Assembly (NCBI RefSeq): GCF_041765605.1
Contig: NZ_CP168900.1
Span: 512,001 to 576,000, forward strand
Direction: 5' to 3'
DNA length: 64,000 nucleotides
Origin: Listeria monocytogenes
Lineage (GTDB): Bacteria > Bacillota > Bacilli > Lactobacillales > Listeriaceae
The notes under the pieces are model-generated. The model searched no databases. It saw only the letters and a list, made by a program, of their open reading frames with translations, and was not told the origin of the DNA. This document shows positions 1-64,000 of this stretch, piece after piece; the stretch's first letter is position 1; each line of letters begins with the position of its first letter. Position numbers and translations under genes: made by a program.

Positions 1-1494
1 AGAGATAATAATTATCCGACAGCACCATCTTTACTCACTACGGAAGGTATGTTTAAAAATTGTTCCAACCTTATGGAGGTTGATTTGAGTGGTCTTGATA
101 CTAGTGCGGTAACTACTATGTGGGATATGTTTAACAGCTGTAGGGCACTTGAGGAACTGGATGTAAGTCATTTTGATACGAGTTCAGTAACTAATATGTC
201 TTACATGTTTTATGATAATAGAAACCTTGAGGTGCTGGATGTAAGCAACCTTGATACGAGTTCAGTAACTAATATGTATGCCATGTTTGAAGATTGTACT
301 AGTCTTGAAGAGCTGGATGTAAGTAATTTTGATACGAGTTCAGTAACTGATATGTATAGAGTGTTTAATGGCTGTGAAAAACTGAAGAAACTAGATGTAA
401 GTAATTTCGATACCAGTTCCGCTACTGCAATGGTTCAAATGTTTAGAAATTGTAGCGCCCTTGAGAAGTTGGATGTAAGTAATTTTAATACGAGCTTAGT
501 AACTGATATGCGTGCCATGTTTGCTGGTTGTACTAGTCTTGAAGCGTTAGATGTAAGTAATTTTGATACGAGTTCAGTAACTAATATGGCTGCCATGTTT
601 TCTGATAATGAAAAACTGGAGAAGCTTGATTTAAGTACCTTTGATACCAGTTCAGTGACTAACATGGGTACCATGTTTAAAAATTGTACAGCGTTAAAAT
701 CTTTATTTCTAGATAATTTTACACATGCAGCAAGCTCGACAGATATGTTTACTGGAACAACCTCTTTATCTTACTTGTTTGTCAGTCACAATGTAAGCAA
801 TTTTAATGGGTTAGAAAATACAAACTGGTATGACGAAAAGAATTGGGTGCAGTTTGAAACTCTCTCGCAACTACAGACATATCATCGGAAACAAAGCGAA
901 CCTACTGGCTATAGAAAAGGAGCTTTCCTTTCCTTAACGATGGATGCGATGGGTGGACAGTTTGAAGACGCGGAGGAACAAAAGGTACAAAATAAATTTT
1001 CTGGGGAATACTGGGAAGAAGTGATTCCTGTAAAAGAAGGACATTATTTTGACGGGTGGTATCTTGATCAAGATTGTACCAATAAATTTGACTTTTCATT
1101 GCCCGCTAATGCATCAATAACTATCTACGCAAAATGGATAGAAAACTATACAGTGATTATTCCGGCTTCTATTTCTTTAAATGAAACTTCTGAATTGAAA
1201 GTGGAAGGGATTAATCGAGGAGATAAAGATTTGTCCGTGGGATTAAACCGAACAGCAATGTCTGTTTCTGAAAGCAACAAGCTAACTTTAACCAATACGG
1301 CAGACACAACAGTCCAATGTTTGGCACCACTGAGTTGGGACGGGTCAGAAACTAATCCAGAAAAAGCAATTTTAACCCTTGCCCCAGGTTCGGAAAGAAC
1401 AGAAGGAGATGCAGTCATGAATATTGCAATCCCAGAAAATATCCAGGCAGGAAAATATACGGGGAATCTAGTGTTTTCGATTAAGTATGAATGA
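1..1494 (+). CDS. BspA-like (DUF285) repeat surface protein, 5' truncated by window
   Basis: The reading frame is open from base 1, so the start lies upstream; 497 residues are visible. About nine tandem 26-residue units (78 bp each, to about base 690) follow the pattern MF-x2-C-x2-LxxLDVS-x-FDTSSVT-x-M, typical of the DUF285/BspA leucine-rich-like family found in Listeria internalin-like proteins. Around residues 305-380 comes a Listeria-Bacteroides repeat (Flg_new) with the FDGWYLD and IYAKW signatures. The last 115 residues (from YTVIIPASISL) form a beta-rich domain resembling the secreted protein encoded at 2053. No sortase motif or membrane anchor ends the protein, so it is probably held at the surface through partners. 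The role is inferred to be adhesion or matrix binding. A possible start at 49 is internal to the first repeat and was not used. Confidence 0.85.
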   Translation, partial: RDNNYPTAPSLLTTEGMFKNCSNLMEVDLSGLDTSAVTTMWDMFNSCRALEELDVSHFDTSSVTNMSYMFYDNRNLEVLDVSNLDTSSVTNMYAMFEDCTSLEELDVSNFDTSSVTDMYRVFNGCEKLKKLDVSNFDTSSATAMVQMFRNCSALEKLDVSNFNTSLVTDMRAMFAGCTSLEALDVSNFDTSSVTNMAAMFSDNEKLEKLDLSTFDTSSVTNMGTMFKNCTALKSLFLDNFTHAASSTDMFTGTTSLSYLFVSHNVSNFNGLENTNWYDEKNWVQFETLSQLQTYHRKQSEPTGYRKGAFLSLTMDAMGGQFEDAEEQKVQNKFSGEYWEEVIPVKEGHYFDGWYLDQDCTNKFDFSLPANASITIYAKWIENYTVIIPASISLNETSELKVEGINRGDKDLSVGLNRTAMSVSESNKLTLTNTADTTVQCLAPLSWDGSETNPEKAILTLAPGSERTEGDAVMNIAIPENIQAGKYTGNLVFSIKYE

Positions 1495-1559
1495 TGTAAA
1501 TTAGCCAGAATAGTAATCATGTCAAGGTCATTTGGTTATTAATAAATTGGAGGTTACCT

Positions 1560-2033
1560 ATGAAGAAGAAAAAAGTAGTGGTTATATCATTACTACTATT
1601 GCTAGTAAGTGTCATTGGAATCAGTAGTTATTTTCTATTCAAGGATAAAATAAATCTGTTGGATGTAGACCCTTCTGCTGTTGAGTGGAACGGGAAAAAA
1701 CAGAAGGATACAAGTGGAGAAGAAAATACAATCGCCATTCCGGGTTTTGAAAAAGTAACGTTGTATGCAAATGAAACAAAACAAGCAGTGAATTTCCATA
1801 ATCCGGAAATTAATGATTGTTACTTCAAAATATCGCTTATTCATCCGGATGGTTCGGTTCTATGGATATCCGATTTAATCGAACCGGGAAAAGGTATGTA
1901 TTCCATTGAATTAGAAAAACCGTTAGCGGTAGGCGAATATGAAAACGCAGTGTTAAAATATGAATGTTTTTCTTTAAACGATCAGTCACCTTTAAACGGG
2001 TCTGAAATAAATTTAAAATTAGTTGTCGTCTAG
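1560..2033 (+). CDS. Membrane-anchored extracellular protein of a surface cluster
   Basis: 157 residues: a basic N-terminus, then one hydrophobic segment (about residues 5-27) acting as an uncleaved signal or anchor, then an extracellular domain of about 125 residues. The outer domain carries IPGFEKVTLYANE, a NPEINDCYFKISL stretch and LDDQ-type loops, suggesting a beta-sandwich. I do not recognise a named family. It lies between the repeat protein and the small secreted protein on the same strand with short spacings and a good ribosome-binding site (ggaggt), so it likely belongs to the same surface complex. Function unknown. Confidence 0.75.
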   Translation: MKKKKVVVISLLLLLVSVIGISSYFLFKDKINLLDVDPSAVEWNGKKQKDTSGEENTIAIPGFEKVTLYANETKQAVNFHNPEINDCYFKISLIHPDGSVLWISDLIEPGKGMYSIELEKPLAVGEYENAVLKYECFSLNDQSPLNGSEINLKLVVV

Positions 2034-2052
2034 ACAAAGGAGGAAATTTTTT

Positions 2053-2538
2053 ATGAATAAATTAGTATTAAGTACGTTAAGTGTAGCAGCAATGGGTATG
2101 GTATTTTTTAGCGGAGGGACAGCCTACGCTGCAGATAAAGAAGGTAATACAGTAGTGGAATATTCTGTTGAAGGTGATTATACCCTCGTTGTACCAGAAA
2201 AAGTAAATTTATCTAATGATAACGCCACAGAAATGTCTGTGAAAACAATCAATCGTAACTTAGAACCAGGAAAAGAAGTAGAGGTTACATTATCTAGTGG
2301 ATTATCAGCCGATGGAGAGATTGAATTACAACGTGTTGGCGCTACTTCGGACGTAATAACCAGTAGTTTTAAAAGTAATAATAGTGTAGTAACAATGGCT
2401 AATCCTGTTATCGGAAGCTTTTCAGGTTATGCGATGGACGAAACAGAAGTAAGTAAAATTCAAATTGGAAGTCCTCAAGGAGACAAAAAAGCTGGAGCAT
2501 ATCAAACAACTTTAACTTTTACAGCTGCTTTTAAATAA
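2053..2538 (+). CDS. Secreted protein with the same beta-rich domain as the upstream repeat protein
   Basis: 161 residues from ATG 2053, which follows aaaggagg. An upstream in-frame start at 2023 would overlap the previous gene and lacks a ribosome-binding site. A signal peptide ends near AYAADKEG (about residue 27). The mature part begins EYSVEGDYTLVVPEKVNLS and ends AGAYQTTLTFTAAFK, matching in layout the last domain of the protein ending at 1494 (YTVIIPASISL ... AGKYTGNLVFSIKYE). It has no anchor. It may be a structural subunit that assembles with its neighbours at the cell wall; this is inference. Confidence 0.75.
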   Translation: MNKLVLSTLSVAAMGMVFFSGGTAYAADKEGNTVVEYSVEGDYTLVVPEKVNLSNDNATEMSVKTINRNLEPGKEVEVTLSSGLSADGEIELQRVGATSDVITSSFKSNNSVVTMANPVIGSFSGYAMDETEVSKIQIGSPQGDKKAGAYQTTLTFTAAFK

Positions 2539-2565
2539 GAAATTAAGAAAGGAGTTGTACATTTC

Positions 2566-2871
2566 TTGAAAAGGAAATTAGTTTTGGCAATGGTACTAAT
2601 CAGCTTTTGTGGGATGTTCTTCTTATCGCCTGACCGTGTTCAAGCTAGTCATACAGTAGTTGAGGTCCTAATTTCAGAGGATGATTTGGATGTAAGTGAA
2701 GAAAACGTACAGGAGATTCCTAAAAAAGAACTGGCAGCCTCTTCAGATAAGGATAACAAACAACATACATTACCTAAAGCAGGTGATACAGTAACTAACT
2801 ATACCTTGTTGGGTTTAGTGCTCATCCTTATTTGGTTGATAATGCAAAGAAAAAGGAAGAAGAAGGAATAA
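2566..2871 (+). CDS. Small LPXTG-type wall-anchored protein
   Basis: 101 residues from a TTG start 11 bases after ggag. A signal peptide (about residues 1-27, ending VQASH) is followed by only about 40 mature residues, rich in acidic and serine residues, and then the sortase signal LPKAGDT, a hydrophobic stretch (YTLLGLVLILIWLIM) and a basic tail RKRKKKE. It is the only protein in this cluster with a wall-sorting motif, so it may anchor the otherwise anchorless neighbours. The family is not named; sortase A processing is inferred from the motif. Confidence 0.8.
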   Translation: MKRKLVLAMVLISFCGMFFLSPDRVQASHTVVEVLISEDDLDVSEENVQEIPKKELAASSDKDNKQHTLPKAGDTVTNYTLLGLVLILIWLIMQRKRKKKE

Positions 2872-2946
2872 CCCCCTGTGACATCATCGTAATGTAGTAA
2901 GTAAAAAGGATATAAAAATTTCTGTGTTAGATAGGAAGTGACAGGT

Positions 2947-3213
2947 ATGGCTCGAATCGAATATGGAGAAGAAATTCAAAAAAGTCTACTAGTTTTATAC
3001 TCTAGGGGGTCTACCATAGACTCTATCTGCAAGGAGTATGGTATCCCTCGTTACGAATTTCACAAATGGATGAAGTTACATGATAGCGATAAACTTGAAA
3101 CAAAAGAGGTGGAGACTTTTCTACAGATAAGAGAATTAAAACAGCAAAAAAACAAATTAGAAGAAGAAATTTTGTTTTTAAATGAAGCAATCAATCTGTT
3201 GGAAAGTCCTTGA
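2947..3213 (+). CDS. Orphan IS3-type transposase OrfA (helix-turn-helix)
   Basis: 88 residues from ATG 2947, preceded by aggaag; a GTG at 2938 is in frame but overlaps that site. Residues 1-50 form a Tnp_1-like helix-turn-helix (STIDSICKEYGIPRYEFHKWMK), and residues 55-85 form a leucine-zipper-like coiled coil (ELKQQKNKLEEEILFLNEAINLL), as in OrfA of IS3 elements. No OrfB (DDE transposase) or inverted repeats follow. It is either an insertion-sequence remnant or a domesticated DNA-binding protein. Confidence 0.7.
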   Translation: MARIEYGEEIQKSLLVLYSRGSTIDSICKEYGIPRYEFHKWMKLHDSDKLETKEVETFLQIRELKQQKNKLEEEILFLNEAINLLESP

Positions 3214-3235
3214 TAGGGATGATTTCAAGAATCAG

Positions 3236-3277
3236 CTGTAGGAAAAATGAGCAATCATTTTTTCTACAGTTTTTTTA
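3236..3277 (+). terminator. Rho-independent terminator after the OrfA gene
   Basis: The arms CTGTAG and CTACAG are extended by an A-run facing a T-run and followed by eight T. It separates the surface cluster from the convergent HD-domain gene. Confidence 0.7.
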
Positions 3278-3292
3278 AAAATGGGGAGGTTT

Positions 3293-4258
3293 TTATGTTA
3301 CTTTTATATAGCTGCCATGTTTACTTTTCTCAGATGCCCAATCATTCATTTCACGTACTTTTCCTGAAAGCTCATCCGCCGGAATAAGCCGCCCATCCAC
3401 CAAAACAGAAGGATTAATCAAACGCATTTTCTTCTTATGATGATAAGTAAAGTCCACCTCATTTTCTTCCAAATGGGGACTCTCGAGCAACTGAATTTTC
3501 TCCCAAGCATCTGAATTCGCATTCAATTTAGCTAACAATTCAGCATCAGTCAACCGAAGATCCGCATTTGTAATCGTCTCCTGCTGAAACGCAATGCGCA
3601 TTGCTTCAGCCAAAATCTCATAACTATAAACATTCAGCGGATCATAAAAATAATCAATCACTTCCGAATAATATTGCGCAACAAACCATTCTGCAAGAGC
3701 GATATTTGCCAAATAAAGCCGCCCATCAACCATTACTAAAGCCTGCAAAAATTCTTCCACCTCAGCCAAACTAATTTTTCCATGTCGATACAAATCTTGC
3801 AACGTATAATCAATCCGGTCAGCACAAAGCTCCGGGGCTTCTTGCTCCAAAATTTTCCACTTCGAAATATCATCAAAAATCCCTTCAAAAGAATAACCAT
3901 ACTTCTCTAAAATGGCAGGAATCGTCGAAGTTTTTACAAAGTCCTCAAAAATCTGCTCATGATAATCTTCCTCTTCAAAGTCAAGCGCATAATCCACCAC
4001 ATGCGAAAAAGCAGTGTGCGATACGTCGTGCAGTAAGCCAGCAATTTGCTCCTCCAAAGAGCCACCGAACTTCCTAATAAAAAGCATCACGCCAATCGAA
4101 TGATCAAGCCGGCTAAGGTCCCAAAGTGGATTTACTAAATAACTCGAACCACCTTGATGCACGTGTGCTAGCCGGGAAACCAATGGACTTTGGATTAGTT
4201 CAGCCAAAACAGGTTCTATTTCAAATGTTCCGTAGAGCGGGTCTGTCATTTTCATCAT
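3293..4258 (-). CDS. HD-superfamily phosphohydrolase
   Basis: 321 residues from ATG 4258; the GTG at 4264 is part of the gaggtg ribosome-binding site. The N-terminal half has the HD signature: LDHSIGV (about residue 52), LLHDVSHTAFSH (about 75) and a later CADRIDYTLQD (about 145), the H..HD..D set of metal-dependent phosphohydrolases of the dGTPase-like family. The substrate is unknown. It is monocistronic and convergent with the surface cluster. Confidence 0.85.
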   Translation of the reverse strand: MMKMTDPLYGTFEIEPVLAELIQSPLVSRLAHVHQGGSSYLVNPLWDLSRLDHSIGVMLFIRKFGGSLEEQIAGLLHDVSHTAFSHVVDYALDFEEEDYHEQIFEDFVKTSTIPAILEKYGYSFEGIFDDISKWKILEQEAPELCADRIDYTLQDLYRHGKISLAEVEEFLQALVMVDGRLYLANIALAEWFVAQYYSEVIDYFYDPLNVYSYEILAEAMRIAFQQETITNADLRLTDAELLAKLNANSDAWEKIQLLESPHLEENEVDFTYHHKKKMRLINPSVLVDGRLIPADELSGKVREMNDWASEKSKHGSYIKVT

Positions 4259-4375
4259 ATTCACCTCTTTTTTTCAATTATATATTAGCGAACAAATGTT
4301 TTCCATGCTTTCCCTAGCAATTCCAACCCCACCTGAGATACAATTAACCCAAACAAACGAAACGGGGCGGATGCC

Positions 4376-4936
4376 ATGGCGGAATCACTCATTACTAAAA
4401 AAGCGATTGCTGGGGGGCTGATGGAGCTTTGTCAGCATAAGCGGTTTGAAAAGATTAGTATTGCGGATATTACGAATATTTGTGGGCTTAATCGGCAAAC
4501 TTTTTACTACCATTTTACAGATAAATACGATTTGCTTACTTGGACGTATGAAAATGACTTTTTCCATTGTTTGGCGGATGGGATTACGCTTGAAAATTGG
4601 GATAAGCATGTGCTGAAAATGCTGGAATCGATTAAAGAAAATGCTGATTTCTATAAAAACACGGTTTCGGCGGATGCGAGTATCCTTTCTTTTTGCTTTT
4701 CTAAATTAACGAATTCGCTGTTTATGGATTTATTTGAGAAAATTGATACGAATGGAGCTGTGAACGAGGCAGATCGGGTGTTTTATGCGGAATTCTTTTC
4801 TTACGGATGCTCGGGTGTACTGATTAAATGGATTACGCGCGGTTTCAAAGAAGCTCCGGAAACAATCGCGAACCAGCTATTTCGACTTGCAAAGGATACA
4901 GAGTTTTTGGCAAACAGCATGTACCGCGAAAACTAG
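4376..4936 (+). CDS. TetR-family regulator, adjacent to oleate hydratase
   Basis: 186 residues. The N-terminal TetR helix-turn-helix (KKAIAGGLMELCQHKRFEKISIADITNICGLNRQTFYYHFTDKYDLLTW, given here only as its core around residues 8-55) is typical of the DhaS-like TetR branch; the C-terminal ligand-binding part is divergent. It stops 109 bases before the oleate hydratase gene, and an inverted repeat overlaps its stop codon, so it probably regulates that gene, perhaps in response to fatty acids (inference). Confidence 0.85.
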   Translation: MAESLITKKAIAGGLMELCQHKRFEKISIADITNICGLNRQTFYYHFTDKYDLLTWTYENDFFHCLADGITLENWDKHVLKMLESIKENADFYKNTVSADASILSFCFSKLTNSLFMDLFEKIDTNGAVNEADRVFYAEFFSYGCSGVLIKWITRGFKEAPETIANQLFRLAKDTEFLANSMYREN

Positions 4937-4968
4937 ACAATATGGCTAATTTGTCTAAAAACCAGACA
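4934..4968. promoter_or_regulatory. Candidate TetR operator upstream of oleate hydratase
   Basis: A perfect 7-base inverted repeat (TAGACAA, 10 bases, TTGTCTA) at 4934-4957 begins on the TetR stop codon, and a further AGACAtAA half-site ends at 4968. A -10-like TATACT lies at 5010-5015. It is well placed for control of the downstream gene by the TetR protein. Confidence 0.55.
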
Positions 4969-5045
4969 TAAGCGTTCTTTTGCCCAGATTAAAAGCGAAC
5001 GACAAGCGGTATACTATCTGTATCAAGAAATTGGAGGAGATAGTG

Positions 5046-6746
5046 ATGAAAAATAAAAAACGTACGCTAGTCGCTCTAACTGGGGCTGCAATTGGAACAG
5101 GTATTGCCGCAAAGAAAATTTCTGAACAAAAGGCCGCTGAAAAAGAACGGGCAGTGGATGAAGCAATTAAAGCGCGCTATTATGGTGACAAACAAGTGTA
5201 TTTCGTTGGTGGTGGGATTGCTAGTTTGGCGGGGGCTGTTTATTTAATTCGCGATGCCAATTTTGATGGGAAAAATATTCATATTATTGAAGGTATGCAT
5301 ATTTTAGGCGGAAGTAATGATGGAGCCGGAAGCGTGGAACATGGCTTTGTTTGTCGCGGTGGTCGGATGTTGAATGAAGAAACTTATGAAAATTTCTGGG
5401 ATTTATTTAGTAGTATTCCGTCGCTTGATATGCCGAACTTTAGTGTGACAGAAGAGATTTTGAACTTTGACCATTTACATCCAACCCATGCGCAAGCGAG
5501 ATTAGTTGATAAAGATCGCAATATCCTCGATGCGCATTCGATGGGATTTAATAATAATGACCGGATGTTGATGACGAAACTGCTCGCTACTCCGGAAGAA
5601 AAACTGGATAATTTAACGATACGTGATTGGTTTGATGAACACTTTTTTGAAACGAATTTTTGGTATATGTGGCAAACCACTTTTGCTTTCCAAAAATGGA
5701 GCAGCTTGTTTGAATTTAGACGTTATATGAATCGGATGATGTTAGAATTTAGTCGTATTGATACGCTAGAAGGTGTAACGAGAACGCCTCTAAACCAATA
5801 CGAAAGCTTGATTTTACCTTTAAAAACATTTTTAGATAAACACCACGTTGATTTTACAATTAATCAAACGGTGGAAGATATTGATTTCAAAGATGCGCCT
5901 GGAATTACCGCAACAGCACTTCATTTATCGGATGGATCCACTATCGAACTTGGCCCGGATGATGATGTGATTATGACGAATGCTTGTATGACAGATAGCG
6001 CGACTCTTGGTGATATGAATACACCAGCGCCAAAACCTGAAGAAAAACCAATTTCTGGGGAACTTTGGTACAAAGTCGCTCAAAAGAAACCAAATTTAGG
6101 CAATCCAGAGCCATTCTTCGGTCATGAAGAAGAAACAAACTGGCAAAGTTTTACCGTCACTTGTCATGGCGATAAATTATTAAAACGCATTGAACGCTTC
6201 ACAGGGAACATTCCAGGAAGTGGTGCGCTCATGACTTTCAAAGATTCTAATTGGTTAATGAGTACCGTTGTTGCCGCACAACCTCATTTTAAAGCGCAAG
6301 ATGCAAACACTACGATTTTCTGGGGTTACGGATTATATCCAGACCGCGTGGGAGATTTCGTGAAAAAACCGATGAAAGAATGTACTGGGGAAGAAATTTT
6401 ATATGAATTAATGTGTCATTTGAACTGGCAAGACGATTTTGAAGAAATTAAAGCGGATATTATCAATGTAATTCCGTGCTACATGCCATATATCGATGCG
6501 CAATTTGAACCACGGGCAATGAGTGATCGTCCGGCCGTTGTCCCAGAAGGTAGTACAAACTTTGCGATGATTAGCCAATTTGTGGAAATTCCAAAAGATA
6601 TGGTTTTCACCGAAGAATATTCCGTTCGCGCCGCTAGAATCGCCGTGTACACATTGCTTGATATCGACAAAAAAATCTGCCCAGTAACACCACATAATCG
6701 TGATCCAAAAGTGCTAGCGAAAGCAACACAAACCATGTTTAGATAA
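5046..6746 (+). CDS. ohyA: Oleate hydratase (myosin-cross-reactive antigen family)
   Basis: 566 residues from ATG 5046, after ggaggagat; the 22 upstream in-frame codons lack a ribosome-binding site. The family hydrates unsaturated fatty acids to 10-hydroxy acids using FAD, which helps detoxify host fatty acids. Visible features are an N-terminal hydrophobic segment, the FAD-binding motif VYFVGGGIASLAGAVYL (about residues 45-60), GGSNDGAG and RGGRMLNEETYENFW, and the length is normal for the family. It follows a TetR gene and a candidate operator. Confidence 0.92.
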   Translation: MKNKKRTLVALTGAAIGTGIAAKKISEQKAAEKERAVDEAIKARYYGDKQVYFVGGGIASLAGAVYLIRDANFDGKNIHIIEGMHILGGSNDGAGSVEHGFVCRGGRMLNEETYENFWDLFSSIPSLDMPNFSVTEEILNFDHLHPTHAQARLVDKDRNILDAHSMGFNNNDRMLMTKLLATPEEKLDNLTIRDWFDEHFFETNFWYMWQTTFAFQKWSSLFEFRRYMNRMMLEFSRIDTLEGVTRTPLNQYESLILPLKTFLDKHHVDFTINQTVEDIDFKDAPGITATALHLSDGSTIELGPDDDVIMTNACMTDSATLGDMNTPAPKPEEKPISGELWYKVAQKKPNLGNPEPFFGHEEETNWQSFTVTCHGDKLLKRIERFTGNIPGSGALMTFKDSNWLMSTVVAAQPHFKAQDANTTIFWGYGLYPDRVGDFVKKPMKECTGEEILYELMCHLNWQDDFEEIKADIINVIPCYMPYIDAQFEPRAMSDRPAVVPEGSTNFAMISQFVEIPKDMVFTEEYSVRAARIAVYTLLDIDKKICPVTPHNRDPKVLAKATQTMFR

Positions 6747-6751
6747 AGTGA

Positions 6752-6789
6752 AAAAGTAGCTATTTGTGACAGAATAGCTACTTTTTTTG
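6752..6789 (+). terminator. Terminator after oleate hydratase
   Basis: AAAAAGTAGCTATT pairs with AATAGCTACTTTTT across a 7-base loop and is followed by a T-run. Confidence 0.85.
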
Positions 6790-6896
6790 TGAGAGACAGG
6801 ACAAACGGCTGATATTTACGAAATAGCATTGCTTGTGAACCATAAAACAGCTATAATCTTTATAGACGAAAACAAGACCTGAAAAGAGGCTGAACA

Positions 6897-8000
6897 ATGG
6901 AAAAAAGCTCCATTTATGGATTAACATGGACAAAATTAACAGAATGGCTAGAAGCACACGGTCAAAAGAAATTCCGCGCAACACAAGTGTGGGACTGGCT
7001 TTATAGAAAACGTGTCAAAACTTTTGAAGAAATGAGTAACGTTCCAAAAGAAACAATTGAACTTTTAACAGCGAATTTTGTGATGAACACTTTAGAAGAA
7101 CAAGTGGTACAAGAATCTACAGACGGCACAACGAAATATTTATTTAAGCTGAGTGACGGGAACTTAATTGAAACCGTGATGATGAAGCAAGAATATGGCT
7201 TGTCGGTTTGTGTAACGACCCAAGTTGGCTGTAATATCGGCTGTACTTTTTGTGCGAGTGGGCTTTTGAAAAAAAGTCGCGACTTAACTGCTGGCGAAAT
7301 TGTAGAACAAATTATGAATGTGCAGCATTATTTGGATGGACGTAATTTGGAAGAACGCGTGAGTCACGTGGTTGTAATGGGAATCGGGGAACCGTTTGAT
7401 AATTACGATAATGTGATGGATTTCTTGCGTGTGATTAATCATGACAAAGGTCTAGCAATCGGCGCGCGCCATATCACTGTTTCGACAAGTGGTCTTGCAC
7501 CGCGCATTATTGATTTTGCGAATGAAGATTTCCAAGTCAACTTAGCGATTTCCCTCCATGCGCCGAACAATGAACTGCGGACGAGCATTATGCGTATTAA
7601 CAAGACCTATTCAATTGAGAAATTGATGGAAGCGATCCATTATTACGTTAACAAAACTAACCGCCGAATCACGTTTGAATACATTATGCTAAAAGGTGTA
7701 AACGACCATAAAAAAGAAGCGCTCGAACTTGCGGCACTTCTCGGAGAACATCGTCATTTAGCTTATGTTAACTTGATTCCTTATAACCCGGTGGACGAGC
7801 ATATCGATTATGAACGTAGCACAAAAGAAGACGTACTCGCTTTCTATGATACATTGAAGAAAAATGGTATTAATTGTGTTATTCGCCGCGAACACGGGAC
7901 GGATATTGATGCCGCGTGTGGGCAACTTCGTAGTAAACAAATCAAACGAGTTGGCGTGCGCGAACGGATGAAACAAAAACAAGCAGCAGCGGAAGAATAA
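6897..8000 (+). CDS. rlmN: 23S rRNA/tRNA adenine-C2 methyltransferase RlmN
   Basis: 367 residues. This radical-SAM enzyme methylates A2503 of 23S rRNA and A37 of some tRNAs. The cluster-binding motif CNIGCTFC (C-x3-C-x2-C) lies near residue 110, followed by [12 protein letters not shown] and the C-terminal CGQL around the conserved cysteine that forms the protein-RNA intermediate. Full length. It is flanked by terminators and so is probably monocistronic. The catalytic cysteine and chain length fit RlmN rather than the resistance enzyme Cfr, although the two are related. Confidence 0.9.
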
Positions 8001-8006
8001 TAATTC

Positions 8007-8044
8007 AAACTATCTGGTTTCCATTTGGAGATTGGATAGTTTTT
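8007..8044 (+). terminator. Terminator after rlmN
   Basis: AAACTATC pairs with GATAGTTT around a 20-base loop and is followed by four T. It is weaker than its neighbours. Confidence 0.5.
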
Positions 8045-8089
8045 GTTTATACTTATAGTACCGAAAGCAATTGAAGGAGGACAAAAATC

Positions 8090-8569
8090 ATGGAAGTAGA
8101 AATTGTCGAACGAAATGCTTTTACAGCTGTGGGGAAAAAACGAACTTTTTCGGTTGAGAACGATGCACAAAAAGAAAAAATCAGCCAATTTTGGCAAGAA
8201 GCAAACACAAATGGCGATGCCGAACGAATCAACGAATTAGCTGAATTTGCAACAATTGATGGTATTTTAGGCGTTTGCCAAATGAACGGCGACAAAATGG
8301 ACTATTATATCGCGATTGAATCCGAACTCACTCCGCCAGAAGACATGGAAAAACTAACCATCCCAGCAAGCAAATGGGCCATCTTCAAATCAGTCGGCCC
8401 ACTACCCAACGCAATCCAAAAAGTGTGGGAATACATTTACGGCGAATGGTTCCAAACAAGCAACTACACCCATGGAAACGCTCCAGAACTAGAAGTCTAC
8501 ACAGAAGGTGACACAACTGCCGCTGATTATTATTCCGAAGTTTGGATTCCGGTGGTTGAAAAAGACTAA
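8090..8569 (+). CDS. GyrI-like/effector-binding domain protein
   Basis: 159 residues made of one GyrI-like small-molecule-binding domain, the fold found at the C-terminus of AraC-type activators such as Rob and BmrR. Signs are the opening VEIVERNAFTAVGKK, the central ASKWAIFKSVGPLPNAIQKVWEYIYGEW and the ending PELEVYTEGDTTAADYYSEVWIPV. There is no DNA-binding domain. The ligand is unknown, possibly cationic compounds. It has a strong ggagg site and its own terminator. Confidence 0.85.
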   Translation: MEVEIVERNAFTAVGKKRTFSVENDAQKEKISQFWQEANTNGDAERINELAEFATIDGILGVCQMNGDKMDYYIAIESELTPPEDMEKLTIPASKWAIFKSVGPLPNAIQKVWEYIYGEWFQTSNYTHGNAPELEVYTEGDTTAADYYSEVWIPVVEKD

Positions 8570-8575
8570 CAAACC

Positions 8576-8614
8576 AAAGAACAAATTTCATTGATTGTGA
8601 AATTTGTTCTTTTT
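8576..8614 (+). terminator. Terminator after the GyrI-like gene
   Basis: A 15-base stem (AAAGAACAAATTTCA with its complement) with a 7-base loop is followed by TTTTT. Confidence 0.85.
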
Positions 8615-8643
8615 AAATCCCACTCCAATCCCATTCCCTAAAA

Positions 8644-8672
8644 TTGACATTGAGAATCATTATCAATATAAT
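8644..8672 (+). promoter_or_regulatory. SigA promoter overlapped by a Fur box (heme oxygenase gene)
   Basis: TTGACA at 8644-8649 and TATAAT at 8667-8672 are spaced by 17 bases, a consensus promoter. The stretch TGAGAATCATTATCA (8651-8665) fills the spacer and matches the Fur 7-1-7 consensus TGATAATnATTATCA at all but one position. Iron-replete Fur would block polymerase here, so the gene should be induced by iron starvation. Confidence 0.88.
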
Positions 8673-8726
8673 GAAAGGAACTAGCCTATTATACATACAA
8701 TACAATTATCCAAGGGGGATTTAAGA

Positions 8727-9092
8727 ATGATTATTGTAACTAATACGATTAAGGTAGAAAAAGGCGCAGCAGAGCACGTTATCCGTCAGTTCACAGGCGC
8801 AAATGGCGACGGACATCCAACAAAAGATATTGCAGAAGTAGAAGGTTTCCTAGGCTTCGAACTATGGCACAGCAAACCAGAAGACAAAGACTATGAAGAA
8901 GTAGTCGTAACAAGTAAATGGGAAAGCGAAGAAGCCCAACGCAATTGGGTGAAAAGCGACTCCTTCAAAAAAGCACATGGCAGAACAAAAGACACTAGAG
9001 AACAAAGAGAAGACCGCAAAGGCATCGTAGGAAATGCAATCGCTCGTTTTGAAGTGGTTCATGTGCAAAACCCTGTGATCGTTGAAAAATAA
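8727..9092 (+). CDS. isdG: IsdG-type heme-degrading monooxygenase
   Basis: 121 residues. It opens heme in the cytoplasm to release iron. The N-W-H triad of the IsdG family is visible as Asn6, Trp74 and His84, with the W-to-H spacing of 10 seen in S. aureus IsdG (W67/H77). The surrounding pattern SKWESEEAQRNWVKSDSFKKAHG is the family fingerprint. The ABM fold length is normal. The Fur-box promoter upstream supports a role in iron acquisition from heme. Confidence 0.93.
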   Translation: MIIVTNTIKVEKGAAEHVIRQFTGANGDGHPTKDIAEVEGFLGFELWHSKPEDKDYEEVVVTSKWESEEAQRNWVKSDSFKKAHGRTKDTREQREDRKGIVGNAIARFEVVHVQNPVIVEK

Positions 9093-9102
9093 GAAGTGAG
9101 TG

Positions 9103-9137
9103 AACAAGCCATTTCGAGATAGATGGCTTGTTTTTTT
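9103..9137 (+). terminator. Terminator after the heme oxygenase gene
   Basis: AACAAGCCAT pairs with ATGGCTTGTT across a 10-base loop and is followed by seven T. Confidence 0.85.
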
Positions 9138-9164
9138 GTGACCGCTCGAATTTTCAGATAATTA

Positions 9165-9193
9165 TTGAATTTTTATATCTTATGCGGTATATT
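9165..9193 (+). promoter_or_regulatory. SigA-type promoter of the LXG toxin locus
   Basis: TTGAAT at 9165-9170 and TATATT at 9188-9193 are spaced by 17 bases. They sit 29 bases before the GTG start of the first gene of the locus. Confidence 0.6.
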
Positions 9194-9221
9194 AAGAATA
9201 AAAAAGCAGGGATGGATTTAA

Positions 9222-9590
9222 GTGGATTCAAACAACGAGAAATTGAAACAACAACTACAAACCCTCCAAAAACAACAAAAAGATGCGGAATTATCCTTAT
9301 ATATGCTCAAACATGAACAAAATGAGCGAATTTGGCTAGAAGAAGATTTTGAGCGGATTTGTCACGAAGAACACGAGTCTTTGGAGTTGATGCGAGTAGT
9401 CTGGCAAGGTGATCAAGCTCGCAATTTCGGCTACTATTTAGAAGACCTCCAAGCAGACGAGAAAAATAAATGGCGCCAAACCTTTCAAGCTGAGGAGGAA
9501 AAACGCCAAGAAAAAATAAATACATACCAAAAAAACATCTATCAATTGGAAAGTAAGCAACAAGATATACAAAAGGAGTTGTTCCAGTGA
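9222..9590 (+). CDS. WXG100-like partner of the LXG toxin (coiled coil)
   Basis: 122 residues from GTG 9222, highly charged and predicted to be all helical: two long coiled coils around a W-x-G motif (VVWQGDQARNF, about residue 60). This layout fits the small helical proteins (WXG100 or DUF5082-like) encoded just before LXG toxins, which act as secretion partners of type VII secretion substrates. Its stop overlaps the toxin start (tga at 9588 within gtga), so the two are translationally coupled. The exact family is inferred. Confidence 0.72.
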   Translation: MDSNNEKLKQQLQTLQKQQKDAELSLYMLKHEQNERIWLEEDFERICHEEHESLELMRVVWQGDQARNFGYYLEDLQADEKNKWRQTFQAEEEKRQEKINTYQKNIYQLESKQQDIQKELFQ

Positions 9591-10960
9591 GCCGAATCGA
9601 CATCGAAGAAATACGAGATTTTGCATTCCAACTACGCGCAGCTAACCAAACAGGAAGAAAAATCATTCAAGGCATCAAAACCACCGTGACAAACTACATA
9701 GAAGATGGTAGTTTAAAAGGGAAGGCCGTGGAATCGTCCAAAAATTATTATCAAATGACGTACATTCCACTCTGCGACACGATAATTGAGGCAATGAATG
9801 AGAGTGAAGAACGGATGAAGCGGTACATCCAAGACTTTCACAATCAAGTAGACCCTTCTCCTAATGCTAAAATTGATGCAGATGGTTTATATGAACTCGG
9901 CCAAATGATTGACCGTATTGAAAGCAAGAAAGAAGCACTGTACCAACGAATGAACAGCGGTACAGAAGGCCAAATGCAAACCTATCGTTCTCAGTTAGCA
10001 ACCGCATATAAGCAGGAAAATATTTTAGAGAAATATTTGGCTTTTGAACAAAGTCATGGGGCTTTTTTCGACCATTTGACGGATTTAGTGCAAGGTATCC
10101 AGCAAACTGTTCGAGAGTTACAATCAAATATCCAGTTTGATAGTCAGACTGGTGGCTATGATTTGAGTAAATTAAATTTTGCCACTGTGAACCGAATGCG
10201 AAAAACGTTAGGAAAAGCGAGCGCTACTGATACAACAATTTACGATTTTGCGGCTTATAGTAAAGTAAAACAAGGCGGTATGTGGATTCTTTCAAAAGAT
10301 GGGAAAGTGGATATTAAGGCAACAGAGGCTTATAATACAGCCAGTTTTAACGGTGAGCTGCCAAAAGATAGTAACCAAGCCACGGAAGAAGGCGAGTTGT
10401 TAAAAGCCACACTAGAATCATTGAAGCAAAATAAAGATCCGATAACTGGGCAAGAAATAAGTAAAGCGCAGGGTTTTGGGATTTTAACTTCACTTGTTTT
10501 TGGTTACACGACGAAAAAATATCGAGGAAAGAAGCTTTCTATATCAAAATGTGAATTGGAGAAAATTAAGAATGCTAGTGAATCGGCTCTACCGAAATCG
10601 AGCATTGGTATAGCTCAGTCTAGAATAAATATAGCCAATGGCCCTACAAGATTTAGCTCTTCAGATAATGCAGGTTTCAATCATATAGTCGATAGACATT
10701 TTAATCCAAATAGAAATGCTGGTCAGTTTACCATTAGTCAGGATAAACTTAAAAATATTTTATCAAGTAAAGAAACTGTGGAAATAGAAGTTAAAGAAAT
10801 TCCTGGAAATCAGTTTGAAAGAATAATTAATATTGGTGAAACTGCGGGTACTATAAAACCTAGTATACCTGAAAACGGAGGGAAGCCAACCAACTATATT
10901 CGGATTTTAACAGACAAAGCGGGTAATTTAATTACTGCTTATCCAATACCCAAACCCTAG
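9587..10960 (+). CDS. LXG-domain polymorphic toxin (type VII secretion substrate)
   Basis: 457 residues from GTG 9587, after aaaggag. Residues 1-230 are the helical LXG domain (SRIDIEEIRDFAFQL, then KGKAVESSKNYYQ with its TYIPL continuation), used for export through the ESX/YukE-type system. A linker follows to about residue 330. The last 110 residues form a separate toxin domain with GFNHIVDRHF, GQFTISQDKLKNIL and a terminal LITAYPIP. The H-x5-H pattern and the TxYP end resemble RNase toxins of the BECR fold (CdiA/EndoU/RelE-like); this assignment is inference. Its 3' half is visibly more AT-rich than the 5' half, as expected for swapped toxin ends. Confidence 0.82.
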   Translation: MSRIDIEEIRDFAFQLRAANQTGRKIIQGIKTTVTNYIEDGSLKGKAVESSKNYYQMTYIPLCDTIIEAMNESEERMKRYIQDFHNQVDPSPNAKIDADGLYELGQMIDRIESKKEALYQRMNSGTEGQMQTYRSQLATAYKQENILEKYLAFEQSHGAFFDHLTDLVQGIQQTVRELQSNIQFDSQTGGYDLSKLNFATVNRMRKTLGKASATDTTIYDFAAYSKVKQGGMWILSKDGKVDIKATEAYNTASFNGELPKDSNQATEEGELLKATLESLKQNKDPITGQEISKAQGFGILTSLVFGYTTKKYRGKKLSISKCELEKIKNASESALPKSSIGIAQSRINIANGPTRFSSSDNAGFNHIVDRHFNPNRNAGQFTISQDKLKNILSSKETVEIEVKEIPGNQFERIINIGETAGTIKPSIPENGGKPTNYIRILTDKAGNLITAYPIPKP

Positions 10961-10970
10961 GAGGTATACA

Positions 10971-11438
10971 ATGAACGAAGAAATAATTGATCTATATAAA
11001 AAATTTGATAACAACAAACTACCATTATTTTTTGAAAAGCTCATTTTATTTATAAATAATCACGATAAAATTTTTAGAAAGTATATTTTAGAAGATAGTT
11101 TAAATAGTATTGAACGATTCAAAGAAAGTGAATTCTTTTTAGGCACTACAGATGATAATTTGGAAGGTTTAGTACTAGGGTATTCAGAAACGCTAATCAG
11201 AGCGGACGAAAAAGAAATTTGTAGCAATGTAATTCATATGGTATGGGATATAGCCACATTTATGACAGATGAACTATGCCCAAGTTGTCAGGATGCAAAC
11301 TTGAAAATTGCTTCATCTACAGATAGAAATAATATCTATAAAACGTGTGATAATTGTTTGATTACAATGGAAAATGGTCAATTTATTGAAAGACCTAAAG
11401 AGATGATTCCGGCAACAAAAGAACAAATAAATTCATGA
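10971..11438 (+). CDS. Candidate immunity protein with zinc-ribbon-like cysteines
   Basis: 155 residues, starting 10 bases after the toxin stop with aggaggt in the gap. The N-terminal 90 residues are helical and acidic. The C-terminal part has CPSCQDANLK and CDNCLI, a C-x2-C ... C-x2-C pair that could bind zinc. I recognise no named family. Its position immediately behind the LXG toxin makes it the best candidate for the cognate immunity protein (inference). Confidence 0.6.
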   Translation: MNEEIIDLYKKFDNNKLPLFFEKLILFINNHDKIFRKYILEDSLNSIERFKESEFFLGTTDDNLEGLVLGYSETLIRADEKEICSNVIHMVWDIATFMTDELCPSCQDANLKIASSTDRNNIYKTCDNCLITMENGQFIERPKEMIPATKEQINS

Positions 11439-11464
11439 AAGATGAATGAGTATCCATTTTAAAA

Positions 11465-12070
11465 ATGAACGTTCTTTTTCAATTTAAAAATATACACAAA
11501 AAGTTTCTCAGAAATCCTAAGTTAAATGGGAGTGTCAATAAAAAAATGGATATAACGAAATTTAAAGAAAATGATATTCCTTTTTCATGGAATGAGCTTA
11601 AATTAGGTAGGTTTGGCTTTTTAGATAGGGATTTTTACTTACAACGGATATGGAATGATGAAGTCGTAATGAAATACATATTAGCCTATTTGACTAAAAA
11701 TGAAAATGAAGAAAACCCTTACTTATGGGAGCTAGGAAGTCTATTTAAACCATATGATGAGAATGAAATATTTAGGCTTCTGGATTTAGTTGCGGGATCT
11801 AGTGAAAATGATTTGAAAAGCTACTATAGATGGAGATGGGTTTTAGTTAATGATTTATTAAATAGCATTATGGATAAGGGCTACGTTGATGCTTTGTTAG
11901 AAATCAGTGAGTTTTGGCTGGATTTGAAATTTCCAGTGGATATGCCTTTTCAATTTCAAGGTGTTGAAAACCAGCTTACGCCTCAAGAATTTTATACAGA
12001 GGAATATTTATCTAAAGTAGTTTTATCACATAAAAACTGGTTGGCGGCTGAGAAAGAGAGAGTAAGATAG
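11465..12070 (+). CDS. Candidate second immunity protein (DUF2247-like)
   Basis: 201 residues from ATG 11465. No clear ribosome-binding site precedes this start, and an in-frame ATG at 11546 (MDITKFKEND) is an alternative. The core PFSWNELKLGRFGFL and the alternating helices recall DUF2247-type immunity proteins. The gene is AT-rich and follows the first candidate immunity gene. It probably protects against the resident toxin or against a related toxin from competitors; inference only. Confidence 0.5.
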   Translation: MNVLFQFKNIHKKFLRNPKLNGSVNKKMDITKFKENDIPFSWNELKLGRFGFLDRDFYLQRIWNDEVVMKYILAYLTKNENEENPYLWELGSLFKPYDENEIFRLLDLVAGSSENDLKSYYRWRWVLVNDLLNSIMDKGYVDALLEISEFWLDLKFPVDMPFQFQGVENQLTPQEFYTEEYLSKVVLSHKNWLAAEKERVR

Positions 12071-12148
12071 GCTATCTAAATTAATAGTCACATTGCTTTA
12101 GATGTAGGAACTATTTTATTCGTAAATAACATTAAAGGTGAAGCATTA

Positions 12149-12517
12149 ATGGAAATAAGTTATAAAGTTTTTGAGAAAAAAGGGTTTGGAAAAGTTCCGG
12201 TTATACACTTTTCAGGAGAACAATATACTGGATTGGGGGACTTGTTAAATATAGGTTTTTCATCAATTACGTTAGAGGATATTTTGGATAAAATTAATGA
12301 AATCGAAAATGGCGAAAGTGAGTTTGAGGAAATCGGAACAGAAAGAAGCATAGTAGAAATTCGGAAAAATGAATGTATGATTTATGACGCTTTCGATGGA
12401 CTGTTAGATGATGATGAGTTAAATCCAACAATAAATCTACCGACACTTGAGTTTAAAAAGATTGTTAGGGACTGGAAAGTGGAGAGAGACAAGCTTTTAA
12501 GCACAATAAAAAAATAA
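12149..12517 (+). CDS. Candidate third immunity protein
   Basis: 122 residues, acidic and soluble (MEISYKVFEKKGFGK ... DAFDGLLDDDELNP), with a good ribosome-binding site (aaaggtg). I cannot assign a family. Size, charge and position at the end of an LXG locus fit an orphan immunity gene, as is common in arrays that collect protection against several toxin variants. Confidence 0.45.
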   Translation: MEISYKVFEKKGFGKVPVIHFSGEQYTGLGDLLNIGFSSITLEDILDKINEIENGESEFEEIGTERSIVEIRKNECMIYDAFDGLLDDDELNPTINLPTLEFKKIVRDWKVERDKLLSTIKK

Positions 12518-12575
12518 AAGCACTCAGAATCTTCTCCAAAAGCCCCTTTACTAGCAACCCACAATCCAATCATGC

Positions 12576-12607
12576 TATAATTCTCTAAATGATAACGTTT
12601 ATCATTT
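12576..12607 (+). promoter_or_regulatory. Candidate Fur box and -10 element upstream of the nitroreductase gene
   Basis: A perfect 9-base inverted repeat, AAATGATAA / TTATCATTT with a 3-base centre, spans 12587-12607. TGATAACGTTTATCA within it matches 12 of the 14 defined positions of the Fur consensus TGATAATnATTATCA. A TATAAT at 12576-12581 lies just upstream, so bound repressor would cover the start site. Fur is the likeliest regulator; a related metal-sensing repressor such as Zur or PerR is possible. Confidence 0.65.
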
Positions 12608-12622
12608 AAGGGGGAATTAAAC

Positions 12623-13198
12623 ATGATTGAAAAAACAATTATGGAACGTCGCAGCATTAAAAAAGCGAATGACGCACCAATTTCAAGAGAAACAGTGAAC
12701 ACTATTTTAGAGCAAGCTGCCTTTGCACCTTTTCATAGCAAAGTAGAGCCGTGGAATGTATACGTATTGCACACACTTGCTGAAAAAGAGCGTTACATCG
12801 AGAAAATCATCGAATTTAATGAGCGCGAACAAGGGGTTAGTTTTTCTGAAGCAGAGATTGCGGATTTAAAAGCAGGCTATGCGAAGAAAATTATTACGCC
12901 GCCTTACTTACTCATTGTGACGACGAATATTATCGGTCACGGGAAAAAGGATTTCGAATCAATCGGGGCAACTAGTGCGTTTATCCAAAATATCCAATTG
13001 CTTGGCTGGGAAGCGGGAATTGGGATGATTTGGCGGTCAAATAGATTTATTTTTGATGCGAAGTTTGCGGATGATTTAGGTATCCCTGCTGAGCAAAAAA
13101 TTGTCGGAACTTTGCACTTAACTAGCTTAGCCGAAGTTCCTGAAGCAAAACCACGCCGTCCTTTGAATGAATGGGTGAAGGATTTAGCGGATTTGTAA
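12623..13198 (+). CDS. Nitroreductase family protein
   Basis: 191 residues, an FMN-dependent NAD(P)H nitroreductase fold. The N-terminus IMERRSIKKANDAPISRETVNTIL and the FAPFHSKVEPWNVYVL region bind FMN, while GWEAGIGMIWRSN near residue 130 forms the dimer and active-site segment. The length is typical. The operator upstream suggests metal control, so the physiological substrate may relate to iron or redox metabolism (inference). Confidence 0.85.
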   Translation: MIEKTIMERRSIKKANDAPISRETVNTILEQAAFAPFHSKVEPWNVYVLHTLAEKERYIEKIIEFNEREQGVSFSEAEIADLKAGYAKKIITPPYLLIVTTNIIGHGKKDFESIGATSAFIQNIQLLGWEAGIGMIWRSNRFIFDAKFADDLGIPAEQKIVGTLHLTSLAEVPEAKPRRPLNEWVKDLADL

Positions 13199-13200
13199 GA

Positions 13201-13229
13201 TTGATGTTTCGTGTGATTAGCGTTACAAT
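13201..13229 (+). promoter_or_regulatory. SigA-type promoter of the L32 paralogue gene
   Basis: TTGATG at 13201-13206 and TACAAT at 13224-13229 are separated by 17 bases, 34 bases before the start codon. I see no Zur-like box overlapping it. Confidence 0.6.
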
Positions 13230-13262
13230 GGTACAAGTGTAAGAAATAAGGAGGCGAGCAAG

Positions 13263-13433
13263 ATGGCAGTTCCAGCTAGACGTACGTCCAAAGCGAAGAA
13301 AAACAAGCGCCGTACGCATAAAGGCTTAACAACACCAGGTTTGAGTCGCGATAGTGAAACAGGCGAATACCGTATGTCACACCGCATCTCACCAGACGGC
13401 ACTTATAAAGGTCGCACAATTATCGAAAAATAA
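13263..13433 (+). CDS. rpmF: 50S ribosomal protein L32, zinc-independent paralogue
   Basis: 56 residues: [19 protein letters not shown], then [12 protein letters not shown] and [20 protein letters not shown]. The gene is short but has an ideal ribosome-binding site (aaggaggcg) and its own promoter and terminator. The two C-x2-C pairs that hold zinc in the C+ form of L32 are replaced (SRDS-ET and SPDG), making this the C- paralogue that lets ribosomes dispense with zinc. A second, zinc-binding rpmF is expected elsewhere in the genome. Confidence 0.92.
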
Positions 13434-13435
13434 GA

Positions 13436-13472
13436 GGATTTGTTCCAGTGATTGGAACAAATTCTTTTTTTT
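13436..13472 (+). terminator. Terminator after the L32 paralogue
   Basis: ATTTGTTCC pairs with GGAACAAAT around a 7-base loop and is followed by a run of T. Confidence 0.85.
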
Positions 13473-13524
13473 GTGATACTATAATGGAAAGAGCTAAATA
13501 CACAAAAAGGAGTCTGATTTTGAC

Positions 13525-14253
13525 ATGACAGAAGAATTTGTGAACAAAGAAGATGCGCTGAAAAATTATAATGCAAAAGAGTTTCGTACACCAGATGGCT
13601 ATACGAGCGATATGATTTTAACTACAGTAAAAGAGTTGAACGAGAAACCAACATTACATATTTTATTAATTAAACGAAGCCTTACAAACGCAGAAGGAAA
13701 ACCAAATATGGAAGGCGGAAAATGGGCGGTTCCGGGCGGATTTGTGGACGAAAATGAATCTGCGGACCAAGCTGCCGAGCGTGAACTAGAAGAAGAAACA
13801 AGTTTGACAGATATTCCGTTGATTCCGTTTGGGGTATTTGATAAACCGGGTCGTGATCCGCGCGGCTGGATTATTTCGCGGGCATTTTATGCAATTGTGC
13901 CACCAGAAGCTTTGGAGAAACGTGCGGCTGGGGATGACGCGGCGGATATCGGGCTTTTTCCAATGACAGAAGCTTTGGAACTTCCGCTTGCTTTTGACCA
14001 TTTAGATATGATTAAAAAAGCATATAGCGCGATTACAGAAGAATTTTTACTGACGACGGCAATTCGTGATTTCTTGCCAGAAACTTTCTCAGCAGAACTA
14101 CTTTACCAAACGTTGGATGGTTGCACGAAGCCAGGCATTTTGCCAGATGAAGTAGAATTTATGGAGAATATCGAGTATTTACCGTATTTAGAAAAAGTTG
14201 GCGAGTTGTACCGATTTAATGCGGATGCCGAAGCAGGAAGTATTTATTTTTAA
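13525..14253 (+). CDS. NUDIX hydrolase with C-terminal NrtR-like domain
   Basis: 242 residues. The NUDIX box GGFVDENESADQAAERELEEET (G-x5-E-x7-RELxEE), around residues 73-94, binds metal and pyrophosphate. The first 150 residues form the NUDIX domain. Residues 155-240 resemble the winged-helix half of NrtR-type proteins (FSAELLYQTLDG ... YLEKVGELYRF). It could be an ADP-ribose pyrophosphatase or an NAD-metabolism regulator; I cannot separate these. It is flanked by terminators. Confidence 0.83.
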   Translation: MTEEFVNKEDALKNYNAKEFRTPDGYTSDMILTTVKELNEKPTLHILLIKRSLTNAEGKPNMEGGKWAVPGGFVDENESADQAAERELEEETSLTDIPLIPFGVFDKPGRDPRGWIISRAFYAIVPPEALEKRAAGDDAADIGLFPMTEALELPLAFDHLDMIKKAYSAITEEFLLTTAIRDFLPETFSAELLYQTLDGCTKPGILPDEVEFMENIEYLPYLEKVGELYRFNADAEAGSIYF

Positions 14254-14256
14254 TAG

Positions 14257-14290
14257 AAAAGGAGCCACCGATTTGGTTGGCTCCTTTTTT
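14257..14290. terminator. Bidirectional terminator between NUDIX and LysR genes
   Basis: AAAAGGAGCCA pairs with TTGGCTCCTTTT. The A-run and T-run on the two sides allow use by both convergent genes. Confidence 0.8.
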
Positions 14291-15182
14291 ATAAGAAATG
14301 CTTCTCACCGTAACGTAATGCGAAATCTTTAAAAGCCTTGGAAGCAGGCGAAATGTAGTGATTTTTTAAACTTGCTAGATAGATAAAACGATCGTGTTTT
14401 GGTTCGTTGATGGATAATACTTTGACGTTATAATGTGATAACGACGAGATTTTTGGCATAATCGAAATACCGTAATCAACGCTCACAAGGCCGACCATCG
14501 CGGTATCTTCCTCTACATAACAGCCGATTTTTGGTTGAATATTTATTTCCGCAAAAAGGGAATCGATGAGCGGTCTCAGGCCACTGGTGTCAGAAAAGAA
14601 AATATACGAATAATCTGCGGTGTCTTTTAAATCAATCGAATCATATTTGGCGAGTGGATGGTTTTCAGCAACAACGACAACTAACTCTTGTTTCGTTAAT
14701 GGCAAAAATTCAATATCAGGTTCATTTTCGACGTACGAGCAAATCGCTAGGTCGAATTTTTCATTTTTTAGATCAGGGATAATTGATTTAGTGGCACCTT
14801 GGAAAAAGGAAAATGTGATGTCTTTATGGCTTTCGACTTTGGTGAAATTCTGGACGAGCTCTGGAACCGTATGGGCGCCCATGGTGTAAATAAAGCCTAA
14901 ATCAATATTTCCGTGAGAAGGGCTCGTTAATTCGTGTAAAAGTTTTTCACCTTTTTCTAGTTCGGCGAGGGATTTTTCCACATAAGTTAAATAAAAGCGA
15001 CCGTATTTAGTTAAACGAATATTGCGACCTTGTTTTTCAAATAAATAGACACCAAGTTCTCGCTCAAGCTCTGCAATAGAGTGGCTTAAGCTGGGCTGGG
15101 TAATGGATAATTCGGCAGCTGCAATAGTATAATGCTCTTTTTCAGCTAGTTTTTTAAAATAGTATAATTGACGCAAATTCAT
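14289..15182 (-). CDS. LysR-family transcriptional regulator
   Basis: 297 residues. The N-terminal helix-turn-helix MNLRQLYYFKKLAEKEHYTIAAAELSITQPSLSHSIAELE (about residues 1-40, core quoted in part) is typical LysR. The remaining 210 residues form the inducer-binding domain. It is transcribed away from the old-yellow-enzyme/aroE/aroD genes across a 197-base gap containing an ATAGA-n5-TCTAT motif. It probably senses an aromatic or shikimate-pathway compound (inference). Confidence 0.88.
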   Translation of the reverse strand: MNLRQLYYFKKLAEKEHYTIAAAELSITQPSLSHSIAELERELGVYLFEKQGRNIRLTKYGRFYLTYVEKSLAELEKGEKLLHELTSPSHGNIDLGFIYTMGAHTVPELVQNFTKVESHKDITFSFFQGATKSIIPDLKNEKFDLAICSYVENEPDIEFLPLTKQELVVVVAENHPLAKYDSIDLKDTADYSYIFFSDTSGLRPLIDSLFAEINIQPKIGCYVEEDTAMVGLVSVDYGISIMPKISSLSHYNVKVLSINEPKHDRFIYLASLKNHYISPASKAFKDFALRYGEKHFL

Positions 15183-15230
15183 GAAACTACCTCCTCGGAA
15201 TGCCTTGATAACTCTATTGTAAGCGATTAT

Positions 15231-15296
15231 ATAGAAAAAATCTATGGATAAATCGAAAAATATACATTAGATTAATAATTACTCCTGACTTATAAT
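15231..15296. promoter_or_regulatory. LysR-type binding site and promoter in the divergent region
   Basis: A 15-base palindrome, ATAGAaaaaaTCTAT at 15231-15245, fits the T-n11-A core of LysR sites. TATAAT at 15291-15296 is the probable -10 of the rightward genes, with TTAGAT 18 bases before it as a poor -35. A weak -35 next to an activator site is consistent with LysR activation. Confidence 0.55.
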
Positions 15297-15379
15297 GAAA
15301 GAGAAATAAGATTGTGCATTATTGAACGTGAATAATGTAACAAATCATTTGCTGAGATTATAGTCGCAGGAGGCTTATT

Positions 15380-17374
15380 ATGACAGATTATCCGAGTATT
15401 TTTGAACCATTAACTGTAAAAAGAATGACCATTAAAAACCGTGTGATAATGCCACCAATGGGGACAAACCTAGCTGGATTAAATGGCGAATTTTTAGAAG
15501 AACATATGAATTACTACGAACAACGCGCAAAAGGTGGAACAGGTCTAATCACTATTGAAAACGCTTGTGTAGATTTTCCTTATGGTACAAACGGAACAAC
15601 GCAACTTCGAATCGATAATGACCAATACATTCCTGGATTTTACAAATTAACAGAACGTCTTCATAAACATGGAACTTGTGTATCCATCCAAATCAACCAC
15701 GCTGGAGCATCTGCTTATCCAGCACGTTTGAATGGGCTTCAACCGGTTTCTGCATCAGATATTCCATCTAAAAAAGGTGGAACTGTACCGCGTCCGCTTA
15801 CAGTAGAAGAAATTTATGAAATCGTAAATAAATACGGTGATGCTGCAAGACGCGCCCAACAAGCCGGCTTCGATGCAGTCGAAATCCACGGCGGACACTC
15901 GTACTTACTATGCCAATTTTTATCGCCACTTTATAACAAACGAACAGATGAATTTGGTGGAACGCCTGAAAATCGCGCGCGTATCGTCAAATTAATTTTA
16001 GAAAAAGTTCGCGAGGAAGTCGGTCCATTTTTCCCAATCGTGCTGCGTTTTAGTGCAGATGAATTTACAGAAGGCGGCAACCACTTAGAAGATATTTTGG
16101 AACTACTAGATTATTGCCAAGAAGAAGCGGATATTTTGAATGTATCAGCGGCAATTAATGACAACCTATACTTGCAAATTGACCAAATGAACTTAGAAGA
16201 TGGCTGGAGAAGCTACCTTGCAAAAGCGGTGAAAGATAAATTTAACAAACCAACGATTACTTCCGGTAACATTCGTAGTCCAAAAGCGGCAGAGAAAATT
16301 TTGTCAGAAGGATATGCGGACTTGCTTGCGATGGGACGTGGCTTAATCGCTGAGCCTAACTGGGTAAACAAAGTGGCAACTGGCCAAGAAGACATGCTTC
16401 GAAAATGTATTTCTTGTAATATCGGTTGCGCGGATCACCGAATTTCCAAGTCGAAGCCAATCCGTTGTACGGTGAATCCAGATATTATTCATGAAGATAA
16501 ATACAAAGAAACAAAAGTAACTCGTCCGACCAATGTTGTCGTCATTGGCGGCGGAACAGCAGGGCTTGAAGCAGCTTGTACGGCGGCCGAAGTTGGCTGT
16601 AACACAACGCTAATTGAAGCGAGTGAACAAACTGGTGGCTTGGCGCGTGCCATTGCCAACCTTCCAGACAAAAGTAGAATTGCCGATTTCCCTAATTATT
16701 TAGCGAACCGAGCAGAAAAATTAACCAATTTAAAAGTTCTTACAGGCACTAAAGCTGATACTGCGCTTATTGATACATTTAATCCTGATGTGGTAGTCAA
16801 TGCCACAGGATCCAAACCATTACTTCCACCGATTAAAGGTTTGCATGACGTGATTGACAAAGAAGGCAGTAAGGTTCATTCGATTTTTGGACTTATTTCG
16901 AATATCGATGACTTTACCGAATTTAGTAACAAAAAAGTTGCAGTTATCGGCGGTGGTGCAGTTGGACTTGATGTGGTCGAGTACTTCTCAGAACGCGGCT
17001 CGGATGTTACAATTGTAGAAATGATGCCACTTCTTGGAAAAGACTTAGATATGATTACACGTCTTTCCATGATGGACATTATCGAGAAAAACAATGTTGA
17101 TGTCCAAACAGAAACTGCATTAACCGAAGTAGCAGCGGATCATTTCAAAGTGAAGCACGACGGAGTAGACGCCGAGATTCCATTTGATTACGGCTTTGTC
17201 TGCCTAGGAATGCGACCAGAACGCCCACTTATGGAAGAACTTGCGGCATACGGAAAAGAAAAACAAATTGAAATCGTAAATATTGGCGACAGCGCTGCAA
17301 CAAGAAAAATATTGGAAGGCGTTCGCGAAGGAAGAAATATTTTAACCACATTAGAAAAAATTGGCTCTTTGTAA
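15380..17374 (+). CDS. Old-yellow-enzyme/2,4-dienoyl-CoA reductase-type NADH:flavin oxidoreductase
   Basis: 664 residues. Residues 1-340 form the FMN TIM barrel (RVIMPPMGTNLA, INHAGASAYPA, VEIHGGHSYLLCQFLSP). The 4Fe-4S motif CISCNIGC plus a later cysteine 12 residues on lies near 345-365. Residues 385-660 bind FAD and NAD(P) through VVVIGGGTAGLEAA and VAVIGGGAVGLDV. The family reduces enoates or dienoyl-CoA. It is first in a probable aroE-aroD operon, so its substrate may be a cyclohexene carboxylate related to shikimate or quinate (inference). Confidence 0.88.
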   Translation: MTDYPSIFEPLTVKRMTIKNRVIMPPMGTNLAGLNGEFLEEHMNYYEQRAKGGTGLITIENACVDFPYGTNGTTQLRIDNDQYIPGFYKLTERLHKHGTCVSIQINHAGASAYPARLNGLQPVSASDIPSKKGGTVPRPLTVEEIYEIVNKYGDAARRAQQAGFDAVEIHGGHSYLLCQFLSPLYNKRTDEFGGTPENRARIVKLILEKVREEVGPFFPIVLRFSADEFTEGGNHLEDILELLDYCQEEADILNVSAAINDNLYLQIDQMNLEDGWRSYLAKAVKDKFNKPTITSGNIRSPKAAEKILSEGYADLLAMGRGLIAEPNWVNKVATGQEDMLRKCISCNIGCADHRISKSKPIRCTVNPDIIHEDKYKETKVTRPTNVVVIGGGTAGLEAACTAAEVGCNTTLIEASEQTGGLARAIANLPDKSRIADFPNYLANRAEKLTNLKVLTGTKADTALIDTFNPDVVVNATGSKPLLPPIKGLHDVIDKEGSKVHSIFGLISNIDDFTEFSNKKVAVIGGGAVGLDVVEYFSERGSDVTIVEMMPLLGKDLDMITRLSMMDIIEKNNVDVQTETALTEVAADHFKVKHDGVDAEIPFDYGFVCLGMRPERPLMEELAAYGKEKQIEIVNIGDSAATRKILEGVREGRNILTTLEKIGSL

Positions 17375-17378
17375 TCCG

Positions 17379-17407
17379 AACTGGCAAGGCGGACTCCGCT
17401 TTGCCAC
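17379..17407 (+). other. Intercistronic hairpin between the reductase gene and aroE
   Basis: TGGCAAgGCGG and CCGCtTTGCCA can form an 11-base stem with a short loop. No T-run follows, so it is not a standard terminator. It may be an mRNA processing or stability element (inference). Confidence 0.4.
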
Positions 17408-17473
17408 ATTCGCTCTTTATATAAGTTCACATTTTCACAAATAAACCTTAATTTGGAAAGGAACGATGTTATT

Positions 17474-18349
17474 ATGACAAACAAAATCACGGAAAGAATT
17501 ACAGGACACACAGAATTAATCGGTTTAATCGCCACTCCAATCAGACACAGTTTATCACCAACAATGCATAACGAAGCTTTTGCAAAACTAGGGCTTGATT
17601 ATGTATACCTTGCTTTTGAAGTTGGGGACAAAGAACTGAAAGATGTTGTACAAGGATTCCGCGCAATGAACTTACGCGGCTGGAACGTTTCCATGCCAAA
17701 CAAAACAAATATCCATAAATACTTAGATAAACTTTCTCCAGCAGCTGAACTTGTAGGGGCAGTAAATACAGTTGTTAATGATGATGGCGTGTTAACTGGA
17801 CACATTACAGACGGCACTGGTTACATGCGTGCATTAAAAGAAGCCGGAAATGACATTATCGGCAAAAAAATGACGATTTGCGGCGCTGGTGGTGCGGCAA
17901 CAGCTATCTGCATCCAAGCTGCTCTTGACGGCGTAAAAGAAATTTCTATTTTCAACAGAAAAGACGATTTTTACGCGAATGCAGAAAAAACAGTAGAAAA
18001 AATCAATTCGAAAACAGATTGTAAAGCACAATTATTTGATATCGAAGACCACGAACAACTACGTAAAGAAATTGCAGAAAGTGTTATTTTCACGAACGCG
18101 ACTGGTGTTGGGATGAAGCCTTTCGAAGGTGAAACACTTTTACCAAGTGCAGATATGCTTCGTCCAGAATTAATCGTTTCGGATGTTGTCTACAAACCAA
18201 CCAAAACAAGATTGCTTGAAATCGCCGAAGAACAAGGCTGTCAAACACTTAACGGCTTAGGCATGATGCTTTGGCAAGGTGCGAAAGCTTTCGAAATTTG
18301 GACACACAAAGAAATGCCAGTTGATTACATTAAAGAAATCCTATTTTAA
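17474..18349 (+). CDS. aroE: Shikimate/quinate 5-dehydrogenase paralogue
   Basis: 291 residues from ATG 17474, after ggaaagga; a TTG at 17453 in frame overlaps that site. The substrate-binding motif SLSPTMHN lies near residue 25, catalytic Lys/Asp appear in MPNKTNIH and GAVNTVV, and the NAD(P) motif GAGGAATAI is near 135. Its neighbours suggest a catabolic or quinate-linked role rather than the main aromatic pathway, where aroE is typically single. Confidence 0.9.
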   Translation: MTNKITERITGHTELIGLIATPIRHSLSPTMHNEAFAKLGLDYVYLAFEVGDKELKDVVQGFRAMNLRGWNVSMPNKTNIHKYLDKLSPAAELVGAVNTVVNDDGVLTGHITDGTGYMRALKEAGNDIIGKKMTICGAGGAATAICIQAALDGVKEISIFNRKDDFYANAEKTVEKINSKTDCKAQLFDIEDHEQLRKEIAESVIFTNATGVGMKPFEGETLLPSADMLRPELIVSDVVYKPTKTRLLEIAEEQGCQTLNGLGMMLWQGAKAFEIWTHKEMPVDYIKEILF

Positions 18350-18414
18350 AAACTTGCAAAAGAACAAGGTTATCGCTAATCTTAAGACATAATATCGAAT
18401 GAGGAGAATTATAC

Positions 18415-19173
18415 ATGAATAAAGTAGTCGTAAAGAATGTTACGTTTGGTGAAGGTGCGCCAAAAATTTGTGTACCAATGGTCGGGAAAACGGTTGCTGC
18501 GCTTAAAGAAGAAGCAGAAATGTTACAAACAATTGATTTGGACGTTGTCGAATGGCGCGTTGACTTTTTTGAAGACGTCAAAGATTTAGCTAAAGTGGAA
18601 GCTGCGCTAGATGAAATTCGCACAATTTTACCAGAAACACCGATTTTATTCACTTTCCGCAGTGCAAAAGAGGGCGGCGAGTTAGCTGTCAGTGACGAAT
18701 TTTATTTTGAATTAAATGAAACTTTAGCTAGAACCGGCAAAGTTGATTTAGTTGATGTGGAACTTTTCAATGAAGAAGCAGACGTTTTACGCTTAATTGA
18801 AACAGCTCACAAGAACAATGTAAAAGTAGTGATGTCGAATCATGATTTTGATAAAACACCTGCGAAAGAAGAAATCGTTTCTCGTTTAATTCGCATGGAA
18901 GCACTTGGCGCGGACCTTCCGAAAATCGCCGTCATGCCAAAATCTGCTGGAGACGTACTAACTTTACTAGATGCAACGAATACTGTATCTGAAAAAGCTA
19001 ATCAACCAATCATTACGATGTCGATGGCGGGAACTGGTGTCATCAGTCGTCTTGCTGGCGAAGTTTTTGGCTCCGCAATGACATTTGGCGCTGCGAAAAA
19101 AGCATCGGCTCCTGGGCAAATTGATGTTAATGAGTTACGTCACGTTCTTGATTTACTGCATAAACAATTTTAA
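18415..19173 (+). CDS. aroD: Type I 3-dehydroquinate dehydratase
   Basis: 252 residues. Class I DHQ dehydratase forms a Schiff base between a lysine and 3-dehydroquinate. The catalytic histidine lies in VVMSNHDFDKTP (about residue 145) and the lysine in LPKIAVMPKSAGDVLTL (about 170); the GxGxxSR end MAGTGVISRLAGEVFGS is typical. It follows aroE by 66 bases, suggesting joint transcription and conversion between dehydroquinate, dehydroshikimate and shikimate. Confidence 0.93.
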   Translation: MNKVVVKNVTFGEGAPKICVPMVGKTVAALKEEAEMLQTIDLDVVEWRVDFFEDVKDLAKVEAALDEIRTILPETPILFTFRSAKEGGELAVSDEFYFELNETLARTGKVDLVDVELFNEEADVLRLIETAHKNNVKVVMSNHDFDKTPAKEEIVSRLIRMEALGADLPKIAVMPKSAGDVLTLLDATNTVSEKANQPIITMSMAGTGVISRLAGEVFGSAMTFGAAKKASAPGQIDVNELRHVLDLLHKQF

Positions 19174-19182
19174 TAAAGTTCG

Positions 19183-19227
19183 AAAAACCTTAAATTTAGA
19201 TTAATTATCTAAGTTTAAGGTTTTTTT
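19183..19227 (+). terminator. Strong terminator after aroD
   Basis: An 18-base stem (AAAAACCTTAAATTTAGAT against its near-complement) with a 5-base loop ends in seven T. Confidence 0.9.
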
Positions 19228-19269
19228 GTTATAATAAGGCATCAGGAATTTTAAAGGAGACGGAACTAA

Positions 19270-19863
19270 ATGAAGAAGTTGCTTTTTTTAGGTGATAGTG
19301 TGACAGATGCGGGGCGCGATTTTGAAAATGACCGCGAATTAGGACATGGTTATGTGAAAATGATTGCAGAACAGCTTGAGAAAGAAGATGTAACGGTTAT
19401 AAATCGTGGCGTTAGTGCGAACCGGGTGGCGGATTTGCATCGTCGTATTGAGGCGGATGCGATTTCACTTCAACCAGATGTAGTTACGATTATGATTGGG
19501 ATAAATGATACGTGGTTTAGTTTCAGCAGATGGGAAGATACTTCGGTGACGGCGTTTAAAGAAGTGTATCGTGTGATTTTGAATCGGATTAAAACGGAAA
19601 CAAATGCGGAACTGATTTTGATGGAGCCGTTTGTATTACCATATCCGGAAGATCGGAAAGAGTGGCGTGGTGATTTGGATCCAAAAATTGGAGCTGTGCG
19701 CGAACTTGCGGCAGAATTTGGTGCAACGCTTATTCCGCTTGATGGGCTAATGAACGCGCTCGCTATCAAACATGGGCCGACCTTTTTAGCTGAGGACGGC
19801 GTGCACCCGACCAAAGCAGGACATGAAGCAATTGCCTCAACTTGGTTAGAATTTACAAAATAA
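19270..19863 (+). CDS. SGNH/GDSL hydrolase
   Basis: 197 residues. The SGNH blocks are visible: FLGDSVTDAG (Ser10-region nucleophile), GVSAN, IGINDTW, and DGVHPTKAGHE with the catalytic Asp-His near the end. There is no signal peptide, so it is cytoplasmic. The family covers esterases and acylhydrolases; the substrate is unknown. Confidence 0.88.
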   Translation: MKKLLFLGDSVTDAGRDFENDRELGHGYVKMIAEQLEKEDVTVINRGVSANRVADLHRRIEADAISLQPDVVTIMIGINDTWFSFSRWEDTSVTAFKEVYRVILNRIKTETNAELILMEPFVLPYPEDRKEWRGDLDPKIGAVRELAAEFGATLIPLDGLMNALAIKHGPTFLAEDGVHPTKAGHEAIASTWLEFTK

Positions 19864-19866
19864 CGC

Positions 19867-20026
19867 TTTACAGAAAAAATTATCCATGCTATAGTTGGGT
19901 CTATGCGATGAGCCTACAAGCAGTGACTTAAGTATCACTGCCCCATTTTCCGCGTTATAGCTTTGTGGAAGGCTGCGGAAGATGACGCTATGAAATGCCC
20001 CTTAAAGTAATTTAAGGGGCATTTTT
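19867..20026 (+). ncRNA. Structured leader RNA or sRNA upstream of the EamA exporter gene (candidate riboswitch)
   Basis: A promoter (TTTACA 19867-19872, 17-base spacer, TATAGT 19890-19895) would start an RNA near 19902. A hairpin GCAGTGA / TCACTGC follows (19920-19941). Next is a bulged stem: TTCCGC (19948-19953), a 5-base bulge, AGCTTT, loop GTGG, AAGGCT and GCGGAA (19975-19980). ATAGC (19957-19961) could instead pair with GCTAT (19987-19991). A 12-base terminator stem, ATGCCCCTTAAA / TTTAAGGGGCAT with five T, spans 19995-20026. The exporter ribosome-binding site lies 8 bases on. I recognise no known riboswitch class. Confidence 0.6.
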
Positions 20027-20048
20027 CTATAAAAAAGGAGTGTTTGTT

Positions 20049-21008
20049 TTGCAGAAAGAGAAAGCACCGATAGGACTTTATTTTTTATTAATTGCAGTGA
20101 TGGCGAGTTGGGGTTTTAATGTCACGATGACGAAAGTATTAGTTAGCTATTTTCCGACTGTTACGATGACATCTTTTCGAATTTTCACCGCAGCTATAAC
20201 CGTTATTATTATTTTATTTATCACAAAAAAATTACGTCTACCTACAAAACGGGAATTTGGTTTAATTTTTCTCGCGAGTATTTTTAATATTGTTATTCAT
20301 CACTTTTTCTTGTCGAACGGGTTGAAGCTAACGACTGGGACGAATGCAGGACTTATTCTTGGTTCTGCGCCGATTGTGGTAGCGATTTTTTCTGTGGTTT
20401 TTCTCCGTGAACGAATTGGAGCTTGGCGTGCGCTCGGCTTTTTAGCAGGGATTTTTGGCGTGAGTTTGGTTGTTCTTTCTAATGGGACGGGGATAAGCGG
20501 GATTTCACTGGGAGATATCGACATCTTTATCGCGATGGCTTCTCAGGCATTTAGTTTTATTATTATTAAAAAGCTCGCTGGATCAATGGACACGGGGCTG
20601 ATGACGGGATACATGTTATTTCTTGGTTCGGTAATGTTGTTTGGTTTAAGCCGCTTCATGGAGCCGGATGGCATGTCAGAATTAGTGGCGGTTCATTCAT
20701 GGAAACTGTGGCTCTTGTTTGTTGTTTCAGCTGTAGTTGCAACGGCATTTGGCAATTTCGTTTATAATTATGCGGTTGGGAAAATTGGACCGTCGCGCTC
20801 GGCTATTTTTATGAATTTCAATCCATTATTTTCGCTTATTGGCGCATTGCTTTTCCTTGGCGAAGCTATTAAAATCCCACAACTAGTTGGATTCGTTTTT
20901 ATCATCATTGGCGTCCTGCTTGGTTCGGGCGCATTAATGGATCTTATTTATGAACGCAAAAAAACAAAAGTACGCGATCCTGAAAAACTGCTCGAAAAAG
21001 AAGTTTGA
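20049..21008 (+). CDS. EamA/DMT-family transporter (ten transmembrane segments)
   Basis: 319 residues from TTG 20049, 8 bases after aaggag; the in-frame GTG at 20040 overlaps that site. Two EamA repeats of about 150 residues are visible, with hydrophobic segments throughout, including LILGSAPIVVAIFSVVFLRE and FVYNYAVGKIGPSRSAIF typical of the drug/metabolite transporter superfamily. The substrate is unknown. The structured RNA upstream may control it by attenuation. Confidence 0.85.
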   Translation: MQKEKAPIGLYFLLIAVMASWGFNVTMTKVLVSYFPTVTMTSFRIFTAAITVIIILFITKKLRLPTKREFGLIFLASIFNIVIHHFFLSNGLKLTTGTNAGLILGSAPIVVAIFSVVFLRERIGAWRALGFLAGIFGVSLVVLSNGTGISGISLGDIDIFIAMASQAFSFIIIKKLAGSMDTGLMTGYMLFLGSVMLFGLSRFMEPDGMSELVAVHSWKLWLLFVVSAVVATAFGNFVYNYAVGKIGPSRSAIFMNFNPLFSLIGALLFLGEAIKIPQLVGFVFIIIGVLLGSGALMDLIYERKKTKVRDPEKLLEKEV

Positions 21009-21082
21009 CTTTTATTGACCTTTATATTATAATTTGGTTAGTTACTTATTAAAAGTAACTCGATAATGATAGGAGGGATAGC

Positions 21083-21307
21083 ATGAAATTGTTATTAAAA
21101 AATATTAATGAACTTGCTGCAAAACAAAAAAGTGAAGGATTAACTGCTTTTGAAAAAGAAAGACAAGCTGCCCTTCGTCAAGAATATTTGAAAAAAATAA
21201 GAGGAACAGTTCAAGATAATTTGCATCACGTAACAATCATTGACCCACTTGGAGACGACGTAACTCCTAAAAAACTAAAAGAAATCCAAGCCGAATTAAG
21301 AGGCTAA
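21083..21307 (+). CDS. DUF896 (YnzC-like) small protein
   Basis: 74 residues: INELAAKQKSEGLTAFEKERQAALRQEYLKKIRG, then DPLGDDVTPKKLKEIQAELRG. This is the UPF0291/DUF896 family, a short helical hairpin found across Firmicutes. Its function is not established. Good ggaggg ribosome-binding site. Confidence 0.9.
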   Translation: MKLLLKNINELAAKQKSEGLTAFEKERQAALRQEYLKKIRGTVQDNLHHVTIIDPLGDDVTPKKLKEIQAELRG

Positions 21308-21318
21308 TATAAGTCATA

Positions 21319-21357
21319 GAAGGTTGAAAGAGCTCATTGCTTTTTCAGCCTTTTTTT
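21319..21357 (+). terminator. Terminator after the DUF896 gene
   Basis: AAGGTTGAAA pairs with TTTTCAGCCTT (one wobble) and is followed by seven T. Confidence 0.7.
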
Positions 21358-21473
21358 GTTGTTAGAGCTAATTTACCATCTTGCGGATTCGAGTAGAGAA
21401 AAATGGTGCTGAACAGTTCTAACAGTTTGATGGAGACCGGTGCTACAATCAAGGTGAGAAAGGAGAGGATAAC

Positions 21474-21923
21474 ATGGAAATTGCAATTGCAGCTGATCAT
21501 GGAGGATTTCAGTTGAAAGAAAAAATCCGTGCGCATTTAATTGAAAGCGGCTACAAGGTGAAAGATTTTGGTTGTTATTCAGTCGAAAGCGTGGATTTTC
21601 CAGAGTATGCCGCTAAAGTAGGACACTTTGTTGCAACTGAAAACAGTCTAGGTGTGCTCTGTTGTGGAACAGGGATTGGAATGTCCATGGCAGCCAACAA
21701 AATCAAAGGTGTGCGTGCTGCTGTCGTTTCAGATGCTTTTTCAGCAATGATGACTAGGCGACATAATAACAGTAATGTTCTTTGTCTTGGTGAACGTGTT
21801 CTGGGCGATAGTCTGGCGTTACTCTTACTTGATACGTGGCTTGCGGCGGAATTTGAAGGCGGTAGGCATATGACAAGGCTCGGAAAATTGGCAGAGCTTG
21901 AAGAACGGGAGGGTGTTGAATGA
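21474..21923 (+). CDS. RpiB/LacAB-family sugar-phosphate isomerase
   Basis: 149 residues. It interconverts aldose and ketose phosphates such as ribose-5-P and ribulose-5-P. Signatures are IAIAADHGGFQLKEKI at the start, the catalytic-cysteine region LGVLCCGTGIGMSMAANK and the later RRHNNSNVLCLGERVLG. It is the first gene of a long sugar-phosphate operon and overlaps the next by four bases (atga). Pentose or galactose (LacA/B-like) phosphate is possible; context favours pentose or pentulose phosphate. Confidence 0.86.
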   Translation: MEIAIAADHGGFQLKEKIRAHLIESGYKVKDFGCYSVESVDFPEYAAKVGHFVATENSLGVLCCGTGIGMSMAANKIKGVRAAVVSDAFSAMMTRRHNNSNVLCLGERVLGDSLALLLLDTWLAAEFEGGRHMTRLGKLAELEEREGVE

Positions 21924-22588
21924 AAATGATTGCGGCTTCCATTATGTGCGCAGACTCGCTTCATCTAGCTGACGAACTTCGCGCACTCGAGCAAGCAAAT
22001 GTAAAAATGCTTCATTGTGATGTGATGGATGGTGTTTTTGTAGAAAATGCAGCAATGGGCGCCTATGTCCTTCAAGATATAAAAAATAATACAGATATGT
22101 TGCTTGATATTCATTTAGCTACAGTGAATCCTGATAAATTTGTGGATTTATATGCGGCGATAAAGCCGGCTTATATGTCTTTCCACGTAGAAGCTTCACC
22201 TGATGTCGATGCGACTATAAACCATATTCGTGCGCTAGGAATCAAACCATCCATCGCCATCAGCCCGGATACAGAGATTGAACAGATTTATCCATTTTTA
22301 GAGAAAGTCGATATGGTTTTAATGATGACCGTTAACCCAGGATTCGCCGGGCAAAAATTCCAGCATCATGTACTAGAAAAAATCAAAAAACTTCAAAAAG
22401 AGCTTGAAAGCCACACCAATAAACCATTAATTGAAGTAGACGGCAATATTTTTGAAGAAACAGTTCGGTTACTTGAACCAATTGGCGCAGATGTCTATGT
22501 CGTTGGAACAGCCGCATTATTTAACGACAAGGCAGGTAGTTATACAGAAAAACTGGCGCCACTCAGAGAAATTATCCAAGAAAGGTGA
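21920..22588 (+). CDS. Ribulose-phosphate 3-epimerase-like protein (first copy)
   Basis: 222 residues, a TIM-barrel Rpe-like epimerase. The metal/catalytic pattern is HCDVMDG (about 32), DIHL (about 65), MTVNPGFAGQKF (about 136) and VDGN near 173. The usual HFVPN is VFVENAAMG here, so it diverges from housekeeping Rpe and may act on another ketose phosphate (AlsE-like allulose-6-P or a tagatose type). It overlaps the upstream gene by 4 bases. Confidence 0.78.
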   Translation: MKMIAASIMCADSLHLADELRALEQANVKMLHCDVMDGVFVENAAMGAYVLQDIKNNTDMLLDIHLATVNPDKFVDLYAAIKPAYMSFHVEASPDVDATINHIRALGIKPSIAISPDTEIEQIYPFLEKVDMVLMMTVNPGFAGQKFQHHVLEKIKKLQKELESHTNKPLIEVDGNIFEETVRLLEPIGADVYVVGTAALFNDKAGSYTEKLAPLREIIQER

Positions 22589-22594
22589 GGGAAA

Positions 22595-23245
22595 ATGCAT
22601 TTAGATTCAGCTAATTTAGAAGACGTGAAAAAAATTCAAACCAGCTCCATTTTTAAAGGAATTACTACGAACCCAACCATTTTAGTAAAAGAAAAATGCA
22701 ATCGACAAACAGCGATTAAGCGTATTTTAGAGCATACGGATAAACAAGTTTTTGTACAAACAGTTGGTTTTAGCTATGAGGAAATTTTGGCAGATGCGCG
22801 CATGTTACTAGCGATGTTTGGGAAAGAAAAAATAGCTATTAAGATTCCGGCACATGAGGCTGGTATTAACGTAATCGATACACTCAAAAAAGAGGATAAA
22901 ACCATTCAAATCTTAGGAACTGCTATTTATTCGGCTGATCAAGCAATCGCGGCTGCCTTGGCTGGTGCAGATTTTGTTGCCCCATATGTGAATAGGATGA
23001 GCGCAGCGAACATCGATCCTTTTAAAGAAATTGCTGGGATGCGTCATTTTTTTGATAAAAAGGCACTTAAAACACAAATTATGGCAGCGAGCTTTAAACA
23101 TAGCGGGCAAGTAATGCAAGCCTACGAAAGTGGTGCAGATACGGTTACTATTCCTTATGAAATTTATTTGCAAATGACCAATAAAGTTTTAGCAGTAGAA
23201 GCAATTCGTGTCTTTAATAAAGATGCTACATTGTACGAAAAGTAA
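22595..23245 (+). CDS. Fructose-6-phosphate aldolase/transaldolase-like protein
   Basis: 216 residues of the small transaldolase subfamily (MipB/Fsa-like). The Schiff-base lysine is in the KEKIAIKIPAHEAG segment (about residue 85), and GITTNPTILVKE lies near residue 20. It cleaves or forms ketose-6-phosphates via dihydroxyacetone or glyceraldehyde-3-P. It lies 6 bases after the epimerase gene, in the same operon. Confidence 0.88.
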   Translation: MHLDSANLEDVKKIQTSSIFKGITTNPTILVKEKCNRQTAIKRILEHTDKQVFVQTVGFSYEEILADARMLLAMFGKEKIAIKIPAHEAGINVIDTLKKEDKTIQILGTAIYSADQAIAAALAGADFVAPYVNRMSAANIDPFKEIAGMRHFFDKKALKTQIMAASFKHSGQVMQAYESGADTVTIPYEIYLQMTNKVLAVEAIRVFNKDATLYEK

Positions 23246-23323
23246 CAATCTCCTTCTCATGTTGTGGAAGTGTGTGGAGAAAACTTGTGATGAAAGCGCA
23301 TTCTTAAGCGCCAAACCCTATGC

Positions 23324-23329
23324 TATAAT
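23324..23329 (+). promoter_or_regulatory. -10 element before the MtlR-type regulator gene
   Basis: TATAAT with a poor -35 (TTCTTA, 17 bases upstream) lies 25 bases before the regulator start. There is no terminator after the transaldolase gene, so read-through from the first three genes is also possible. Confidence 0.45.
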
Positions 23330-23353
23330 TAGGCTATCAAAGGGGGGAGACGC

Positions 23354-25414
23354 ATGTATCTGGATAACAGAAGTAAAACACTATTTCAAGAAGTTATAAA
23401 AAATCCGAACATTACAAATAAACAACTCGAAGTAAAGTATAAATTATCGCGTTACCAAATCAGCTATAGTTTTCAGAAAGTAAACGAATGGCTCAAGTGG
23501 AAAAATTATCCAGAAGTAAAGCGTTCCAAAAACGGCCGATTTATATTAGAACCCGAGCTTACAGCGCTATTTTCTGAGAAAGAAACTCGAGATCCAAGCG
23601 TAGAATACTTACCTTCTGAAAATGAACGTGCTAATTTAATTTTGCTAATGCTTTTAACAGCAAAAGAAGAACTATCCCTCGCCCATTTTACAACGAAGAT
23701 TCAAGTAAGCAAAAACACTATTCTTCGTGATTTAAAAGTAGCGCAAAAGTTACTTCCTAAAGAAACAACTGTCACTTATAGTAGAGCATCGGGTTATCAG
23801 TTAGCAGGCAGTGAGTGGGAGCTGCGCAAGGTTCTGACACAAGTTGTAAGTAGCGTTAAAGAGATGTTCCGAGGAGAACACTATTTCTTATCGTATTCAG
23901 GAATTGAAAAAGTTCAACTTATGGAAATTCGCCGCACACTCGAAGAAGCCGAAGCGATGATGCAAATAAAATTCACCTATGAACAAATCGAATTACTACC
24001 CTATTTGCTATCCGTGATGTTCTTAAGAATCAGAGATCGGCGCTTAATCGATACTGCTTTTCATATTGATGAGAAATCACTTTCAGACACGCGAGAATAC
24101 CACATTACCGATATTTTGCTCGAAAAAACTGGCCCAGTTCCAGAACAAGAGCGACTTTTCATCACATTACAACTTCTTACAACAAACATTTTTTCCGGTG
24201 AAATTTTAACTGAAAAATTAACAGAAGACTTGGAAAAAGTTGTCCTCACATGCTTAGACTTATTCGAGAAAAAAGCACTTGTTTCCCTTAAAAACAAACA
24301 TATCTTAATCGAAAAATTACTCTTACATTTAAAACCAGCCTATTACCGAATTAAATATCAAATGAATTTAGAAGATACGCTTTATGAAAAATTCAACCAA
24401 GAATTCGAAGCGTTAAACTTCATTGTGAAAGAAGCATTTGACCCACTTGCGAAATTTATTGGTCGTGAAATTCCAGCCGGCGAGATTTTCTTCATTTCTT
24501 TGTTTATTGGGAGCGATATGATACCGCAAAATGATATTTATCATAAGCAAAAACGTGCGATTGTGCTTTGTCCGAGCGGGGTTACTTTTTCGAAAATTAT
24601 GGAAAATATTTTAGTAAAACTATTTCCGGAAATCCATTTTTATCCAACTATATCTGTTCGTGAATACACCTTTTTTAAAGCAGAAGTAGATATTGTTTTT
24701 TCTTCCATTCCATTAAAAGATGGCGAAAATGTCTTTGTTGTTCAGCCATTTATGAACGATATCGAAAAAACGCAACTGCGGCAACACGTCTTACAAAACT
24801 TATTTGGAATGGGAAATCAGCTCACGAGTATTGATAAAATCATGGAAGTTGTGGAACGTAACGCCGATATAAATGATTCAAATGCAATACGAGATGGAAT
24901 TATTGATATTTTGTCGGCTAACACAGCTACAGATGAAAATAAACGCGTGAAAAAAGTCTATTTACATGATTTAATCACCGAAGACAACATCATGATTTGT
25001 GAGGATGTTAAAAACTATCAAGAAGCGATTCGGTTAGCGAGTCAGCCGCTGTTACTGCAACAAGCAATTACCGCAAACTATGTAAAGACCATGATTGATA
25101 ACCATAAGTTTCACGATCCGTACATTATTATCGGTGAAGATATTGCCATTCCACACGCTATGCCTAATGCAGGGGTCAATCGACTCGCTATGTCTCTTTT
25201 AGTCGTGAAAAATGGCGTATATTTTTCAGAAACAGAACAAGTTCATTTCGTAATAGTTATCGCACCAGTGGATAAAGAGCAACACATTGAAGCACTTTAC
25301 CAAATCGTTCATTTAGCAGAGAATCATCAAATTTTAGATGATTTGCTCGAAAACGTAACGAAAGAAAAAATCATGCAAACAATCAACCAATTAGTAATTA
25401 GAGAGGATGAATAA
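23354..25414 (+). CDS. BglG/MtlR-type transcriptional activator with PRD, EIIB and EIIA domains
   Basis: 686 residues. In order: helix-turn-helix domains (NKQLEVKYKLSRYQISYSF; a second, AHFTTKIQVSKNTILRDL, near residue 115), two PTS regulation domains (about 175-390), a EIIB-like segment (AIVLCPSGVTFSKIMENIL, near 405) and a EIIA domain (near 520-686) with the phosphorylatable histidine in IAIPHAMPNAG. PTS phosphotransfer tunes its activity according to sugar supply. It is the regulator of the operon around it. Confidence 0.88.
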   Translation: MYLDNRSKTLFQEVIKNPNITNKQLEVKYKLSRYQISYSFQKVNEWLKWKNYPEVKRSKNGRFILEPELTALFSEKETRDPSVEYLPSENERANLILLMLLTAKEELSLAHFTTKIQVSKNTILRDLKVAQKLLPKETTVTYSRASGYQLAGSEWELRKVLTQVVSSVKEMFRGEHYFLSYSGIEKVQLMEIRRTLEEAEAMMQIKFTYEQIELLPYLLSVMFLRIRDRRLIDTAFHIDEKSLSDTREYHITDILLEKTGPVPEQERLFITLQLLTTNIFSGEILTEKLTEDLEKVVLTCLDLFEKKALVSLKNKHILIEKLLLHLKPAYYRIKYQMNLEDTLYEKFNQEFEALNFIVKEAFDPLAKFIGREIPAGEIFFISLFIGSDMIPQNDIYHKQKRAIVLCPSGVTFSKIMENILVKLFPEIHFYPTISVREYTFFKAEVDIVFSSIPLKDGENVFVVQPFMNDIEKTQLRQHVLQNLFGMGNQLTSIDKIMEVVERNADINDSNAIRDGIIDILSANTATDENKRVKKVYLHDLITEDNIMICEDVKNYQEAIRLASQPLLLQQAITANYVKTMIDNHKFHDPYIIIGEDIAIPHAMPNAGVNRLAMSLLVVKNGVYFSETEQVHFVIVIAPVDKEQHIEALYQIVHLAENHQILDDLLENVTKEKIMQTINQLVIREDE

Positions 25415-25417
25415 ATT

Positions 25418-26020
25418 TTGGATAAACAAGCTATTTTAGATAATATTCACCAAACATGGCAAGAAGAAGCAAATGCAATTTCTCGTTTGCCGGAAGTAAC
25501 GAGTGAAGAGGCTCTCGTTAAAACGGTTGAAACAATCGCCGAGTGCACAGGGAAAATTGTCGTAGCTGGTTGTGGAACATCCGGCGTCGCTGCGAAAAAA
25601 TTAGTACACTCTTTCAACTGTATCGAACGTCCAGCAGTCTTTTTAACCCCATCAGATGCTGTGCATGGAACTCTCGGTGTACTTCAAAAAGAAGATATAT
25701 TGATTCTCATTTCAAAAGGTGGAAATACAGGCGAATTACTTAATTTAATTCCTGCTTGTAAAACAAAAGGAAGCACACTGATTGGCGCAACAGAAAACCC
25801 AGATTCCGTTATCGCCAAAGAAGCGGATATCTTTTTCCCAGTGAGTGTAAGCAAAGAACCAGATCCGTTTAATATGTTAGCAACGGCAAGTACAATGGCT
25901 GTTATTGCAAGTTTTGATGCAGTTATTGTTTGCTTAATGACCTATATGAATTACACAAAAGAGCAGTTTTCCGTCATCCATCCTGGTGGTGCCGTTGGAA
26001 ACAAATTATTAAATAAATAA
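25418..26020 (+). CDS. SIS-domain sugar-phosphate isomerase (KpsF/GutQ-like, no CBS domains)
   Basis: 200 residues from TTG 25418. A single SIS domain with IVVAGCGTSGVAAKKL (about 46), ILISKGGNTGELL (about 94) and the terminal IHPGGAVGNKLL typical of arabinose-5-P isomerases (KdsD/GutQ). The CBS pair at the C-terminus is absent, leaving only the catalytic domain. It is a candidate 5-phosphopentose or hexulose isomerase for the polyol pathway. Confidence 0.85.
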   Translation: MDKQAILDNIHQTWQEEANAISRLPEVTSEEALVKTVETIAECTGKIVVAGCGTSGVAAKKLVHSFNCIERPAVFLTPSDAVHGTLGVLQKEDILILISKGGNTGELLNLIPACKTKGSTLIGATENPDSVIAKEADIFFPVSVSKEPDPFNMLATASTMAVIASFDAVIVCLMTYMNYTKEQFSVIHPGGAVGNKLLNK

Positions 26021-26047
26021 ACAAGCAGCCAGTCGGAGGGATGCAAT

Positions 26048-26515
26048 TTGGATGTATTAGAATATTTTAAAGAAGAAATGGTTCGATTTTCAAACGAACA
26101 AGATAAAGAAAAATTACTTACAGAAATGGCGGAACAGTTGTGTGAAGTGGGCGCAGTAAAGCCAAGTTATAAAGATGCTGTAATTAAACGGGAAAAAGTT
26201 TTTCCAACCGGATTACTAACCGCGCACGCTGGGGTGGCCATTCCGCATACAGATAGCGAACATGTTATTCGGCCAGTGGTGGCTGTACGAATACTCAAGA
26301 AGCCTGTTTCATTTATTGAAATGGCCTCTGATAACGAAGCAATCGATGTCAGAATTGTCTTTATGATGGCGCTAAGGAGTGCTGATGAACAACTAGATAT
26401 GCTGCAAACACTTATTCAACTTATTCAAGACGAGGAGGTGATGACGACCTTACTTAAAGCGCAAGAGACGGGAGATGTTCTTTCCGCAATAGAACATTTT
26501 TCTAAGAATAATTAA
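26048..26515 (+). CDS. PTS EIIA component (fructose/galactitol type)
   Basis: 155 residues from TTG 26048, after ggaggg. PTS EIIA type 2 with the phosphorylated histidine in VAIPHTDSEHV (about residue 62), HAGVAIPHTD being the family motif. It donates phosphate to the EIIB encoded at 28650. With the EIIB and EIIC genes it completes a PTS in this operon. Confidence 0.9.
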   Translation: MDVLEYFKEEMVRFSNEQDKEKLLTEMAEQLCEVGAVKPSYKDAVIKREKVFPTGLLTAHAGVAIPHTDSEHVIRPVVAVRILKKPVSFIEMASDNEAIDVRIVFMMALRSADEQLDMLQTLIQLIQDEEVMTTLLKAQETGDVLSAIEHFSKNN

Positions 26516-26531
26516 GGGAGGTCGGGAATAA

Positions 26532-26930
26532 ATGGGGAGTTTTTTTGCAAGTTTTGTAGACTGGCTAATAGGAAGTCCAGGTAGATTTGTCGTTAACTTA
26601 ATTGAAGATAATATGTTAATTTTCATGTTCGTAGTAATGATTTACGCCACCACCATTTTATACGCCAAGTGGACACTCGCATACTACTTACCGAAAAAAA
26701 TGAATCAGTTAGCAGAAATGAAAACGTGGGAGCTGGACGAATTATATGCAGCGTGGCAAACAGAGAAAAAAGCTCTACCGTGGTACATTCTCGTGCCAAG
26801 TCGAAATGAATTTTGGGTGAAATCAGCCCGAAATGCACCAGAATCAACGAAATTACTCCATTTTAGTCAACAAAAATTAAAACTAAGCGACAAAGAAAAG
26901 TTACAAAAAATCATAGAAATTCAATCTTGA
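26532..26930 (+). CDS. Small membrane-anchored protein of the PTS operon, unknown function
   Basis: 132 residues. An N-terminal amphipathic part and one strong transmembrane segment (IFMFVVMIYATTILYAKWTLAYYL, about residues 32-55, core quoted) are followed by a cytoplasmic helical tail. I do not recognise a family. It is packed between the EIIA and the second epimerase genes. The role is unknown; perhaps assembly of the permease (inference). Confidence 0.65.
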   Translation: MGSFFASFVDWLIGSPGRFVVNLIEDNMLIFMFVVMIYATTILYAKWTLAYYLPKKMNQLAEMKTWELDELYAAWQTEKKALPWYILVPSRNEFWVKSARNAPESTKLLHFSQQKLKLSDKEKLQKIIEIQS

Positions 26931-26940
26931 GGTGATAATA

Positions 26941-27591
26941 GTGGCAAAAATAGTTCCGTCTGTTTTTGGAGCAGACATTGGCAGAATTAATGAACAGTTA
27001 GAGGTTCTAGAGAAAAATGGCATTGATTTATTACATGTGGATATGATGGATGGCTCGTTCGTCCCAAACATTGCATTTGGTCCTGATCAAATCAAAATGA
27101 TGAAAAAAGGCACGAAGCTTCAATTTGATGTGCATATGATGGTGTATGAACCAGACCGTTATATTCCAAGATTAGTGGAAGCTGGTGCACATATGATTAC
27201 TGTTCACCAAGAAGCAACAACTCATTTGCACCGTACAATTCAACTAATTAAAAGTTACGGAGTTCGCGCGGGAGTGGTATTAAATCCAGGTACTCCACCA
27301 AGCACTTTGGAATACGTGTTAGATGATATTGACTGTATTTTACTTATGACTGTAAATCCAGGCTTAGGTGGTCAAAAATTCTTCCAATCAAGTTTAGAAA
27401 AAATCAGAAAAACCAAAGCGTATATTGGAAACCGTCCTATTCAAATTGAAGTAGATGGCGGAGTAAATGCTGAACTTGCGAAAGAATGCACACTTGCAGG
27501 GGCGGATTTAATCGTTGTAGGATCTTACTTATTTGAAGGAGATATCGAAGCGAATTTGGAGAAGTTATCGAAAGGAGTTTTAACAGAATGA
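26941..27591 (+). CDS. rpe: Ribulose-phosphate 3-epimerase (second copy)
   Basis: 216 residues from GTG 26941, directly after tgaggtgat; an in-frame GTG at 26932 lies within that site. Metal and catalytic positions are present: LHVDMMDGSFVPNIAFG (about 33), DVHMMV (about 67), MTVNPGLGGQKF (about 140), VDGG (about 175). This is closer to canonical Rpe than the first copy, with the full SFVPN motif. It interconverts ribulose-5-P and xylulose-5-P. Confidence 0.9.
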   Translation: MAKIVPSVFGADIGRINEQLEVLEKNGIDLLHVDMMDGSFVPNIAFGPDQIKMMKKGTKLQFDVHMMVYEPDRYIPRLVEAGAHMITVHQEATTHLHRTIQLIKSYGVRAGVVLNPGTPPSTLEYVLDDIDCILLMTVNPGLGGQKFFQSSLEKIRKTKAYIGNRPIQIEVDGGVNAELAKECTLAGADLIVVGSYLFEGDIEANLEKLSKGVLTE

Positions 27592-28634
27592 AAGCTTTAA
27601 AATTATATGGAAAAAGAGATTTGCGTTATGAAGAAGCAGATATGCCAACAATCGAACAGCCTGATGATGTGATTTTGAAAGTAAAAACAGTTGGGATTTG
27701 TGGTTCAGATATTTCGAGATACAGTAAACTTGGTCCGTATGTACCAGGAATGGTGTGGGGACACGAATTTTCAGGAGAAGTGATTGAGGTTGGTAGTGAG
27801 GTAACGGATATTGAGATTGGTGATAGGGCTGCCGGATGCCCAGCACTCTATTGCGGTGAGTGTGAATACTGTAAAAAAGGCGAATTCGCCCGCTGTCGGA
27901 AGCTAACAGTAATCGGAGCAAGACATCCCGGAGCCTATGCTGAGTATATCAAACTTCCAGCAGAAAATGTAGTAAAAATACCAGACGAATTAGATTATGA
28001 AGCTGCTGCACTTGTCGAGCCTTCCGCAGTGGTCGTTCATGGATTTTATCATACGAAATTACAAGCTGGCGATGATGTCGTCGTTGTCGGAAGCGGCAAT
28101 ATCGGTTTGCTAGCAATTCAATGGGCAAAAGTTTTTGGCGCAAGAAGAGTTATTGCAATTGATGTAGACGATAAAAAGTTAGCGCTTGCGAAAGAAGTAG
28201 GAGCAGACGTAGTTATTAATTCTTTAAAAGAAGATCCATTAGAAGTAGTCGCTGCACACACGGATGGTCTAAACGCTGATTTAGTTGTAGAAGCTGCGGG
28301 ATCACCTATTACATCTGCCCAAGTTTTTGCCTATGCGAAAAAAGGTGGAGGCGTCGTTTTCCTAGGGATTCCATACGCTGATGTAACAATCGAACGTTTC
28401 TATTTTGAAAAAATTGTACGTAGTGAGCTTACAGTTTGGGGTTCATGGAACGCAATTTCTGCACCATTTCCAGGGAAAGAATGGCAAACAACCATTCACT
28501 TCTTAGCCAATAAACAAATCAACATTGAACCAATGATTACACATCGTCTTTCACTCGCTGAAGGACCAGAAGTTTTTGAGCGAATCTATGAAAGAAATGA
28601 ATTTTTCGGGAAAGTATTATTTTTCCCAGAATGA
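27588..28634 (+). CDS. Zinc-dependent polyol-phosphate dehydrogenase (MDR family)
   Basis: 348 residues, overlapping the epimerase gene by 4 bases (atga). The zinc alcohol dehydrogenase motifs are GICGSDISRY (catalytic Cys, about 40), GHEFSGEV (about 58), the four structural cysteines CGECEYCKKGEFARC (near 90-100) and the NAD motif VVVGSGNIGLLAIQ (about 165). It probably oxidises the phosphorylated sugar alcohol delivered by the PTS (galactitol-1-P or a pentitol phosphate). Confidence 0.88.
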   Translation: MKALKLYGKRDLRYEEADMPTIEQPDDVILKVKTVGICGSDISRYSKLGPYVPGMVWGHEFSGEVIEVGSEVTDIEIGDRAAGCPALYCGECEYCKKGEFARCRKLTVIGARHPGAYAEYIKLPAENVVKIPDELDYEAAALVEPSAVVVHGFYHTKLQAGDDVVVVGSGNIGLLAIQWAKVFGARRVIAIDVDDKKLALAKEVGADVVINSLKEDPLEVVAAHTDGLNADLVVEAAGSPITSAQVFAYAKKGGGVVFLGIPYADVTIERFYFEKIVRSELTVWGSWNAISAPFPGKEWQTTIHFLANKQINIEPMITHRLSLAEGPEVFERIYERNEFFGKVLFFPE

Positions 28635-28649
28635 TAGGGGGATTTTAAG

Positions 28650-28943
28650 ATGAAAAAGAAGAAAATTTATGTGTGTTGTGGGACTGGAATTGCGACTTCC
28701 ACAGTTATTTCCAAAAAAGTGCGTGCAGTACTAGACGAAAAGCGCATTCCATATGAAATTAGTCAGTGCACGGTTCAAGAAGTAGCGTCAAAAGTAAGCA
28801 CATCTAAGCCAGACATTATTGTTAGTTCAACAACAGTTACAGGTGATGTTGGTGATGTACCAGTTGTAATTGGAAGATCATTTTTAACAGGCCTAAAAAA
28901 ACAAGAAACAATCGATGAAATACTCGCGATACTTCAAGATTAA
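28650..28943 (+). CDS. PTS EIIB component, galactitol-type
   Basis: 97 residues. The active-site cysteine sits in VCCGTGIATSTV (about residue 7), the P-loop of EIIB proteins of the galactitol/fructose family. It receives phosphate from the EIIA encoded at 26048 and passes it to the incoming sugar alcohol on EIIC. Confidence 0.9.
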   Translation: MKKKKIYVCCGTGIATSTVISKKVRAVLDEKRIPYEISQCTVQEVASKVSTSKPDIIVSSTTVTGDVGDVPVVIGRSFLTGLKKQETIDEILAILQD

Positions 28944-28957
28944 AGGGAGGGCACAAA

Positions 28958-30229
28958 ATGGATATTATTCTAGATTTCTTTAAATATATTATCGGGCTTG
29001 GTGTAACAGTTATGATGCCAATTATCATTACCATTCTAGGTGTGATTTTCCGCAAAAAAATTAGTGTAGCTTTTAAAGCGGGGCTAACAGTTGGTGTTGG
29101 GTTTGTTGGACTAGGCGTTATCACTTCACTCATGTTAACGACTATTACACCAGTTACAAAAGCACTTGTAGAAAATTATAATTTTAAATTAACCGCAACG
29201 GATATCGGTTGGGGAGTTGGGTCATCACTCGCATGGGGAACAGAAGTCGTACCATTTGTTTTCGTCGCAATTATTGCAACCAATATTTTAATGATTGCCT
29301 TTAAATGGACGAAAACAATGGACGTAGATATTTGGAATTATTGGCAACCACTTTTCATCGCCAGTGCACTTTACTTAACAACAGGAAGCATGATTATTGC
29401 GATTCTTAGTTCGATTATCAATATGGCAATTATCTTCAAAATCGCTGACTGGACACAAAAAGATGTGGAGAATGTTTTAGGATTAGAGGGGATTTCTTTA
29501 CCACAAATTCAAACTACCGGGTGGGCGCTTGTTGGTTATCCAATGAACTGGCTACTCGGAAAAATTCCCGGCGTTAGAAAAATTAATTGGTCCACAGAGA
29601 AAGTGCAATCACGTTTAGGTATTTTCGGCGAACCGATGCTTATGGGCTTAATTATTGGTGGTGGACTTGCTGCCATTGCTCAAATGCCGCTGAGCCAAGT
29701 ACTGCAAACCGGAGTAACCATTGCCGCTAGTTTAGTACTTATTCCGCGGATGGTTTCGCTTCTAATGGACGGTCTTACCGTTATCTCAGAAGCTGCCCAT
29801 GAATTCATGGAAAAACGTTTCCCGGGTCGCGAACTATTTATCGGACTAGATTCAGCGGTGGGGATTGGTCATCCATTTGTACTTTCGCTTGGCTTACTCA
29901 TGATCCCGATTACTTTAATTTTAGCGTTCATTTTGCCAGGAAATAAAGTATTACCTTTAGCTGATTTAACGGCGCTTCCATTCTACATGATTTTTGCTAT
30001 TGTTCCATCCAAAGGGAATTTATTTAGAGGGATTTTCACAGGTATTGTTATCGTCATTATCACCCTCTACCTTTCTGGAGCAGCGGCACCTTTAATGACA
30101 GAACTTGCAGGTCAAATTGGTTATAATATACCGAAAGACGCTGTAGAAGTAACCTCTCTAGCAGTTGGTACACAGTGGTATACATGGATTGTATATTACG
30201 GCCTGCATTGGTTCGGAGGTATTCTATAA
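28958..30229 (+). CDS. PTS EIIC component, galactitol-type permease
   Basis: 423 residues with about ten transmembrane segments, e.g. TVMMPIIITILGVIF at the start and FYMIFAIVPSKGNLFRGI late. The family-specific FIGLDSAVGIGHPFVLSLGLL motif (near residue 290) is typical of GatC-type EIIC. It is the last gene of the operon and is followed by a terminator. The substrate is inferred as galactitol or a pentitol. Confidence 0.9.
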   Translation: MDIILDFFKYIIGLGVTVMMPIIITILGVIFRKKISVAFKAGLTVGVGFVGLGVITSLMLTTITPVTKALVENYNFKLTATDIGWGVGSSLAWGTEVVPFVFVAIIATNILMIAFKWTKTMDVDIWNYWQPLFIASALYLTTGSMIIAILSSIINMAIIFKIADWTQKDVENVLGLEGISLPQIQTTGWALVGYPMNWLLGKIPGVRKINWSTEKVQSRLGIFGEPMLMGLIIGGGLAAIAQMPLSQVLQTGVTIAASLVLIPRMVSLLMDGLTVISEAAHEFMEKRFPGRELFIGLDSAVGIGHPFVLSLGLLMIPITLILAFILPGNKVLPLADLTALPFYMIFAIVPSKGNLFRGIFTGIVIVIITLYLSGAAAPLMTELAGQIGYNIPKDAVEVTSLAVGTQWYTWIVYYGLHWFGGIL

Positions 30230-30242
30230 TTGCAATTTAATG

Positions 30243-30275
30243 AAACAAGCATTAGTTCGCGCTAATGCTTGTTTT
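30243..30275 (+). terminator. Terminator at the end of the PTS operon
   Basis: AACAAGCATTAG pairs with CTAATGCTTGTT around a short loop, with a T-rich tail. Confidence 0.85.
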
Positions 30276-30300
30276 ATTTGCAGCGATGGTTTTTAGCTAG

Positions 30301-30329
30301 TAGACAACACATAGACAGTTCTATATAAT
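30301..30329 (+). promoter_or_regulatory. SigA promoter of the second prs gene
   Basis: TAGACA at 30301-30306 and TATAAT at 30324-30329 are separated by 17 bases, and the gene begins 40 bases on. Confidence 0.75.
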
Positions 30330-30368
30330 AATAAGGAGAAGAAATTAGTACGGCGGAAGGAGATAGCA

Positions 30369-31304
30369 ATGGCAGGCAAAATGAAACTTTTTTCTGTGAC
30401 GAGTGAGAGACCACTTGCGACAAAAATTGCAGATTATCTAGATATACCTTTATGTGAGGTGGAGCTCCAGAAGTTCAGTGATGGAGAAGTGAAAATTAAT
30501 ATTGAGGAAAGTATCCGTGGAACGAATGCGTATGTTGTGCAATCAATGAATTCCAACGTAAACGAACGTCTAATGGAACTTTTAATCATGGTAGATGCCT
30601 TAAAACGCGCTTCCGTGCATTCCATCAATATAATTATGCCTTATTATGGCTATGCTCGTCAGGACAGAAAAGCTCGCTCAAGAGAACCAATTACCGCCAA
30701 ATTAATGGCAAATCTAATTCAAAGAGCTGGAGCCGACCGTTTAATCACAGTAGATTTACACGCAGCTCAAATTCAAGGCTTTTTCAACATTCCAATCGAT
30801 CATCTTTCAGCAATTCCGCTAATTGGTGATTATTTGATAGAAAATTACGGGGAAAAAGACGTGGTAGTTGTCGCGCCAGATCACAGTGGCGTAGTTCGCG
30901 CACGCAGAATCGCGGACCGTCTAAACGCGCCAATCGCCATTTTAAACCGTAAACCAAGACCACATGAAGACGAAATTATGAGTGTCATTGGCGATGTGAA
31001 AGGCAAAGTCGCAATCGTTGTCGATGATATTATCGATACCGGCGTCCGTGCCACTACTTCAGCTGACATTTTACTTGAAAAAGGTGCCGTAGAAGTTATC
31101 GCTTGCGCAACCCACTCCGTCATGGCTGGAAACGCAACCGAACGCTTACAAAACTCCAATATCAAAGAAGTCATCACATCCGACTCCATCGATCTTCCAG
31201 AAGACAAGCAATTCGACAAACTAACAACCATCTCCATCGGACGAATCTTAGGCCGCGCAATCGAAGGCGTACAAGAAAACCGCTCGTTGCATCCGTTGTT
31301 TTAA
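30369..31304 (+). CDS. prs2: Ribose-phosphate pyrophosphokinase, divergent paralogue (prs2)
   Basis: 311 residues. It makes PRPP from ribose-5-P and ATP. Class I motifs are kept: [16 protein letters not shown] (about 40), [18 protein letters not shown] (about 97) and [11 protein letters not shown] (about 131). Two catalytic elements differ from housekeeping Prs: the flexible loop reads [15 protein letters not shown] where DKRRPRPN is usual, and the PRPP loop reads [13 protein letters not shown] where DTAGT is usual. Its activity may therefore be altered. It lies behind a pentose-phosphate operon with its own promoter. Confidence 0.88.
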
Positions 31305-31317
31305 AGAATAAGCAGGA

Positions 31318-31348
31318 AACAGTAACTTAGTAGAGTTGCTGTTTTTTT
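31318..31348 (+). terminator. Terminator after prs2
   Basis: AACAGTAAC pairs with GTTGCTGTT (one wobble) and is followed by seven T. It isolates the CRISPR leader that follows. Confidence 0.8.
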
Positions 31349-31540
31349 GTTATCTGTCGACCTTGAGTAGTGTGAAAAATACCGGAGACCGACAGAAAGT
31401 TGTAAGTGGCTAGGGGAAGGGAAGCTTGGCGGTATTTGCTTGGGAAAATTTTCCGGATAAGAGGAGATTTTAGATGTTTTTGGTAGGTCGACAGAAATAG
31501 CTCTTTGAGGTAAGATGGGAGTAAGAAGAAAAGTTAGCGG
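31349..31540 (+). promoter_or_regulatory. Leader of the orphan CRISPR array (rliB)
   Basis: The leader is closely related to that of the main array at 47375. A 44-base block with the inverted ends TCTGTCG and CGACAGA (31353-31396) opens it. A promoter (TCGACA 31488-31493, 17-base spacer, TAAGAT 31511-31516) lies 24 bases before the first repeat. The last bases before both first repeats are AGCGG. The rest is AT-rich without other features. Confidence 0.8.
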
Positions 31541-31958
31541 GTTTTAGTTACTTAATGTGAAATGTAAATTTTCCCCAACTGCGCCCTGTTTTAATTGCTT
31601 AACGTTTTAGTTACTTAATGTGAAATGTAAATATATACTGGCAAGTTTATCTTGATGTTTCTGACTATCGTTTTAGTTACTTAATGTGAAATGTAAATCG
31701 TATATTTAATTTTCGGCATATAATCCCATCAATGTTTTAGTTACTTAATGTGAAATGTAAATCTGTTCATTTATTTTTCAGTCCTATGTTCATTGCCTCG
31801 TTTTAGTTACTTAATGTGAAATGTAAATCCGGAAGATTTAGCAGTGGATCCATTTCCGTTTGAAGTTTTAGTTACTTAATGTGAAATGTAAATAATCGTC
31901 ACGATGGGAAAGTCGTTGATAGCGCGCCACGTTTTAATTACTTATCATAAATATAAAT
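31541..31958 (+). CRISPR. rliB: Orphan CRISPR array corresponding to rliB, seven repeats
   Basis: Seven copies of a 29-base repeat start at 31541, 31604, 31670, 31734, 31800, 31865 and 31931. The first six are identical (GTTTTAGTTACTTAATGTG followed by AAATGTAAAT). The seventh, at 31931-31958, is 28 bases and decayed, marking the trailer end. The six spacers are 34-37 bases. No cas genes adjoin. Position and repeat match the rliB locus between prs2 and the next lipoprotein gene of L. monocytogenes, a CRISPR RNA reported to be matured with polynucleotide phosphorylase. Four repeat positions differ from the main array's repeat. Confidence 0.95.
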
Positions 31959-31996
31959 CCCATTCAGATTTAACTCCATCACCATCCATCAAAACC

Positions 31997-32034
31997 AAAA
32001 AAGCGTGACTGCCAAACTCGCAGTCACGCTTTTT
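31997..32034. terminator. Bidirectional terminator between rliB and the lipoprotein gene
   Basis: AAGCGTGACTGC pairs with GCAGTCACGCTT around a 7-base loop, with A-run and T-run flanks. It can end rliB rightward and the lipoprotein mRNA leftward. Confidence 0.9.
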
Positions 32035-32035
32035 C

Positions 32036-32677
32036 TCAATCATTAAACTCTTTCAAAACATCCTCTTTAATTTCAGTATAATTGGTTACTTCCTCTTGCT
32101 CCTCGGAAATGAAATTATATGCTTCCACTTCTCCCAAATTCTCAAAATCGGTAAGAGTAGCGTCTGTTTCTTTCAAGTCTTCATTAAATTTGCCGTAGCC
32201 CATGCTGATAATCGAACTTAGTTTTTCGCTGTCATGTCCGCCGCGTAAAAATAATGTGTATTCTTGCTCTTGCTCAAGCGCGATATAGTTTTCAATGGAT
32301 TCATACGCACCTTCATTTAAATACCAAGGTTCTGAAACGTCAATTTTGTCGCCTTTTTTGAAAGTGCCTTTGTAAGTTTCTAAAACTTCGACTTCACTTA
32401 TAGTGCTGCTATATTCCATTTTTTCTTTATCGTAATCGCCAATTTTCTTATTTTTCACTAGTTTTACTTTCACGATATCTTCGCTTTTATTTTCCAGTTC
32501 CTTGGAATCTTCAGGAATATCGTAATCTGCATCAATCGAACCGTTTTTGGAAATTTTTGTTTCTTTGGTCACTTTTACTTCTTTTTCAGAGGGGGGTGCT
32601 GCTTTTTCATTTTGTGCGGAACAACCTACTAGTAGTAAAAATGTGAGAAACAACATCGCTGTGACAAATTTTTTCAT
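32036..32677 (-). CDS. Lipoprotein of unknown function
   Basis: 213 residues from the ATG at 32677, which has gagg 8 bases before it; an upstream in-frame ATG at 32698 overlaps the neighbouring gene. Signal peptide MKKFVTAMLFLTFLLLVGC with lipobox LVGC; lipidation is predicted on that cysteine. The mature part is acidic and lysine-rich, with no domain I recognise. Its start overlaps the metzincin gene's end region, so the two are probably cotranscribed. Confidence 0.8.
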   Translation of the reverse strand: MKKFVTAMLFLTFLLLVGCSAQNEKAAPPSEKEVKVTKETKISKNGSIDADYDIPEDSKELENKSEDIVKVKLVKNKKIGDYDKEKMEYSSTISEVEVLETYKGTFKKGDKIDVSEPWYLNEGAYESIENYIALEQEQEYTLFLRGGHDSEKLSSIISMGYGKFNEDLKETDATLTDFENLGEVEAYNFISEEQEEVTNYTEIKEDVLKEFND

Positions 32678-32687
32678 CTGGGTAGCC

Positions 32688-33224
32688 TCACTTTCCATAT
32701 TTATATTTTATATTATTTTTATCCAATGTGGTGTAATCATTATAGGCATATTTTCCTTGTTTCATGACAGTAATGCTACTACTGGACTGATGTTTCATTC
32801 CAAAGGCATGTCCCATCTCATGTAGTGCTGTTTTATTATAATTTGCTTGATTAAATTTATCTCGGGTTGTGGTGTATTTATTAATAGTGATTGTACTTCC
32901 TTTTGAATTACCCGACATTTGCCCGTACCACTCATCTCGTTTATTCGTTGAACGAGTCCGAATCGTTGGACCGCTGCCACTACGTACAAGCTTGATTCTA
33001 GAAGATGATGCGTTGATTTTAGCGTACGCAGTATCAAATGCTTTTTTGTGAGCGCTAATCGTAGCCCCGTTGTTGAATTTTCCTTTTGGATCACTTAATT
33101 TAAAACTAAAAGCAGACCCGTTTCTTAAATCAGCGGCATTTGAAGTTAATGTGGTTGTAAAGGTGATGCTCAAAATAATAACTATAGCTGCCATTACTTT
33201 CCAACTTTTTTTGCTTTGTTTCAT
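32688..33224 (-). CDS. Secreted zinc metallopeptidase (metzincin/matrixin-like)
   Basis: 178 residues with a signal peptide ending near TSNAADLRNG. The zinc motif HEMGHAFGMKH (HExxHxxGxxH, about residue 138) and the following VMKQG, a Met-turn, mark a metzincin. It is secreted or surface-bound and cotranscribed with a lipoprotein gene. The substrate is unknown. As a soluble predicted peptidase, it could act on host or cell-wall proteins (inference). Confidence 0.85.
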   Translation of the reverse strand: MKQSKKSWKVMAAIVIILSITFTTTLTSNAADLRNGSAFSFKLSDPKGKFNNGATISAHKKAFDTAYAKINASSSRIKLVRSGSGPTIRTRSTNKRDEWYGQMSGNSKGSTITINKYTTTRDKFNQANYNKTALHEMGHAFGMKHQSSSSITVMKQGKYAYNDYTTLDKNNIKYKYGK

Positions 33225-33447
33225 CTTGTTGCCTCCTCTTTTTCTGTTTGTTTCAATTTGAGTTTTACGTGCATATAAAACTCATTTTGTGTTGTTTCAA
33301 ATAGATTATATCAGCAATAGAAGGAAGATGCGAGGATGATATTTTTATCGTTAAGCTATGTAAAAACACATTTTATCTAACTATTTTTGCAGTTGCACAA
33401 ACCTTAGAATTCGGTCATAATAGAAAAAAATGACAGGAGCTGATAAA

Positions 33448-34128
33448 TTGATTATTGATGTATTGCAACATGTGCCGCACGAAGGACCTGGACTTATAGC
33501 GAATTGGGCGAGAGAAAACCAGCATCAGTTAAAAATACATTCTCTATTTGAAGAAAATGCTCATGTTCCAAATGACTCGGATTTTTTAATTGTACTTGGA
33601 GGACCCATGGGAATAAATGATACAGCCGAATTTCCGTGGTTAAAAGACGAACGTAAGCTAATCAAGCGATTAAGTGAACAGCATAAACCTGTTTTTGGTG
33701 TCTGCCTAGGTGCACAACAAATCGCAGCAACATTCGGAAGCGAAATCACTGTAAATAAAGAAAAAGAAGTAGGCTGGTTTCCTGTCAAAAGTACTTCCGA
33801 TAAACTATCATTTTTCCCAGAATCATTAAATGTGTTTCACTGGCATCAAGATACGTTTGCGTTACCAGCTGGCGCCACGCGTTTATTTGCTAGTGAGGGT
33901 TGTTTGAACCAAGCTTTTTTGTACGGTGAAAATATTATCGGTTTACAGTTTCATTTTGAAATGGAAAAAGCGGGAATTGAGACGATTTTGCAAATTGATG
34001 AGGCGTTTATCACATCTGGAAAATATGTTCAAAGCGTGGAAGTGATGCGAGAGAAGGATGTTCCAGAAGATAATAAACAAATGCTTGAGGCTATTTTAGA
34101 TTATTTAATAAATCCAAAAACCATCTGA
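33448..34128 (+). CDS. Class I glutamine amidotransferase-like protein
   Basis: 226 residues from TTG 33448, 8 bases after aggag; the in-frame ATG at 33430 overlaps that site. It is of the GMP-synthase amidotransferase type: oxyanion motif LGGPMGIND (about residue 53), nucleophile elbow GVCLGAQQIA (about 85) and catalytic histidine in LQFHFEME (about 170). It has no synthetase domain, so it works alone or with a partner; glutamine hydrolysis or another C26-like reaction is possible. Confidence 0.87.
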   Translation: MIIDVLQHVPHEGPGLIANWARENQHQLKIHSLFEENAHVPNDSDFLIVLGGPMGINDTAEFPWLKDERKLIKRLSEQHKPVFGVCLGAQQIAATFGSEITVNKEKEVGWFPVKSTSDKLSFFPESLNVFHWHQDTFALPAGATRLFASEGCLNQAFLYGENIIGLQFHFEMEKAGIETILQIDEAFITSGKYVQSVEVMREKDVPEDNKQMLEAILDYLINPKTI

Positions 34129-34150
34129 CGAGAAAGTCAGATGGTTTTTT
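34116..34150. terminator. Bidirectional terminator between amidotransferase and Lin0512 genes
   Basis: AAAAACCATCTGAC pairs with GTCAGATGGTTTTT around a 6-base loop. It overlaps the last codons of the amidotransferase gene and serves both convergent genes. Confidence 0.85.
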
Positions 34151-34152
34151 CT

Positions 34153-34515
34153 TTAGTATCCAGTTTCAACAGAAGCGTTGACGATATACATTAAATCGTT
34201 CTTGTCTTCTTTGTCTTCTAAGAAAATGCCGCTTGTAGTCATCATTCCGCCAGCAATTTTCTCAATAGTTACAGTGCCATAAGGGATAATCGCGCGAATG
34301 GCATCCTCATCAAGTTTATCCGCATCACACGGTAGCGCCAATTTGATATTAACAACCATATTTTGTAAGTCGCCGTCTGGAAGAAGCCCTTGAATACCGG
34401 GCATAGAGTTAGTGAAAATTGCATTTCTTACAGCTCGTTCGGCTGCTTTTGTAATATTTTGGCCGTGAACATCAACGCCAAAGCCAGTTTGGATAAATAG
34501 AATTTGTTCCATCAT
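34153..34515 (-). CDS. Lin0512-family protein
   Basis: 120 residues, the Lin0512 family (named from a Listeria member): GFGVDVHGQNITKAAERAVRNAI and DGDLQNMVVNIKLALPCDADKLDEDA, then PYGTVTIEKIAGGMMTTSGIF. It is a small alpha-beta protein of unknown function, cotranscribed with the MarR gene 3 bases upstream. Confidence 0.88.
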   Translation of the reverse strand: MMEQILFIQTGFGVDVHGQNITKAAERAVRNAIFTNSMPGIQGLLPDGDLQNMVVNIKLALPCDADKLDEDAIRAIIPYGTVTIEKIAGGMMTTSGIFLEDKEDKNDLMYIVNASVETGY

Positions 34516-34518
34516 AAA

Positions 34519-34977
34519 TCACTCCTTAAAATCTTTTATTAAAGCGGCGCCCGGTCGGTTTTTCGCATATCCTTCCATAACTTCGGTGAAATGTAATCCG
34601 TCAGTATCGGAGGAATTCGCGAATATTTCTGCCATTTGCTTACGTTGTGCGGCACCGAGTTCGTTTTCTAATTCTTTGCCGGCTGTAGTTAGGAAGATGC
34701 AGCGTTGGCGTTTGTCGCGTCTACCTTGCTCGATCGTGAGAAGTTCGCGCTCTTTCAGTTCAGCGAGCGGCTGGTGTAGGGCTTGTTTTGATATTTCTAA
34801 AAAAGTTAAAAGTTCATTAATTGTAAGTCCAGGCATCCGCGCCGTGAAAAATAAAATACGATGATGCAATCTTTTGAGTGAATGTTTGGCAATAATCAAA
34901 TCAGCGGTCTCTGTAAATGCTTTATAGCCGAAATAAAATAAAGCGATTTGTTGATTCATGTTTTGCTCATTGTTCAT
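34519..34977 (-). CDS. MarR-family transcriptional regulator
   Basis: 152 residues. A winged helix with MPGLTINELLTFLEISKQALHQPLAELKERELLTIEQGRRDKRQRC (about residues 48-92, core only) includes the wing. It is followed on the same strand by the Lin0512 gene, its likely target operon. An AT-rich TGTCAATATCAACA at 34995-35008 near its start is a possible operator. Confidence 0.88.
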   Translation of the reverse strand: MNNEQNMNQQIALFYFGYKAFTETADLIIAKHSLKRLHHRILFFTARMPGLTINELLTFLEISKQALHQPLAELKERELLTIEQGRRDKRQRCIFLTTAGKELENELGAAQRKQMAEIFANSSDTDGLHFTEVMEGYAKNRPGAALIKDFKE

Positions 34978-35357
34978 AAATATACCCCTTTTTCTGTCAA
35001 TATCAACAGTATAGCATAAAAAGAGGAGAGGAATAGCGGTTAACGTACCACTTTTTTTGCTAGAATTTTAAGTGTAAAATGATAAATTTTTAAATAAAAT
35101 AATATCGTTAAGTTTAATTTTAGTATTTCAAAACGCTTATTTGTGTACAAAATGTTACGTTAATGCAATTTTCAATCTTTTTATTTTTCGTAATTAAAGC
35201 GTTTTCTTTGTTGGTTTAATGCTATTCTTGTCAAAAGTAAACAGAATAATATGAATTTTAACGCAAATCAAACGTGAATTATATTACGAAAACGTATTGA
35301 GAGTTGAATTTTATGACGTTATACTTTGGAAGAAATCAACCACTAAGGAGAATGTAA
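34978..35357 (+). promoter_or_regulatory. Intergenic region between MarR and internalin genes, with promoter at 35297-35325
   Basis: 380 AT-rich bases. An imperfect palindrome, TGTCAATATCAACA (34995-35008, 10 of 14 symmetric), could bind the MarR protein. For the internalin, TTGAGA (35297-35302) and TATACT (35320-35325) are 17 bases apart, with the start codon 32 bases on. I see no ORF, terminator or RNA structure in the rest. Confidence 0.55.
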
Positions 35358-37199
35358 ATGAAAAAAGTTTTAAAAATATTTCTTGTAACTATTTGCATGT
35401 TCATAATGATATATCCTTCTACGGCAGCTCATGCGGAAGAAACCTCCGATGTAGTTAATATTCCTGATGATAACTTAAAAGCATATCTAAATGGTCAACT
35501 CAAACAATCAGGTGTTGCTCCGATTACAAAAAAACAATTAGCTACTATTACGAATGTAACTCTTTCAGGAACTAGTTATACAGATCTGACAGGTTTAGAG
35601 GAAGCGGATAATCTGGTAACGCTATCCCTTAACAATACAAACATTAAAACGCTTGAACCAATTAAAAACCAAACATCTTTGACCTACATAACGGTGAGCG
35701 GAGACAATGTAAAAGATAGTCTTTTCGTAGATTTAAATGGACTTGTTAATTTACAAAGTCTTAGTATCAGCGGAAGCGAAGTAACGCATAATGTCTTTAA
35801 AATGTTCAATAAGTTACCAAAATTAACCTATCTTTACGCGCAAAACTCCATGAAAATTACAGATATTTCCGAGCTCGCTTCCTTACCAGCCTTAACAACA
35901 CTTTTCTTACAATTTGACGGCATTGATGATTTTAGACCTTTAAATGACTTTGAAAGTTTTAAAAATGGCAACTTGAAAGCCCTCGCTGCTTTCGGACAAA
36001 ATACAGGACGCACGAATCCAAGAATTACACTTAAATCTGGTAAGTTAGATTATAATGAAGCAAATCAAACGTTATATTTACCATTTTCAATGATGCCGAA
36101 GCCTTTAACGAGTTTTGATGGCACGGTTGCTCCTTTTTCGAAATCTACTTCCGCAAGTAATACTTATTTAGGATTTAACGATGTGGCGCTTCCGAGCTCG
36201 CGTCTTTCCATTACCGACGATGGTATTACTGTTAGTGGTGTAACAAAAGAAGAATTCGATAACCTTAACGAAATTGAATATAATGCACGCTATGACTTCC
36301 CAACTGGCAGCTACCCGACACCACCAAGCATGAATTCATATACAATCTCCAGCGGAACATACGATCAATATTTCGATATCAGCCACACGTTAGATTTAAC
36401 AGCTGATGAAAGTTTTGACTATAATCAATACGATGCAACTTCAGAAGAACAATTTTTAAAAGATATTCATGCTGAAACGGATGATGGAACAGCTGTACAA
36501 AGCGATTTTGATCAAGTAGTTAAGCTGGATGTACCAGGCGAATATACCGTAACATTAAATGCGGAAAACGCTGCAGGACTAAAAGCAACTCCTGTAACAG
36601 TTAAAGTAACCGTTCATGAAAAACCAGTTATTACAGCCGATTCCCAAATTTCTTATAAAAAAGAATCAACTAAATCAGTCGACGAATTCTTGCAAGAAAT
36701 CCATAGTTCGGTAACTGGAAATGCAGTTTTAACCAGTGATTTTGATAAAGTAGTAGATTTAAACACCCCAGGCGAATACACCGTAACTTTACATGCGACA
36801 AATGACCGTGGACAACAAGCAGATCCTGTAACCGTAATTGTAACAGTGACTGCAAGCGACGGCGGACATGTTAATCCAATCCCACCAACACCAGAAGTAA
36901 AACCCACACCTCAAGAAGAAACCGACCCAACAATCATCCCAGAACCTCAAAGCGAAAATTCAGAAGACCAAGTGAAAGAAAATAATACAAAAACAGAAGA
37001 AAAAGCAAATAAAACTTCTTTAACAACGAAAGAAAACAAAGTAGAAAAAGCAGATAAAGCAGAAAAAGCAGAAAAAGCAAATCAGGCGAAAACAAAAGCA
37101 TTGCCACAAACTGGTGATACTAATAAGAACGGATTGCCAATCGCAGGAGTAATGCTGAGTTTAGCGGCGCTGCTAATTATCAGAAAAAGTAAATCTTAA
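35358..37199 (+). CDS. LPXTG-anchored internalin-like protein
   Basis: 613 residues. A signal peptide ends near AAHAEETSD. An internalin-type cap and about six leucine-rich repeats follow (residues 45-200, e.g. LVTLSLNNTNIKTLEPI). Two tandem 78-residue bacterial-Ig-like repeats (ATSEEQFLKDIHAET and SVDEFLQEIHSSV, both ending GEYTVTL) span residues 350-500. A Lys/Glu-rich stretch precedes LPQTGDT, a hydrophobic segment and a basic tail, for sortase A anchoring. Matches lmo0514 by position; the ligand is unknown. Confidence 0.9.
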   Translation: MKKVLKIFLVTICMFIMIYPSTAAHAEETSDVVNIPDDNLKAYLNGQLKQSGVAPITKKQLATITNVTLSGTSYTDLTGLEEADNLVTLSLNNTNIKTLEPIKNQTSLTYITVSGDNVKDSLFVDLNGLVNLQSLSISGSEVTHNVFKMFNKLPKLTYLYAQNSMKITDISELASLPALTTLFLQFDGIDDFRPLNDFESFKNGNLKALAAFGQNTGRTNPRITLKSGKLDYNEANQTLYLPFSMMPKPLTSFDGTVAPFSKSTSASNTYLGFNDVALPSSRLSITDDGITVSGVTKEEFDNLNEIEYNARYDFPTGSYPTPPSMNSYTISSGTYDQYFDISHTLDLTADESFDYNQYDATSEEQFLKDIHAETDDGTAVQSDFDQVVKLDVPGEYTVTLNAENAAGLKATPVTVKVTVHEKPVITADSQISYKKESTKSVDEFLQEIHSSVTGNAVLTSDFDKVVDLNTPGEYTVTLHATNDRGQQADPVTVIVTVTASDGGHVNPIPPTPEVKPTPQEETDPTIIPEPQSENSEDQVKENNTKTEEKANKTSLTTKENKVEKADKAEKAEKANQAKTKALPQTGDTNKNGLPIAGVMLSLAALLIIRKSKS

Positions 37200-37296
37200 A
37201 TTATTGTGAATTCATTAGCAAAAAGAATGAATGGCAGGCCTAAAATCATTTTTATAGGGTATGGAATACTATAAGAAAAGTTGTAGGAGGTTTTAT

Positions 37297-37731
37297 ATGA
37301 TGGAAAAATATCATCGCATTCTTGTAGCAGTGGATGGTTCTGAACCAGCAAAATTAGCCTTTGAAAAAGGACTGGAATTAGCACTCAAACTAGACGGCGT
37401 GCTTGGAATTGCTAGTATTGTCGATTTACGTGCCTTTTCCCCGAATGTTTCTTATGATGGCAGCTTAGAAGAAAAAGCCGAACTAGAATTAAAAACGAGC
37501 GTTAATGAATACGCAGAAAAAGCTAGAACGGCAGGAGTGAAACAAGTAGAAACTTTTGTTGCTAAAGGTAATCCGAAAATCTTACTTTCTACAGACATTC
37601 CAGCAGAGTTCCAGGCAGATTTAATTATTTGCGGAGCGACGGGGATGAACCGTGTAGAAAAGCTAGTTCTTGGTAGTGTTTCTTCTTATATTATGGCTCA
37701 TGCAATTTGCGACACTTTAATAGCTAGATAA
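37297..37731 (+). CDS. Universal stress protein (UspA)
   Basis: 144 residues from ATG 37297 (ATG 37300 also possible), after aggagg. The Usp fold has HRILVAVDGSEPAKLAFEKGL at the start and the ATP-binding GATGMNRVEKLVLGSVS near residue 117. Cytoplasmic stress response. It probably binds ATP, given the intact G-x2-G-x9-GS motif. Confidence 0.92.
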   Translation: MMEKYHRILVAVDGSEPAKLAFEKGLELALKLDGVLGIASIVDLRAFSPNVSYDGSLEEKAELELKTSVNEYAEKARTAGVKQVETFVAKGNPKILLSTDIPAEFQADLIICGATGMNRVEKLVLGSVSSYIMAHAICDTLIAR

Positions 37732-37773
37732 AAAAAGCGTAGATATCTTTGTTAGAAGATATCTACGCTTTTT
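37731..37773. terminator. Bidirectional terminator between usp and capA genes
   Basis: GCGTAGATATCT pairs with AGATATCTACGC, with A-run and T-run flanks. It begins on the stop of the stress-protein gene. Confidence 0.88.
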
Positions 37774-37777
37774 ATTA

Positions 37778-39208
37778 TCAAAATGGATCGAAGTAAGTGT
37801 ATTCTGTTACTCCGCCTTCGATAGGTTTACTAATACGGTTAAGTTCATCAACAATTTTTTTAGCATCATCACCAAACACAGGGAGTGGTTGATAATTGTT
37901 TTCTGTCGTACTACCATCTGAATTTTCATAAGTTGGAACGATAGAAATATCTTTTAGAACGATTTTATTATCTTCCTGCGTAAAGCGAAGTTGGAACATC
38001 GACGTCATCCTGGAAAGTAGCGTAGGATCAGCTCCAAAAGCAAAGTCGCCCATGCTATAAACGATGTATTTATCTTTATATTTTTCCACGCTCTCTAGAC
38101 GGTGAGGGTGAGAGCCCATAATTATGTCAGCACCAGCATCTAAAATCGCATGACCAAATTGGGTTTGATAATCCGTTGGTGTTTCGCGATATTCGACACC
38201 CCAGTGCATATTAACGATAACAAGTGTATCTTCTTTTTTGTATTTCTTCACGTCTTTTACAATTCTTTCAAGATAAGCAGGGGATTGCTGACTCATACGG
38301 CAATCGTAGCCAAGTAGAACCGTTTTCATACCTTTAATCGTTGTTTCAAGTGGGGCATCGGCATTGAAGACAGGAATATTATTATCTTTAAATGCTTTCA
38401 ATGTCTCGTCGTAACCAACTTGGAAGTAATCCATTGTATGGTTATTGGCTAAATTGGCCGCGTCTACACCACTTGCTGGTAAAAAGGCCACGTGTGCAGG
38501 ATCGCTTTTGATGCGCCACATTTTATTTTCAGCTTTTGTTGCATTGGTAAAAGCACTTTCGGCGTTGATGACAGTGTAGTCATCGGATTTAAACCAAGGA
38601 AGACAATTTTTGAAAACATAAGTATTATTGCCGTTATTTTTTTTGAATACATTATCGAATTTGAGGTGTTCGGGTGTTTCTGGATAGGTTCCGAATGAAT
38701 TATCACCAACCATTGTCAAAGTGACAACACCTTTTTCTTTTAATCCTTGTTGATTGGTTGCAGCAGCGGCGTAAAACCAATCATATTGAGACGTTTTTTC
38801 GATAGCAGATAATTTCTGTTCGCTTGCGAGAAAGTCTGGATACACTTTTCCAAGCGCTTTTTCATCTGCTTTGCCAGTCGTATATGATTTTACAGCTTCT
38901 AAACAGGCTGTGAGATTTTGGAGATAGGTGCCAGAATCATTTTTTTCAACTTGATAGGATTTTAGTTCTTTAATTAATTGATTTAAATCGGAAATAGAAG
39001 CTTTGTCAGCTCCAGAACTTGCTAGGGAATTCAAGGTTTTCTTAGCTTGCGATGAAATGGTTTTAACATTAGCTGGTTTTGCTTTTTTAGGGGTTTCGGT
39101 TGGAGTAGCTTTTTGTTCCGTTTTGTTAGTGGAATTAGTAATCCAAAAAGCGCCAACGATGAAAACGAGCACCAAGCCAGTAATGATAATATAAGTAAGT
39201 TTCTTCAA
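37778..39208 (-). CDS. capA: CapA/PgsA-family extracellular metallophosphatase-like protein
   Basis: 476 residues with an N-terminal membrane anchor (IIITGLVLVFIVGAFWI). After a helical linker, the CapA domain starts near residue 160 with TLTMVGDNSFG, then NLANNHTMDYF (about 252), VNMHWGVEY (about 329) and GADIIMGSHPHRLE (about 358). The His-Asn-His-rich motifs are of the calcineurin-like fold. The family takes part in poly-gamma-glutamate or capsule synthesis, but no pgsB/C genes are nearby; the role here is unclear. Confidence 0.85.
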   Translation of the reverse strand: MKKLTYIIITGLVLVFIVGAFWITNSTNKTEQKATPTETPKKAKPANVKTISSQAKKTLNSLASSGADKASISDLNQLIKELKSYQVEKNDSGTYLQNLTACLEAVKSYTTGKADEKALGKVYPDFLASEQKLSAIEKTSQYDWFYAAAATNQQGLKEKGVVTLTMVGDNSFGTYPETPEHLKFDNVFKKNNGNNTYVFKNCLPWFKSDDYTVINAESAFTNATKAENKMWRIKSDPAHVAFLPASGVDAANLANNHTMDYFQVGYDETLKAFKDNNIPVFNADAPLETTIKGMKTVLLGYDCRMSQQSPAYLERIVKDVKKYKKEDTLVIVNMHWGVEYRETPTDYQTQFGHAILDAGADIIMGSHPHRLESVEKYKDKYIVYSMGDFAFGADPTLLSRMTSMFQLRFTQEDNKIVLKDISIVPTYENSDGSTTENNYQPLPVFGDDAKKIVDELNRISKPIEGGVTEYTYFDPF

Positions 39209-39286
39209 CTAGATATCCTCCGTGCTTCCTTTTTCTCTAAGTATAGTAATTGTAAGGAAGAAAAACAAGTCTATATTTAGTAAAAC

Positions 39287-39317
39287 AAAAGCCCAAAATA
39301 AACTATTTTGGGCTTTT
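39287..39317. terminator. Terminator between capA and the phosphoglycerate-mutase-like gene
   Basis: AAAAGCCCAAAATA pairs with its complement TTTTGGGCTTTT. It ends the leftward phosphoglycerate-mutase-like transcript. Confidence 0.7.
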
Positions 39318-39328
39318 AGTCTAGTTAT

Positions 39329-40144
39329 TTATTTAGAACCTTTTTCTACATAGCTTAAGTCATTTACGTCACCGATAGTGAATTTACCATCTTTGTAAGT
39401 GATTTTTGTTACACTTGCATTTTTGATACCTTCAGCAGGAAGTTTGTATCCTGGTTCGATAGTATCAAGAAGTGCGCCAATACTTAGTCCGTGAGAAACT
39501 AGTAATACGTTGCTATCGCCATTTTTGCTTTCTTTTTTAGCAACATCTGTTAAACCTTCTTTTAGACGAGCTTGGATAGTTGCATAGTCTTCAGCAGGCC
39601 AGTTTTCGCCTTCTTTCACACGAGTTTTATCAAGAGCTGCTACGCTATCAGCAAAACCTTTTGGAGAAATACCAGCTTTTTGCCATTCTTCTAAAGTTTT
39701 TCCTTGGCTTTTCGCAATATCAGTCCACATATTTTCATTTAAATCGCCTTCATAAGAACCAAAATTGAATTCACGGAAACGTTGATCAGTTTGTACTTCT
39801 TTATCAGCAGATTTATCGCTTTCTTTCAAAATTAAGTTTGCAGTTTGGATAGCACGACCACTGTCACTGCTGTAAGCTGCAGAGAAATCAACGTCTTTTA
39901 AGCCTTTACCAGCGCTTTTAACAACTTCTTCACCAGCGGGAGTAAGAACCGCATCAGACCAACCTTGTACACGGTCAGTTGTGTTTAGCATTGTTTTACC
40001 ATGACGTACTACATAAAATGTCACAGTGCCATCTTCTTTAGTTTCTTTTGTCTCTTTTTTGTCTGCAGATGTACTGTTACCGCAACCTGCAATTAATAGT
40101 ACTGCGCATAACGCCATCAACAATTTAAAAATATTTTTCTTCAT
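39329..40144 (-). CDS. Phosphoglycerate-mutase-family lipoprotein
   Basis: 271 residues. A lipoprotein signal MKKNIFKLLMALCAVLLIAGC carries lipobox IAGC. The histidine-phosphatase motif VVRHGKTMLNTTDRVQGWSD (about residue 45) has the catalytic RHG, and DSGRAIQTA and LLVSHGLSIG complete the site. It is an extracellular phosphatase rather than glycolytic mutase; the substrate is unknown. It is preceded by a leader with a cre-like site and a terminator-like hairpin. Confidence 0.88.
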   Translation of the reverse strand: MKKNIFKLLMALCAVLLIAGCGNSTSADKKETKETKEDGTVTFYVVRHGKTMLNTTDRVQGWSDAVLTPAGEEVVKSAGKGLKDVDFSAAYSSDSGRAIQTANLILKESDKSADKEVQTDQRFREFNFGSYEGDLNENMWTDIAKSQGKTLEEWQKAGISPKGFADSVAALDKTRVKEGENWPAEDYATIQARLKEGLTDVAKKESKNGDSNVLLVSHGLSIGALLDTIEPGYKLPAEGIKNASVTKITYKDGKFTIGDVNDLSYVEKGSK

Positions 40145-40172
40145 CTTGTTCTCCTTTTTTGTAAGTTTTTAG

Positions 40173-40234
40173 CAAAATAAAAACCCAGATAAATCGAAAA
40201 CTAGCCCAAAAAGCCAATTCTCCATTTATCTAGG
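40173..40234 (-). terminator. Long attenuator-like hairpin in the leader of the phosphoglycerate-mutase-like gene
   Basis: On the minus strand, a 21-base-pair stem with a single mismatch (arms 40184-40206 and 40212-40234) is followed by TTTTTATTTT, between the promoter at 40286 and the gene start at 40144. It could end transcription before the gene and so act as an attenuator. I identify no riboswitch class. Confidence 0.6.
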
Positions 40235-40285
40235 TTATGCCCAAGTTGGTAACATTCCTGAATAAGGATATTTGTTTATAGGACG

Positions 40286-40314
40286 ATTTTAGCATGGATG
40301 GAAAGCGTTTACAA
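40286..40314 (-). promoter_or_regulatory. SigA promoter with overlapping cre-like site
   Basis: On the minus strand, TTGTAA (40309-40314) and TAAAAT (40286-40291) are 17 bases apart. TTGTAAACGCTTTCCA (40299-40314) overlaps the -35 and matches the CcpA consensus WTGNNARCGNWWWCAW at all but one position. Carbon catabolite repression of the lipoprotein gene is inferred. Confidence 0.7.
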
Positions 40315-40496
40315 GTCTAATTTTGATAAAAATAATAAAATGTGAAAATTTTATTCCGGGAAGAAAAGTGAAAAAAATAAAGAAATACATTGTTGAATGT
40401 TCAAAATAACACGAACTATCGAAAATCCTTTGTTTGCAATTGATTTGGACGTTTTTTTATGTTAGATTTAATTCATGGAATGGAGGTGGAGACACA
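40315..40496 (+). promoter_or_regulatory. Intergenic region before cas6, with candidate cas promoter
   Basis: 182 AT-rich bases. TTGATT (40440-40445) and TAGATT (40463-40468), 17 bases apart, are the best candidate for the cas operon promoter; TTGCAA/TATGTT with 18 bases is an alternative. A strong ribosome-binding site ggaggtggag precedes cas6. I see no operator. Confidence 0.5.
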
Positions 40497-41219
40497 ATGA
40501 GATTAAAGATAAATTGTGATTTTGATTCTAAAATAATCCCAAAAGATTTCCAAAGTAAAGTTGTTAGTCTATTCAAAGCAGGAATTATGAAATCGAGTCC
40601 AGAGAGATATGAGAATTTATTTGGCGGGAATAAGCATAAGCAATATACATTTTCAGTGTACCTTCCCAAACCTCAAAATAAAGGTGCAGAAATTCAGTTA
40701 AATGAAGCAAATTGTATTATTAATTTTTCAACGGGAGATGCGGAAACGGGAATCATTTTTTATAATGCATTGATGAGTTTGAGAGGTAGCAAAGTTTTAT
40801 TTGGAGCTGGGAATCATATTACGGTAAAAAACATTCAAATAGTCCCGGAGAAAAAAATTATCGGCAAACGAACAGTTTTGAGAACGCTTTCACCTGTGGT
40901 TAGTAGAGATCATAATAGAGAAACATTCAAGAATTGGTTTTACAGTTTTGAGGATGAGGAATTTGAGCCAACTTTGAAAAGAAACATGTTGCCTTATTTA
41001 ATAGATGCATTTGGTGAGCAAGCTCGTTATGATTTGGAGAAATTGAAAATAACACCAATTTCGATGAAGAAAGTAGTCGTTTATTGCCACGAGATACATA
41101 TTGAAAGCTCAGTTGGGATTTTTGAATTGGAGGCTGAGGCTTATTTGCAGAAGTATTTGGTGGAGAATGGGCTTGGGACGATGACGGGATCAGGGTTTGG
41201 TATGATAGAGCAGCTTTAG
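40497..41219 (+). CDS. cas6: CRISPR RNA endoribonuclease Cas6 (type I-B)
   Basis: 240 residues from ATG 40497; an in-frame TTG at 40434 has no ribosome-binding site. It cuts pre-crRNA within repeats. The C-terminal glycine-rich loop GLGTMTGSGFGMIEQL is the Cas6 hallmark, and the N-terminal half has a RAMP-like ferredoxin fold (MRLKINCDFDSK). It would process transcripts from the array at 47572 and possibly rliB, whose repeats differ at four positions. Confidence 0.92.
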   Translation: MRLKINCDFDSKIIPKDFQSKVVSLFKAGIMKSSPERYENLFGGNKHKQYTFSVYLPKPQNKGAEIQLNEANCIINFSTGDAETGIIFYNALMSLRGSKVLFGAGNHITVKNIQIVPEKKIIGKRTVLRTLSPVVSRDHNRETFKNWFYSFEDEEFEPTLKRNMLPYLIDAFGEQARYDLEKLKITPISMKKVVVYCHEIHIESSVGIFELEAEAYLQKYLVENGLGTMTGSGFGMIEQL

Positions 41220-41234
41220 ACTGGAGGTGGAAGA

Positions 41235-42912
41235 ATGCAAACAGAAATTGAATTAAGGGCAGATGATTGGCTGATAAACGCAGGTTTAGTAGGATTTCTA
41301 AATATTGTTGGTAAAGAAAATGTAAGAATTAACGGGCAATCGATTTATTTTAAAGCTGATTTACTAGTAGGATTTGAAGATAAATATTTTAATTTTTTCA
41401 TTCAAGAGTACAAAGAAACATTGGCTTGGTTTAAAATTGTTTCTTATAAAGATACAATGGAACGATTTAGAGCGGAAGACTTTGCTTCTTTTGATGAAAA
41501 AGCATTAAATGATTTGAATAAGTATATGAAAGATGTTGTTAAATTTTATTTAAAGAAGTCTAACTATATTAAGGTATTTTCGTTAATTGATGCAAAAGCT
41601 AATGTTACTAAATGGTTAGAAAATTTAAATGCAATTAATCTAACTAAAAAGCAACAATGGGAAGATGTGAAAGTTGATATAGTTGAAAAAGTGAAGCGAA
41701 ATTATATTCAGCTAGACTTTATTATCGATTTTTGTTTAGGTGAAAAGGGCCTTAAGTACCTTGGGGCAAAGAATCTGATTTATTCCGTTATCAATAAAGG
41801 ATGGACGGGTACGTCTTTTCTGTATACAAAAACAAAATTTGCTGATCCTTATTTAGATTACAAGACTAGTTTTTTGGATCCGGTATTAGATTATGTGGAT
41901 TCAGATTTATCTAAAGCAAAATATAATTGTTTCAATTGTAATCTGCCTATCAAAAATCTGAAAACAGGGCTTAGTTTTATGAATGATATTGGTTTTGATA
42001 TAGAGAAGAAAACTTCGCACGTATGGGATTTTAACAATGATGTTGCGACTTGCCCGATTTGTCGTTTGATTTATTCATGTGTTCCAGCTGGATTTACGTA
42101 TGTGTACGGAGAAGGTATGTTTGTCAACGATTCATATGGAGTAGAAGAATTACACCGTGTTAATGAACGTATGCGGAATTCTATCCTGCGCTTTAACCAA
42201 GATGGAATTAATTCAACTAATACTTACCGAGCACTTGTAGAGTCTATTACGATGGAGCATGAAAATAATCGTCGCTATGAACTTGCAGACATTCAGTTAG
42301 TTAGATACGAAAATGAGCACTATCGTTTTAATTTACTTTCTAAAAAAATGTTGCATATTGTAAATGATTCAAAGGGAATATTGAAAAGTTTAATTCGCTG
42401 TGGTTATAAAGAAGGTAATTTGAATGTTAATTTGTACAAAGAAGTTATTCAGCATTTAATGAACAATGAAAATTTATTTACGCTTATTCATAAATTAATC
42501 TACTATAAACAAACTAGTGTAAATGGTTTGTATTACAATATGGGACATGTTTCAGGGATTTTAGATATAAATACAAAATTTTTGAAGGAGATGGAAGTGA
42601 TGACAAATATTTCTCAAAATCAATTATGGTTCGTTCAAAATTGTGGAAAGGAATTTAAGGAAGGTTATGTTAAGAAGAAGTCAGAAAATAAAATTTCGGG
42701 AATAACATACAAATTATTAAATTCGTTAAAGGTCAATGATAAAGATGGATTTATGGATACTTTATTGAATAGTTATTCCTATTTATCTATGCCCATTCCA
42801 GATGTATTCATAAAAATGTTTTCGAATAATGAAGCTTTTAAATCAGTAGGTTATGCATTTATGCTTGGAGTAGGTGGAGAGAAAACTAAAAAAGAAAACG
42901 GGGGAAACACAG

Positions 42913-42923
<11 letters not shown>
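41235..42923 (+). CDS. cas8b: Cas8b (Cst1-type) large Cascade subunit
   Basis: 562 residues. The large subunit of type I-B Cascade recognises the PAM. Of the Cst1/CXXC-CXXC type: a zinc-finger-like segment YNCFNCNLPI near residue 232 and CPICRLIYSC near residue 273. It is the second gene of the operon, 15 bases after cas6, and overlaps cas7 by 11 bases. Confidence 0.88.
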
Positions 42924-44542
<1,619 letters not shown>

Positions 44543-44558
44543 TAATAACAAACAATTA

Positions 44559-44585
44559 CCCCTTGAATGTATAGTGTTCAAGGGG
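44559..44585 (+). terminator. Hairpin between cas5 and cas3
   Basis: CCCCTTGAA and TTCAAGGGG form a 9-base-pair stem with a 9-base loop, followed by ATTTTG. It lies 24 bases before cas3. The T-run is short, so it is at most a partial terminator or attenuator, which would lower cas3 relative to Cascade. Confidence 0.55.
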
Positions 44586-44609
44586 ATTTTGTATAAAGGG
44601 CGGCTCAAG

Positions 44610-46793
44610 ATGCATAAATATTTAGCGAAATCTAATCCAGAAGAAACAATTCAAGAACATACGGATAATTTATTAAAAAACTATCAAAGACTAAAAAAAC
44701 TATACCCAGCTGTGGAAATAGATTGGTATTTACTAGAATTAGTTTGTTTACTACATGATTTAGGGAAAATGAATCTATTGTTCCAAACGAAATTAGGTAA
44801 TGCTTCTGGTAAAGGTAAAGAAATTCCGCATGGTTATTTGTCTGTTGCATTTGTTCCAGATAGTAAACTTGAAGAAATGGGATACTCGGAGGATGAAATT
44901 AAAGTTGTTTATCAAGCGGTTGCGCGACATCATGAAAGGAAATATGATTTTTCTGATTCAGAGTGGAAAAATGAAATTATTAGATTAGAAGAGCAGTGGG
45001 AGGGTTTTAATTACAGTCAGCTAGGAGAAAATGCGGAATATAGTAGTGAGGTAGAAATGTTGTACTTCTACCCAGGATCCCGAATTTTCGAAGGTAACTC
45101 CGTAGCGGACACAGAAACATTCAAAAAATACGTTCTACTAAAAGGCTTACTCAATCGGATTGACTTTGCAGCGAGTGGGGGAATTGATGTAGAACTTGAG
45201 AATGACTTTTTGATAGATTCGATGGATGTGCAACTAGCTCATTTTAAAGCAGAAAATCCAGAAGCTGATTGGAATGCTTTGCAAAAATATATGATGCAGC
45301 ACCAAAATGAAAATATTGTCGTTATTGCTGAAACTGGCATGGGGAAAACGGAGGCAGGGCTGCTTTGGCTTGGGAATAATAAAGGTTTTTTCACGCTACC
45401 ATTGCGGGCAGCAATCAATGCAATTTATGAGCGAATCACAAAAAATATTGTTACGACCAATCAAGCCGAGCGAGTGGGTTTACTTCATTCGGAAACATAT
45501 AGTCAGTATTTGCTGCATGAAGGAAATGCGGAGATGGATATTGATGAATATTATACGAGGACGAGGCAAATGTCTTTACCTATAACTATTTGCACGCTCG
45601 ATCAATTGTTTGATTTTGTCTTTCGTTATGCAGGTTTTGAGCATAAATTAGCCACTTTATCTTATTCCAAAGTGATTATTGATGAAATCCAGATGTACTC
45701 ACCCGACTTACTGGCTTATTTGATTTTAGGGTTATCTTATATTGATAAATTTGGTGGGAAGTTCTGCATTATGACGGCGACTTTACCGGGAATAGTGACA
45801 GATTTACTTTTAGAAAATGGAGTGGATTTTGTCCAACCAGAAGAGAAATTTGTATCGTCGCGAATTCGCCACAGCATGGAGATGGTTCATACAGAGATTG
45901 AAAGCGAATTTATTAAACCATTTTTTAACAATAATCGAATTTTAGTTATTTGTAACACTATTAGTAAAGCGAAAAAAATCTATTCGGAGTTAAAAGATCA
46001 TTTTCAAGGTGAAGAAATTCATCTCATTCACAGCCAATTTATTAAAAGAGACCGTTCAGCTAAAGAAAAAGCAATTTTTAAAGATGGGCAAAAAGACAGT
46101 ACGAAAAAATGTATTTGGGTGGCAACGCAAGTCGTGGAGGCTTCTTTGGATATTGATTTTGATTTACTGTTCACGGAGTTGTCGGATGTGAATGGGCTGT
46201 TTCAGCGGATGGGCAGATGCTATCGAAACCGGGCACTGGATGTGGATACGAATGTCTATGTTTTTGATGGTGGGGCAAAAGTTTGTTCAGGTGTAGGAAT
46301 TTTTATTGATAAGTTAATATTTGAAAATTCTAAGGCGATTTTGAATGAACACGCTGGAGTTTTGACAGAAGAGAAGAAAATGGAGCTGGTGGAGCAAGTT
46401 TATTCAGCAGAGGCTTTACGTGGGAGTGAGTTTTATAACGATTTGATAGGAACGATAAACTACGTGAAAGCTTTTGATAGTTATGAATTGGATAAAGCGG
46501 AAGTTCGTATGAGATTTAGAAACATTAATTCGGTTTCTGTTATTCCAGAAGAAGTTTGGCAAGATAATGTGGAAGAAATCAATTCTTATTTTGTTACTCT
46601 TCGTAAAACCTCTAAGGAAATATCAACAAAAGAGAAAATGATTGCAAGAACCAATTTAGCTGAATTTATGGTGAGTGTTCCTGACTATCTTTACAAAAAA
46701 GGTGAGAGCGTTGTACGTGAAATAAACCGTTATGAGAGTGTTATTGAGTTTAAATGTGGTTATTCGAGTGATGTAGGGGTTTTTATGAGGTGA
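44610..46793 (+). CDS. cas3: Cas3 helicase-nuclease (type I-B)
   Basis: 727 residues from ATG 44610, after aaaggg; an in-frame 28-codon extension lacks a ribosome-binding site. HD nuclease: His17, LLHDLGK (His49-Asp50) and VARHHERKYDF (about 108). Superfamily-2 helicase: Walker A ETGMGKTEAG near residue 240 and DEIQ near residue 362 in place of DEAD; QRMGRCYRN near residue 535 is motif VI. It is recruited by Cascade to degrade target DNA. The end (CGYSSDVGVFMR) lies at the junction with the cas1 remnant, so a few C-terminal residues may be missing. Confidence 0.92.
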   Translation: MHKYLAKSNPEETIQEHTDNLLKNYQRLKKLYPAVEIDWYLLELVCLLHDLGKMNLLFQTKLGNASGKGKEIPHGYLSVAFVPDSKLEEMGYSEDEIKVVYQAVARHHERKYDFSDSEWKNEIIRLEEQWEGFNYSQLGENAEYSSEVEMLYFYPGSRIFEGNSVADTETFKKYVLLKGLLNRIDFAASGGIDVELENDFLIDSMDVQLAHFKAENPEADWNALQKYMMQHQNENIVVIAETGMGKTEAGLLWLGNNKGFFTLPLRAAINAIYERITKNIVTTNQAERVGLLHSETYSQYLLHEGNAEMDIDEYYTRTRQMSLPITICTLDQLFDFVFRYAGFEHKLATLSYSKVIIDEIQMYSPDLLAYLILGLSYIDKFGGKFCIMTATLPGIVTDLLLENGVDFVQPEEKFVSSRIRHSMEMVHTEIESEFIKPFFNNNRILVICNTISKAKKIYSELKDHFQGEEIHLIHSQFIKRDRSAKEKAIFKDGQKDSTKKCIWVATQVVEASLDIDFDLLFTELSDVNGLFQRMGRCYRNRALDVDTNVYVFDGGAKVCSGVGIFIDKLIFENSKAILNEHAGVLTEEKKMELVEQVYSAEALRGSEFYNDLIGTINYVKAFDSYELDKAEVRMRFRNINSVSVIPEEVWQDNVEEINSYFVTLRKTSKEISTKEKMIARTNLAEFMVSVPDYLYKKGESVVREINRYESVIEFKCGYSSDVGVFMR

Positions 46794-47091
46794 GCTCTCT
46801 ATAACAGAGATTTTCAAACCACTAATTGCTGATCGGATTATTTTTAGTTTGTTAAACAAAAATATTATTACCGAAGATGACTTTGAAAAAGAGGCTAACT
46901 TTTGCTATATGAAAAAAGCAGCTCGACAAAAGGTATTACAAGCGTATGATTTACGGATGAAGGAAACAATTAAACACCGGGATTTAGGAAGAAATGTATC
47001 TTATCGGCATTTAATTCGCTTAGAATGTTATAAATTAGTAAAGCATTTGATGAATGATAAAGAATACGAAGCATTTAAAATTTGGTGGTGA
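46789..47091 (+). pseudogene. cas1: cas1 C-terminal remnant (cas4 absent)
   Basis: About 100 codons are open from 46789, right after the end of cas3. ITEIFKPLIADRIIFSLL ... HRDLGRNVSYRHLIRLECYKL match the last third of type I-B Cas1. The preceding two thirds, including the metal-binding Glu and His, are missing, and the position of the catalytic Asp (usually LDLxE) reads LSITE. No cas4 lies between cas3 and this remnant. A possible TTG start at 46849 would give only 80 residues. Without Cas1 catalytic residues, integration of new spacers should not be possible in cis. Confidence 0.88.
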
Positions 47092-47095
47092 AGAT

Positions 47096-47374
47096 ATGTA
47101 TGTAATTTTAATTTATGATATTTCAATCGAAAATGGTGGAGCAAAAGTCTGGAGAAATGTATTTAAGATTTGTAAAAAGTACTTAACTCATGTTCAAAAA
47201 TCAGTTTTTGAAGGTGAAATAACTCCAGCACTTTTAGTTAAGTTAAGGATGGAGTTAGATAAGTATATTCGAGATGATCAAGATTCAGTAATTGTTTTTT
47301 CTAGTAGACAACAAAGATGGCTAGAAAAAGAATTTTGGGGATTAACGGATGAAAAGACTTCTAATTTCTTTTGA
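47096..47374 (+). CDS. cas2: Cas2
   Basis: 92 residues, intact: MYVILIYDISIENGGAKVWRNVFKICKKYLTHVQKSVFEGE (first part, quoted by core). The N-terminal beta-strand with YD and the LTHVQKSVFEG strand are the Cas2 ferredoxin fold. It partners Cas1 in integration, but Cas1 is decayed here. It ends 10 bases before the leader's first inverted repeat. Confidence 0.92.
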   Translation: MYVILIYDISIENGGAKVWRNVFKICKKYLTHVQKSVFEGEITPALLVKLRMELDKYIRDDQDSVIVFSSRQQRWLEKEFWGLTDEKTSNFF

Positions 47375-47571
47375 TGTTCTCGGTCTGTCGACCTCTAATA
47401 GCGTAAAATATAGTGGGGTTCGACAGATTTAGGGAAATCATTGGGGTAGAATGTCTTTAAAGGTTTTTAGCAAAAATCCGAAGGGATAAGTTATGATTTT
47501 CACCCGATTTTTAAGAGGTCGACAAATATAGTACCCTGAGTTATGATGGGAGTAGGCAGAAAATAGAGCGG
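47375..47571 (+). promoter_or_regulatory. Leader of the main CRISPR array
   Basis: 197 bases related to the rliB leader. The 44-base block 47384-47427 has the same inverted ends (TCTGTCG, CGACAGA). The promoter is TCGACA 47519-47524, 17-base spacer, TATGAT 47542-47547, followed by GGGAGTA and AGCGG before the first repeat. The leader is thus on the left and the array is read rightward. Confidence 0.85.
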
Positions 47572-49346
47572 GTTTTAACTACTTATTATGAAATGTAAAT
47601 TTTTTTTGGCTTTTTCTTTAGACACTTTTAACTTGTTTTAACTACTTATTATGAAATGTAAATTTGTTTGGAAAACGTGCGCGCCAGCCTTCTTTTTTGT
47701 TTTAACTACTTATTATGAAATGTAAATTGTATTCTTATAATGAGCTTTGCAAAATGGTTCCCCGTTTTAACTACTTATTATGAAATGTAAATTCACCAAT
47801 TCATGTCCTACTAGCTTCGGACGTTTCATGTTTTAACTACTTATTATGAAATGTAAATACGGTTGAATAAAACGAATAATAAACTGCATGTATGTTTTAA
47901 CTACTTATTATGAAATGTAAATAAGCTAGTCGCGAACAATTAAGCGCGTTAGCCCCGTTTTAACTACTTATTATGAAATGTAAATCAACGCTTTTTATTG
48001 ATATGATACTATATGACATTAGTTTTAACTACTTATTATGAAATGTAAATTGCTTCTTGCTGTTCTTTCTCTTTTTTAAGATTTCATGTTTTAACTACTT
48101 ATTATGAAATGTAAATGTCTTTTAGCCTGCTTTTGGTTAAAGTGGGGTTGTCGTTTTAACTACTTATTATGAAATGTAAATTACTTAGCACCTACAAGAC
48201 TAGCATCACCCTGCGCAGTTTTAACTACTTATTATGAAATGTAAATATCTACAGAACTCTCCGACTCTTGCACTTCCGTGATAGTTTTAACTACTTATTA
48301 TGAAATGTAAATATTGGACCGGAAACTGCAGGCGACTTACTTAATTATCGTTTTAACTACTTATTATGAAATGTAAATACAGTCAAATGATGATGACCAA
48401 CTTCCTCTGCCAAAGGTTTTAACTACTTATTATGAAATGTAAATTACATTAGTGTATCGAAATCCGTATCGAAAATTTCTACGTTTTAACTACTTATTAT
48501 GAAATGTAAATAAAATTGATCATCAGGTAAACTAGCAACATCAAGTTGTTTTAACTACTTATTATGAAATGTAAATGGAAACGCCGTCTTCCGTCGTTCT
48601 AAATTTAAAACTGTTTTAACTACTTATTATGAAATGTAAATTATAAATTAAGGATAAGGAGTGTTTTTGGATGGCGTTTTAACTACTTATTATGAAATGT
48701 AAATCTTTCTGGAGCAACTTTTAAAGTGAAAGACAGTGAGTTTTAACTACTTATTATGAAATGTAAATTATCTTTATCTGTAGCTAGTTTGAAATCATCT
48801 TCATGTTTTAACTACTTATTATGAAATGTAAATGAAAGTAAAGAAATCAAGCCTAAATTTGTTTTCCGGTGTTTTAACTACTTATTATGAAATGTAAATG
48901 GTTTTAACTTCTAGGTTATTTTGTGCATTTTTTGGGTTTTAACTACTTATTATGAAATGTAAATTATTCTTTTAAAGTTGGCGGTAGTATGGTAACTAGT
49001 TTTAACTACTTATTATGAAATGTAAATATGTCTGCGTGCCCCAGTCTCTCTTGGATTACTTTGGTTTTAACTACTTATTATGAAATGTAAATTTTTCAAT
49101 GTGCGAGTATGCTCCTCTGGAAATTCCTGTTTTAACTACTTATTATGAAATGTAAATATCTTGAACCGCTCCCCATGCTTTTTTAGCGCCATCAGTTTTA
49201 ACTACTTATTATGAAATGTAAATTAACAATGAAAAACGGATTTACAAAATTAGCGTCCGTTTTAACTACTTATTATGAAATGTAAATACTAACAAAGCAC
49301 CTGTAAAAGCTAATGCAATCGGAGTTTTAACTACTTATTATGAAAT
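47572..49346 (+). CRISPR. Type I-B CRISPR array, 28 repeats and 27 spacers
   Basis: 27 full 29-base repeats (GTTTTAACTACTTATTATG followed by AAATGTAAAT) start at 47572, 47635, 47699, 47764, 47830, 47894, 47957, 48022, 48088, 48153, 48218, 48284, 48350, 48416, 48483, 48548, 48613, 48676, 48740, 48805, 48871, 48936, 48999, 49064, 49129, 49195 and 49259. A last copy at 49324-49346 keeps 23 bases and then diverges, marking the trailer end. Spacers are 34-38 bases and all different. Several translate into phage-like peptides, e.g. spacer 25 (reverse) DGAKKAWGAVQD. The leader promoter is at the left. Confidence 0.97.
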
Positions 49347-49381
49347 CATAAACTTCCTCTTATAATTTAAACCCCAAAAAT

Positions 49382-49413
49382 AAAAAAGGCCAGGACCTAA
49401 ATCCAAGCCTTTT
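49382..49413 (-). terminator. Terminator after the DUF1304 gene
   Basis: On the minus strand, AAAAGGC pairs with GCCTTTTT across an 18-base loop, downstream of the DUF1304 stop. Confidence 0.5.
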
Positions 49414-49424
49414 CCTACACTCCT

Positions 49425-49793
49425 CTAAACCAACAAAACCGCAACCAACGCCAAAACCGCCGGCAAGCCCTGTTTCACCAAAATTCCCTTAGAAGAAGTC
49501 GCTCCGCCAAACAGCGCCGCCACAACCACACAACTCAAAAAGAAAATCTGCACAGTTTCCGCAAACTCTGCCCCCGCGAAAAATAATCCCCACACAAGCC
49601 CTGCCGCAAGAAAGCCATTATAAAGCCCTTGATTCGCAAATAGCGTCTGTACTTTCTTATTCGCAAGGAGTTCTTTCTCCACACCAAATGTCTTGGCTGC
49701 GAGTTTGGTATTGGCGAAAAACATTTCTAAAATCATTATATAAATATGCTCGATCATTACGATGAAGGTTAAAATAAATGCTAAAATGGCCAT
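49425..49793 (-). CDS. DUF1304 membrane protein
   Basis: 122 residues with four transmembrane segments. The DUF1304 signatures are HIYIMILEMFF near the start and LFANQGLYNGFLAAGL in the middle. Function unknown. It marks the right flank of the inserted CRISPR-Cas block, as lmo0518 does in strains without it. Confidence 0.9.
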   Translation of the reverse strand: MAILAFILTFIVMIEHIYIMILEMFFANTKLAAKTFGVEKELLANKKVQTLFANQGLYNGFLAAGLVWGLFFAGAEFAETVQIFFLSCVVVAALFGGATSSKGILVKQGLPAVLALVAVLLV

Positions 49794-49865
49794 AAAAAAT
49801 CCCTCTTTTCTACTTCGAAGTATAGCATAGCTTGTAAATTTTTCGTAAAAATAGAGCTTGAAACG

Positions 49866-49922
49866 TTGACTTATTGGCGAAATCTCCGTAATATCAAACG
49901 TAGACTACTTAATTTTTAGTCT
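49866..49922 (+). promoter_or_regulatory. Promoter and palindromic operator of the MFS exporter
   Basis: TTGACT (49866-49871) and TAATAT (49889-49894) are 17 bases apart. AGACTA and TAGTCT, separated by 9 bases (49902-49922), lie at the predicted start site. A repressor bound here would block transcription. No TetR or MarR gene is next to it; the regulator is probably distant or is the downstream ROK protein. Confidence 0.6.
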
Positions 49923-49939
49923 GAAAAGGGGGAAACTAT

Positions 49940-51355
49940 ATGCAACAAGAAGCAACAGGTGGGCAGAAAATTCGGCCGATACCGATTATTGCCTCATTTT
50001 TGATGGCGGGGTTCATTGGGCTATTCAGTGAAACTGCTCTTAACATGGCGCTTAGTGATTTGATTCAGGTGTTTGATATTAGTTCAGCGACAGTGCAGTG
50101 GCTTACGACAGGTTATTTGCTAACGCTTGGAATATTAGTACCGATTTCGGGATTACTTTTACAATGGTTTACAACACGAGGATTATTTTTTACAGCAGTG
50201 AGTTTTTCGATTGCTGGTACGCTCATTGCGGCGCTTTCGCCAACGTTTGCAATGTTAATGATTGGGCGTGTAGTGCAAGCAGTAGGTACGGCGCTATTAC
50301 TACCGTTAATGTTTAACACGATTTTACTGATTTTCCCAGAGCATAAACGTGGCTCAGCAATGGGGATGATCGGGCTGGTAATTATGTTTGCACCAGCAGT
50401 TGGTCCGACGATTTCAGGACTTATTTTAGAAAACTTAACTTGGAACTGGATTTTCTGGATTTCCTTGCCATTCCTTATTATTGCGTTATTATTCGGAATG
50501 AAATTTATGCAAAATGTTTCGGTTGTTACGAAGCCGAAAATTGATATTTTATCGATTATTCTTTCGACGCTAGGTTTTGGTGGAGTCGTATTTGCCTTTA
50601 GTAGTGCGGGAGAAAATGGTTGGGGAAGCGCAACGGTATTAGTTTCAATTATCGTTGGCGGACTTGCGCTTGGACTCTTTGTTTGGCGCCAACTAACAAT
50701 GGAAAAACCTTTGATGGACTTGAAAGTATTTAAATACCCAATGTTCACATTAGGACTTATTTTAGTATTTATCAGCTTTATGATGATTCTTTCAACGATG
50801 ATTTTACTACCGCTTTACTTGCAAAATAGTTTAGCGCTCGCAGCATTTTCAGCGGGATTAGTATTACTTCCGGGTGGGGTGCTGAATGGTTTAATGTCAC
50901 CATTTACTGGGCGTTTGTTCGATGCATACGGTCCACGCGCACTTGTTATCCCAGGGTTTATCGTAGCAGTTGTGGCACTATTTTTCTTAACGAGAATAGA
51001 AGTTGGAACATCTGCATTAACCATCATCGTACTTCATTCGGTGTTAATGATTGGGATTTCGATGGTCATGATGCCGGCACAAACAAACGGATTAAACCAA
51101 TTGCCGCCAAAATTATATCCTGACGGCACGGCGATTATGAACACATTGCAACAAGTTTCCGGCGCGATTGGAACGGCTGTTGCGATTACGATCATGTCAG
51201 CTGGACAAAAAGCTTATATGGAAACGGCGCAAGGAGTAGGACCGGAGCAAATGGTTGCTTCACTGACAGCTGGAATTCAAAATGCCTTTGTCTTTGGACT
51301 GATTATGGCTTGTATTGGTCTTCTGTGCTCGTTATTTATTCGTAAAGCTAAATAA
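49940..51355 (+). CDS. MFS multidrug exporter, DHA2 (EmrB/QacA) family
   Basis: 471 residues with 14 transmembrane segments. The family signature ETALNMALSDLIQVFDISSATVQWLTTGYLL (core, about residues 25-55) is motif D1 and LGILVPISGLL follows; motif A-like GRVVQAVGTALLLPL near residue 110. The length fits DHA2 exporters. Drug or toxic compound efflux by proton antiport. Confidence 0.88.
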   Translation: MQQEATGGQKIRPIPIIASFLMAGFIGLFSETALNMALSDLIQVFDISSATVQWLTTGYLLTLGILVPISGLLLQWFTTRGLFFTAVSFSIAGTLIAALSPTFAMLMIGRVVQAVGTALLLPLMFNTILLIFPEHKRGSAMGMIGLVIMFAPAVGPTISGLILENLTWNWIFWISLPFLIIALLFGMKFMQNVSVVTKPKIDILSIILSTLGFGGVVFAFSSAGENGWGSATVLVSIIVGGLALGLFVWRQLTMEKPLMDLKVFKYPMFTLGLILVFISFMMILSTMILLPLYLQNSLALAAFSAGLVLLPGGVLNGLMSPFTGRLFDAYGPRALVIPGFIVAVVALFFLTRIEVGTSALTIIVLHSVLMIGISMVMMPAQTNGLNQLPPKLYPDGTAIMNTLQQVSGAIGTAVAITIMSAGQKAYMETAQGVGPEQMVASLTAGIQNAFVFGLIMACIGLLCSLFIRKAK

Positions 51356-51365
51356 TAAAGTGAAG

Positions 51366-51396
51366 AGAACTTCTCGTAATGAGAGGTTCTTTTTTT
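51366..51396 (+). terminator. Terminator after the MFS gene
   Basis: AGAACTTCTC pairs over ten positions with GAGAGGTTCT (one wobble) around GTAAT and is followed by six T. Confidence 0.85.
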
Positions 51397-51399
51397 GTT

Positions 51400-51465
51400 T
51401 TGACAAATGGGTTCTGAGTGGTTAAAATGATAGTGAATATAGTTTATAAAGTTTGTTTATTAACT
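51400..51465 (+). promoter_or_regulatory. Promoter and ROK-type operator upstream of the ROK regulator
   Basis: TTGACA (51400-51405) and TAAAAT (51423-51428) are 17 bases apart. AGTTTATAAA and GTTTATTAACT (51441-51465) form an imperfect inverted repeat with 9 of 11 bases symmetric. This resembles XylR/ROK operators, so autoregulation is likely. Confidence 0.65.
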
Positions 51466-51486
51466 TTACGAATGGAGCGGTTGATG

Positions 51487-52491
51487 ATGGCAATTCCTCG
51501 TGATTTAAAAGAATTGAATAAGAAAAATATCAAGTCGATTTTACGGCAACAAGGTGCGATGACGAAAGCGGAAATCGCCGAAGTGACTGGTCTTAGTGTA
51601 GTTACAGTGAATAAGCTGATTCGTGATTTAGTGGAAAATGAAGAGATTTTAGAACAAGATAATTCGGTTGCGACTGGCGGAAGAAGAGCTGTTTCGTATG
51701 AAATTAATCCTAATTTTCAGCAGGTGTTGGTTATTAGTTTGCAAGAAAAGTGGAAGAAAATTACTTATTCTTTTTCGGTCTATAATTTGCTTGGTGAGCC
51801 GGAGTTTGTGGAGGATATGTCTGGGGAGGATTTGGATATTACTGCGCTGAAACGGAATACGAAAGATCTTGTTTGCGCTTTTCCGAAGATTTCTTGTGTT
51901 GTAATCGGGGTGCCGGGAATTGAAATAGGCGGTAAGCTACGTGCGATGGACTTTCCGCTACTTTTAAATGTGCAATTGCGGGAGACTTTGGAGGCGGAAG
52001 TGAATTTGCCGGTGTTGGTTGAGACGGATACGAATGCGGCGATTTTAGGGTATAAAAATCGGCCGGTTAAAGAGGAGAATATCGTTGGACTTTATTATCC
52101 GGAGCGTTTTCCACCTGGTGCGGGGCTTTTGATGAACGGAGAGATTTTGAAAGGTCAAAATGGGCTGGCAGGGGAGATTAAGCATATGCCGCTTCAAGTG
52201 GACTGGGATAACTTTGATTTTTCGGTCGATGAAATTAAAGCGCACATTCGTAAAATGGTGCTGCTCACGATGAGTTTTTATGATCCGGAAACGATTGTGC
52301 TCTATACGAATTTTTATTTTGGGCAGAAGGACTTCACCGAGGAACTGACGGAAGAGTTAAAGCAAGTTTATCCATATGCGGTTTTGCCGGAGATTGTGTT
52401 GTCGCGTAAGTTTACGACGGATTATCGGATTGGGCTTTTGGCGTTTGGGATTGATTATTTGGAGAATAATATGACGGATTGGCGGATATAA
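51487..52491 (+). CDS. ROK-family transcriptional regulator
   Basis: 334 residues from ATG 51487 (ATG 51484 also possible), after ggag; an upstream frame has no ribosome-binding site. Winged helix-turn-helix with AEIAEVTGLSVVTVNKLIRDLVE, then a ROK sugar-kinase-like domain: VVIGVPGIE (about residue 138), ETDTNAAILGY (about 178) and GQNGLAGEIKHM (about 221). Of the sugar-binding ROK repressors. It precedes a GH4 gene, so it may sense a beta-glucoside or its phosphate. Confidence 0.87.
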   Translation: MAIPRDLKELNKKNIKSILRQQGAMTKAEIAEVTGLSVVTVNKLIRDLVENEEILEQDNSVATGGRRAVSYEINPNFQQVLVISLQEKWKKITYSFSVYNLLGEPEFVEDMSGEDLDITALKRNTKDLVCAFPKISCVVIGVPGIEIGGKLRAMDFPLLLNVQLRETLEAEVNLPVLVETDTNAAILGYKNRPVKEENIVGLYYPERFPPGAGLLMNGEILKGQNGLAGEIKHMPLQVDWDNFDFSVDEIKAHIRKMVLLTMSFYDPETIVLYTNFYFGQKDFTEELTEELKQVYPYAVLPEIVLSRKFTTDYRIGLLAFGIDYLENNMTDWRI

Positions 52492-52520
52492 AAAAAGAGC
52501 CCTTTGACAGGCTCTTTTTT
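52491..52520. terminator. Bidirectional terminator between ROK and GH4 genes
   Basis: AAAAAAGAGCC pairs with GGCTCTTTTTT, with 7 bases between. It serves both convergent genes. Confidence 0.88.
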
Positions 52521-52522
52521 AC

Positions 52523-53839
52523 TTATTTAAAGAAATTCGGTAAATACTCTTTATGCGCTTCTAAAAGTTCGTCCAGCATTTCGCGGGCTACAGATTCGCT
52601 TGGAGTTAGTGGGTTGATTGTCATTGCAAGGAGTGCTTTGTCGTAATCACCAGTAACTGCTGCTTCGGCTGTTAGGCGCTCGAAAGTTTTGATTTCTTGG
52701 ATGATGCCGTTGATAGCGATTGGAAGGCGTCCGCTTGCTAGTGGAATTGGGCCTTGGCGAGTGATGACACAGTTTGTTTCTACTGCGGAATCAGGGTCGA
52801 TATCAAGGATGGCACCATTGTTACGAGTATTAACGATTTGAATGTCGCGTTTGTCGTTGTAGATAGAGTTAATTAGGTTACATGCTGCTTCACTGTAGTA
52901 AGCGCCGCCGCGTTGTTCTAATTGTTTTGGTTTTTCAGCAAGTTCTTCTTGTTTGTAAAGCTCAAAAAGTTCAGCTTCTACTTTTTTAACAACTTCTGCA
53001 CGAGTACCATGTTCTGCGTATGCGCGAGCTTGGTCTTCCAGTTGTTGTTTTGTTTGCCAGTAGTAGCGCAAGTAGTCGATTGGAATCATGTTTAGTGTAC
53101 GTAAGAACGTTTTGTCCCAACCAGTTGCGTTGATGTTCTTAAGGCTTGAGCCAGCTTCATCTTCTGTCATTTTGAAAACAACATCTTTTGTTACGTCTTT
53201 GCCATTATGATAAACAGTTTTCGCGAATACCATGTGATTTAGACCAACGAATTCTACATAAATTTCAGAAACGTCTACGCCAAGAGTTTCTGCGATATTG
53301 CGTTCGATGCCGATAGGGCCGTTACATAAGCCGACAACTTTCTTTTGGTTACTGTAACGAAGAACTGCTTCTGTTACCATTCCTGCAGGGTTAGCAAAGT
53401 TGATTAACCAAGCATCTGGGCAAAGGCGTTCCATGTCTTTACAAATATCTAAAATAACTGGGATTGTGCGAAGTCCTTTGAACATGCCGCCTGGTCCGTT
53501 TGTTTCTTGACCAACAACGCCATATGAATTCGGAATGCGCTCATCTTTCACACGTGCATCTAGTAAACCTACACGTAATTGTGTTGTTACGAAATCTGCC
53601 CCTTTTAAAGCTTCTTCACGGTCTAGTGTTAAATGTACTTCCATGTCAACGCCAGCTTTTTCTACCATACGTTTTGCTAAATTACCAACGATTTCTAATT
53701 TTTCACGGCCAGCTTCTACGTCGACTAACCATAGTTCACGAACTGGTAATTCGTCTTGACGTTTAATAAATCCTTCGATTAGTTCAGGTGTATAACTTGA
53801 TCCGCCACCAATAGTTGCGATTTTAATACCTTTAGTCAT
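52523..53839 (-). CDS. 6-phospho-beta-glucosidase, GH4 family
   Basis: 438 residues. GH4 enzymes use NAD and a metal to cleave 6-phospho-glycosides. NAD motif IATIGGGSSYTPEL at the start; metal ligands Cys in GLCNGPIG (about residue 172) and His in FVGLNHMVF (about 202); NFANPAGMVTEAV near 147. Convergent with the ROK gene. No PTS permease adjoins, so the substrate is imported elsewhere. A cellobiose- or arbutin-type phosphate is likely. Confidence 0.92.
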   Translation of the reverse strand: MTKGIKIATIGGGSSYTPELIEGFIKRQDELPVRELWLVDVEAGREKLEIVGNLAKRMVEKAGVDMEVHLTLDREEALKGADFVTTQLRVGLLDARVKDERIPNSYGVVGQETNGPGGMFKGLRTIPVILDICKDMERLCPDAWLINFANPAGMVTEAVLRYSNQKKVVGLCNGPIGIERNIAETLGVDVSEIYVEFVGLNHMVFAKTVYHNGKDVTKDVVFKMTEDEAGSSLKNINATGWDKTFLRTLNMIPIDYLRYYWQTKQQLEDQARAYAEHGTRAEVVKKVEAELFELYKQEELAEKPKQLEQRGGAYYSEAACNLINSIYNDKRDIQIVNTRNNGAILDIDPDSAVETNCVITRQGPIPLASGRLPIAINGIIQEIKTFERLTAEAAVTGDYDKALLAMTINPLTPSESVAREMLDELLEAHKEYLPNFFK

Positions 53840-53990
53840 TATTTATACCTCCAAGGATATTTTTTTGAAAAGGCTTACTTATTTGGTATCACCTTTTCTT
53901 CTCACAGTTATAGTATAGGAATTTTATGAAAAAATAGCTAGTATTTGACGAGCTTTAGGTAAGGATTTTCTAAGTAGGAACTTGTCACAT

Positions 53991-54019
53991 TTGAGTAACG
54001 AGGTGTTACATGGTAAAAT
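53991..54019 (+). promoter_or_regulatory. SigA-type promoter of the RpiR gene
   Basis: TTGAGT (53991-53996) and TAAAAT (54014-54019) are 17 bases apart, 21 bases before the start codon. Confidence 0.65.
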
Positions 54020-54040
54020 AAAGCGAAAAGAGGTGCGGAA

Positions 54041-54793
54041 ATGCTTTTTTTGGATAAAAATTTGGAATTAAATGATACGGAATTAGATATTTATAATTAT
54101 ATTGTGGCGAATTTAGATAAGGTTGTTTATATGCGGATTCGCGATTTGGCGACGGAAGCGCATGTGAGTACGACGACAATTCTACGTTTTTGCCGAAAAT
54201 TTGGTTGTAATGGTTTTTCGGAGTTTCGTGTGAAGTTGCAGCTTTATTTGGAAGAGCAGAAGTTGGCGCAAATTGATATGGCGGATGAAACGACTTATAT
54301 TGATTTTCTGAAACGGACGGCGCAACCAGAGTTTAAAGCGCAAATTCAAAACGCAGTGGAAATCCTCCGTGACCGCGAACTGGTTTTATTTGCTGGGGTT
54401 GGTTCGTCGGGCGTAATTGCTGAATATGGCGCGATTTATTTTTCGTCATTATTTACGCTGGCGCTACATATTGAAGATCCGCTTAACCACCCGTTTTACC
54501 ATTTATCAAGCAAATTATCCGATAAAATTTGCATGATTGCGATTTCGGTGGAAGGGGAAAATGAAGACATCATTCGCTACATTCACCAACTGAAAGCACA
54601 AAATTGTAAAGTAATTTCGATTACAAATAGTGCGAAATCAACTATTGCAAGGCTATCTGATGCGAACATCGCTTATTATATTAATAAGGAAATGTACCAA
54701 GAAGCGAATATCACGTCCCAACTACCGGCACTATATACAATTGAAAATATTGCCCGGGAAATAAGAACACAACTTGATAAAGAAAAAATGTAA
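54041..54793 (+). CDS. RpiR/MurR-family transcriptional regulator
   Basis: 250 residues. N-terminal helix-turn-helix (MRIRDLATEAHVSTTTILRFCRKFGCNGFSEFRVKLQ, core) and a SIS sugar-phosphate-binding domain (residues 105-235), VLFAGVGSSGVIAEYGA and ISVEGENEDII. It is divergent from the GH4 gene across a 200-base gap, so it probably controls it in response to a sugar phosphate. Confidence 0.9.
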   Translation: MLFLDKNLELNDTELDIYNYIVANLDKVVYMRIRDLATEAHVSTTTILRFCRKFGCNGFSEFRVKLQLYLEEQKLAQIDMADETTYIDFLKRTAQPEFKAQIQNAVEILRDRELVLFAGVGSSGVIAEYGAIYFSSLFTLALHIEDPLNHPFYHLSSKLSDKICMIAISVEGENEDIIRYIHQLKAQNCKVISITNSAKSTIARLSDANIAYYINKEMYQEANITSQLPALYTIENIAREIRTQLDKEKM

Positions 54794-54801
54794 AAAGCTA
54801 C

Positions 54802-54835
54802 GTTTTGCTTGGATTTCCGAGCAAAACTTTTTTTT
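54802..54835 (+). terminator. Terminator after the RpiR gene
   Basis: GTTTTGCTTGG pairs with CCGAGCAAAAC (one wobble) and is followed by eight T. Confidence 0.88.
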
Positions 54836-54900
54836 GTAACAAAATTGTCACTTACGAAGAATTTTTAAATTTGCTACGATAGTTCTTTGGAGGTGAAATT

Positions 54901-55344
54901 ATGTACAGTAATATGAAAGAGAAGGTCGTTTTTACACTTATTATGTGTTCTTTGATGATTTTATGCATGAGCTCTTATAATATCTTTCTTGAAAATGGTA
55001 TTGGTACAGATTCTTTATTGATTGTTTTAAAAGCATTTGTCCCGTTTCTTTTTATTGGATTTTTATTAGACTTTTTTGTTGTCGGAAAAATTGTGTATCG
55101 TCTACACGCCCTTTTGGTTAGTGAAGATGCTTCGAAATTTAAAAAGATCATTATGATGCAATTGTTGATGGTTACATTTATGTGCGTACTTATGTCGACG
55201 CTTAGCCTGATTGTGAACCAAGGCGAATGGAGTCACTTAGGTTTTCTTATTTTACGCAATTATTTTGTGGCTTTATTTTTGCAAATCTTTATCGTTTCAC
55301 CGTTTGTGCGGTTAATTAGTCCGCGGATTTTTGCGCTTTTGTAA
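54901..55344 (+). CDS. DUF2798 membrane protein
   Basis: 147 residues with four transmembrane segments in two tandem DUF2798 halves (about residues 8-75 and 80-147). Function unknown. Good ggaggt ribosome-binding site. Confidence 0.82.
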   Translation: MYSNMKEKVVFTLIMCSLMILCMSSYNIFLENGIGTDSLLIVLKAFVPFLFIGFLLDFFVVGKIVYRLHALLVSEDASKFKKIIMMQLLMVTFMCVLMSTLSLIVNQGEWSHLGFLILRNYFVALFLQIFIVSPFVRLISPRIFALL

Positions 55345-55350
55345 AAATGA

Positions 55351-55388
55351 AAAACGCTTAGTCGAGTTTAGGCCCGGCTAAGCGTTTT
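55351..55388. terminator. Bidirectional terminator between DUF2798 and SulP genes
   Basis: AAAACGCTTAG pairs with CTAAGCGTTTT around 16 bases that can pair further. Confidence 0.85.
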
Positions 55389-55389
55389 G

Positions 55390-57051
55390 TTATTTATGTT
55401 CGGCATGATAAGCATCGAGCGCGTCTTCCACGGTTTTCTTCGTGTAGCCGTTATCGATAATATAGCCAAGATCATGTTTTCTAAAGCTGGTTTTCAAATG
55501 GTCGATTAGGTCAGCAAAGTAATATTCAATGCCTTTGTCATCAAGCCATTTAAGCAAGTCTTTCATAGATTCGGTTGCGGTTGTATCAATATTAATAATC
55601 GCACTCGCTTCGAAAATGACTAGTTTTGTATCATCTTGGACAGCTTCTTTTAAGCCATCTGCGAATTTATTGAAATTCCCGAAGAAAAGAGAAGCGCTAT
55701 AACGATAAATGACAACATTTGGAATTGGTTTTGCTTCTGGTTTACGTTTTAAATCGAAATAACCGTGACGTCCTTCGATCACTCCAAGAATGGCAATTGG
55801 TGATTTCATCGAACGACTTACTACGTTAATGAATGATAGGAAAATCCCAAGTAGTACCCCGAAAATAACGCCAACTAAAAGGGTACCAAGTGCTGCAACA
55901 ATCCAAACAGTTGCTTCACGACGAGAAACTTTGAATAAACCTTTTAACACATCTACATCAATAATACCTACAAGGGCAGCAAATACGATACCTGAAAGAA
56001 CTGGCTGTGGCATATAGTAAAGCAATCCACTTAGGAAGGCAACGATTAGTGCAATAATGGTCGCAGCAACGATAGAAACCATTTGTGTTTTACCACGAAA
56101 TTGTTCGTTAGCAGCAGTTCTTGATACGCTGGCACTTGCTGGGGAACAACCAGAAAACGCAGCGACGAAATTAGAAATCCCGTAAGCAAATAACTCACGA
56201 TTATCATCAATCGTATATTTGTTTCTCATAGCAAAACTTTCACTTGGCAAAAGCGAACCGGCAAACGTTGCGATGGCACAGACTAGACCGCCGCCAATCG
56301 CCAGTGCCCACGAGCTTGCACCAAAATCTGGAAGTGCTAGCGAAGGGAAACCAACTGGGATTTTACCAACAATATCGACATTATATTGATCTAATCTAAA
56401 GAAATAAGCAGCCATTGTCCCAAGTATTAAAACAACAAGCGACATAGGGATTTTTGGTATAACTTTTTTACAAGTGATAACAATAATGACTGTAACTACG
56501 CCCATGGCAAATGAAATCCAATTGGACTGGAAAAACTGTCCGAAAATAATGCCTAGACTAGAGAAGAAACTATCTCCGCTTTCTTTTAGGCCCATTATCT
56601 TAGGAATTTGCCCCATAATGATGGAGACACTAAGTCCGGAAATGAATCCGCTAAGAACTGGGGCTGATATGTATTTTGCGAAACGTCCTAATTTTAATAC
56701 GGAGAAAAGAACTAAAAATATTGCACAAAAGAATGCGAGAATTGGGGCGAGCGCGATAGCTTCTTTAGATCCGGCAGCAAGTCCAGCCGTTCCTAAAATG
56801 ATGGATCCTGTGATAGCACTTGCCGTTGCATCAATTCCGAAAATAAGCTGCGGTGAACTGGCAAATATAACATAGGCAATAACCGGTAAAAATGACGCAT
56901 ATAATCCATAAATGGGTGGAAGTCCTGCTACTTGTGCATATCCCATTGCAACTGGAATCGTCAGTGCAGCAACACCAACGCCTGAAATGACATCATTTCG
57001 TAAATAGGATATTTTGTACCCATTTAGTGAAAGCAAGATGTGTTTAAACAT
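55390..57051 (-). CDS. SulP-family anion transporter with STAS domain
   Basis: 553 residues. About 12 transmembrane segments, with the SulP signature PIYGLYASFLPVIAYVIFASSPQLIFGID (core, around residue 46); a C-terminal STAS domain follows (about residues 430-545), LVIFEASAIINIDTTATESM. SulP proteins exchange sulfate, bicarbonate or related anions. The substrate is unknown. It is monocistronic. Confidence 0.9.
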   Translation of the reverse strand: MFKHILLSLNGYKISYLRNDVISGVGVAALTIPVAMGYAQVAGLPPIYGLYASFLPVIAYVIFASSPQLIFGIDATASAITGSIILGTAGLAAGSKEAIALAPILAFFCAIFLVLFSVLKLGRFAKYISAPVLSGFISGLSVSIIMGQIPKIMGLKESGDSFFSSLGIIFGQFFQSNWISFAMGVVTVIIVITCKKVIPKIPMSLVVLILGTMAAYFFRLDQYNVDIVGKIPVGFPSLALPDFGASSWALAIGGGLVCAIATFAGSLLPSESFAMRNKYTIDDNRELFAYGISNFVAAFSGCSPASASVSRTAANEQFRGKTQMVSIVAATIIALIVAFLSGLLYYMPQPVLSGIVFAALVGIIDVDVLKGLFKVSRREATVWIVAALGTLLVGVIFGVLLGIFLSFINVVSRSMKSPIAILGVIEGRHGYFDLKRKPEAKPIPNVVIYRYSASLFFGNFNKFADGLKEAVQDDTKLVIFEASAIINIDTTATESMKDLLKWLDDKGIEYYFADLIDHLKTSFRKHDLGYIIDNGYTKKTVEDALDAYHAEHK

Positions 57052-57152
57052 AAGTTCCTCCCTTGAAATGTATTTTATTCTTTATTTTACATCATAGATA
57101 CATATTAATGAAATCTTATACTATTTACCCCGTTCTTTGTTATACCAATCAT

Positions 57153-57189
57153 AAAACCACGATCTCTTTTTAAGAAATCGTGGTTTTTT

Positions 57190-57190
<1 letters not shown>
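57153..57190 (-). terminator. Terminator region after the MerR gene
   Basis: AAAACCACGAT pairs with ATCGTGGTTTT. Placed after the leftward MerR gene, with T-runs on either side. Confidence 0.8.
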
Positions 57191-58169
<979 letters not shown>

Positions 58170-59645
58170 ATGAAAGGGAAAATCAAATCCAGTAGTATGT
58201 GGCTATGGCACCATCTTACACCGCAAATATTTGCGGTTATTTGTGTTTTTATTATTACGCTCATAGCGCTTTTTGTGCCACCGTATATTGGTATGGCTGA
58301 TAATGGAGACTTTTTCCGAATCTTCTCGAGTAACGGTTTATTTGTCAATAATACGAATTATGATGCGCTGCAATTTGGGCATTTTGTGAAGGAGTTTGGG
58401 ATTTATCAGTACTTTAATGAAAACCAAGTAGCTATCTACTCTTCGCAAAGTATCTTTATTCAAATGGCGCTTCTTTTAAATAAGCTTTTTTGGTCAACAA
58501 CGGTTTTTGACGTGCGTTTTTTAGGTGGCTTGCAATTAGCGCTTCTTTTGCCGGCGATTTATTTGTTAGTGGCGGGATTAACGGCAAAAATGAAAGGCTG
58601 GCCGGGTTATGTGGTTGCGGCACTGACTGTATTTATTTTCGCAGATACGGCTTATACCGCTTACTTTAATTCCTTTTTCAGTGAAGGGCTTATTTTGATT
58701 ATGATGCTGTATATTTCGGCGGGATTTTTGCTTTTATATCAGCATAAATATAATGATTATGCGATGCTAGGTTTGATTTTTGTGGCATCCCTTATTTTAA
58801 TTACGGCAAAACAGCAAAATGCCCCGATTGCGGTTGTTATTGCGGTTTGTGGAATACTCGTGTTTTTCATCCGGAAAAATCGTGCATTTCGGATTTCAGC
58901 AGCGGCTACTTTTTTTGTTATTTTCTTGAGTGGGGTTGTGATGTACGCCTTTATTCCTGGGGAGTTTGTAACGATAAATCAGTACCAAACAATGACGCGC
59001 GGTGTGCTACTTGATTCAGAAAATCCGGAGAAATCGCTCGAAGAAATGGGAATGAATTCCGAATTTGCTTTACTCAAAGGAACGAATTTTTATCAAAAAT
59101 ATAAAATGATTGATTTAGACTCGAAACTGATGGAAAAAGAATTTTATCCTAATTATAATTTTGTTACCGTTTTGAGTTATTATTTGGAAAATCCAAAACA
59201 ATTTGGGAAAATGCTTGATTTATCTGCGCAAAATAGCTTTTCGATTCGTCCGTTTGAAATGGGAAACTTTGAAAAGGCGACAGGATATAAATTTAAAGAA
59301 AAAACGCATTTTTTCTCCATCTATAGTGATGTAAAAGAAAAATTGGCTCCAGCGAAATTTACGTTTTTAATTTTATGGGCGCTTGTTTTTCTAATTTGTT
59401 ATGGGGTGAGTGCTTTTAAACATTTCCGGGAGAAAAATATTCGCGGAATGCTTTTATTTGATTTAGTTGTTTTGCTGATTGGTTCTGGGTTTGCGGTGAT
59501 TTTAGTGACGATAGTTGGCGACGGGGAAGCGGATTTAACGAAACATAACTTCTTATTTAATGTGTGCTTTGATTTGACGATGTTAATTGGGGCGGCTTCT
59601 CTGCTCGAAGTTTATTTGAAGAAGAGAGGTGAGCGGAATGCGTAA
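58170..59645 (+). CDS. pssA: Polytopic membrane protein PssA of the exopolysaccharide operon
   Basis: 491 residues with about 10-11 transmembrane segments; the first opens HLTPQIFAVICVFIITLIALF. It has the layout of membrane glycosyl-transferase-like proteins, with a long loop (about residues 260-390) outside. First gene of an operon whose order matches pssA-pssE of L. monocytogenes, which makes a c-di-GMP-controlled exopolysaccharide. The catalytic role is not established. The stop overlaps the start of the next gene by 8 bases. Confidence 0.8.
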   Translation: MKGKIKSSSMWLWHHLTPQIFAVICVFIITLIALFVPPYIGMADNGDFFRIFSSNGLFVNNTNYDALQFGHFVKEFGIYQYFNENQVAIYSSQSIFIQMALLLNKLFWSTTVFDVRFLGGLQLALLLPAIYLLVAGLTAKMKGWPGYVVAALTVFIFADTAYTAYFNSFFSEGLILIMMLYISAGFLLLYQHKYNDYAMLGLIFVASLILITAKQQNAPIAVVIAVCGILVFFIRKNRAFRISAAATFFVIFLSGVVMYAFIPGEFVTINQYQTMTRGVLLDSENPEKSLEEMGMNSEFALLKGTNFYQKYKMIDLDSKLMEKEFYPNYNFVTVLSYYLENPKQFGKMLDLSAQNSFSIRPFEMGNFEKATGYKFKEKTHFFSIYSDVKEKLAPAKFTFLILWALVFLICYGVSAFKHFREKNIRGMLLFDLVVLLIGSGFAVILVTIVGDGEADLTKHNFLFNVCFDLTMLIGAASLLEVYLKKRGERNA

Positions 59646-61134
59646 AAAAATGATTGTAAGTATTCTGCTAGCATTCGTGATTTTCGTTGTCGGCGAGCAT
59701 TCTGTAATAGCAAAATCGGATGATGGTGTCGTTGTTTTTTATGATAGTTTGGCGACAGGTACAGAGAATGAAGGCAATATGGACGCGCTACTTCGAATGT
59801 TAAATAGCTTGGGCAAACGAGTGACGATTTATTCTTGGGAGGAAAATCCTGATTTAAGTCAAACAAGCGAAATCATCGTACTTCAAAATAAAAAAGACGG
59901 TTTATCCAATGAATGGACGAATAAATTAGCCAAAAGCAAGGCGAAAATCGCATACATAGGCGGAAATCCCCCAACATTTATAACAGATAAATTGGAACTG
60001 AAAACAAAAGTAATGACAGATGCTTCTATCACGATTCAAACGGCAGCTGGATTATCTGGAAAACCACAGCTAGTGAACGAAACCAATCTAATAACTTCCT
60101 ATAAAGGAACAAGCTTTGGAGAAATGGATGCTGCTGAAAATGGACAAGCCGCATACGGCATTCAAGCAGGGAATTACGCATACGCGCCAATTTTTCAGGC
60201 AGATAATACGAGTGAATTTGCTCTAATGGACGTACTCAAAGCATTATTCGATATTAAAACGACCACCAACCAATATGCGTTTATTACGGGCGTAAATCCA
60301 TTTATTGATTTCGATTTACTCAAAAAAACGGCGGATACTTTTTATGAAAAAGGAATTCCGTTTATCGTGAGTGCGGGGCCTGTTTTTTACAATCAAGATT
60401 TCCAAGCGGCGAAAAATTATGCGGAGATTTTGCGCTACGTTCAAGCAAAAAATGGCACGATTATGATGAACGTTCCAGCAGTGACATACGGAGATAGTCC
60501 AGCGGGAGAACTTGAAAGAATTATGCAAAAATCGGTACATTTCTTCGCGGAAAATGACGTCGCACCGCTTGGAGTTACAGCAGAACTGTACTGGAACTTT
60601 GATAAAGTATATGGCGTAGAAGGTTTCGCACCGTTTAATACCGGGATTTTGCTACCAAATCAAAAAATCATCCATACGACGAAAGTAAATAATGGCAGTG
60701 CATTTGAAAAGTCTCCGTATAGCGTGGCGAACGATTTGTATGCGACTACGACTGAAGGGAGAAACTTTCCGATTGATATCGCAATAACCTATTCCTTCTT
60801 TGATAACGAGAAAGAATTAAAAGCAGCTGCTGAGGAACTAGCGAACGACAATATTAGTGATTTTAGGTTCCAAGATCATGAGGTAAAAACAAATAAGGAT
60901 ACGATTGAATCGAGTGCAGGCTCACTTTATATCAATAATCAATCCGTTACGCTTGATGACGATTTAAACTATATTAAAACGAAAAATAAAACAGTCAAGC
61001 AAGCGGGCAGCTTAGAAGGATTTTTCGGCTATCAAAATACCTTTTTCACGATAGTTATTGTACTTTCACTTGGCATTATTGGGGTTTTATTTGTCTTTGG
61101 ATACCGGCTTTACATGAAAAAATATATGAAATGA
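59638..61134 (+). CDS. pssB: PssB, membrane-anchored DUF2334-like protein
   Basis: 498 residues from ATG 59638, after agaggtgag; a GTG at 59629 in frame is part of that site. A signal/anchor segment (MIVSILLAFVIFVVGEHSVIA), an extracellular region with YAFITGVNPFIDFDLLK and GIPFIVSAGPVFYN (a polysaccharide deacetylase-like fold), and a C-terminal transmembrane helix (TIVIVLSLGIIGVLFVFGY). It may modify the polysaccharide outside the membrane; catalytic residues are not certain. Confidence 0.75.
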   Translation: MRKKMIVSILLAFVIFVVGEHSVIAKSDDGVVVFYDSLATGTENEGNMDALLRMLNSLGKRVTIYSWEENPDLSQTSEIIVLQNKKDGLSNEWTNKLAKSKAKIAYIGGNPPTFITDKLELKTKVMTDASITIQTAAGLSGKPQLVNETNLITSYKGTSFGEMDAAENGQAAYGIQAGNYAYAPIFQADNTSEFALMDVLKALFDIKTTTNQYAFITGVNPFIDFDLLKKTADTFYEKGIPFIVSAGPVFYNQDFQAAKNYAEILRYVQAKNGTIMMNVPAVTYGDSPAGELERIMQKSVHFFAENDVAPLGVTAELYWNFDKVYGVEGFAPFNTGILLPNQKIIHTTKVNNGSAFEKSPYSVANDLYATTTEGRNFPIDIAITYSFFDNEKELKAAAEELANDNISDFRFQDHEVKTNKDTIESSAGSLYINNQSVTLDDDLNYIKTKNKTVKQAGSLEGFFGYQNTFFTIVIVLSLGIIGVLFVFGYRLYMKKYMK

Positions 61135-61144
61135 GGTGAAATAA

Positions 61145-62395
61145 ATGGTCGTTGCAGATTATTTAGCATTATTCGCGGTGGTATGTATTTGGGGACTTTT
61201 GCTAATTAATATTGTGTTAATTGTTGCAGGATATGTTTATTATTTGAAAAATGAAGCGCGAAAAGTACCTGAAATACCAGCGGAAGTACCATTTGTTTCT
61301 GTCATGGTGCCGGCCCATAATGAAGGAAAAGTAATCGTGAAAACAGTTGAATCACTGCTTGCTTTTGATTATCCGGTCGATCGTTACGAAATCATTGTCA
61401 TTAATGATAATTCTTCAGATAATAGCGCGGAACTTTTAGCCGCCATTCAAGCAAAAAATCCGACACGCTTTTTAAAAATTATTAATACCGATAATATTAC
61501 AGGCGGAAAAGGAAAATCGAATGCGCTCAATATTGGATTTGCGGAAAGTCGCGGGGAACTGGTAGCGATATATGATGCCGATAACACCCCTGAACGGCAA
61601 GCGCTAAGAATTCTTGTTGGCGAAATTACGAATGATGCAAAACTTGGCGCGGTTATCGGTAAATTTAGAACGCGGAATCGAGATGCGAGCTGGTTAACGC
61701 GATTTATCAATATTGAAACGCTGAGTTTTCAGTGGATGGCTCAGGCCGGCAGATGGGCCCTCTTCAAACTGTGCACGATTCCTGGCACTAATTTTATTGT
61801 AAGAAGGTCGCTCCTAGAAGAAATCGGTGGCTGGGACGTGAAAGCTGTCGCGGAAGATACCGAGATTAGTTTTCGGATTTATATGATGGGTTACCGAATC
61901 AAATTCCAAGCGAAGGCTGTTACGTGGGAACAAGAGCCGCAAACATTACCAGTTTGGTTCAAACAGCGCTCAAGATGGGCGAAAGGCAATATTTATGTAA
62001 TTTTAAAAAACGTTCCACTCCTTTTTAAACGAGAAGGTAGGCGCGTTCGCTTTGATATTTTATACTTTTTATCGATTTACTTTTTATTATTAACTTCCTT
62101 GATTGTTAGTGATGTTTTACTCGTATTATATGCGCTTGGACTTGTACATACAACACTTGCTGGCCTTAGTGGGGCGCTTTGGTTGCTTGCCATTTTACTT
62201 TTTATCGCAGGTACATTTATTACACTTACTACGGAAAAAGGGGAAATCAGTTTTTCGAATTTGTTATTTATTATGTTGATGTATGTGACGTATTGCCAGC
62301 TTTGGATGGTGGTCGCCGCATATGGATTCTTTATTTTCTTAAAAGATACCGTACTAAAAAGGGAAACCAAATGGTATAAAACCGAGCGTTTCTAA
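61145..62395 (+). CDS. pssC: PssC, BcsA-like processive glycosyltransferase (GT2)
   Basis: 416 residues. N-terminal membrane segment, a GT2 domain (residues 45-290) with VPAHNEGKVIV, YDADNTPER (D-x-D, about 138) and AEDTEIS (about 234), the QRSRW motif (Q-x2-RW, about 275) and three C-terminal transmembrane helices. This is the polymerising enzyme of the exopolysaccharide and resembles cellulose synthase BcsA. No PilZ domain is present, so c-di-GMP must act through another protein such as PssE, expected just beyond the window. Confidence 0.92.
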   Translation: MVVADYLALFAVVCIWGLLLINIVLIVAGYVYYLKNEARKVPEIPAEVPFVSVMVPAHNEGKVIVKTVESLLAFDYPVDRYEIIVINDNSSDNSAELLAAIQAKNPTRFLKIINTDNITGGKGKSNALNIGFAESRGELVAIYDADNTPERQALRILVGEITNDAKLGAVIGKFRTRNRDASWLTRFINIETLSFQWMAQAGRWALFKLCTIPGTNFIVRRSLLEEIGGWDVKAVAEDTEISFRIYMMGYRIKFQAKAVTWEQEPQTLPVWFKQRSRWAKGNIYVILKNVPLLFKREGRRVRFDILYFLSIYFLLLTSLIVSDVLLVLYALGLVHTTLAGLSGALWLLAILLFIAGTFITLTTEKGEISFSNLLFIMLMYVTYCQLWMVVAAYGFFIFLKDTVLKRETKWYKTERF

Positions 62396-62410
62396 AAAGG
62401 AGAGTGCCTA

Positions 62411-64000
62411 ATGAAAAAATTAACTGTAATCGGGCTGCTTATATTCGCCGTACTATTTCTGTATAGGCCAGACGTTCTCGCAGCAGATAAAAACTATCAA
62501 ACGGTTTTTGGAACAGATAAAACCGCCCAAGGAAAATTCACAACCACCAAACAAAACTTCACGGTGGAAAACTACTGGGATGTATCAAACGCTAACGTAA
62601 AGCTTGTGTATACAATTACCCAACTGAGCGAAAAAGAAGTTTCCACGATGACACTGAAAATAAACGATGTTGCGTTCTACTCTTTTAAACCAGATAAAGC
62701 AGACAAAGGAACAAAACAAATTGAAATCGAAATCCCGAAAGATAAGCTGAAAAAAGGGGTAAATGTTCTATCCATCGAAAGCTTTGTCTACACTGATTTG
62801 CCTGATGGTCGTTGTACGATTGACGATACACCTGCCAACTGGCTGCAATTCGATAAAACAAGCGCAGTAAACGTATCTTATTCCGATAAGGCTTTCCAAA
62901 AAACGATTGCCGAGTTTGGCGAGCGTTTCACTGGAATTGATACTGTGAAAAGTGAACAAGGCGCAGTAGCTGTCTCAAACAAAGCCGGCGATGCCGAACT
63001 TGGCGCAGCACTTGAAGGGCTTTCAGGATTTTCTGCGGCGAATACGTTAGAAGATAAAAATATCGCTTTTGGTCAATACGAGGAAGCAAAAACGCGTGAC
63101 GGTAAAAACTATCTCGTACTTTTTTCAAGCTATGACAATTTACCAAATGATCTCAAATCACAAATAAAAGACGATAATAAACTTGAAAAACAAGCACTTT
63201 TCCAAGTAGTGACAGTCGGAAATACGAATACACTCGTGGTCACTTCTAAATCCAACGATGCACTAAAGAAAGCCGGCAAACTAATCGCCAACCAAAATTA
63301 CTTAAGCCAGCTCGGGACAAATACTAAATGGCTAACAACAGACGAAAAAATCGATACGCCAGCGACTAGCGTTGACAAAAATACGAAACTAACAACAACT
63401 GGCGATAAACTAAAAGGCATTGGTCATATCACACAAGATTACTTCATCAGCATGCCAGCCAACCGTAGCGCATCAACAGGAACAGAAGTATCACTTGATT
63501 TTAGATATGCGCAAAACTTGGATTTCGAGCATTCATTAGTAACGATTTTAGTAAACGGAAAACCGATTGGTAGCCAAAAACTTACCGCTAAAAAAGCTAA
63601 TGGCGACAAATTGACGTTCCAAATTCCGAGCGATTTAAACGTAAAAGGCGATTTTTCAGTTACGGTTGCCTTTGATTTAATCTTAACGAATAACTATTGT
63701 GGTTTTATTGCAGATTCTGAAATCCCGTGGGCGTATATCACCCCAGAATCAAAAATCAATTTAAACACAAGCGAAGAAACAGACTTGCTTTTTGAACAAT
63801 ATCCATATCCATTCATTGCCAATGGTGACTTTAACAATGCAGTTGTCGTTGTTCCCGATAAATTAACGACAGAAGATACAGATTCATTAGCAAATATTTT
63901 CAATCTGTTAGGCCGCTTCCATGATGGAAATAGAGGAGACTTGACTGCCGTACATGCCGCCAACTGGAAAAAACCAAAAGAAGGATCGAACATTATTGCA
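62411..64000 (+). CDS. pssD: PssD, BcsB-like protein, 3' end outside window
   Basis: 530 codons in frame from ATG 62411 to the window end, with no stop. A signal peptide (VIGLLIFAVLFLYRPDVLAADK) precedes an extracellular region rich in beta-strands, including VYTITQLSEKEVSTMTLKIND, DLPDGRCTIDDTPANWLQF and, later, VSLDFRYAQNLDFEHSLVTIL, a layout typical of the periplasmic-type partner BcsB of cellulose synthases. It guides the exported polymer. Partial. Confidence 0.82.
   Translation, partial: MKKLTVIGLLIFAVLFLYRPDVLAADKNYQTVFGTDKTAQGKFTTTKQNFTVENYWDVSNANVKLVYTITQLSEKEVSTMTLKINDVAFYSFKPDKADKGTKQIEIEIPKDKLKKGVNVLSIESFVYTDLPDGRCTIDDTPANWLQFDKTSAVNVSYSDKAFQKTIAEFGERFTGIDTVKSEQGAVAVSNKAGDAELGAALEGLSGFSAANTLEDKNIAFGQYEEAKTRDGKNYLVLFSSYDNLPNDLKSQIKDDNKLEKQALFQVVTVGNTNTLVVTSKSNDALKKAGKLIANQNYLSQLGTNTKWLTTDEKIDTPATSVDKNTKLTTTGDKLKGIGHITQDYFISMPANRSASTGTEVSLDFRYAQNLDFEHSLVTILVNGKPIGSQKLTAKKANGDKLTFQIPSDLNVKGDFSVTVAFDLILTNNYCGFIADSEIPWAYITPESKINLNTSEETDLLFEQYPYPFIANGDFNNAVVVVPDKLTTEDTDSLANIFNLLGRFHDGNRGDLTAVHAANWKKPKEGSNIIA

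What the first reader, a model, noticed from the sequence alone, without database searches (positions are those of the whole stretch)
46789..47374. Adaptation module is gutted: cas4 absent, cas1 reduced to its C-terminal third, cas2 intact
Right after cas3 the sequence changes frame into the last ~100 residues of Cas1; the catalytic Glu and His are gone and the expected Asp reads Ser. This looks like one deletion from the end of cas3 through cas4 and two thirds of cas1. Spacer acquisition in cis should be impossible, so the 27 spacers would be a frozen record. Retention of cas2 and of an almost perfect array raises the question of what remains selected.
Basis: partly seen in the sequence, partly recalled or inferred. 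Interest (0 to 1): 0.78.

Follow-up and report, generated by a model that had tools for sequence, protein, structure and literature searches.

The report
CRISPR locus that lost memory-writing genes
This Listeria CRISPR immune locus has lost the genes that write new memories, yet its stored memories look younger than that loss and were probably written in intact strains and brought in by recombination.

Summary
A 1,248-nt deletion takes the cas3 end, all of cas4 and the first 715 nt of the cas1 frame, leaving an 18-nt junction, a cas1 remnant without its Glu/His/Asp motifs, and an intact cas2. The 2.98-Mb genome has no other Cas1 or Cas4 match, so writing in cis should be impossible.

"Frozen since the deletion" does not hold. 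The same junction occurs in six of 25 Listeria genomes (own included) and in one unverified contig; the window shares no spacer with these or other loci compared. All 27 non-terminal repeats are perfect. Ten of 27 spacers mapped to phages, all ten beside 5'-CC(A/T). An intact allele exists in L. monocytogenes. Divergence jumps beside the array: window against L141, 1/283 in cas2 but 24/197 in the leader. Best reading: an old "cannot write" allele, frozen within clones, whose arrays arrive from intact strains by recombination.

Reading may also be impaired: cas5 has an in-frame stop, and five spacers match the own genome. Published gene lists already lack cas1/cas4; my eight paper searches showed no study of the junction or array age.

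The parts
40491..41219 (+). cas6 (Cas6b)
   Evidence: PADLOC Cas6b and NCBIfam TIGR01877; start codon chosen by me
41235..42923 (+). cas8b1/cst1
   Evidence: PADLOC Cas8b, NCBIfam TIGR01908
42916..43782 (+). cas7/cst2
   Evidence: NCBIfam TIGR02585
43763..44392 (+). cas5 (Cas5t/b), ended by an in-frame stop at 44390-44392; 49 more open codons follow in the same frame
   Evidence: 226 stop-to-stop codons here, 274-276 in the six other deletion loci and 276 in intact L144; NCBIfam TIGR01895 over its cut-off
44610..46793 (+). cas3 (HD nuclease and helicase), last ~10 codons replaced by the deletion junction
   Evidence: TIGR01587 and TIGR01596 over their cut-offs; 31 nt of the intact cas3 frame removed
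46787..46804 (+). deletion junction: 18 nt in place of 1,248 nt of the intact locus
   Evidence: BLAST boundaries against L144; 17 of 18 bases shared with L141 and with L. farberi
46805..47091 (+). cas1 3' remnant (C-terminal ~95 residues)
   Evidence: PF01867 positions 233-282 of 283; 92 residues identical to full-length Cas1 P0005 of L. monocytogenes
47096..47374 (+). cas2, intact (92 aa)
   Evidence: NCBIfam TIGR01573 over its cut-off
47375..47571 (+). leader; differs from all seven related leaders at 17 sites but keeps the motifs common to Listeria leaders
47572..49352 (+). CRISPR array: 27 spacers, 27 perfect 29-nt repeats and a degenerate terminal repeat

Best explanation
This is an old, single-origin, adaptation-dead allele of the Listeria type I-B locus. 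One deletion removed the cas3 tail, cas4 and the part of cas1 with the active site. Carriers cannot write spacers, so within a clone the array is frozen (inferred, with support from published strain comparisons). Over longer times intact cas4+cas1+ strains of the same group write PAM-selected spacers, and homologous recombination on the right side of the deletion (cas1 remnant, cas2, leader, array) puts such arrays onto deletion chromosomes. Shown: the deletion and its shared junction; no other Cas1 or Cas4 match in the genome; no shared spacers; perfect repeats; a uniform 5'-CC(A/T) flank; an intact allele in the species; two jumps in divergence next to the array. Inferred: that recombination carried the arrays, and that Cas4 made the flank uniform. 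In this strain interference is probably weak or lost as well (cas5 stop, spacers matching its own genome).
For: Junction shared by six of 25 genus genomes (own included) and by L141. Own genome: one Cas1 match (the remnant) and no Cas4 match; the same searches ring in 9 and 8 of 14 control genomes. No window spacer matches another of 368 spacers compared. 27 of 27 repeats perfect; at cas3 rates 15-26 substitutions expected if unconstrained. 10 of 10 mapped spacers beside CCA or CCT; the intact L144 shows 13 of 13 CCN, 11 of them distinct spacers. Intact allele: P0005, 92 C-terminal residues identical, and L144 as DNA. Window v. L141 (both deleted): cas2 1/283, leader 24/197, Fisher P 3e-9. L141 (deleted) v. 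L144 (intact): 16/287 left of the junction, 8/767 right of it, Fisher P 5e-5 (one search used 768, one base counted twice).
Against: Only one intact L. monocytogenes locus was available as DNA, and no block of neighbouring spacers shared between an intact and a deleted locus was seen; L141 and L144 share one identical spacer and one near-identical one, in different surroundings, which may be separate acquisitions. No donor of the window's leader was found among the fetched loci (best 88.8%), so fast local change is not excluded. The repeat clock weakens if repeats are strongly constrained (P 0.005-0.05 at 80% constraint). In L141, a deletion locus, 3 of 11 mapped spacers lack CCN, and in L. 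farberi 1 of 6. L141 comes from an unverified record.
Confidence: 0.6

Rival explanations
1. Writing in trans: an intact Cas4-Cas1 pair, present for a time on an introgressed or mobile copy, wrote spacers directly into the array of deletion strains together with the resident Cas2.
For: Accounts for conserved cas2, leader and repeats and for the uniform flank. Adaptation by cooperation between CRISPR types is published for loci that lack acquisition genes (PMC8092290, seen only as a listing with the start of its abstract).
Against: No Cas1 or Cas4 in the own genome now; G016 and G022 also have no other Cas1 match. No Listeria plasmid or phage source seen: the plasmid search with cas3-cas2 DNA hit one record, a misfiled chromosome, and the phage search with Cas1 gave only the remnant in two L. 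monocytogenes contigs and three distant hits. Does not by itself explain the jump at cas2/leader.
Confidence: 0.15
2. Frozen record: the array has been unchanged since the deletion, and the differences between species come from loss of different parts of one long ancestral array.
For: Within clones arrays look fixed in print: Kuenne 2013 (PMC3556495, section 9) and ST121 (PMC4412001 passages; PMC7986423 passages).
Against: No window spacer is shared with any other locus compared; 27 of 27 repeats are perfect although cas3 differs by 84/2182 from the other L. monocytogenes deletion locus; three mapped spacers match phages of public records perfectly.
Confidence: 0.07
3. The deletion, not the array, moves: short recombination tracts carried the deletion into loci that already had active, different arrays.
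For: Sequences next to the junction in L. cossartiae (G002) resemble the intact L144: 0/138 and 1/132 differences to the right. The locus is a mosaic of high and low identity.
Against: The junction bases themselves have diverged between the two groups of deletion loci and four carry an extra 20-nt loss, so transfer cannot be recent there. In the window the jump lies between cas2 and the leader, not at the junction.
Confidence: 0.13
4. The Cas1 remnant with Cas2 is itself a selected, working part, for example a regulator or a partner in an unusual acquisition route.
For: Private changes in the remnant on the seven deletion branches are 9 synonymous to 3 nonsynonymous, P 2e-4 to 9e-4; the window's own five are all synonymous.
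Against: Recombination with intact cas1 can give the same signal: L141's remnant differs from intact L144 at 1 of 287 bases. The first in-frame start is a TTG at 46849 and the first ATG is at 46909. Glu, His and Asp are gone. The 3' end probably also holds the ribosome site of cas2 (read by eye), which would constrain it.
Confidence: 0.03

Closest known systems
L. monocytogenes CRISPR locus 2 (type I-B, Tneap) of Kuenne 2013 (PMC3556495; section 9 read in full)
   Same: Same place and order; listed as cas6, cst1, cst2, cas5t, cas3 and cas2, without cas1 or cas4, in strains L99, SLCC2482 and SLCC2755; spacers identical in two of them and completely different in the third.
   Different: The section does not mention a cas1 remnant, the junction, its presence in other species or the age of the array, and counts the system as putatively functional.
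CRISPR-I of Sesto 2014 (PMC3886909; section 9 and passages read)
   Same: Same type I-B operon and position; near-identical repeat.
   Different: They list cas1 as part of the operon and cas4 only 'in some cases'; the published repeat differs at a few bases from the window's. Their tests concern interference, not acquisition.
ST121 type IB locus (PMC7986423 passages; PMC4412001 passages)
   Same: Listed with Cas6, Cas8, Cas7, Cas5, Cas3, Cas2 and no Cas4 or Cas1; arrays nearly constant in the clone.
   Different: No sequence of these isolates was compared here, so an identical junction is not shown for them. ST121 also has a type II-A locus, which this genome lacks by the Cas1 search.
RliB-CRISPR (locus 1)
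   Same: A Listeria array that cannot be extended by genes of its own; related repeat and leader; present in this window from 31541.
   Different: It has no cas genes at all, whereas this locus keeps effector genes, cas2 and a cas1 remnant.

Membership tests
Type I-B CRISPR-Cas (Tneap variant) | cas8b1/cst1, cas7/cst2, cas5t, cas3 and cas6 in one cluster beside an array | tested here: met
   Families and order; cas5 is cut short by a stop
Type I-B CRISPR-Cas (Tneap variant) | working interference | not testable with these tools
   cas5 stop and spacers matching the own genome speak against it
Complete adaptation module (cas4-cas1-cas2) | full-length Cas1 with its Glu, His and Asp motifs | tested here: not met
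   Remnant only
Complete adaptation module (cas4-cas1-cas2) | Cas4 in the locus or genome | tested here: not met
   PF01930 no match at E 0.001; tblastn of L144 Cas4 against the window no hit
Complete adaptation module (cas4-cas1-cas2) | Cas2 | tested here: met
   TIGR01573 over its cut-off
Allele shared with other Listeria deletion loci | same junction sequence | tested here: met
   Six genomes and L141
Array frozen since the deletion | spacers shared with other carriers of the deletion | tested here: not met
   No shared spacer at E 1e-4; the G016 array has gaps and gave only one readable spacer of this array
Array frozen within a clone | no leader-end gains among strains of one clone | not testable with these tools
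   No second strain of the window's clone was available; published ST121 data are consistent

The most novel reading that the evidence does not exclude
Listeria keeps two long-lived forms of the I-B locus: 'writers' (cas4+cas1+) and 'readers' (deleted). Readers avoid the cost of acquiring spacers against themselves and take ready-made memory from writers by recombination across strains and species, so that the deletion allele is maintained by selection instead of merely decaying.
Probability: 0.2. Interest if true: 0.78.

Novelty: new member of a known kind. Interest (0 to 1): 0.5.

Why it matters
CRISPR arrays are often read as a record of what their own host met. Here an array looks younger than the loss of the genes needed to write it, in a genome with no other copy of them, so it was probably written elsewhere or with outside help. 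A deletion shared across species, an intact allele in L. monocytogenes and many sequenced strains (recalled) make it directly testable how memory reaches strains that cannot write it. It also warns against using these arrays as clonal history without checking cas1, and against taking a conserved cas2 or clean repeats as proof that a system is active.

Tried and rejected
A second cas1 or cas4 elsewhere in the genome: not found. Independent deletions in each species: rejected for the seven loci, because the junction bases are shared. G008 looks like an independent loss: its remnant joins residues 36-70 and 245-333 of Cas1, and no Cas4 is found in the stretch held. Selection on the cas1 remnant after the deletion: a signal exists but is confounded by recombination with intact alleles, so I do not claim it. 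In one search cas3 was compared from its 3' end without gaps; the cas3 values for G016, G002 and G022 are spoiled by indels and not used. Leader decay through loss of function: not favoured, because the other deletion loci keep the leader. A count of the window's private leader bases against those of other leaders was planned and not run. Structure prediction, the third protein search and the RNA tools were not used.

Paper searches: eight. In the listings, passages and sections I saw, none treats the shared junction or the age of the array. Most subscription papers are not held. Two sources do not fit neatly: PMC3886909 lists cas1 in the operon generally, and PMC8921925 (passages) lists one strain with cas3, cas1, cas2 and no cas4; an annotated remnant could explain both, which I did not check.

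Full report
WHAT IS THERE. The window is bases 512001-576000 of a single 2,979,728-bp contig. It most likely comes from L. monocytogenes: it is 96-99% identical to L. monocytogenes FDAARGOS_57 (L144) at window 33400-34999, where three other Listeria species are 82-91% identical, and 98-99.5% at 49800-52599. Names of relatives rest on contig lengths: G002 L. cossartiae, G005 L. farberi, G010 L. ilorinensis. G016 differs by 100 bases from the L. marthii FSL S4-120 record, so I call it marthii-like. The locus runs cas6, cas8b1, cas7, cas5, cas3, cas1 remnant, cas2, leader, array: type I-B of the Tneap kind.

THE DELETION. L144 has cas4 (15829-16320) and a 333-codon cas1 frame (16321-17322). Its bases 15788-17035 (1,248 nt) are replaced by 18 nt at window 46787-46804. 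Gone are 31 nt of the cas3 frame, all of cas4 and 715 nt (238 codons) of cas1. The GIEGN and YLHS motifs are absent and the Asp of LD(V/I)AEIF reads Ser; that these are the active-site residues is recalled. The remnant is the only Cas1 match in the genome, and no Cas4 matches; the same searches ring in 9 and 8 of 14 control genomes.

IT IS OLD AND SHARED. Of 25 genomes of the genus, six including the own one carry the remnant with the same junction: G000, G002, G003, G005, G016, G022. So does L141, an unverified contig labelled as phage that is colinear with the window's chromosome over 18 kb; L142 is identical to it over its 15,140 bases and not counted again. Four of the seven carry a further 20-nt loss next to the junction. 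G010, G015 and G020 have full-length cas1 at the locus. G008 shows what looks like an independent loss. Three of the six genomes (G000, G016, G022) have no other Cas1 match; G016 is 83% complete. Synonymous divergence of the remnant between the window and the other five is 0.10-0.22.

THE ARRAY IS YOUNG. No window spacer matches another of 368 spacers from 17 stretches, the window's own 32 (27 here, 5 RliB) included, at E 1e-4. The terminal repeat and the flank behind it are orthologous. Perfect non-terminal repeats: 27 of 27 in the window, 33 of 35 in L141, 15 of 17 in G005, 23 of 26 in G002, 18 of 19 in G003, 25 of 25 in G022, 1 of 2 readable in G016, and 28 of 28 in the intact L144. At cas3 rates 15-26 substitutions would be expected in the window's 783 repeat sites if unconstrained (P 3e-7 or less); with 80% constraint P is 0.005-0.05. 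The clock supports renewal but does not prove it alone.

WHO WROTE IT. I fetched 12 of the 63 phage-collection records that matched the array. Ten of the 27 spacers map to them with 0-4 mismatches, three without any, and all ten have a 5' flank of CCA (9) or CCT (1); chance for a CC at ten of ten is about 6e-16. The intact L144 shows CCN for 13 of 13 (11 distinct spacers). Other deletion loci: G002 7 of 7, G003 3 of 3, G022 4 of 4, G005 5 of 6, L141 8 of 11. RliB arrays of four genomes: 7 of 10. The phages were chosen by hits of the window's array, so coverage of the others is partial. Cas4 is implicated in selecting and processing prespacers (PMC6519985, start of abstract in the listing); that the uniform flank here needed Cas4 is inference.

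HOW IT CAN BE YOUNG. Intact alleles exist in L. monocytogenes. P0005 (330 aa; cluster of 617 member sequences as printed; named L. monocytogenes) is identical to the window's remnant over 92 C-terminal residues, and L144 is intact as DNA. Divergence jumps beside the array. Window against L141, both deleted: 10/287 left of the junction, 1/18 in it, 9/287 in the remnant, 1/283 in cas2, then 24/197 in the leader (Fisher cas2 v. leader P 3e-9). L141 (deleted) against L144 (intact): 16/287 on the left, but 1/287, 5/283 and 2/197 to the right (P 5e-5) (one base was counted twice there and is corrected here). The window has 17 leader sites that none of seven relatives share, against one such site in cas2, yet keeps the motifs common to Listeria leaders. 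The simplest account is that recombination replaces the right side of the locus, array included. A transferred block of spacers was not caught: only one intact L. monocytogenes locus was at hand, and it shares with L141 one identical and one near-identical spacer in different surroundings.

SHORT-TERM FREEZING FITS PRINT. Kuenne 2013 (PMC3556495, section 9 read) lists locus 2 without cas1 and cas4, with identical spacers in two strains and completely different ones in a third. PMC7986423 (passages) lists ST121 without Cas4 and Cas1, with a 35-spacer array in 8 of 9 isolates and 46 in one, and ST155 and ST619 with both genes and variable arrays. PMC4412001 (passages) finds the ST121 CRISPR regions overall identical. 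The missing genes are thus known from gene lists; the shared junction and the age mismatch I did not see in print (eight searches, named in Tried and rejected).

DOES THIS STRAIN STILL READ ITS MEMORY? cas5 has an in-frame stop at 44390-44392, with 49 open codons behind it; the six other deletion loci and L144 have longer open frames. The lost part lies beyond what Pfam matches even in an intact relative, so loss of function is likely but not shown. Five of 27 spacers match the own genome: spacer 11 perfectly at 80464-80500 but beside CTT; spacers 19 and 24 with 2 mismatches beside CCT and CCA; spacer 3 with 3 distal mismatches beside CCG; spacer 13 with 5 beside CCA. A sixth short BLAST match (109184) did not extend to a spacer with 8 or fewer mismatches. 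This suggests that interference is off, inhibited or escaped, without deciding which.

WHAT REMAINS SELECTED. Private changes in the remnant on the seven deletion branches are 9 synonymous to 3 nonsynonymous (P 2e-4 to 9e-4). Because the remnant recombines with intact cas1 (L141 v. L144, 1/287), this cannot be read as selection on the deleted gene. For cas2 the same count is 3 to 1 (P 0.05-0.07).

VERDICT. Observation confirmed. The deletion and the loss of writing in cis are supported; 'frozen record' is at most true within clones. The locus is of a known kind, a CRISPR-Cas with a lost adaptation module. The mismatch between an old deletion and young arrays is the part worth following.

Noticed in passing
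window 44390-44392: In-frame stop in cas5; the six other deletion loci and the intact L. monocytogenes locus have longer open frames, so the effector may be failing in this strain.
   Followed up: partly
own genome C1:80464-80500, 102973-103008, 1227195-1227231, 1267301-1267336, 2706710-2706745: Five of the 27 spacers match the strain's own chromosome, one perfectly but beside CTT, four with 2-5 mismatches beside CCN. Whether these places are prophages was not checked.
   Followed up: partly
window 48769-48804 (spacer 19): This type I-B spacer matches, with 2 mismatches, the gene annotated as anti-CRISPR AcrIIA2 in phage A118 and a place in the own genome.
   Followed up: no
window 47375-47571: The leader has 17 bases that none of seven related leaders share; no closer source among the fetched loci.
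   Followed up: partly
L055 (G008:C9) 11924-12322: An apparently independent loss of cas4 and the core of cas1 in another Listeria genome, with a regular short array and cas2 kept.
   Followed up: partly
L049 472-507 and L144 18609-18644: The same 36-nt spacer sits in the RliB array of one species and in the type I-B array of L. monocytogenes; Kuenne 2013 saw no identical spacers in multiple arrays among its strains.
   Followed up: no
L144 17897-19290: A block of six spacers is present twice in the array of the intact locus.
   Followed up: no
OR846720.1, OR848150.1 and NZ_CP030101.1: Two records labelled as Listeria phage hold bacterial chromosome with a CRISPR locus, and a 2.9-Mb L. monocytogenes chromosome is filed as a plasmid.
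   Followed up: yes
window from 31541 (RliB array): The window's RliB array has a different repeat and spacers from those of the related genomes; some of their RliB spacers also lie beside CCN in phages.
   Followed up: no
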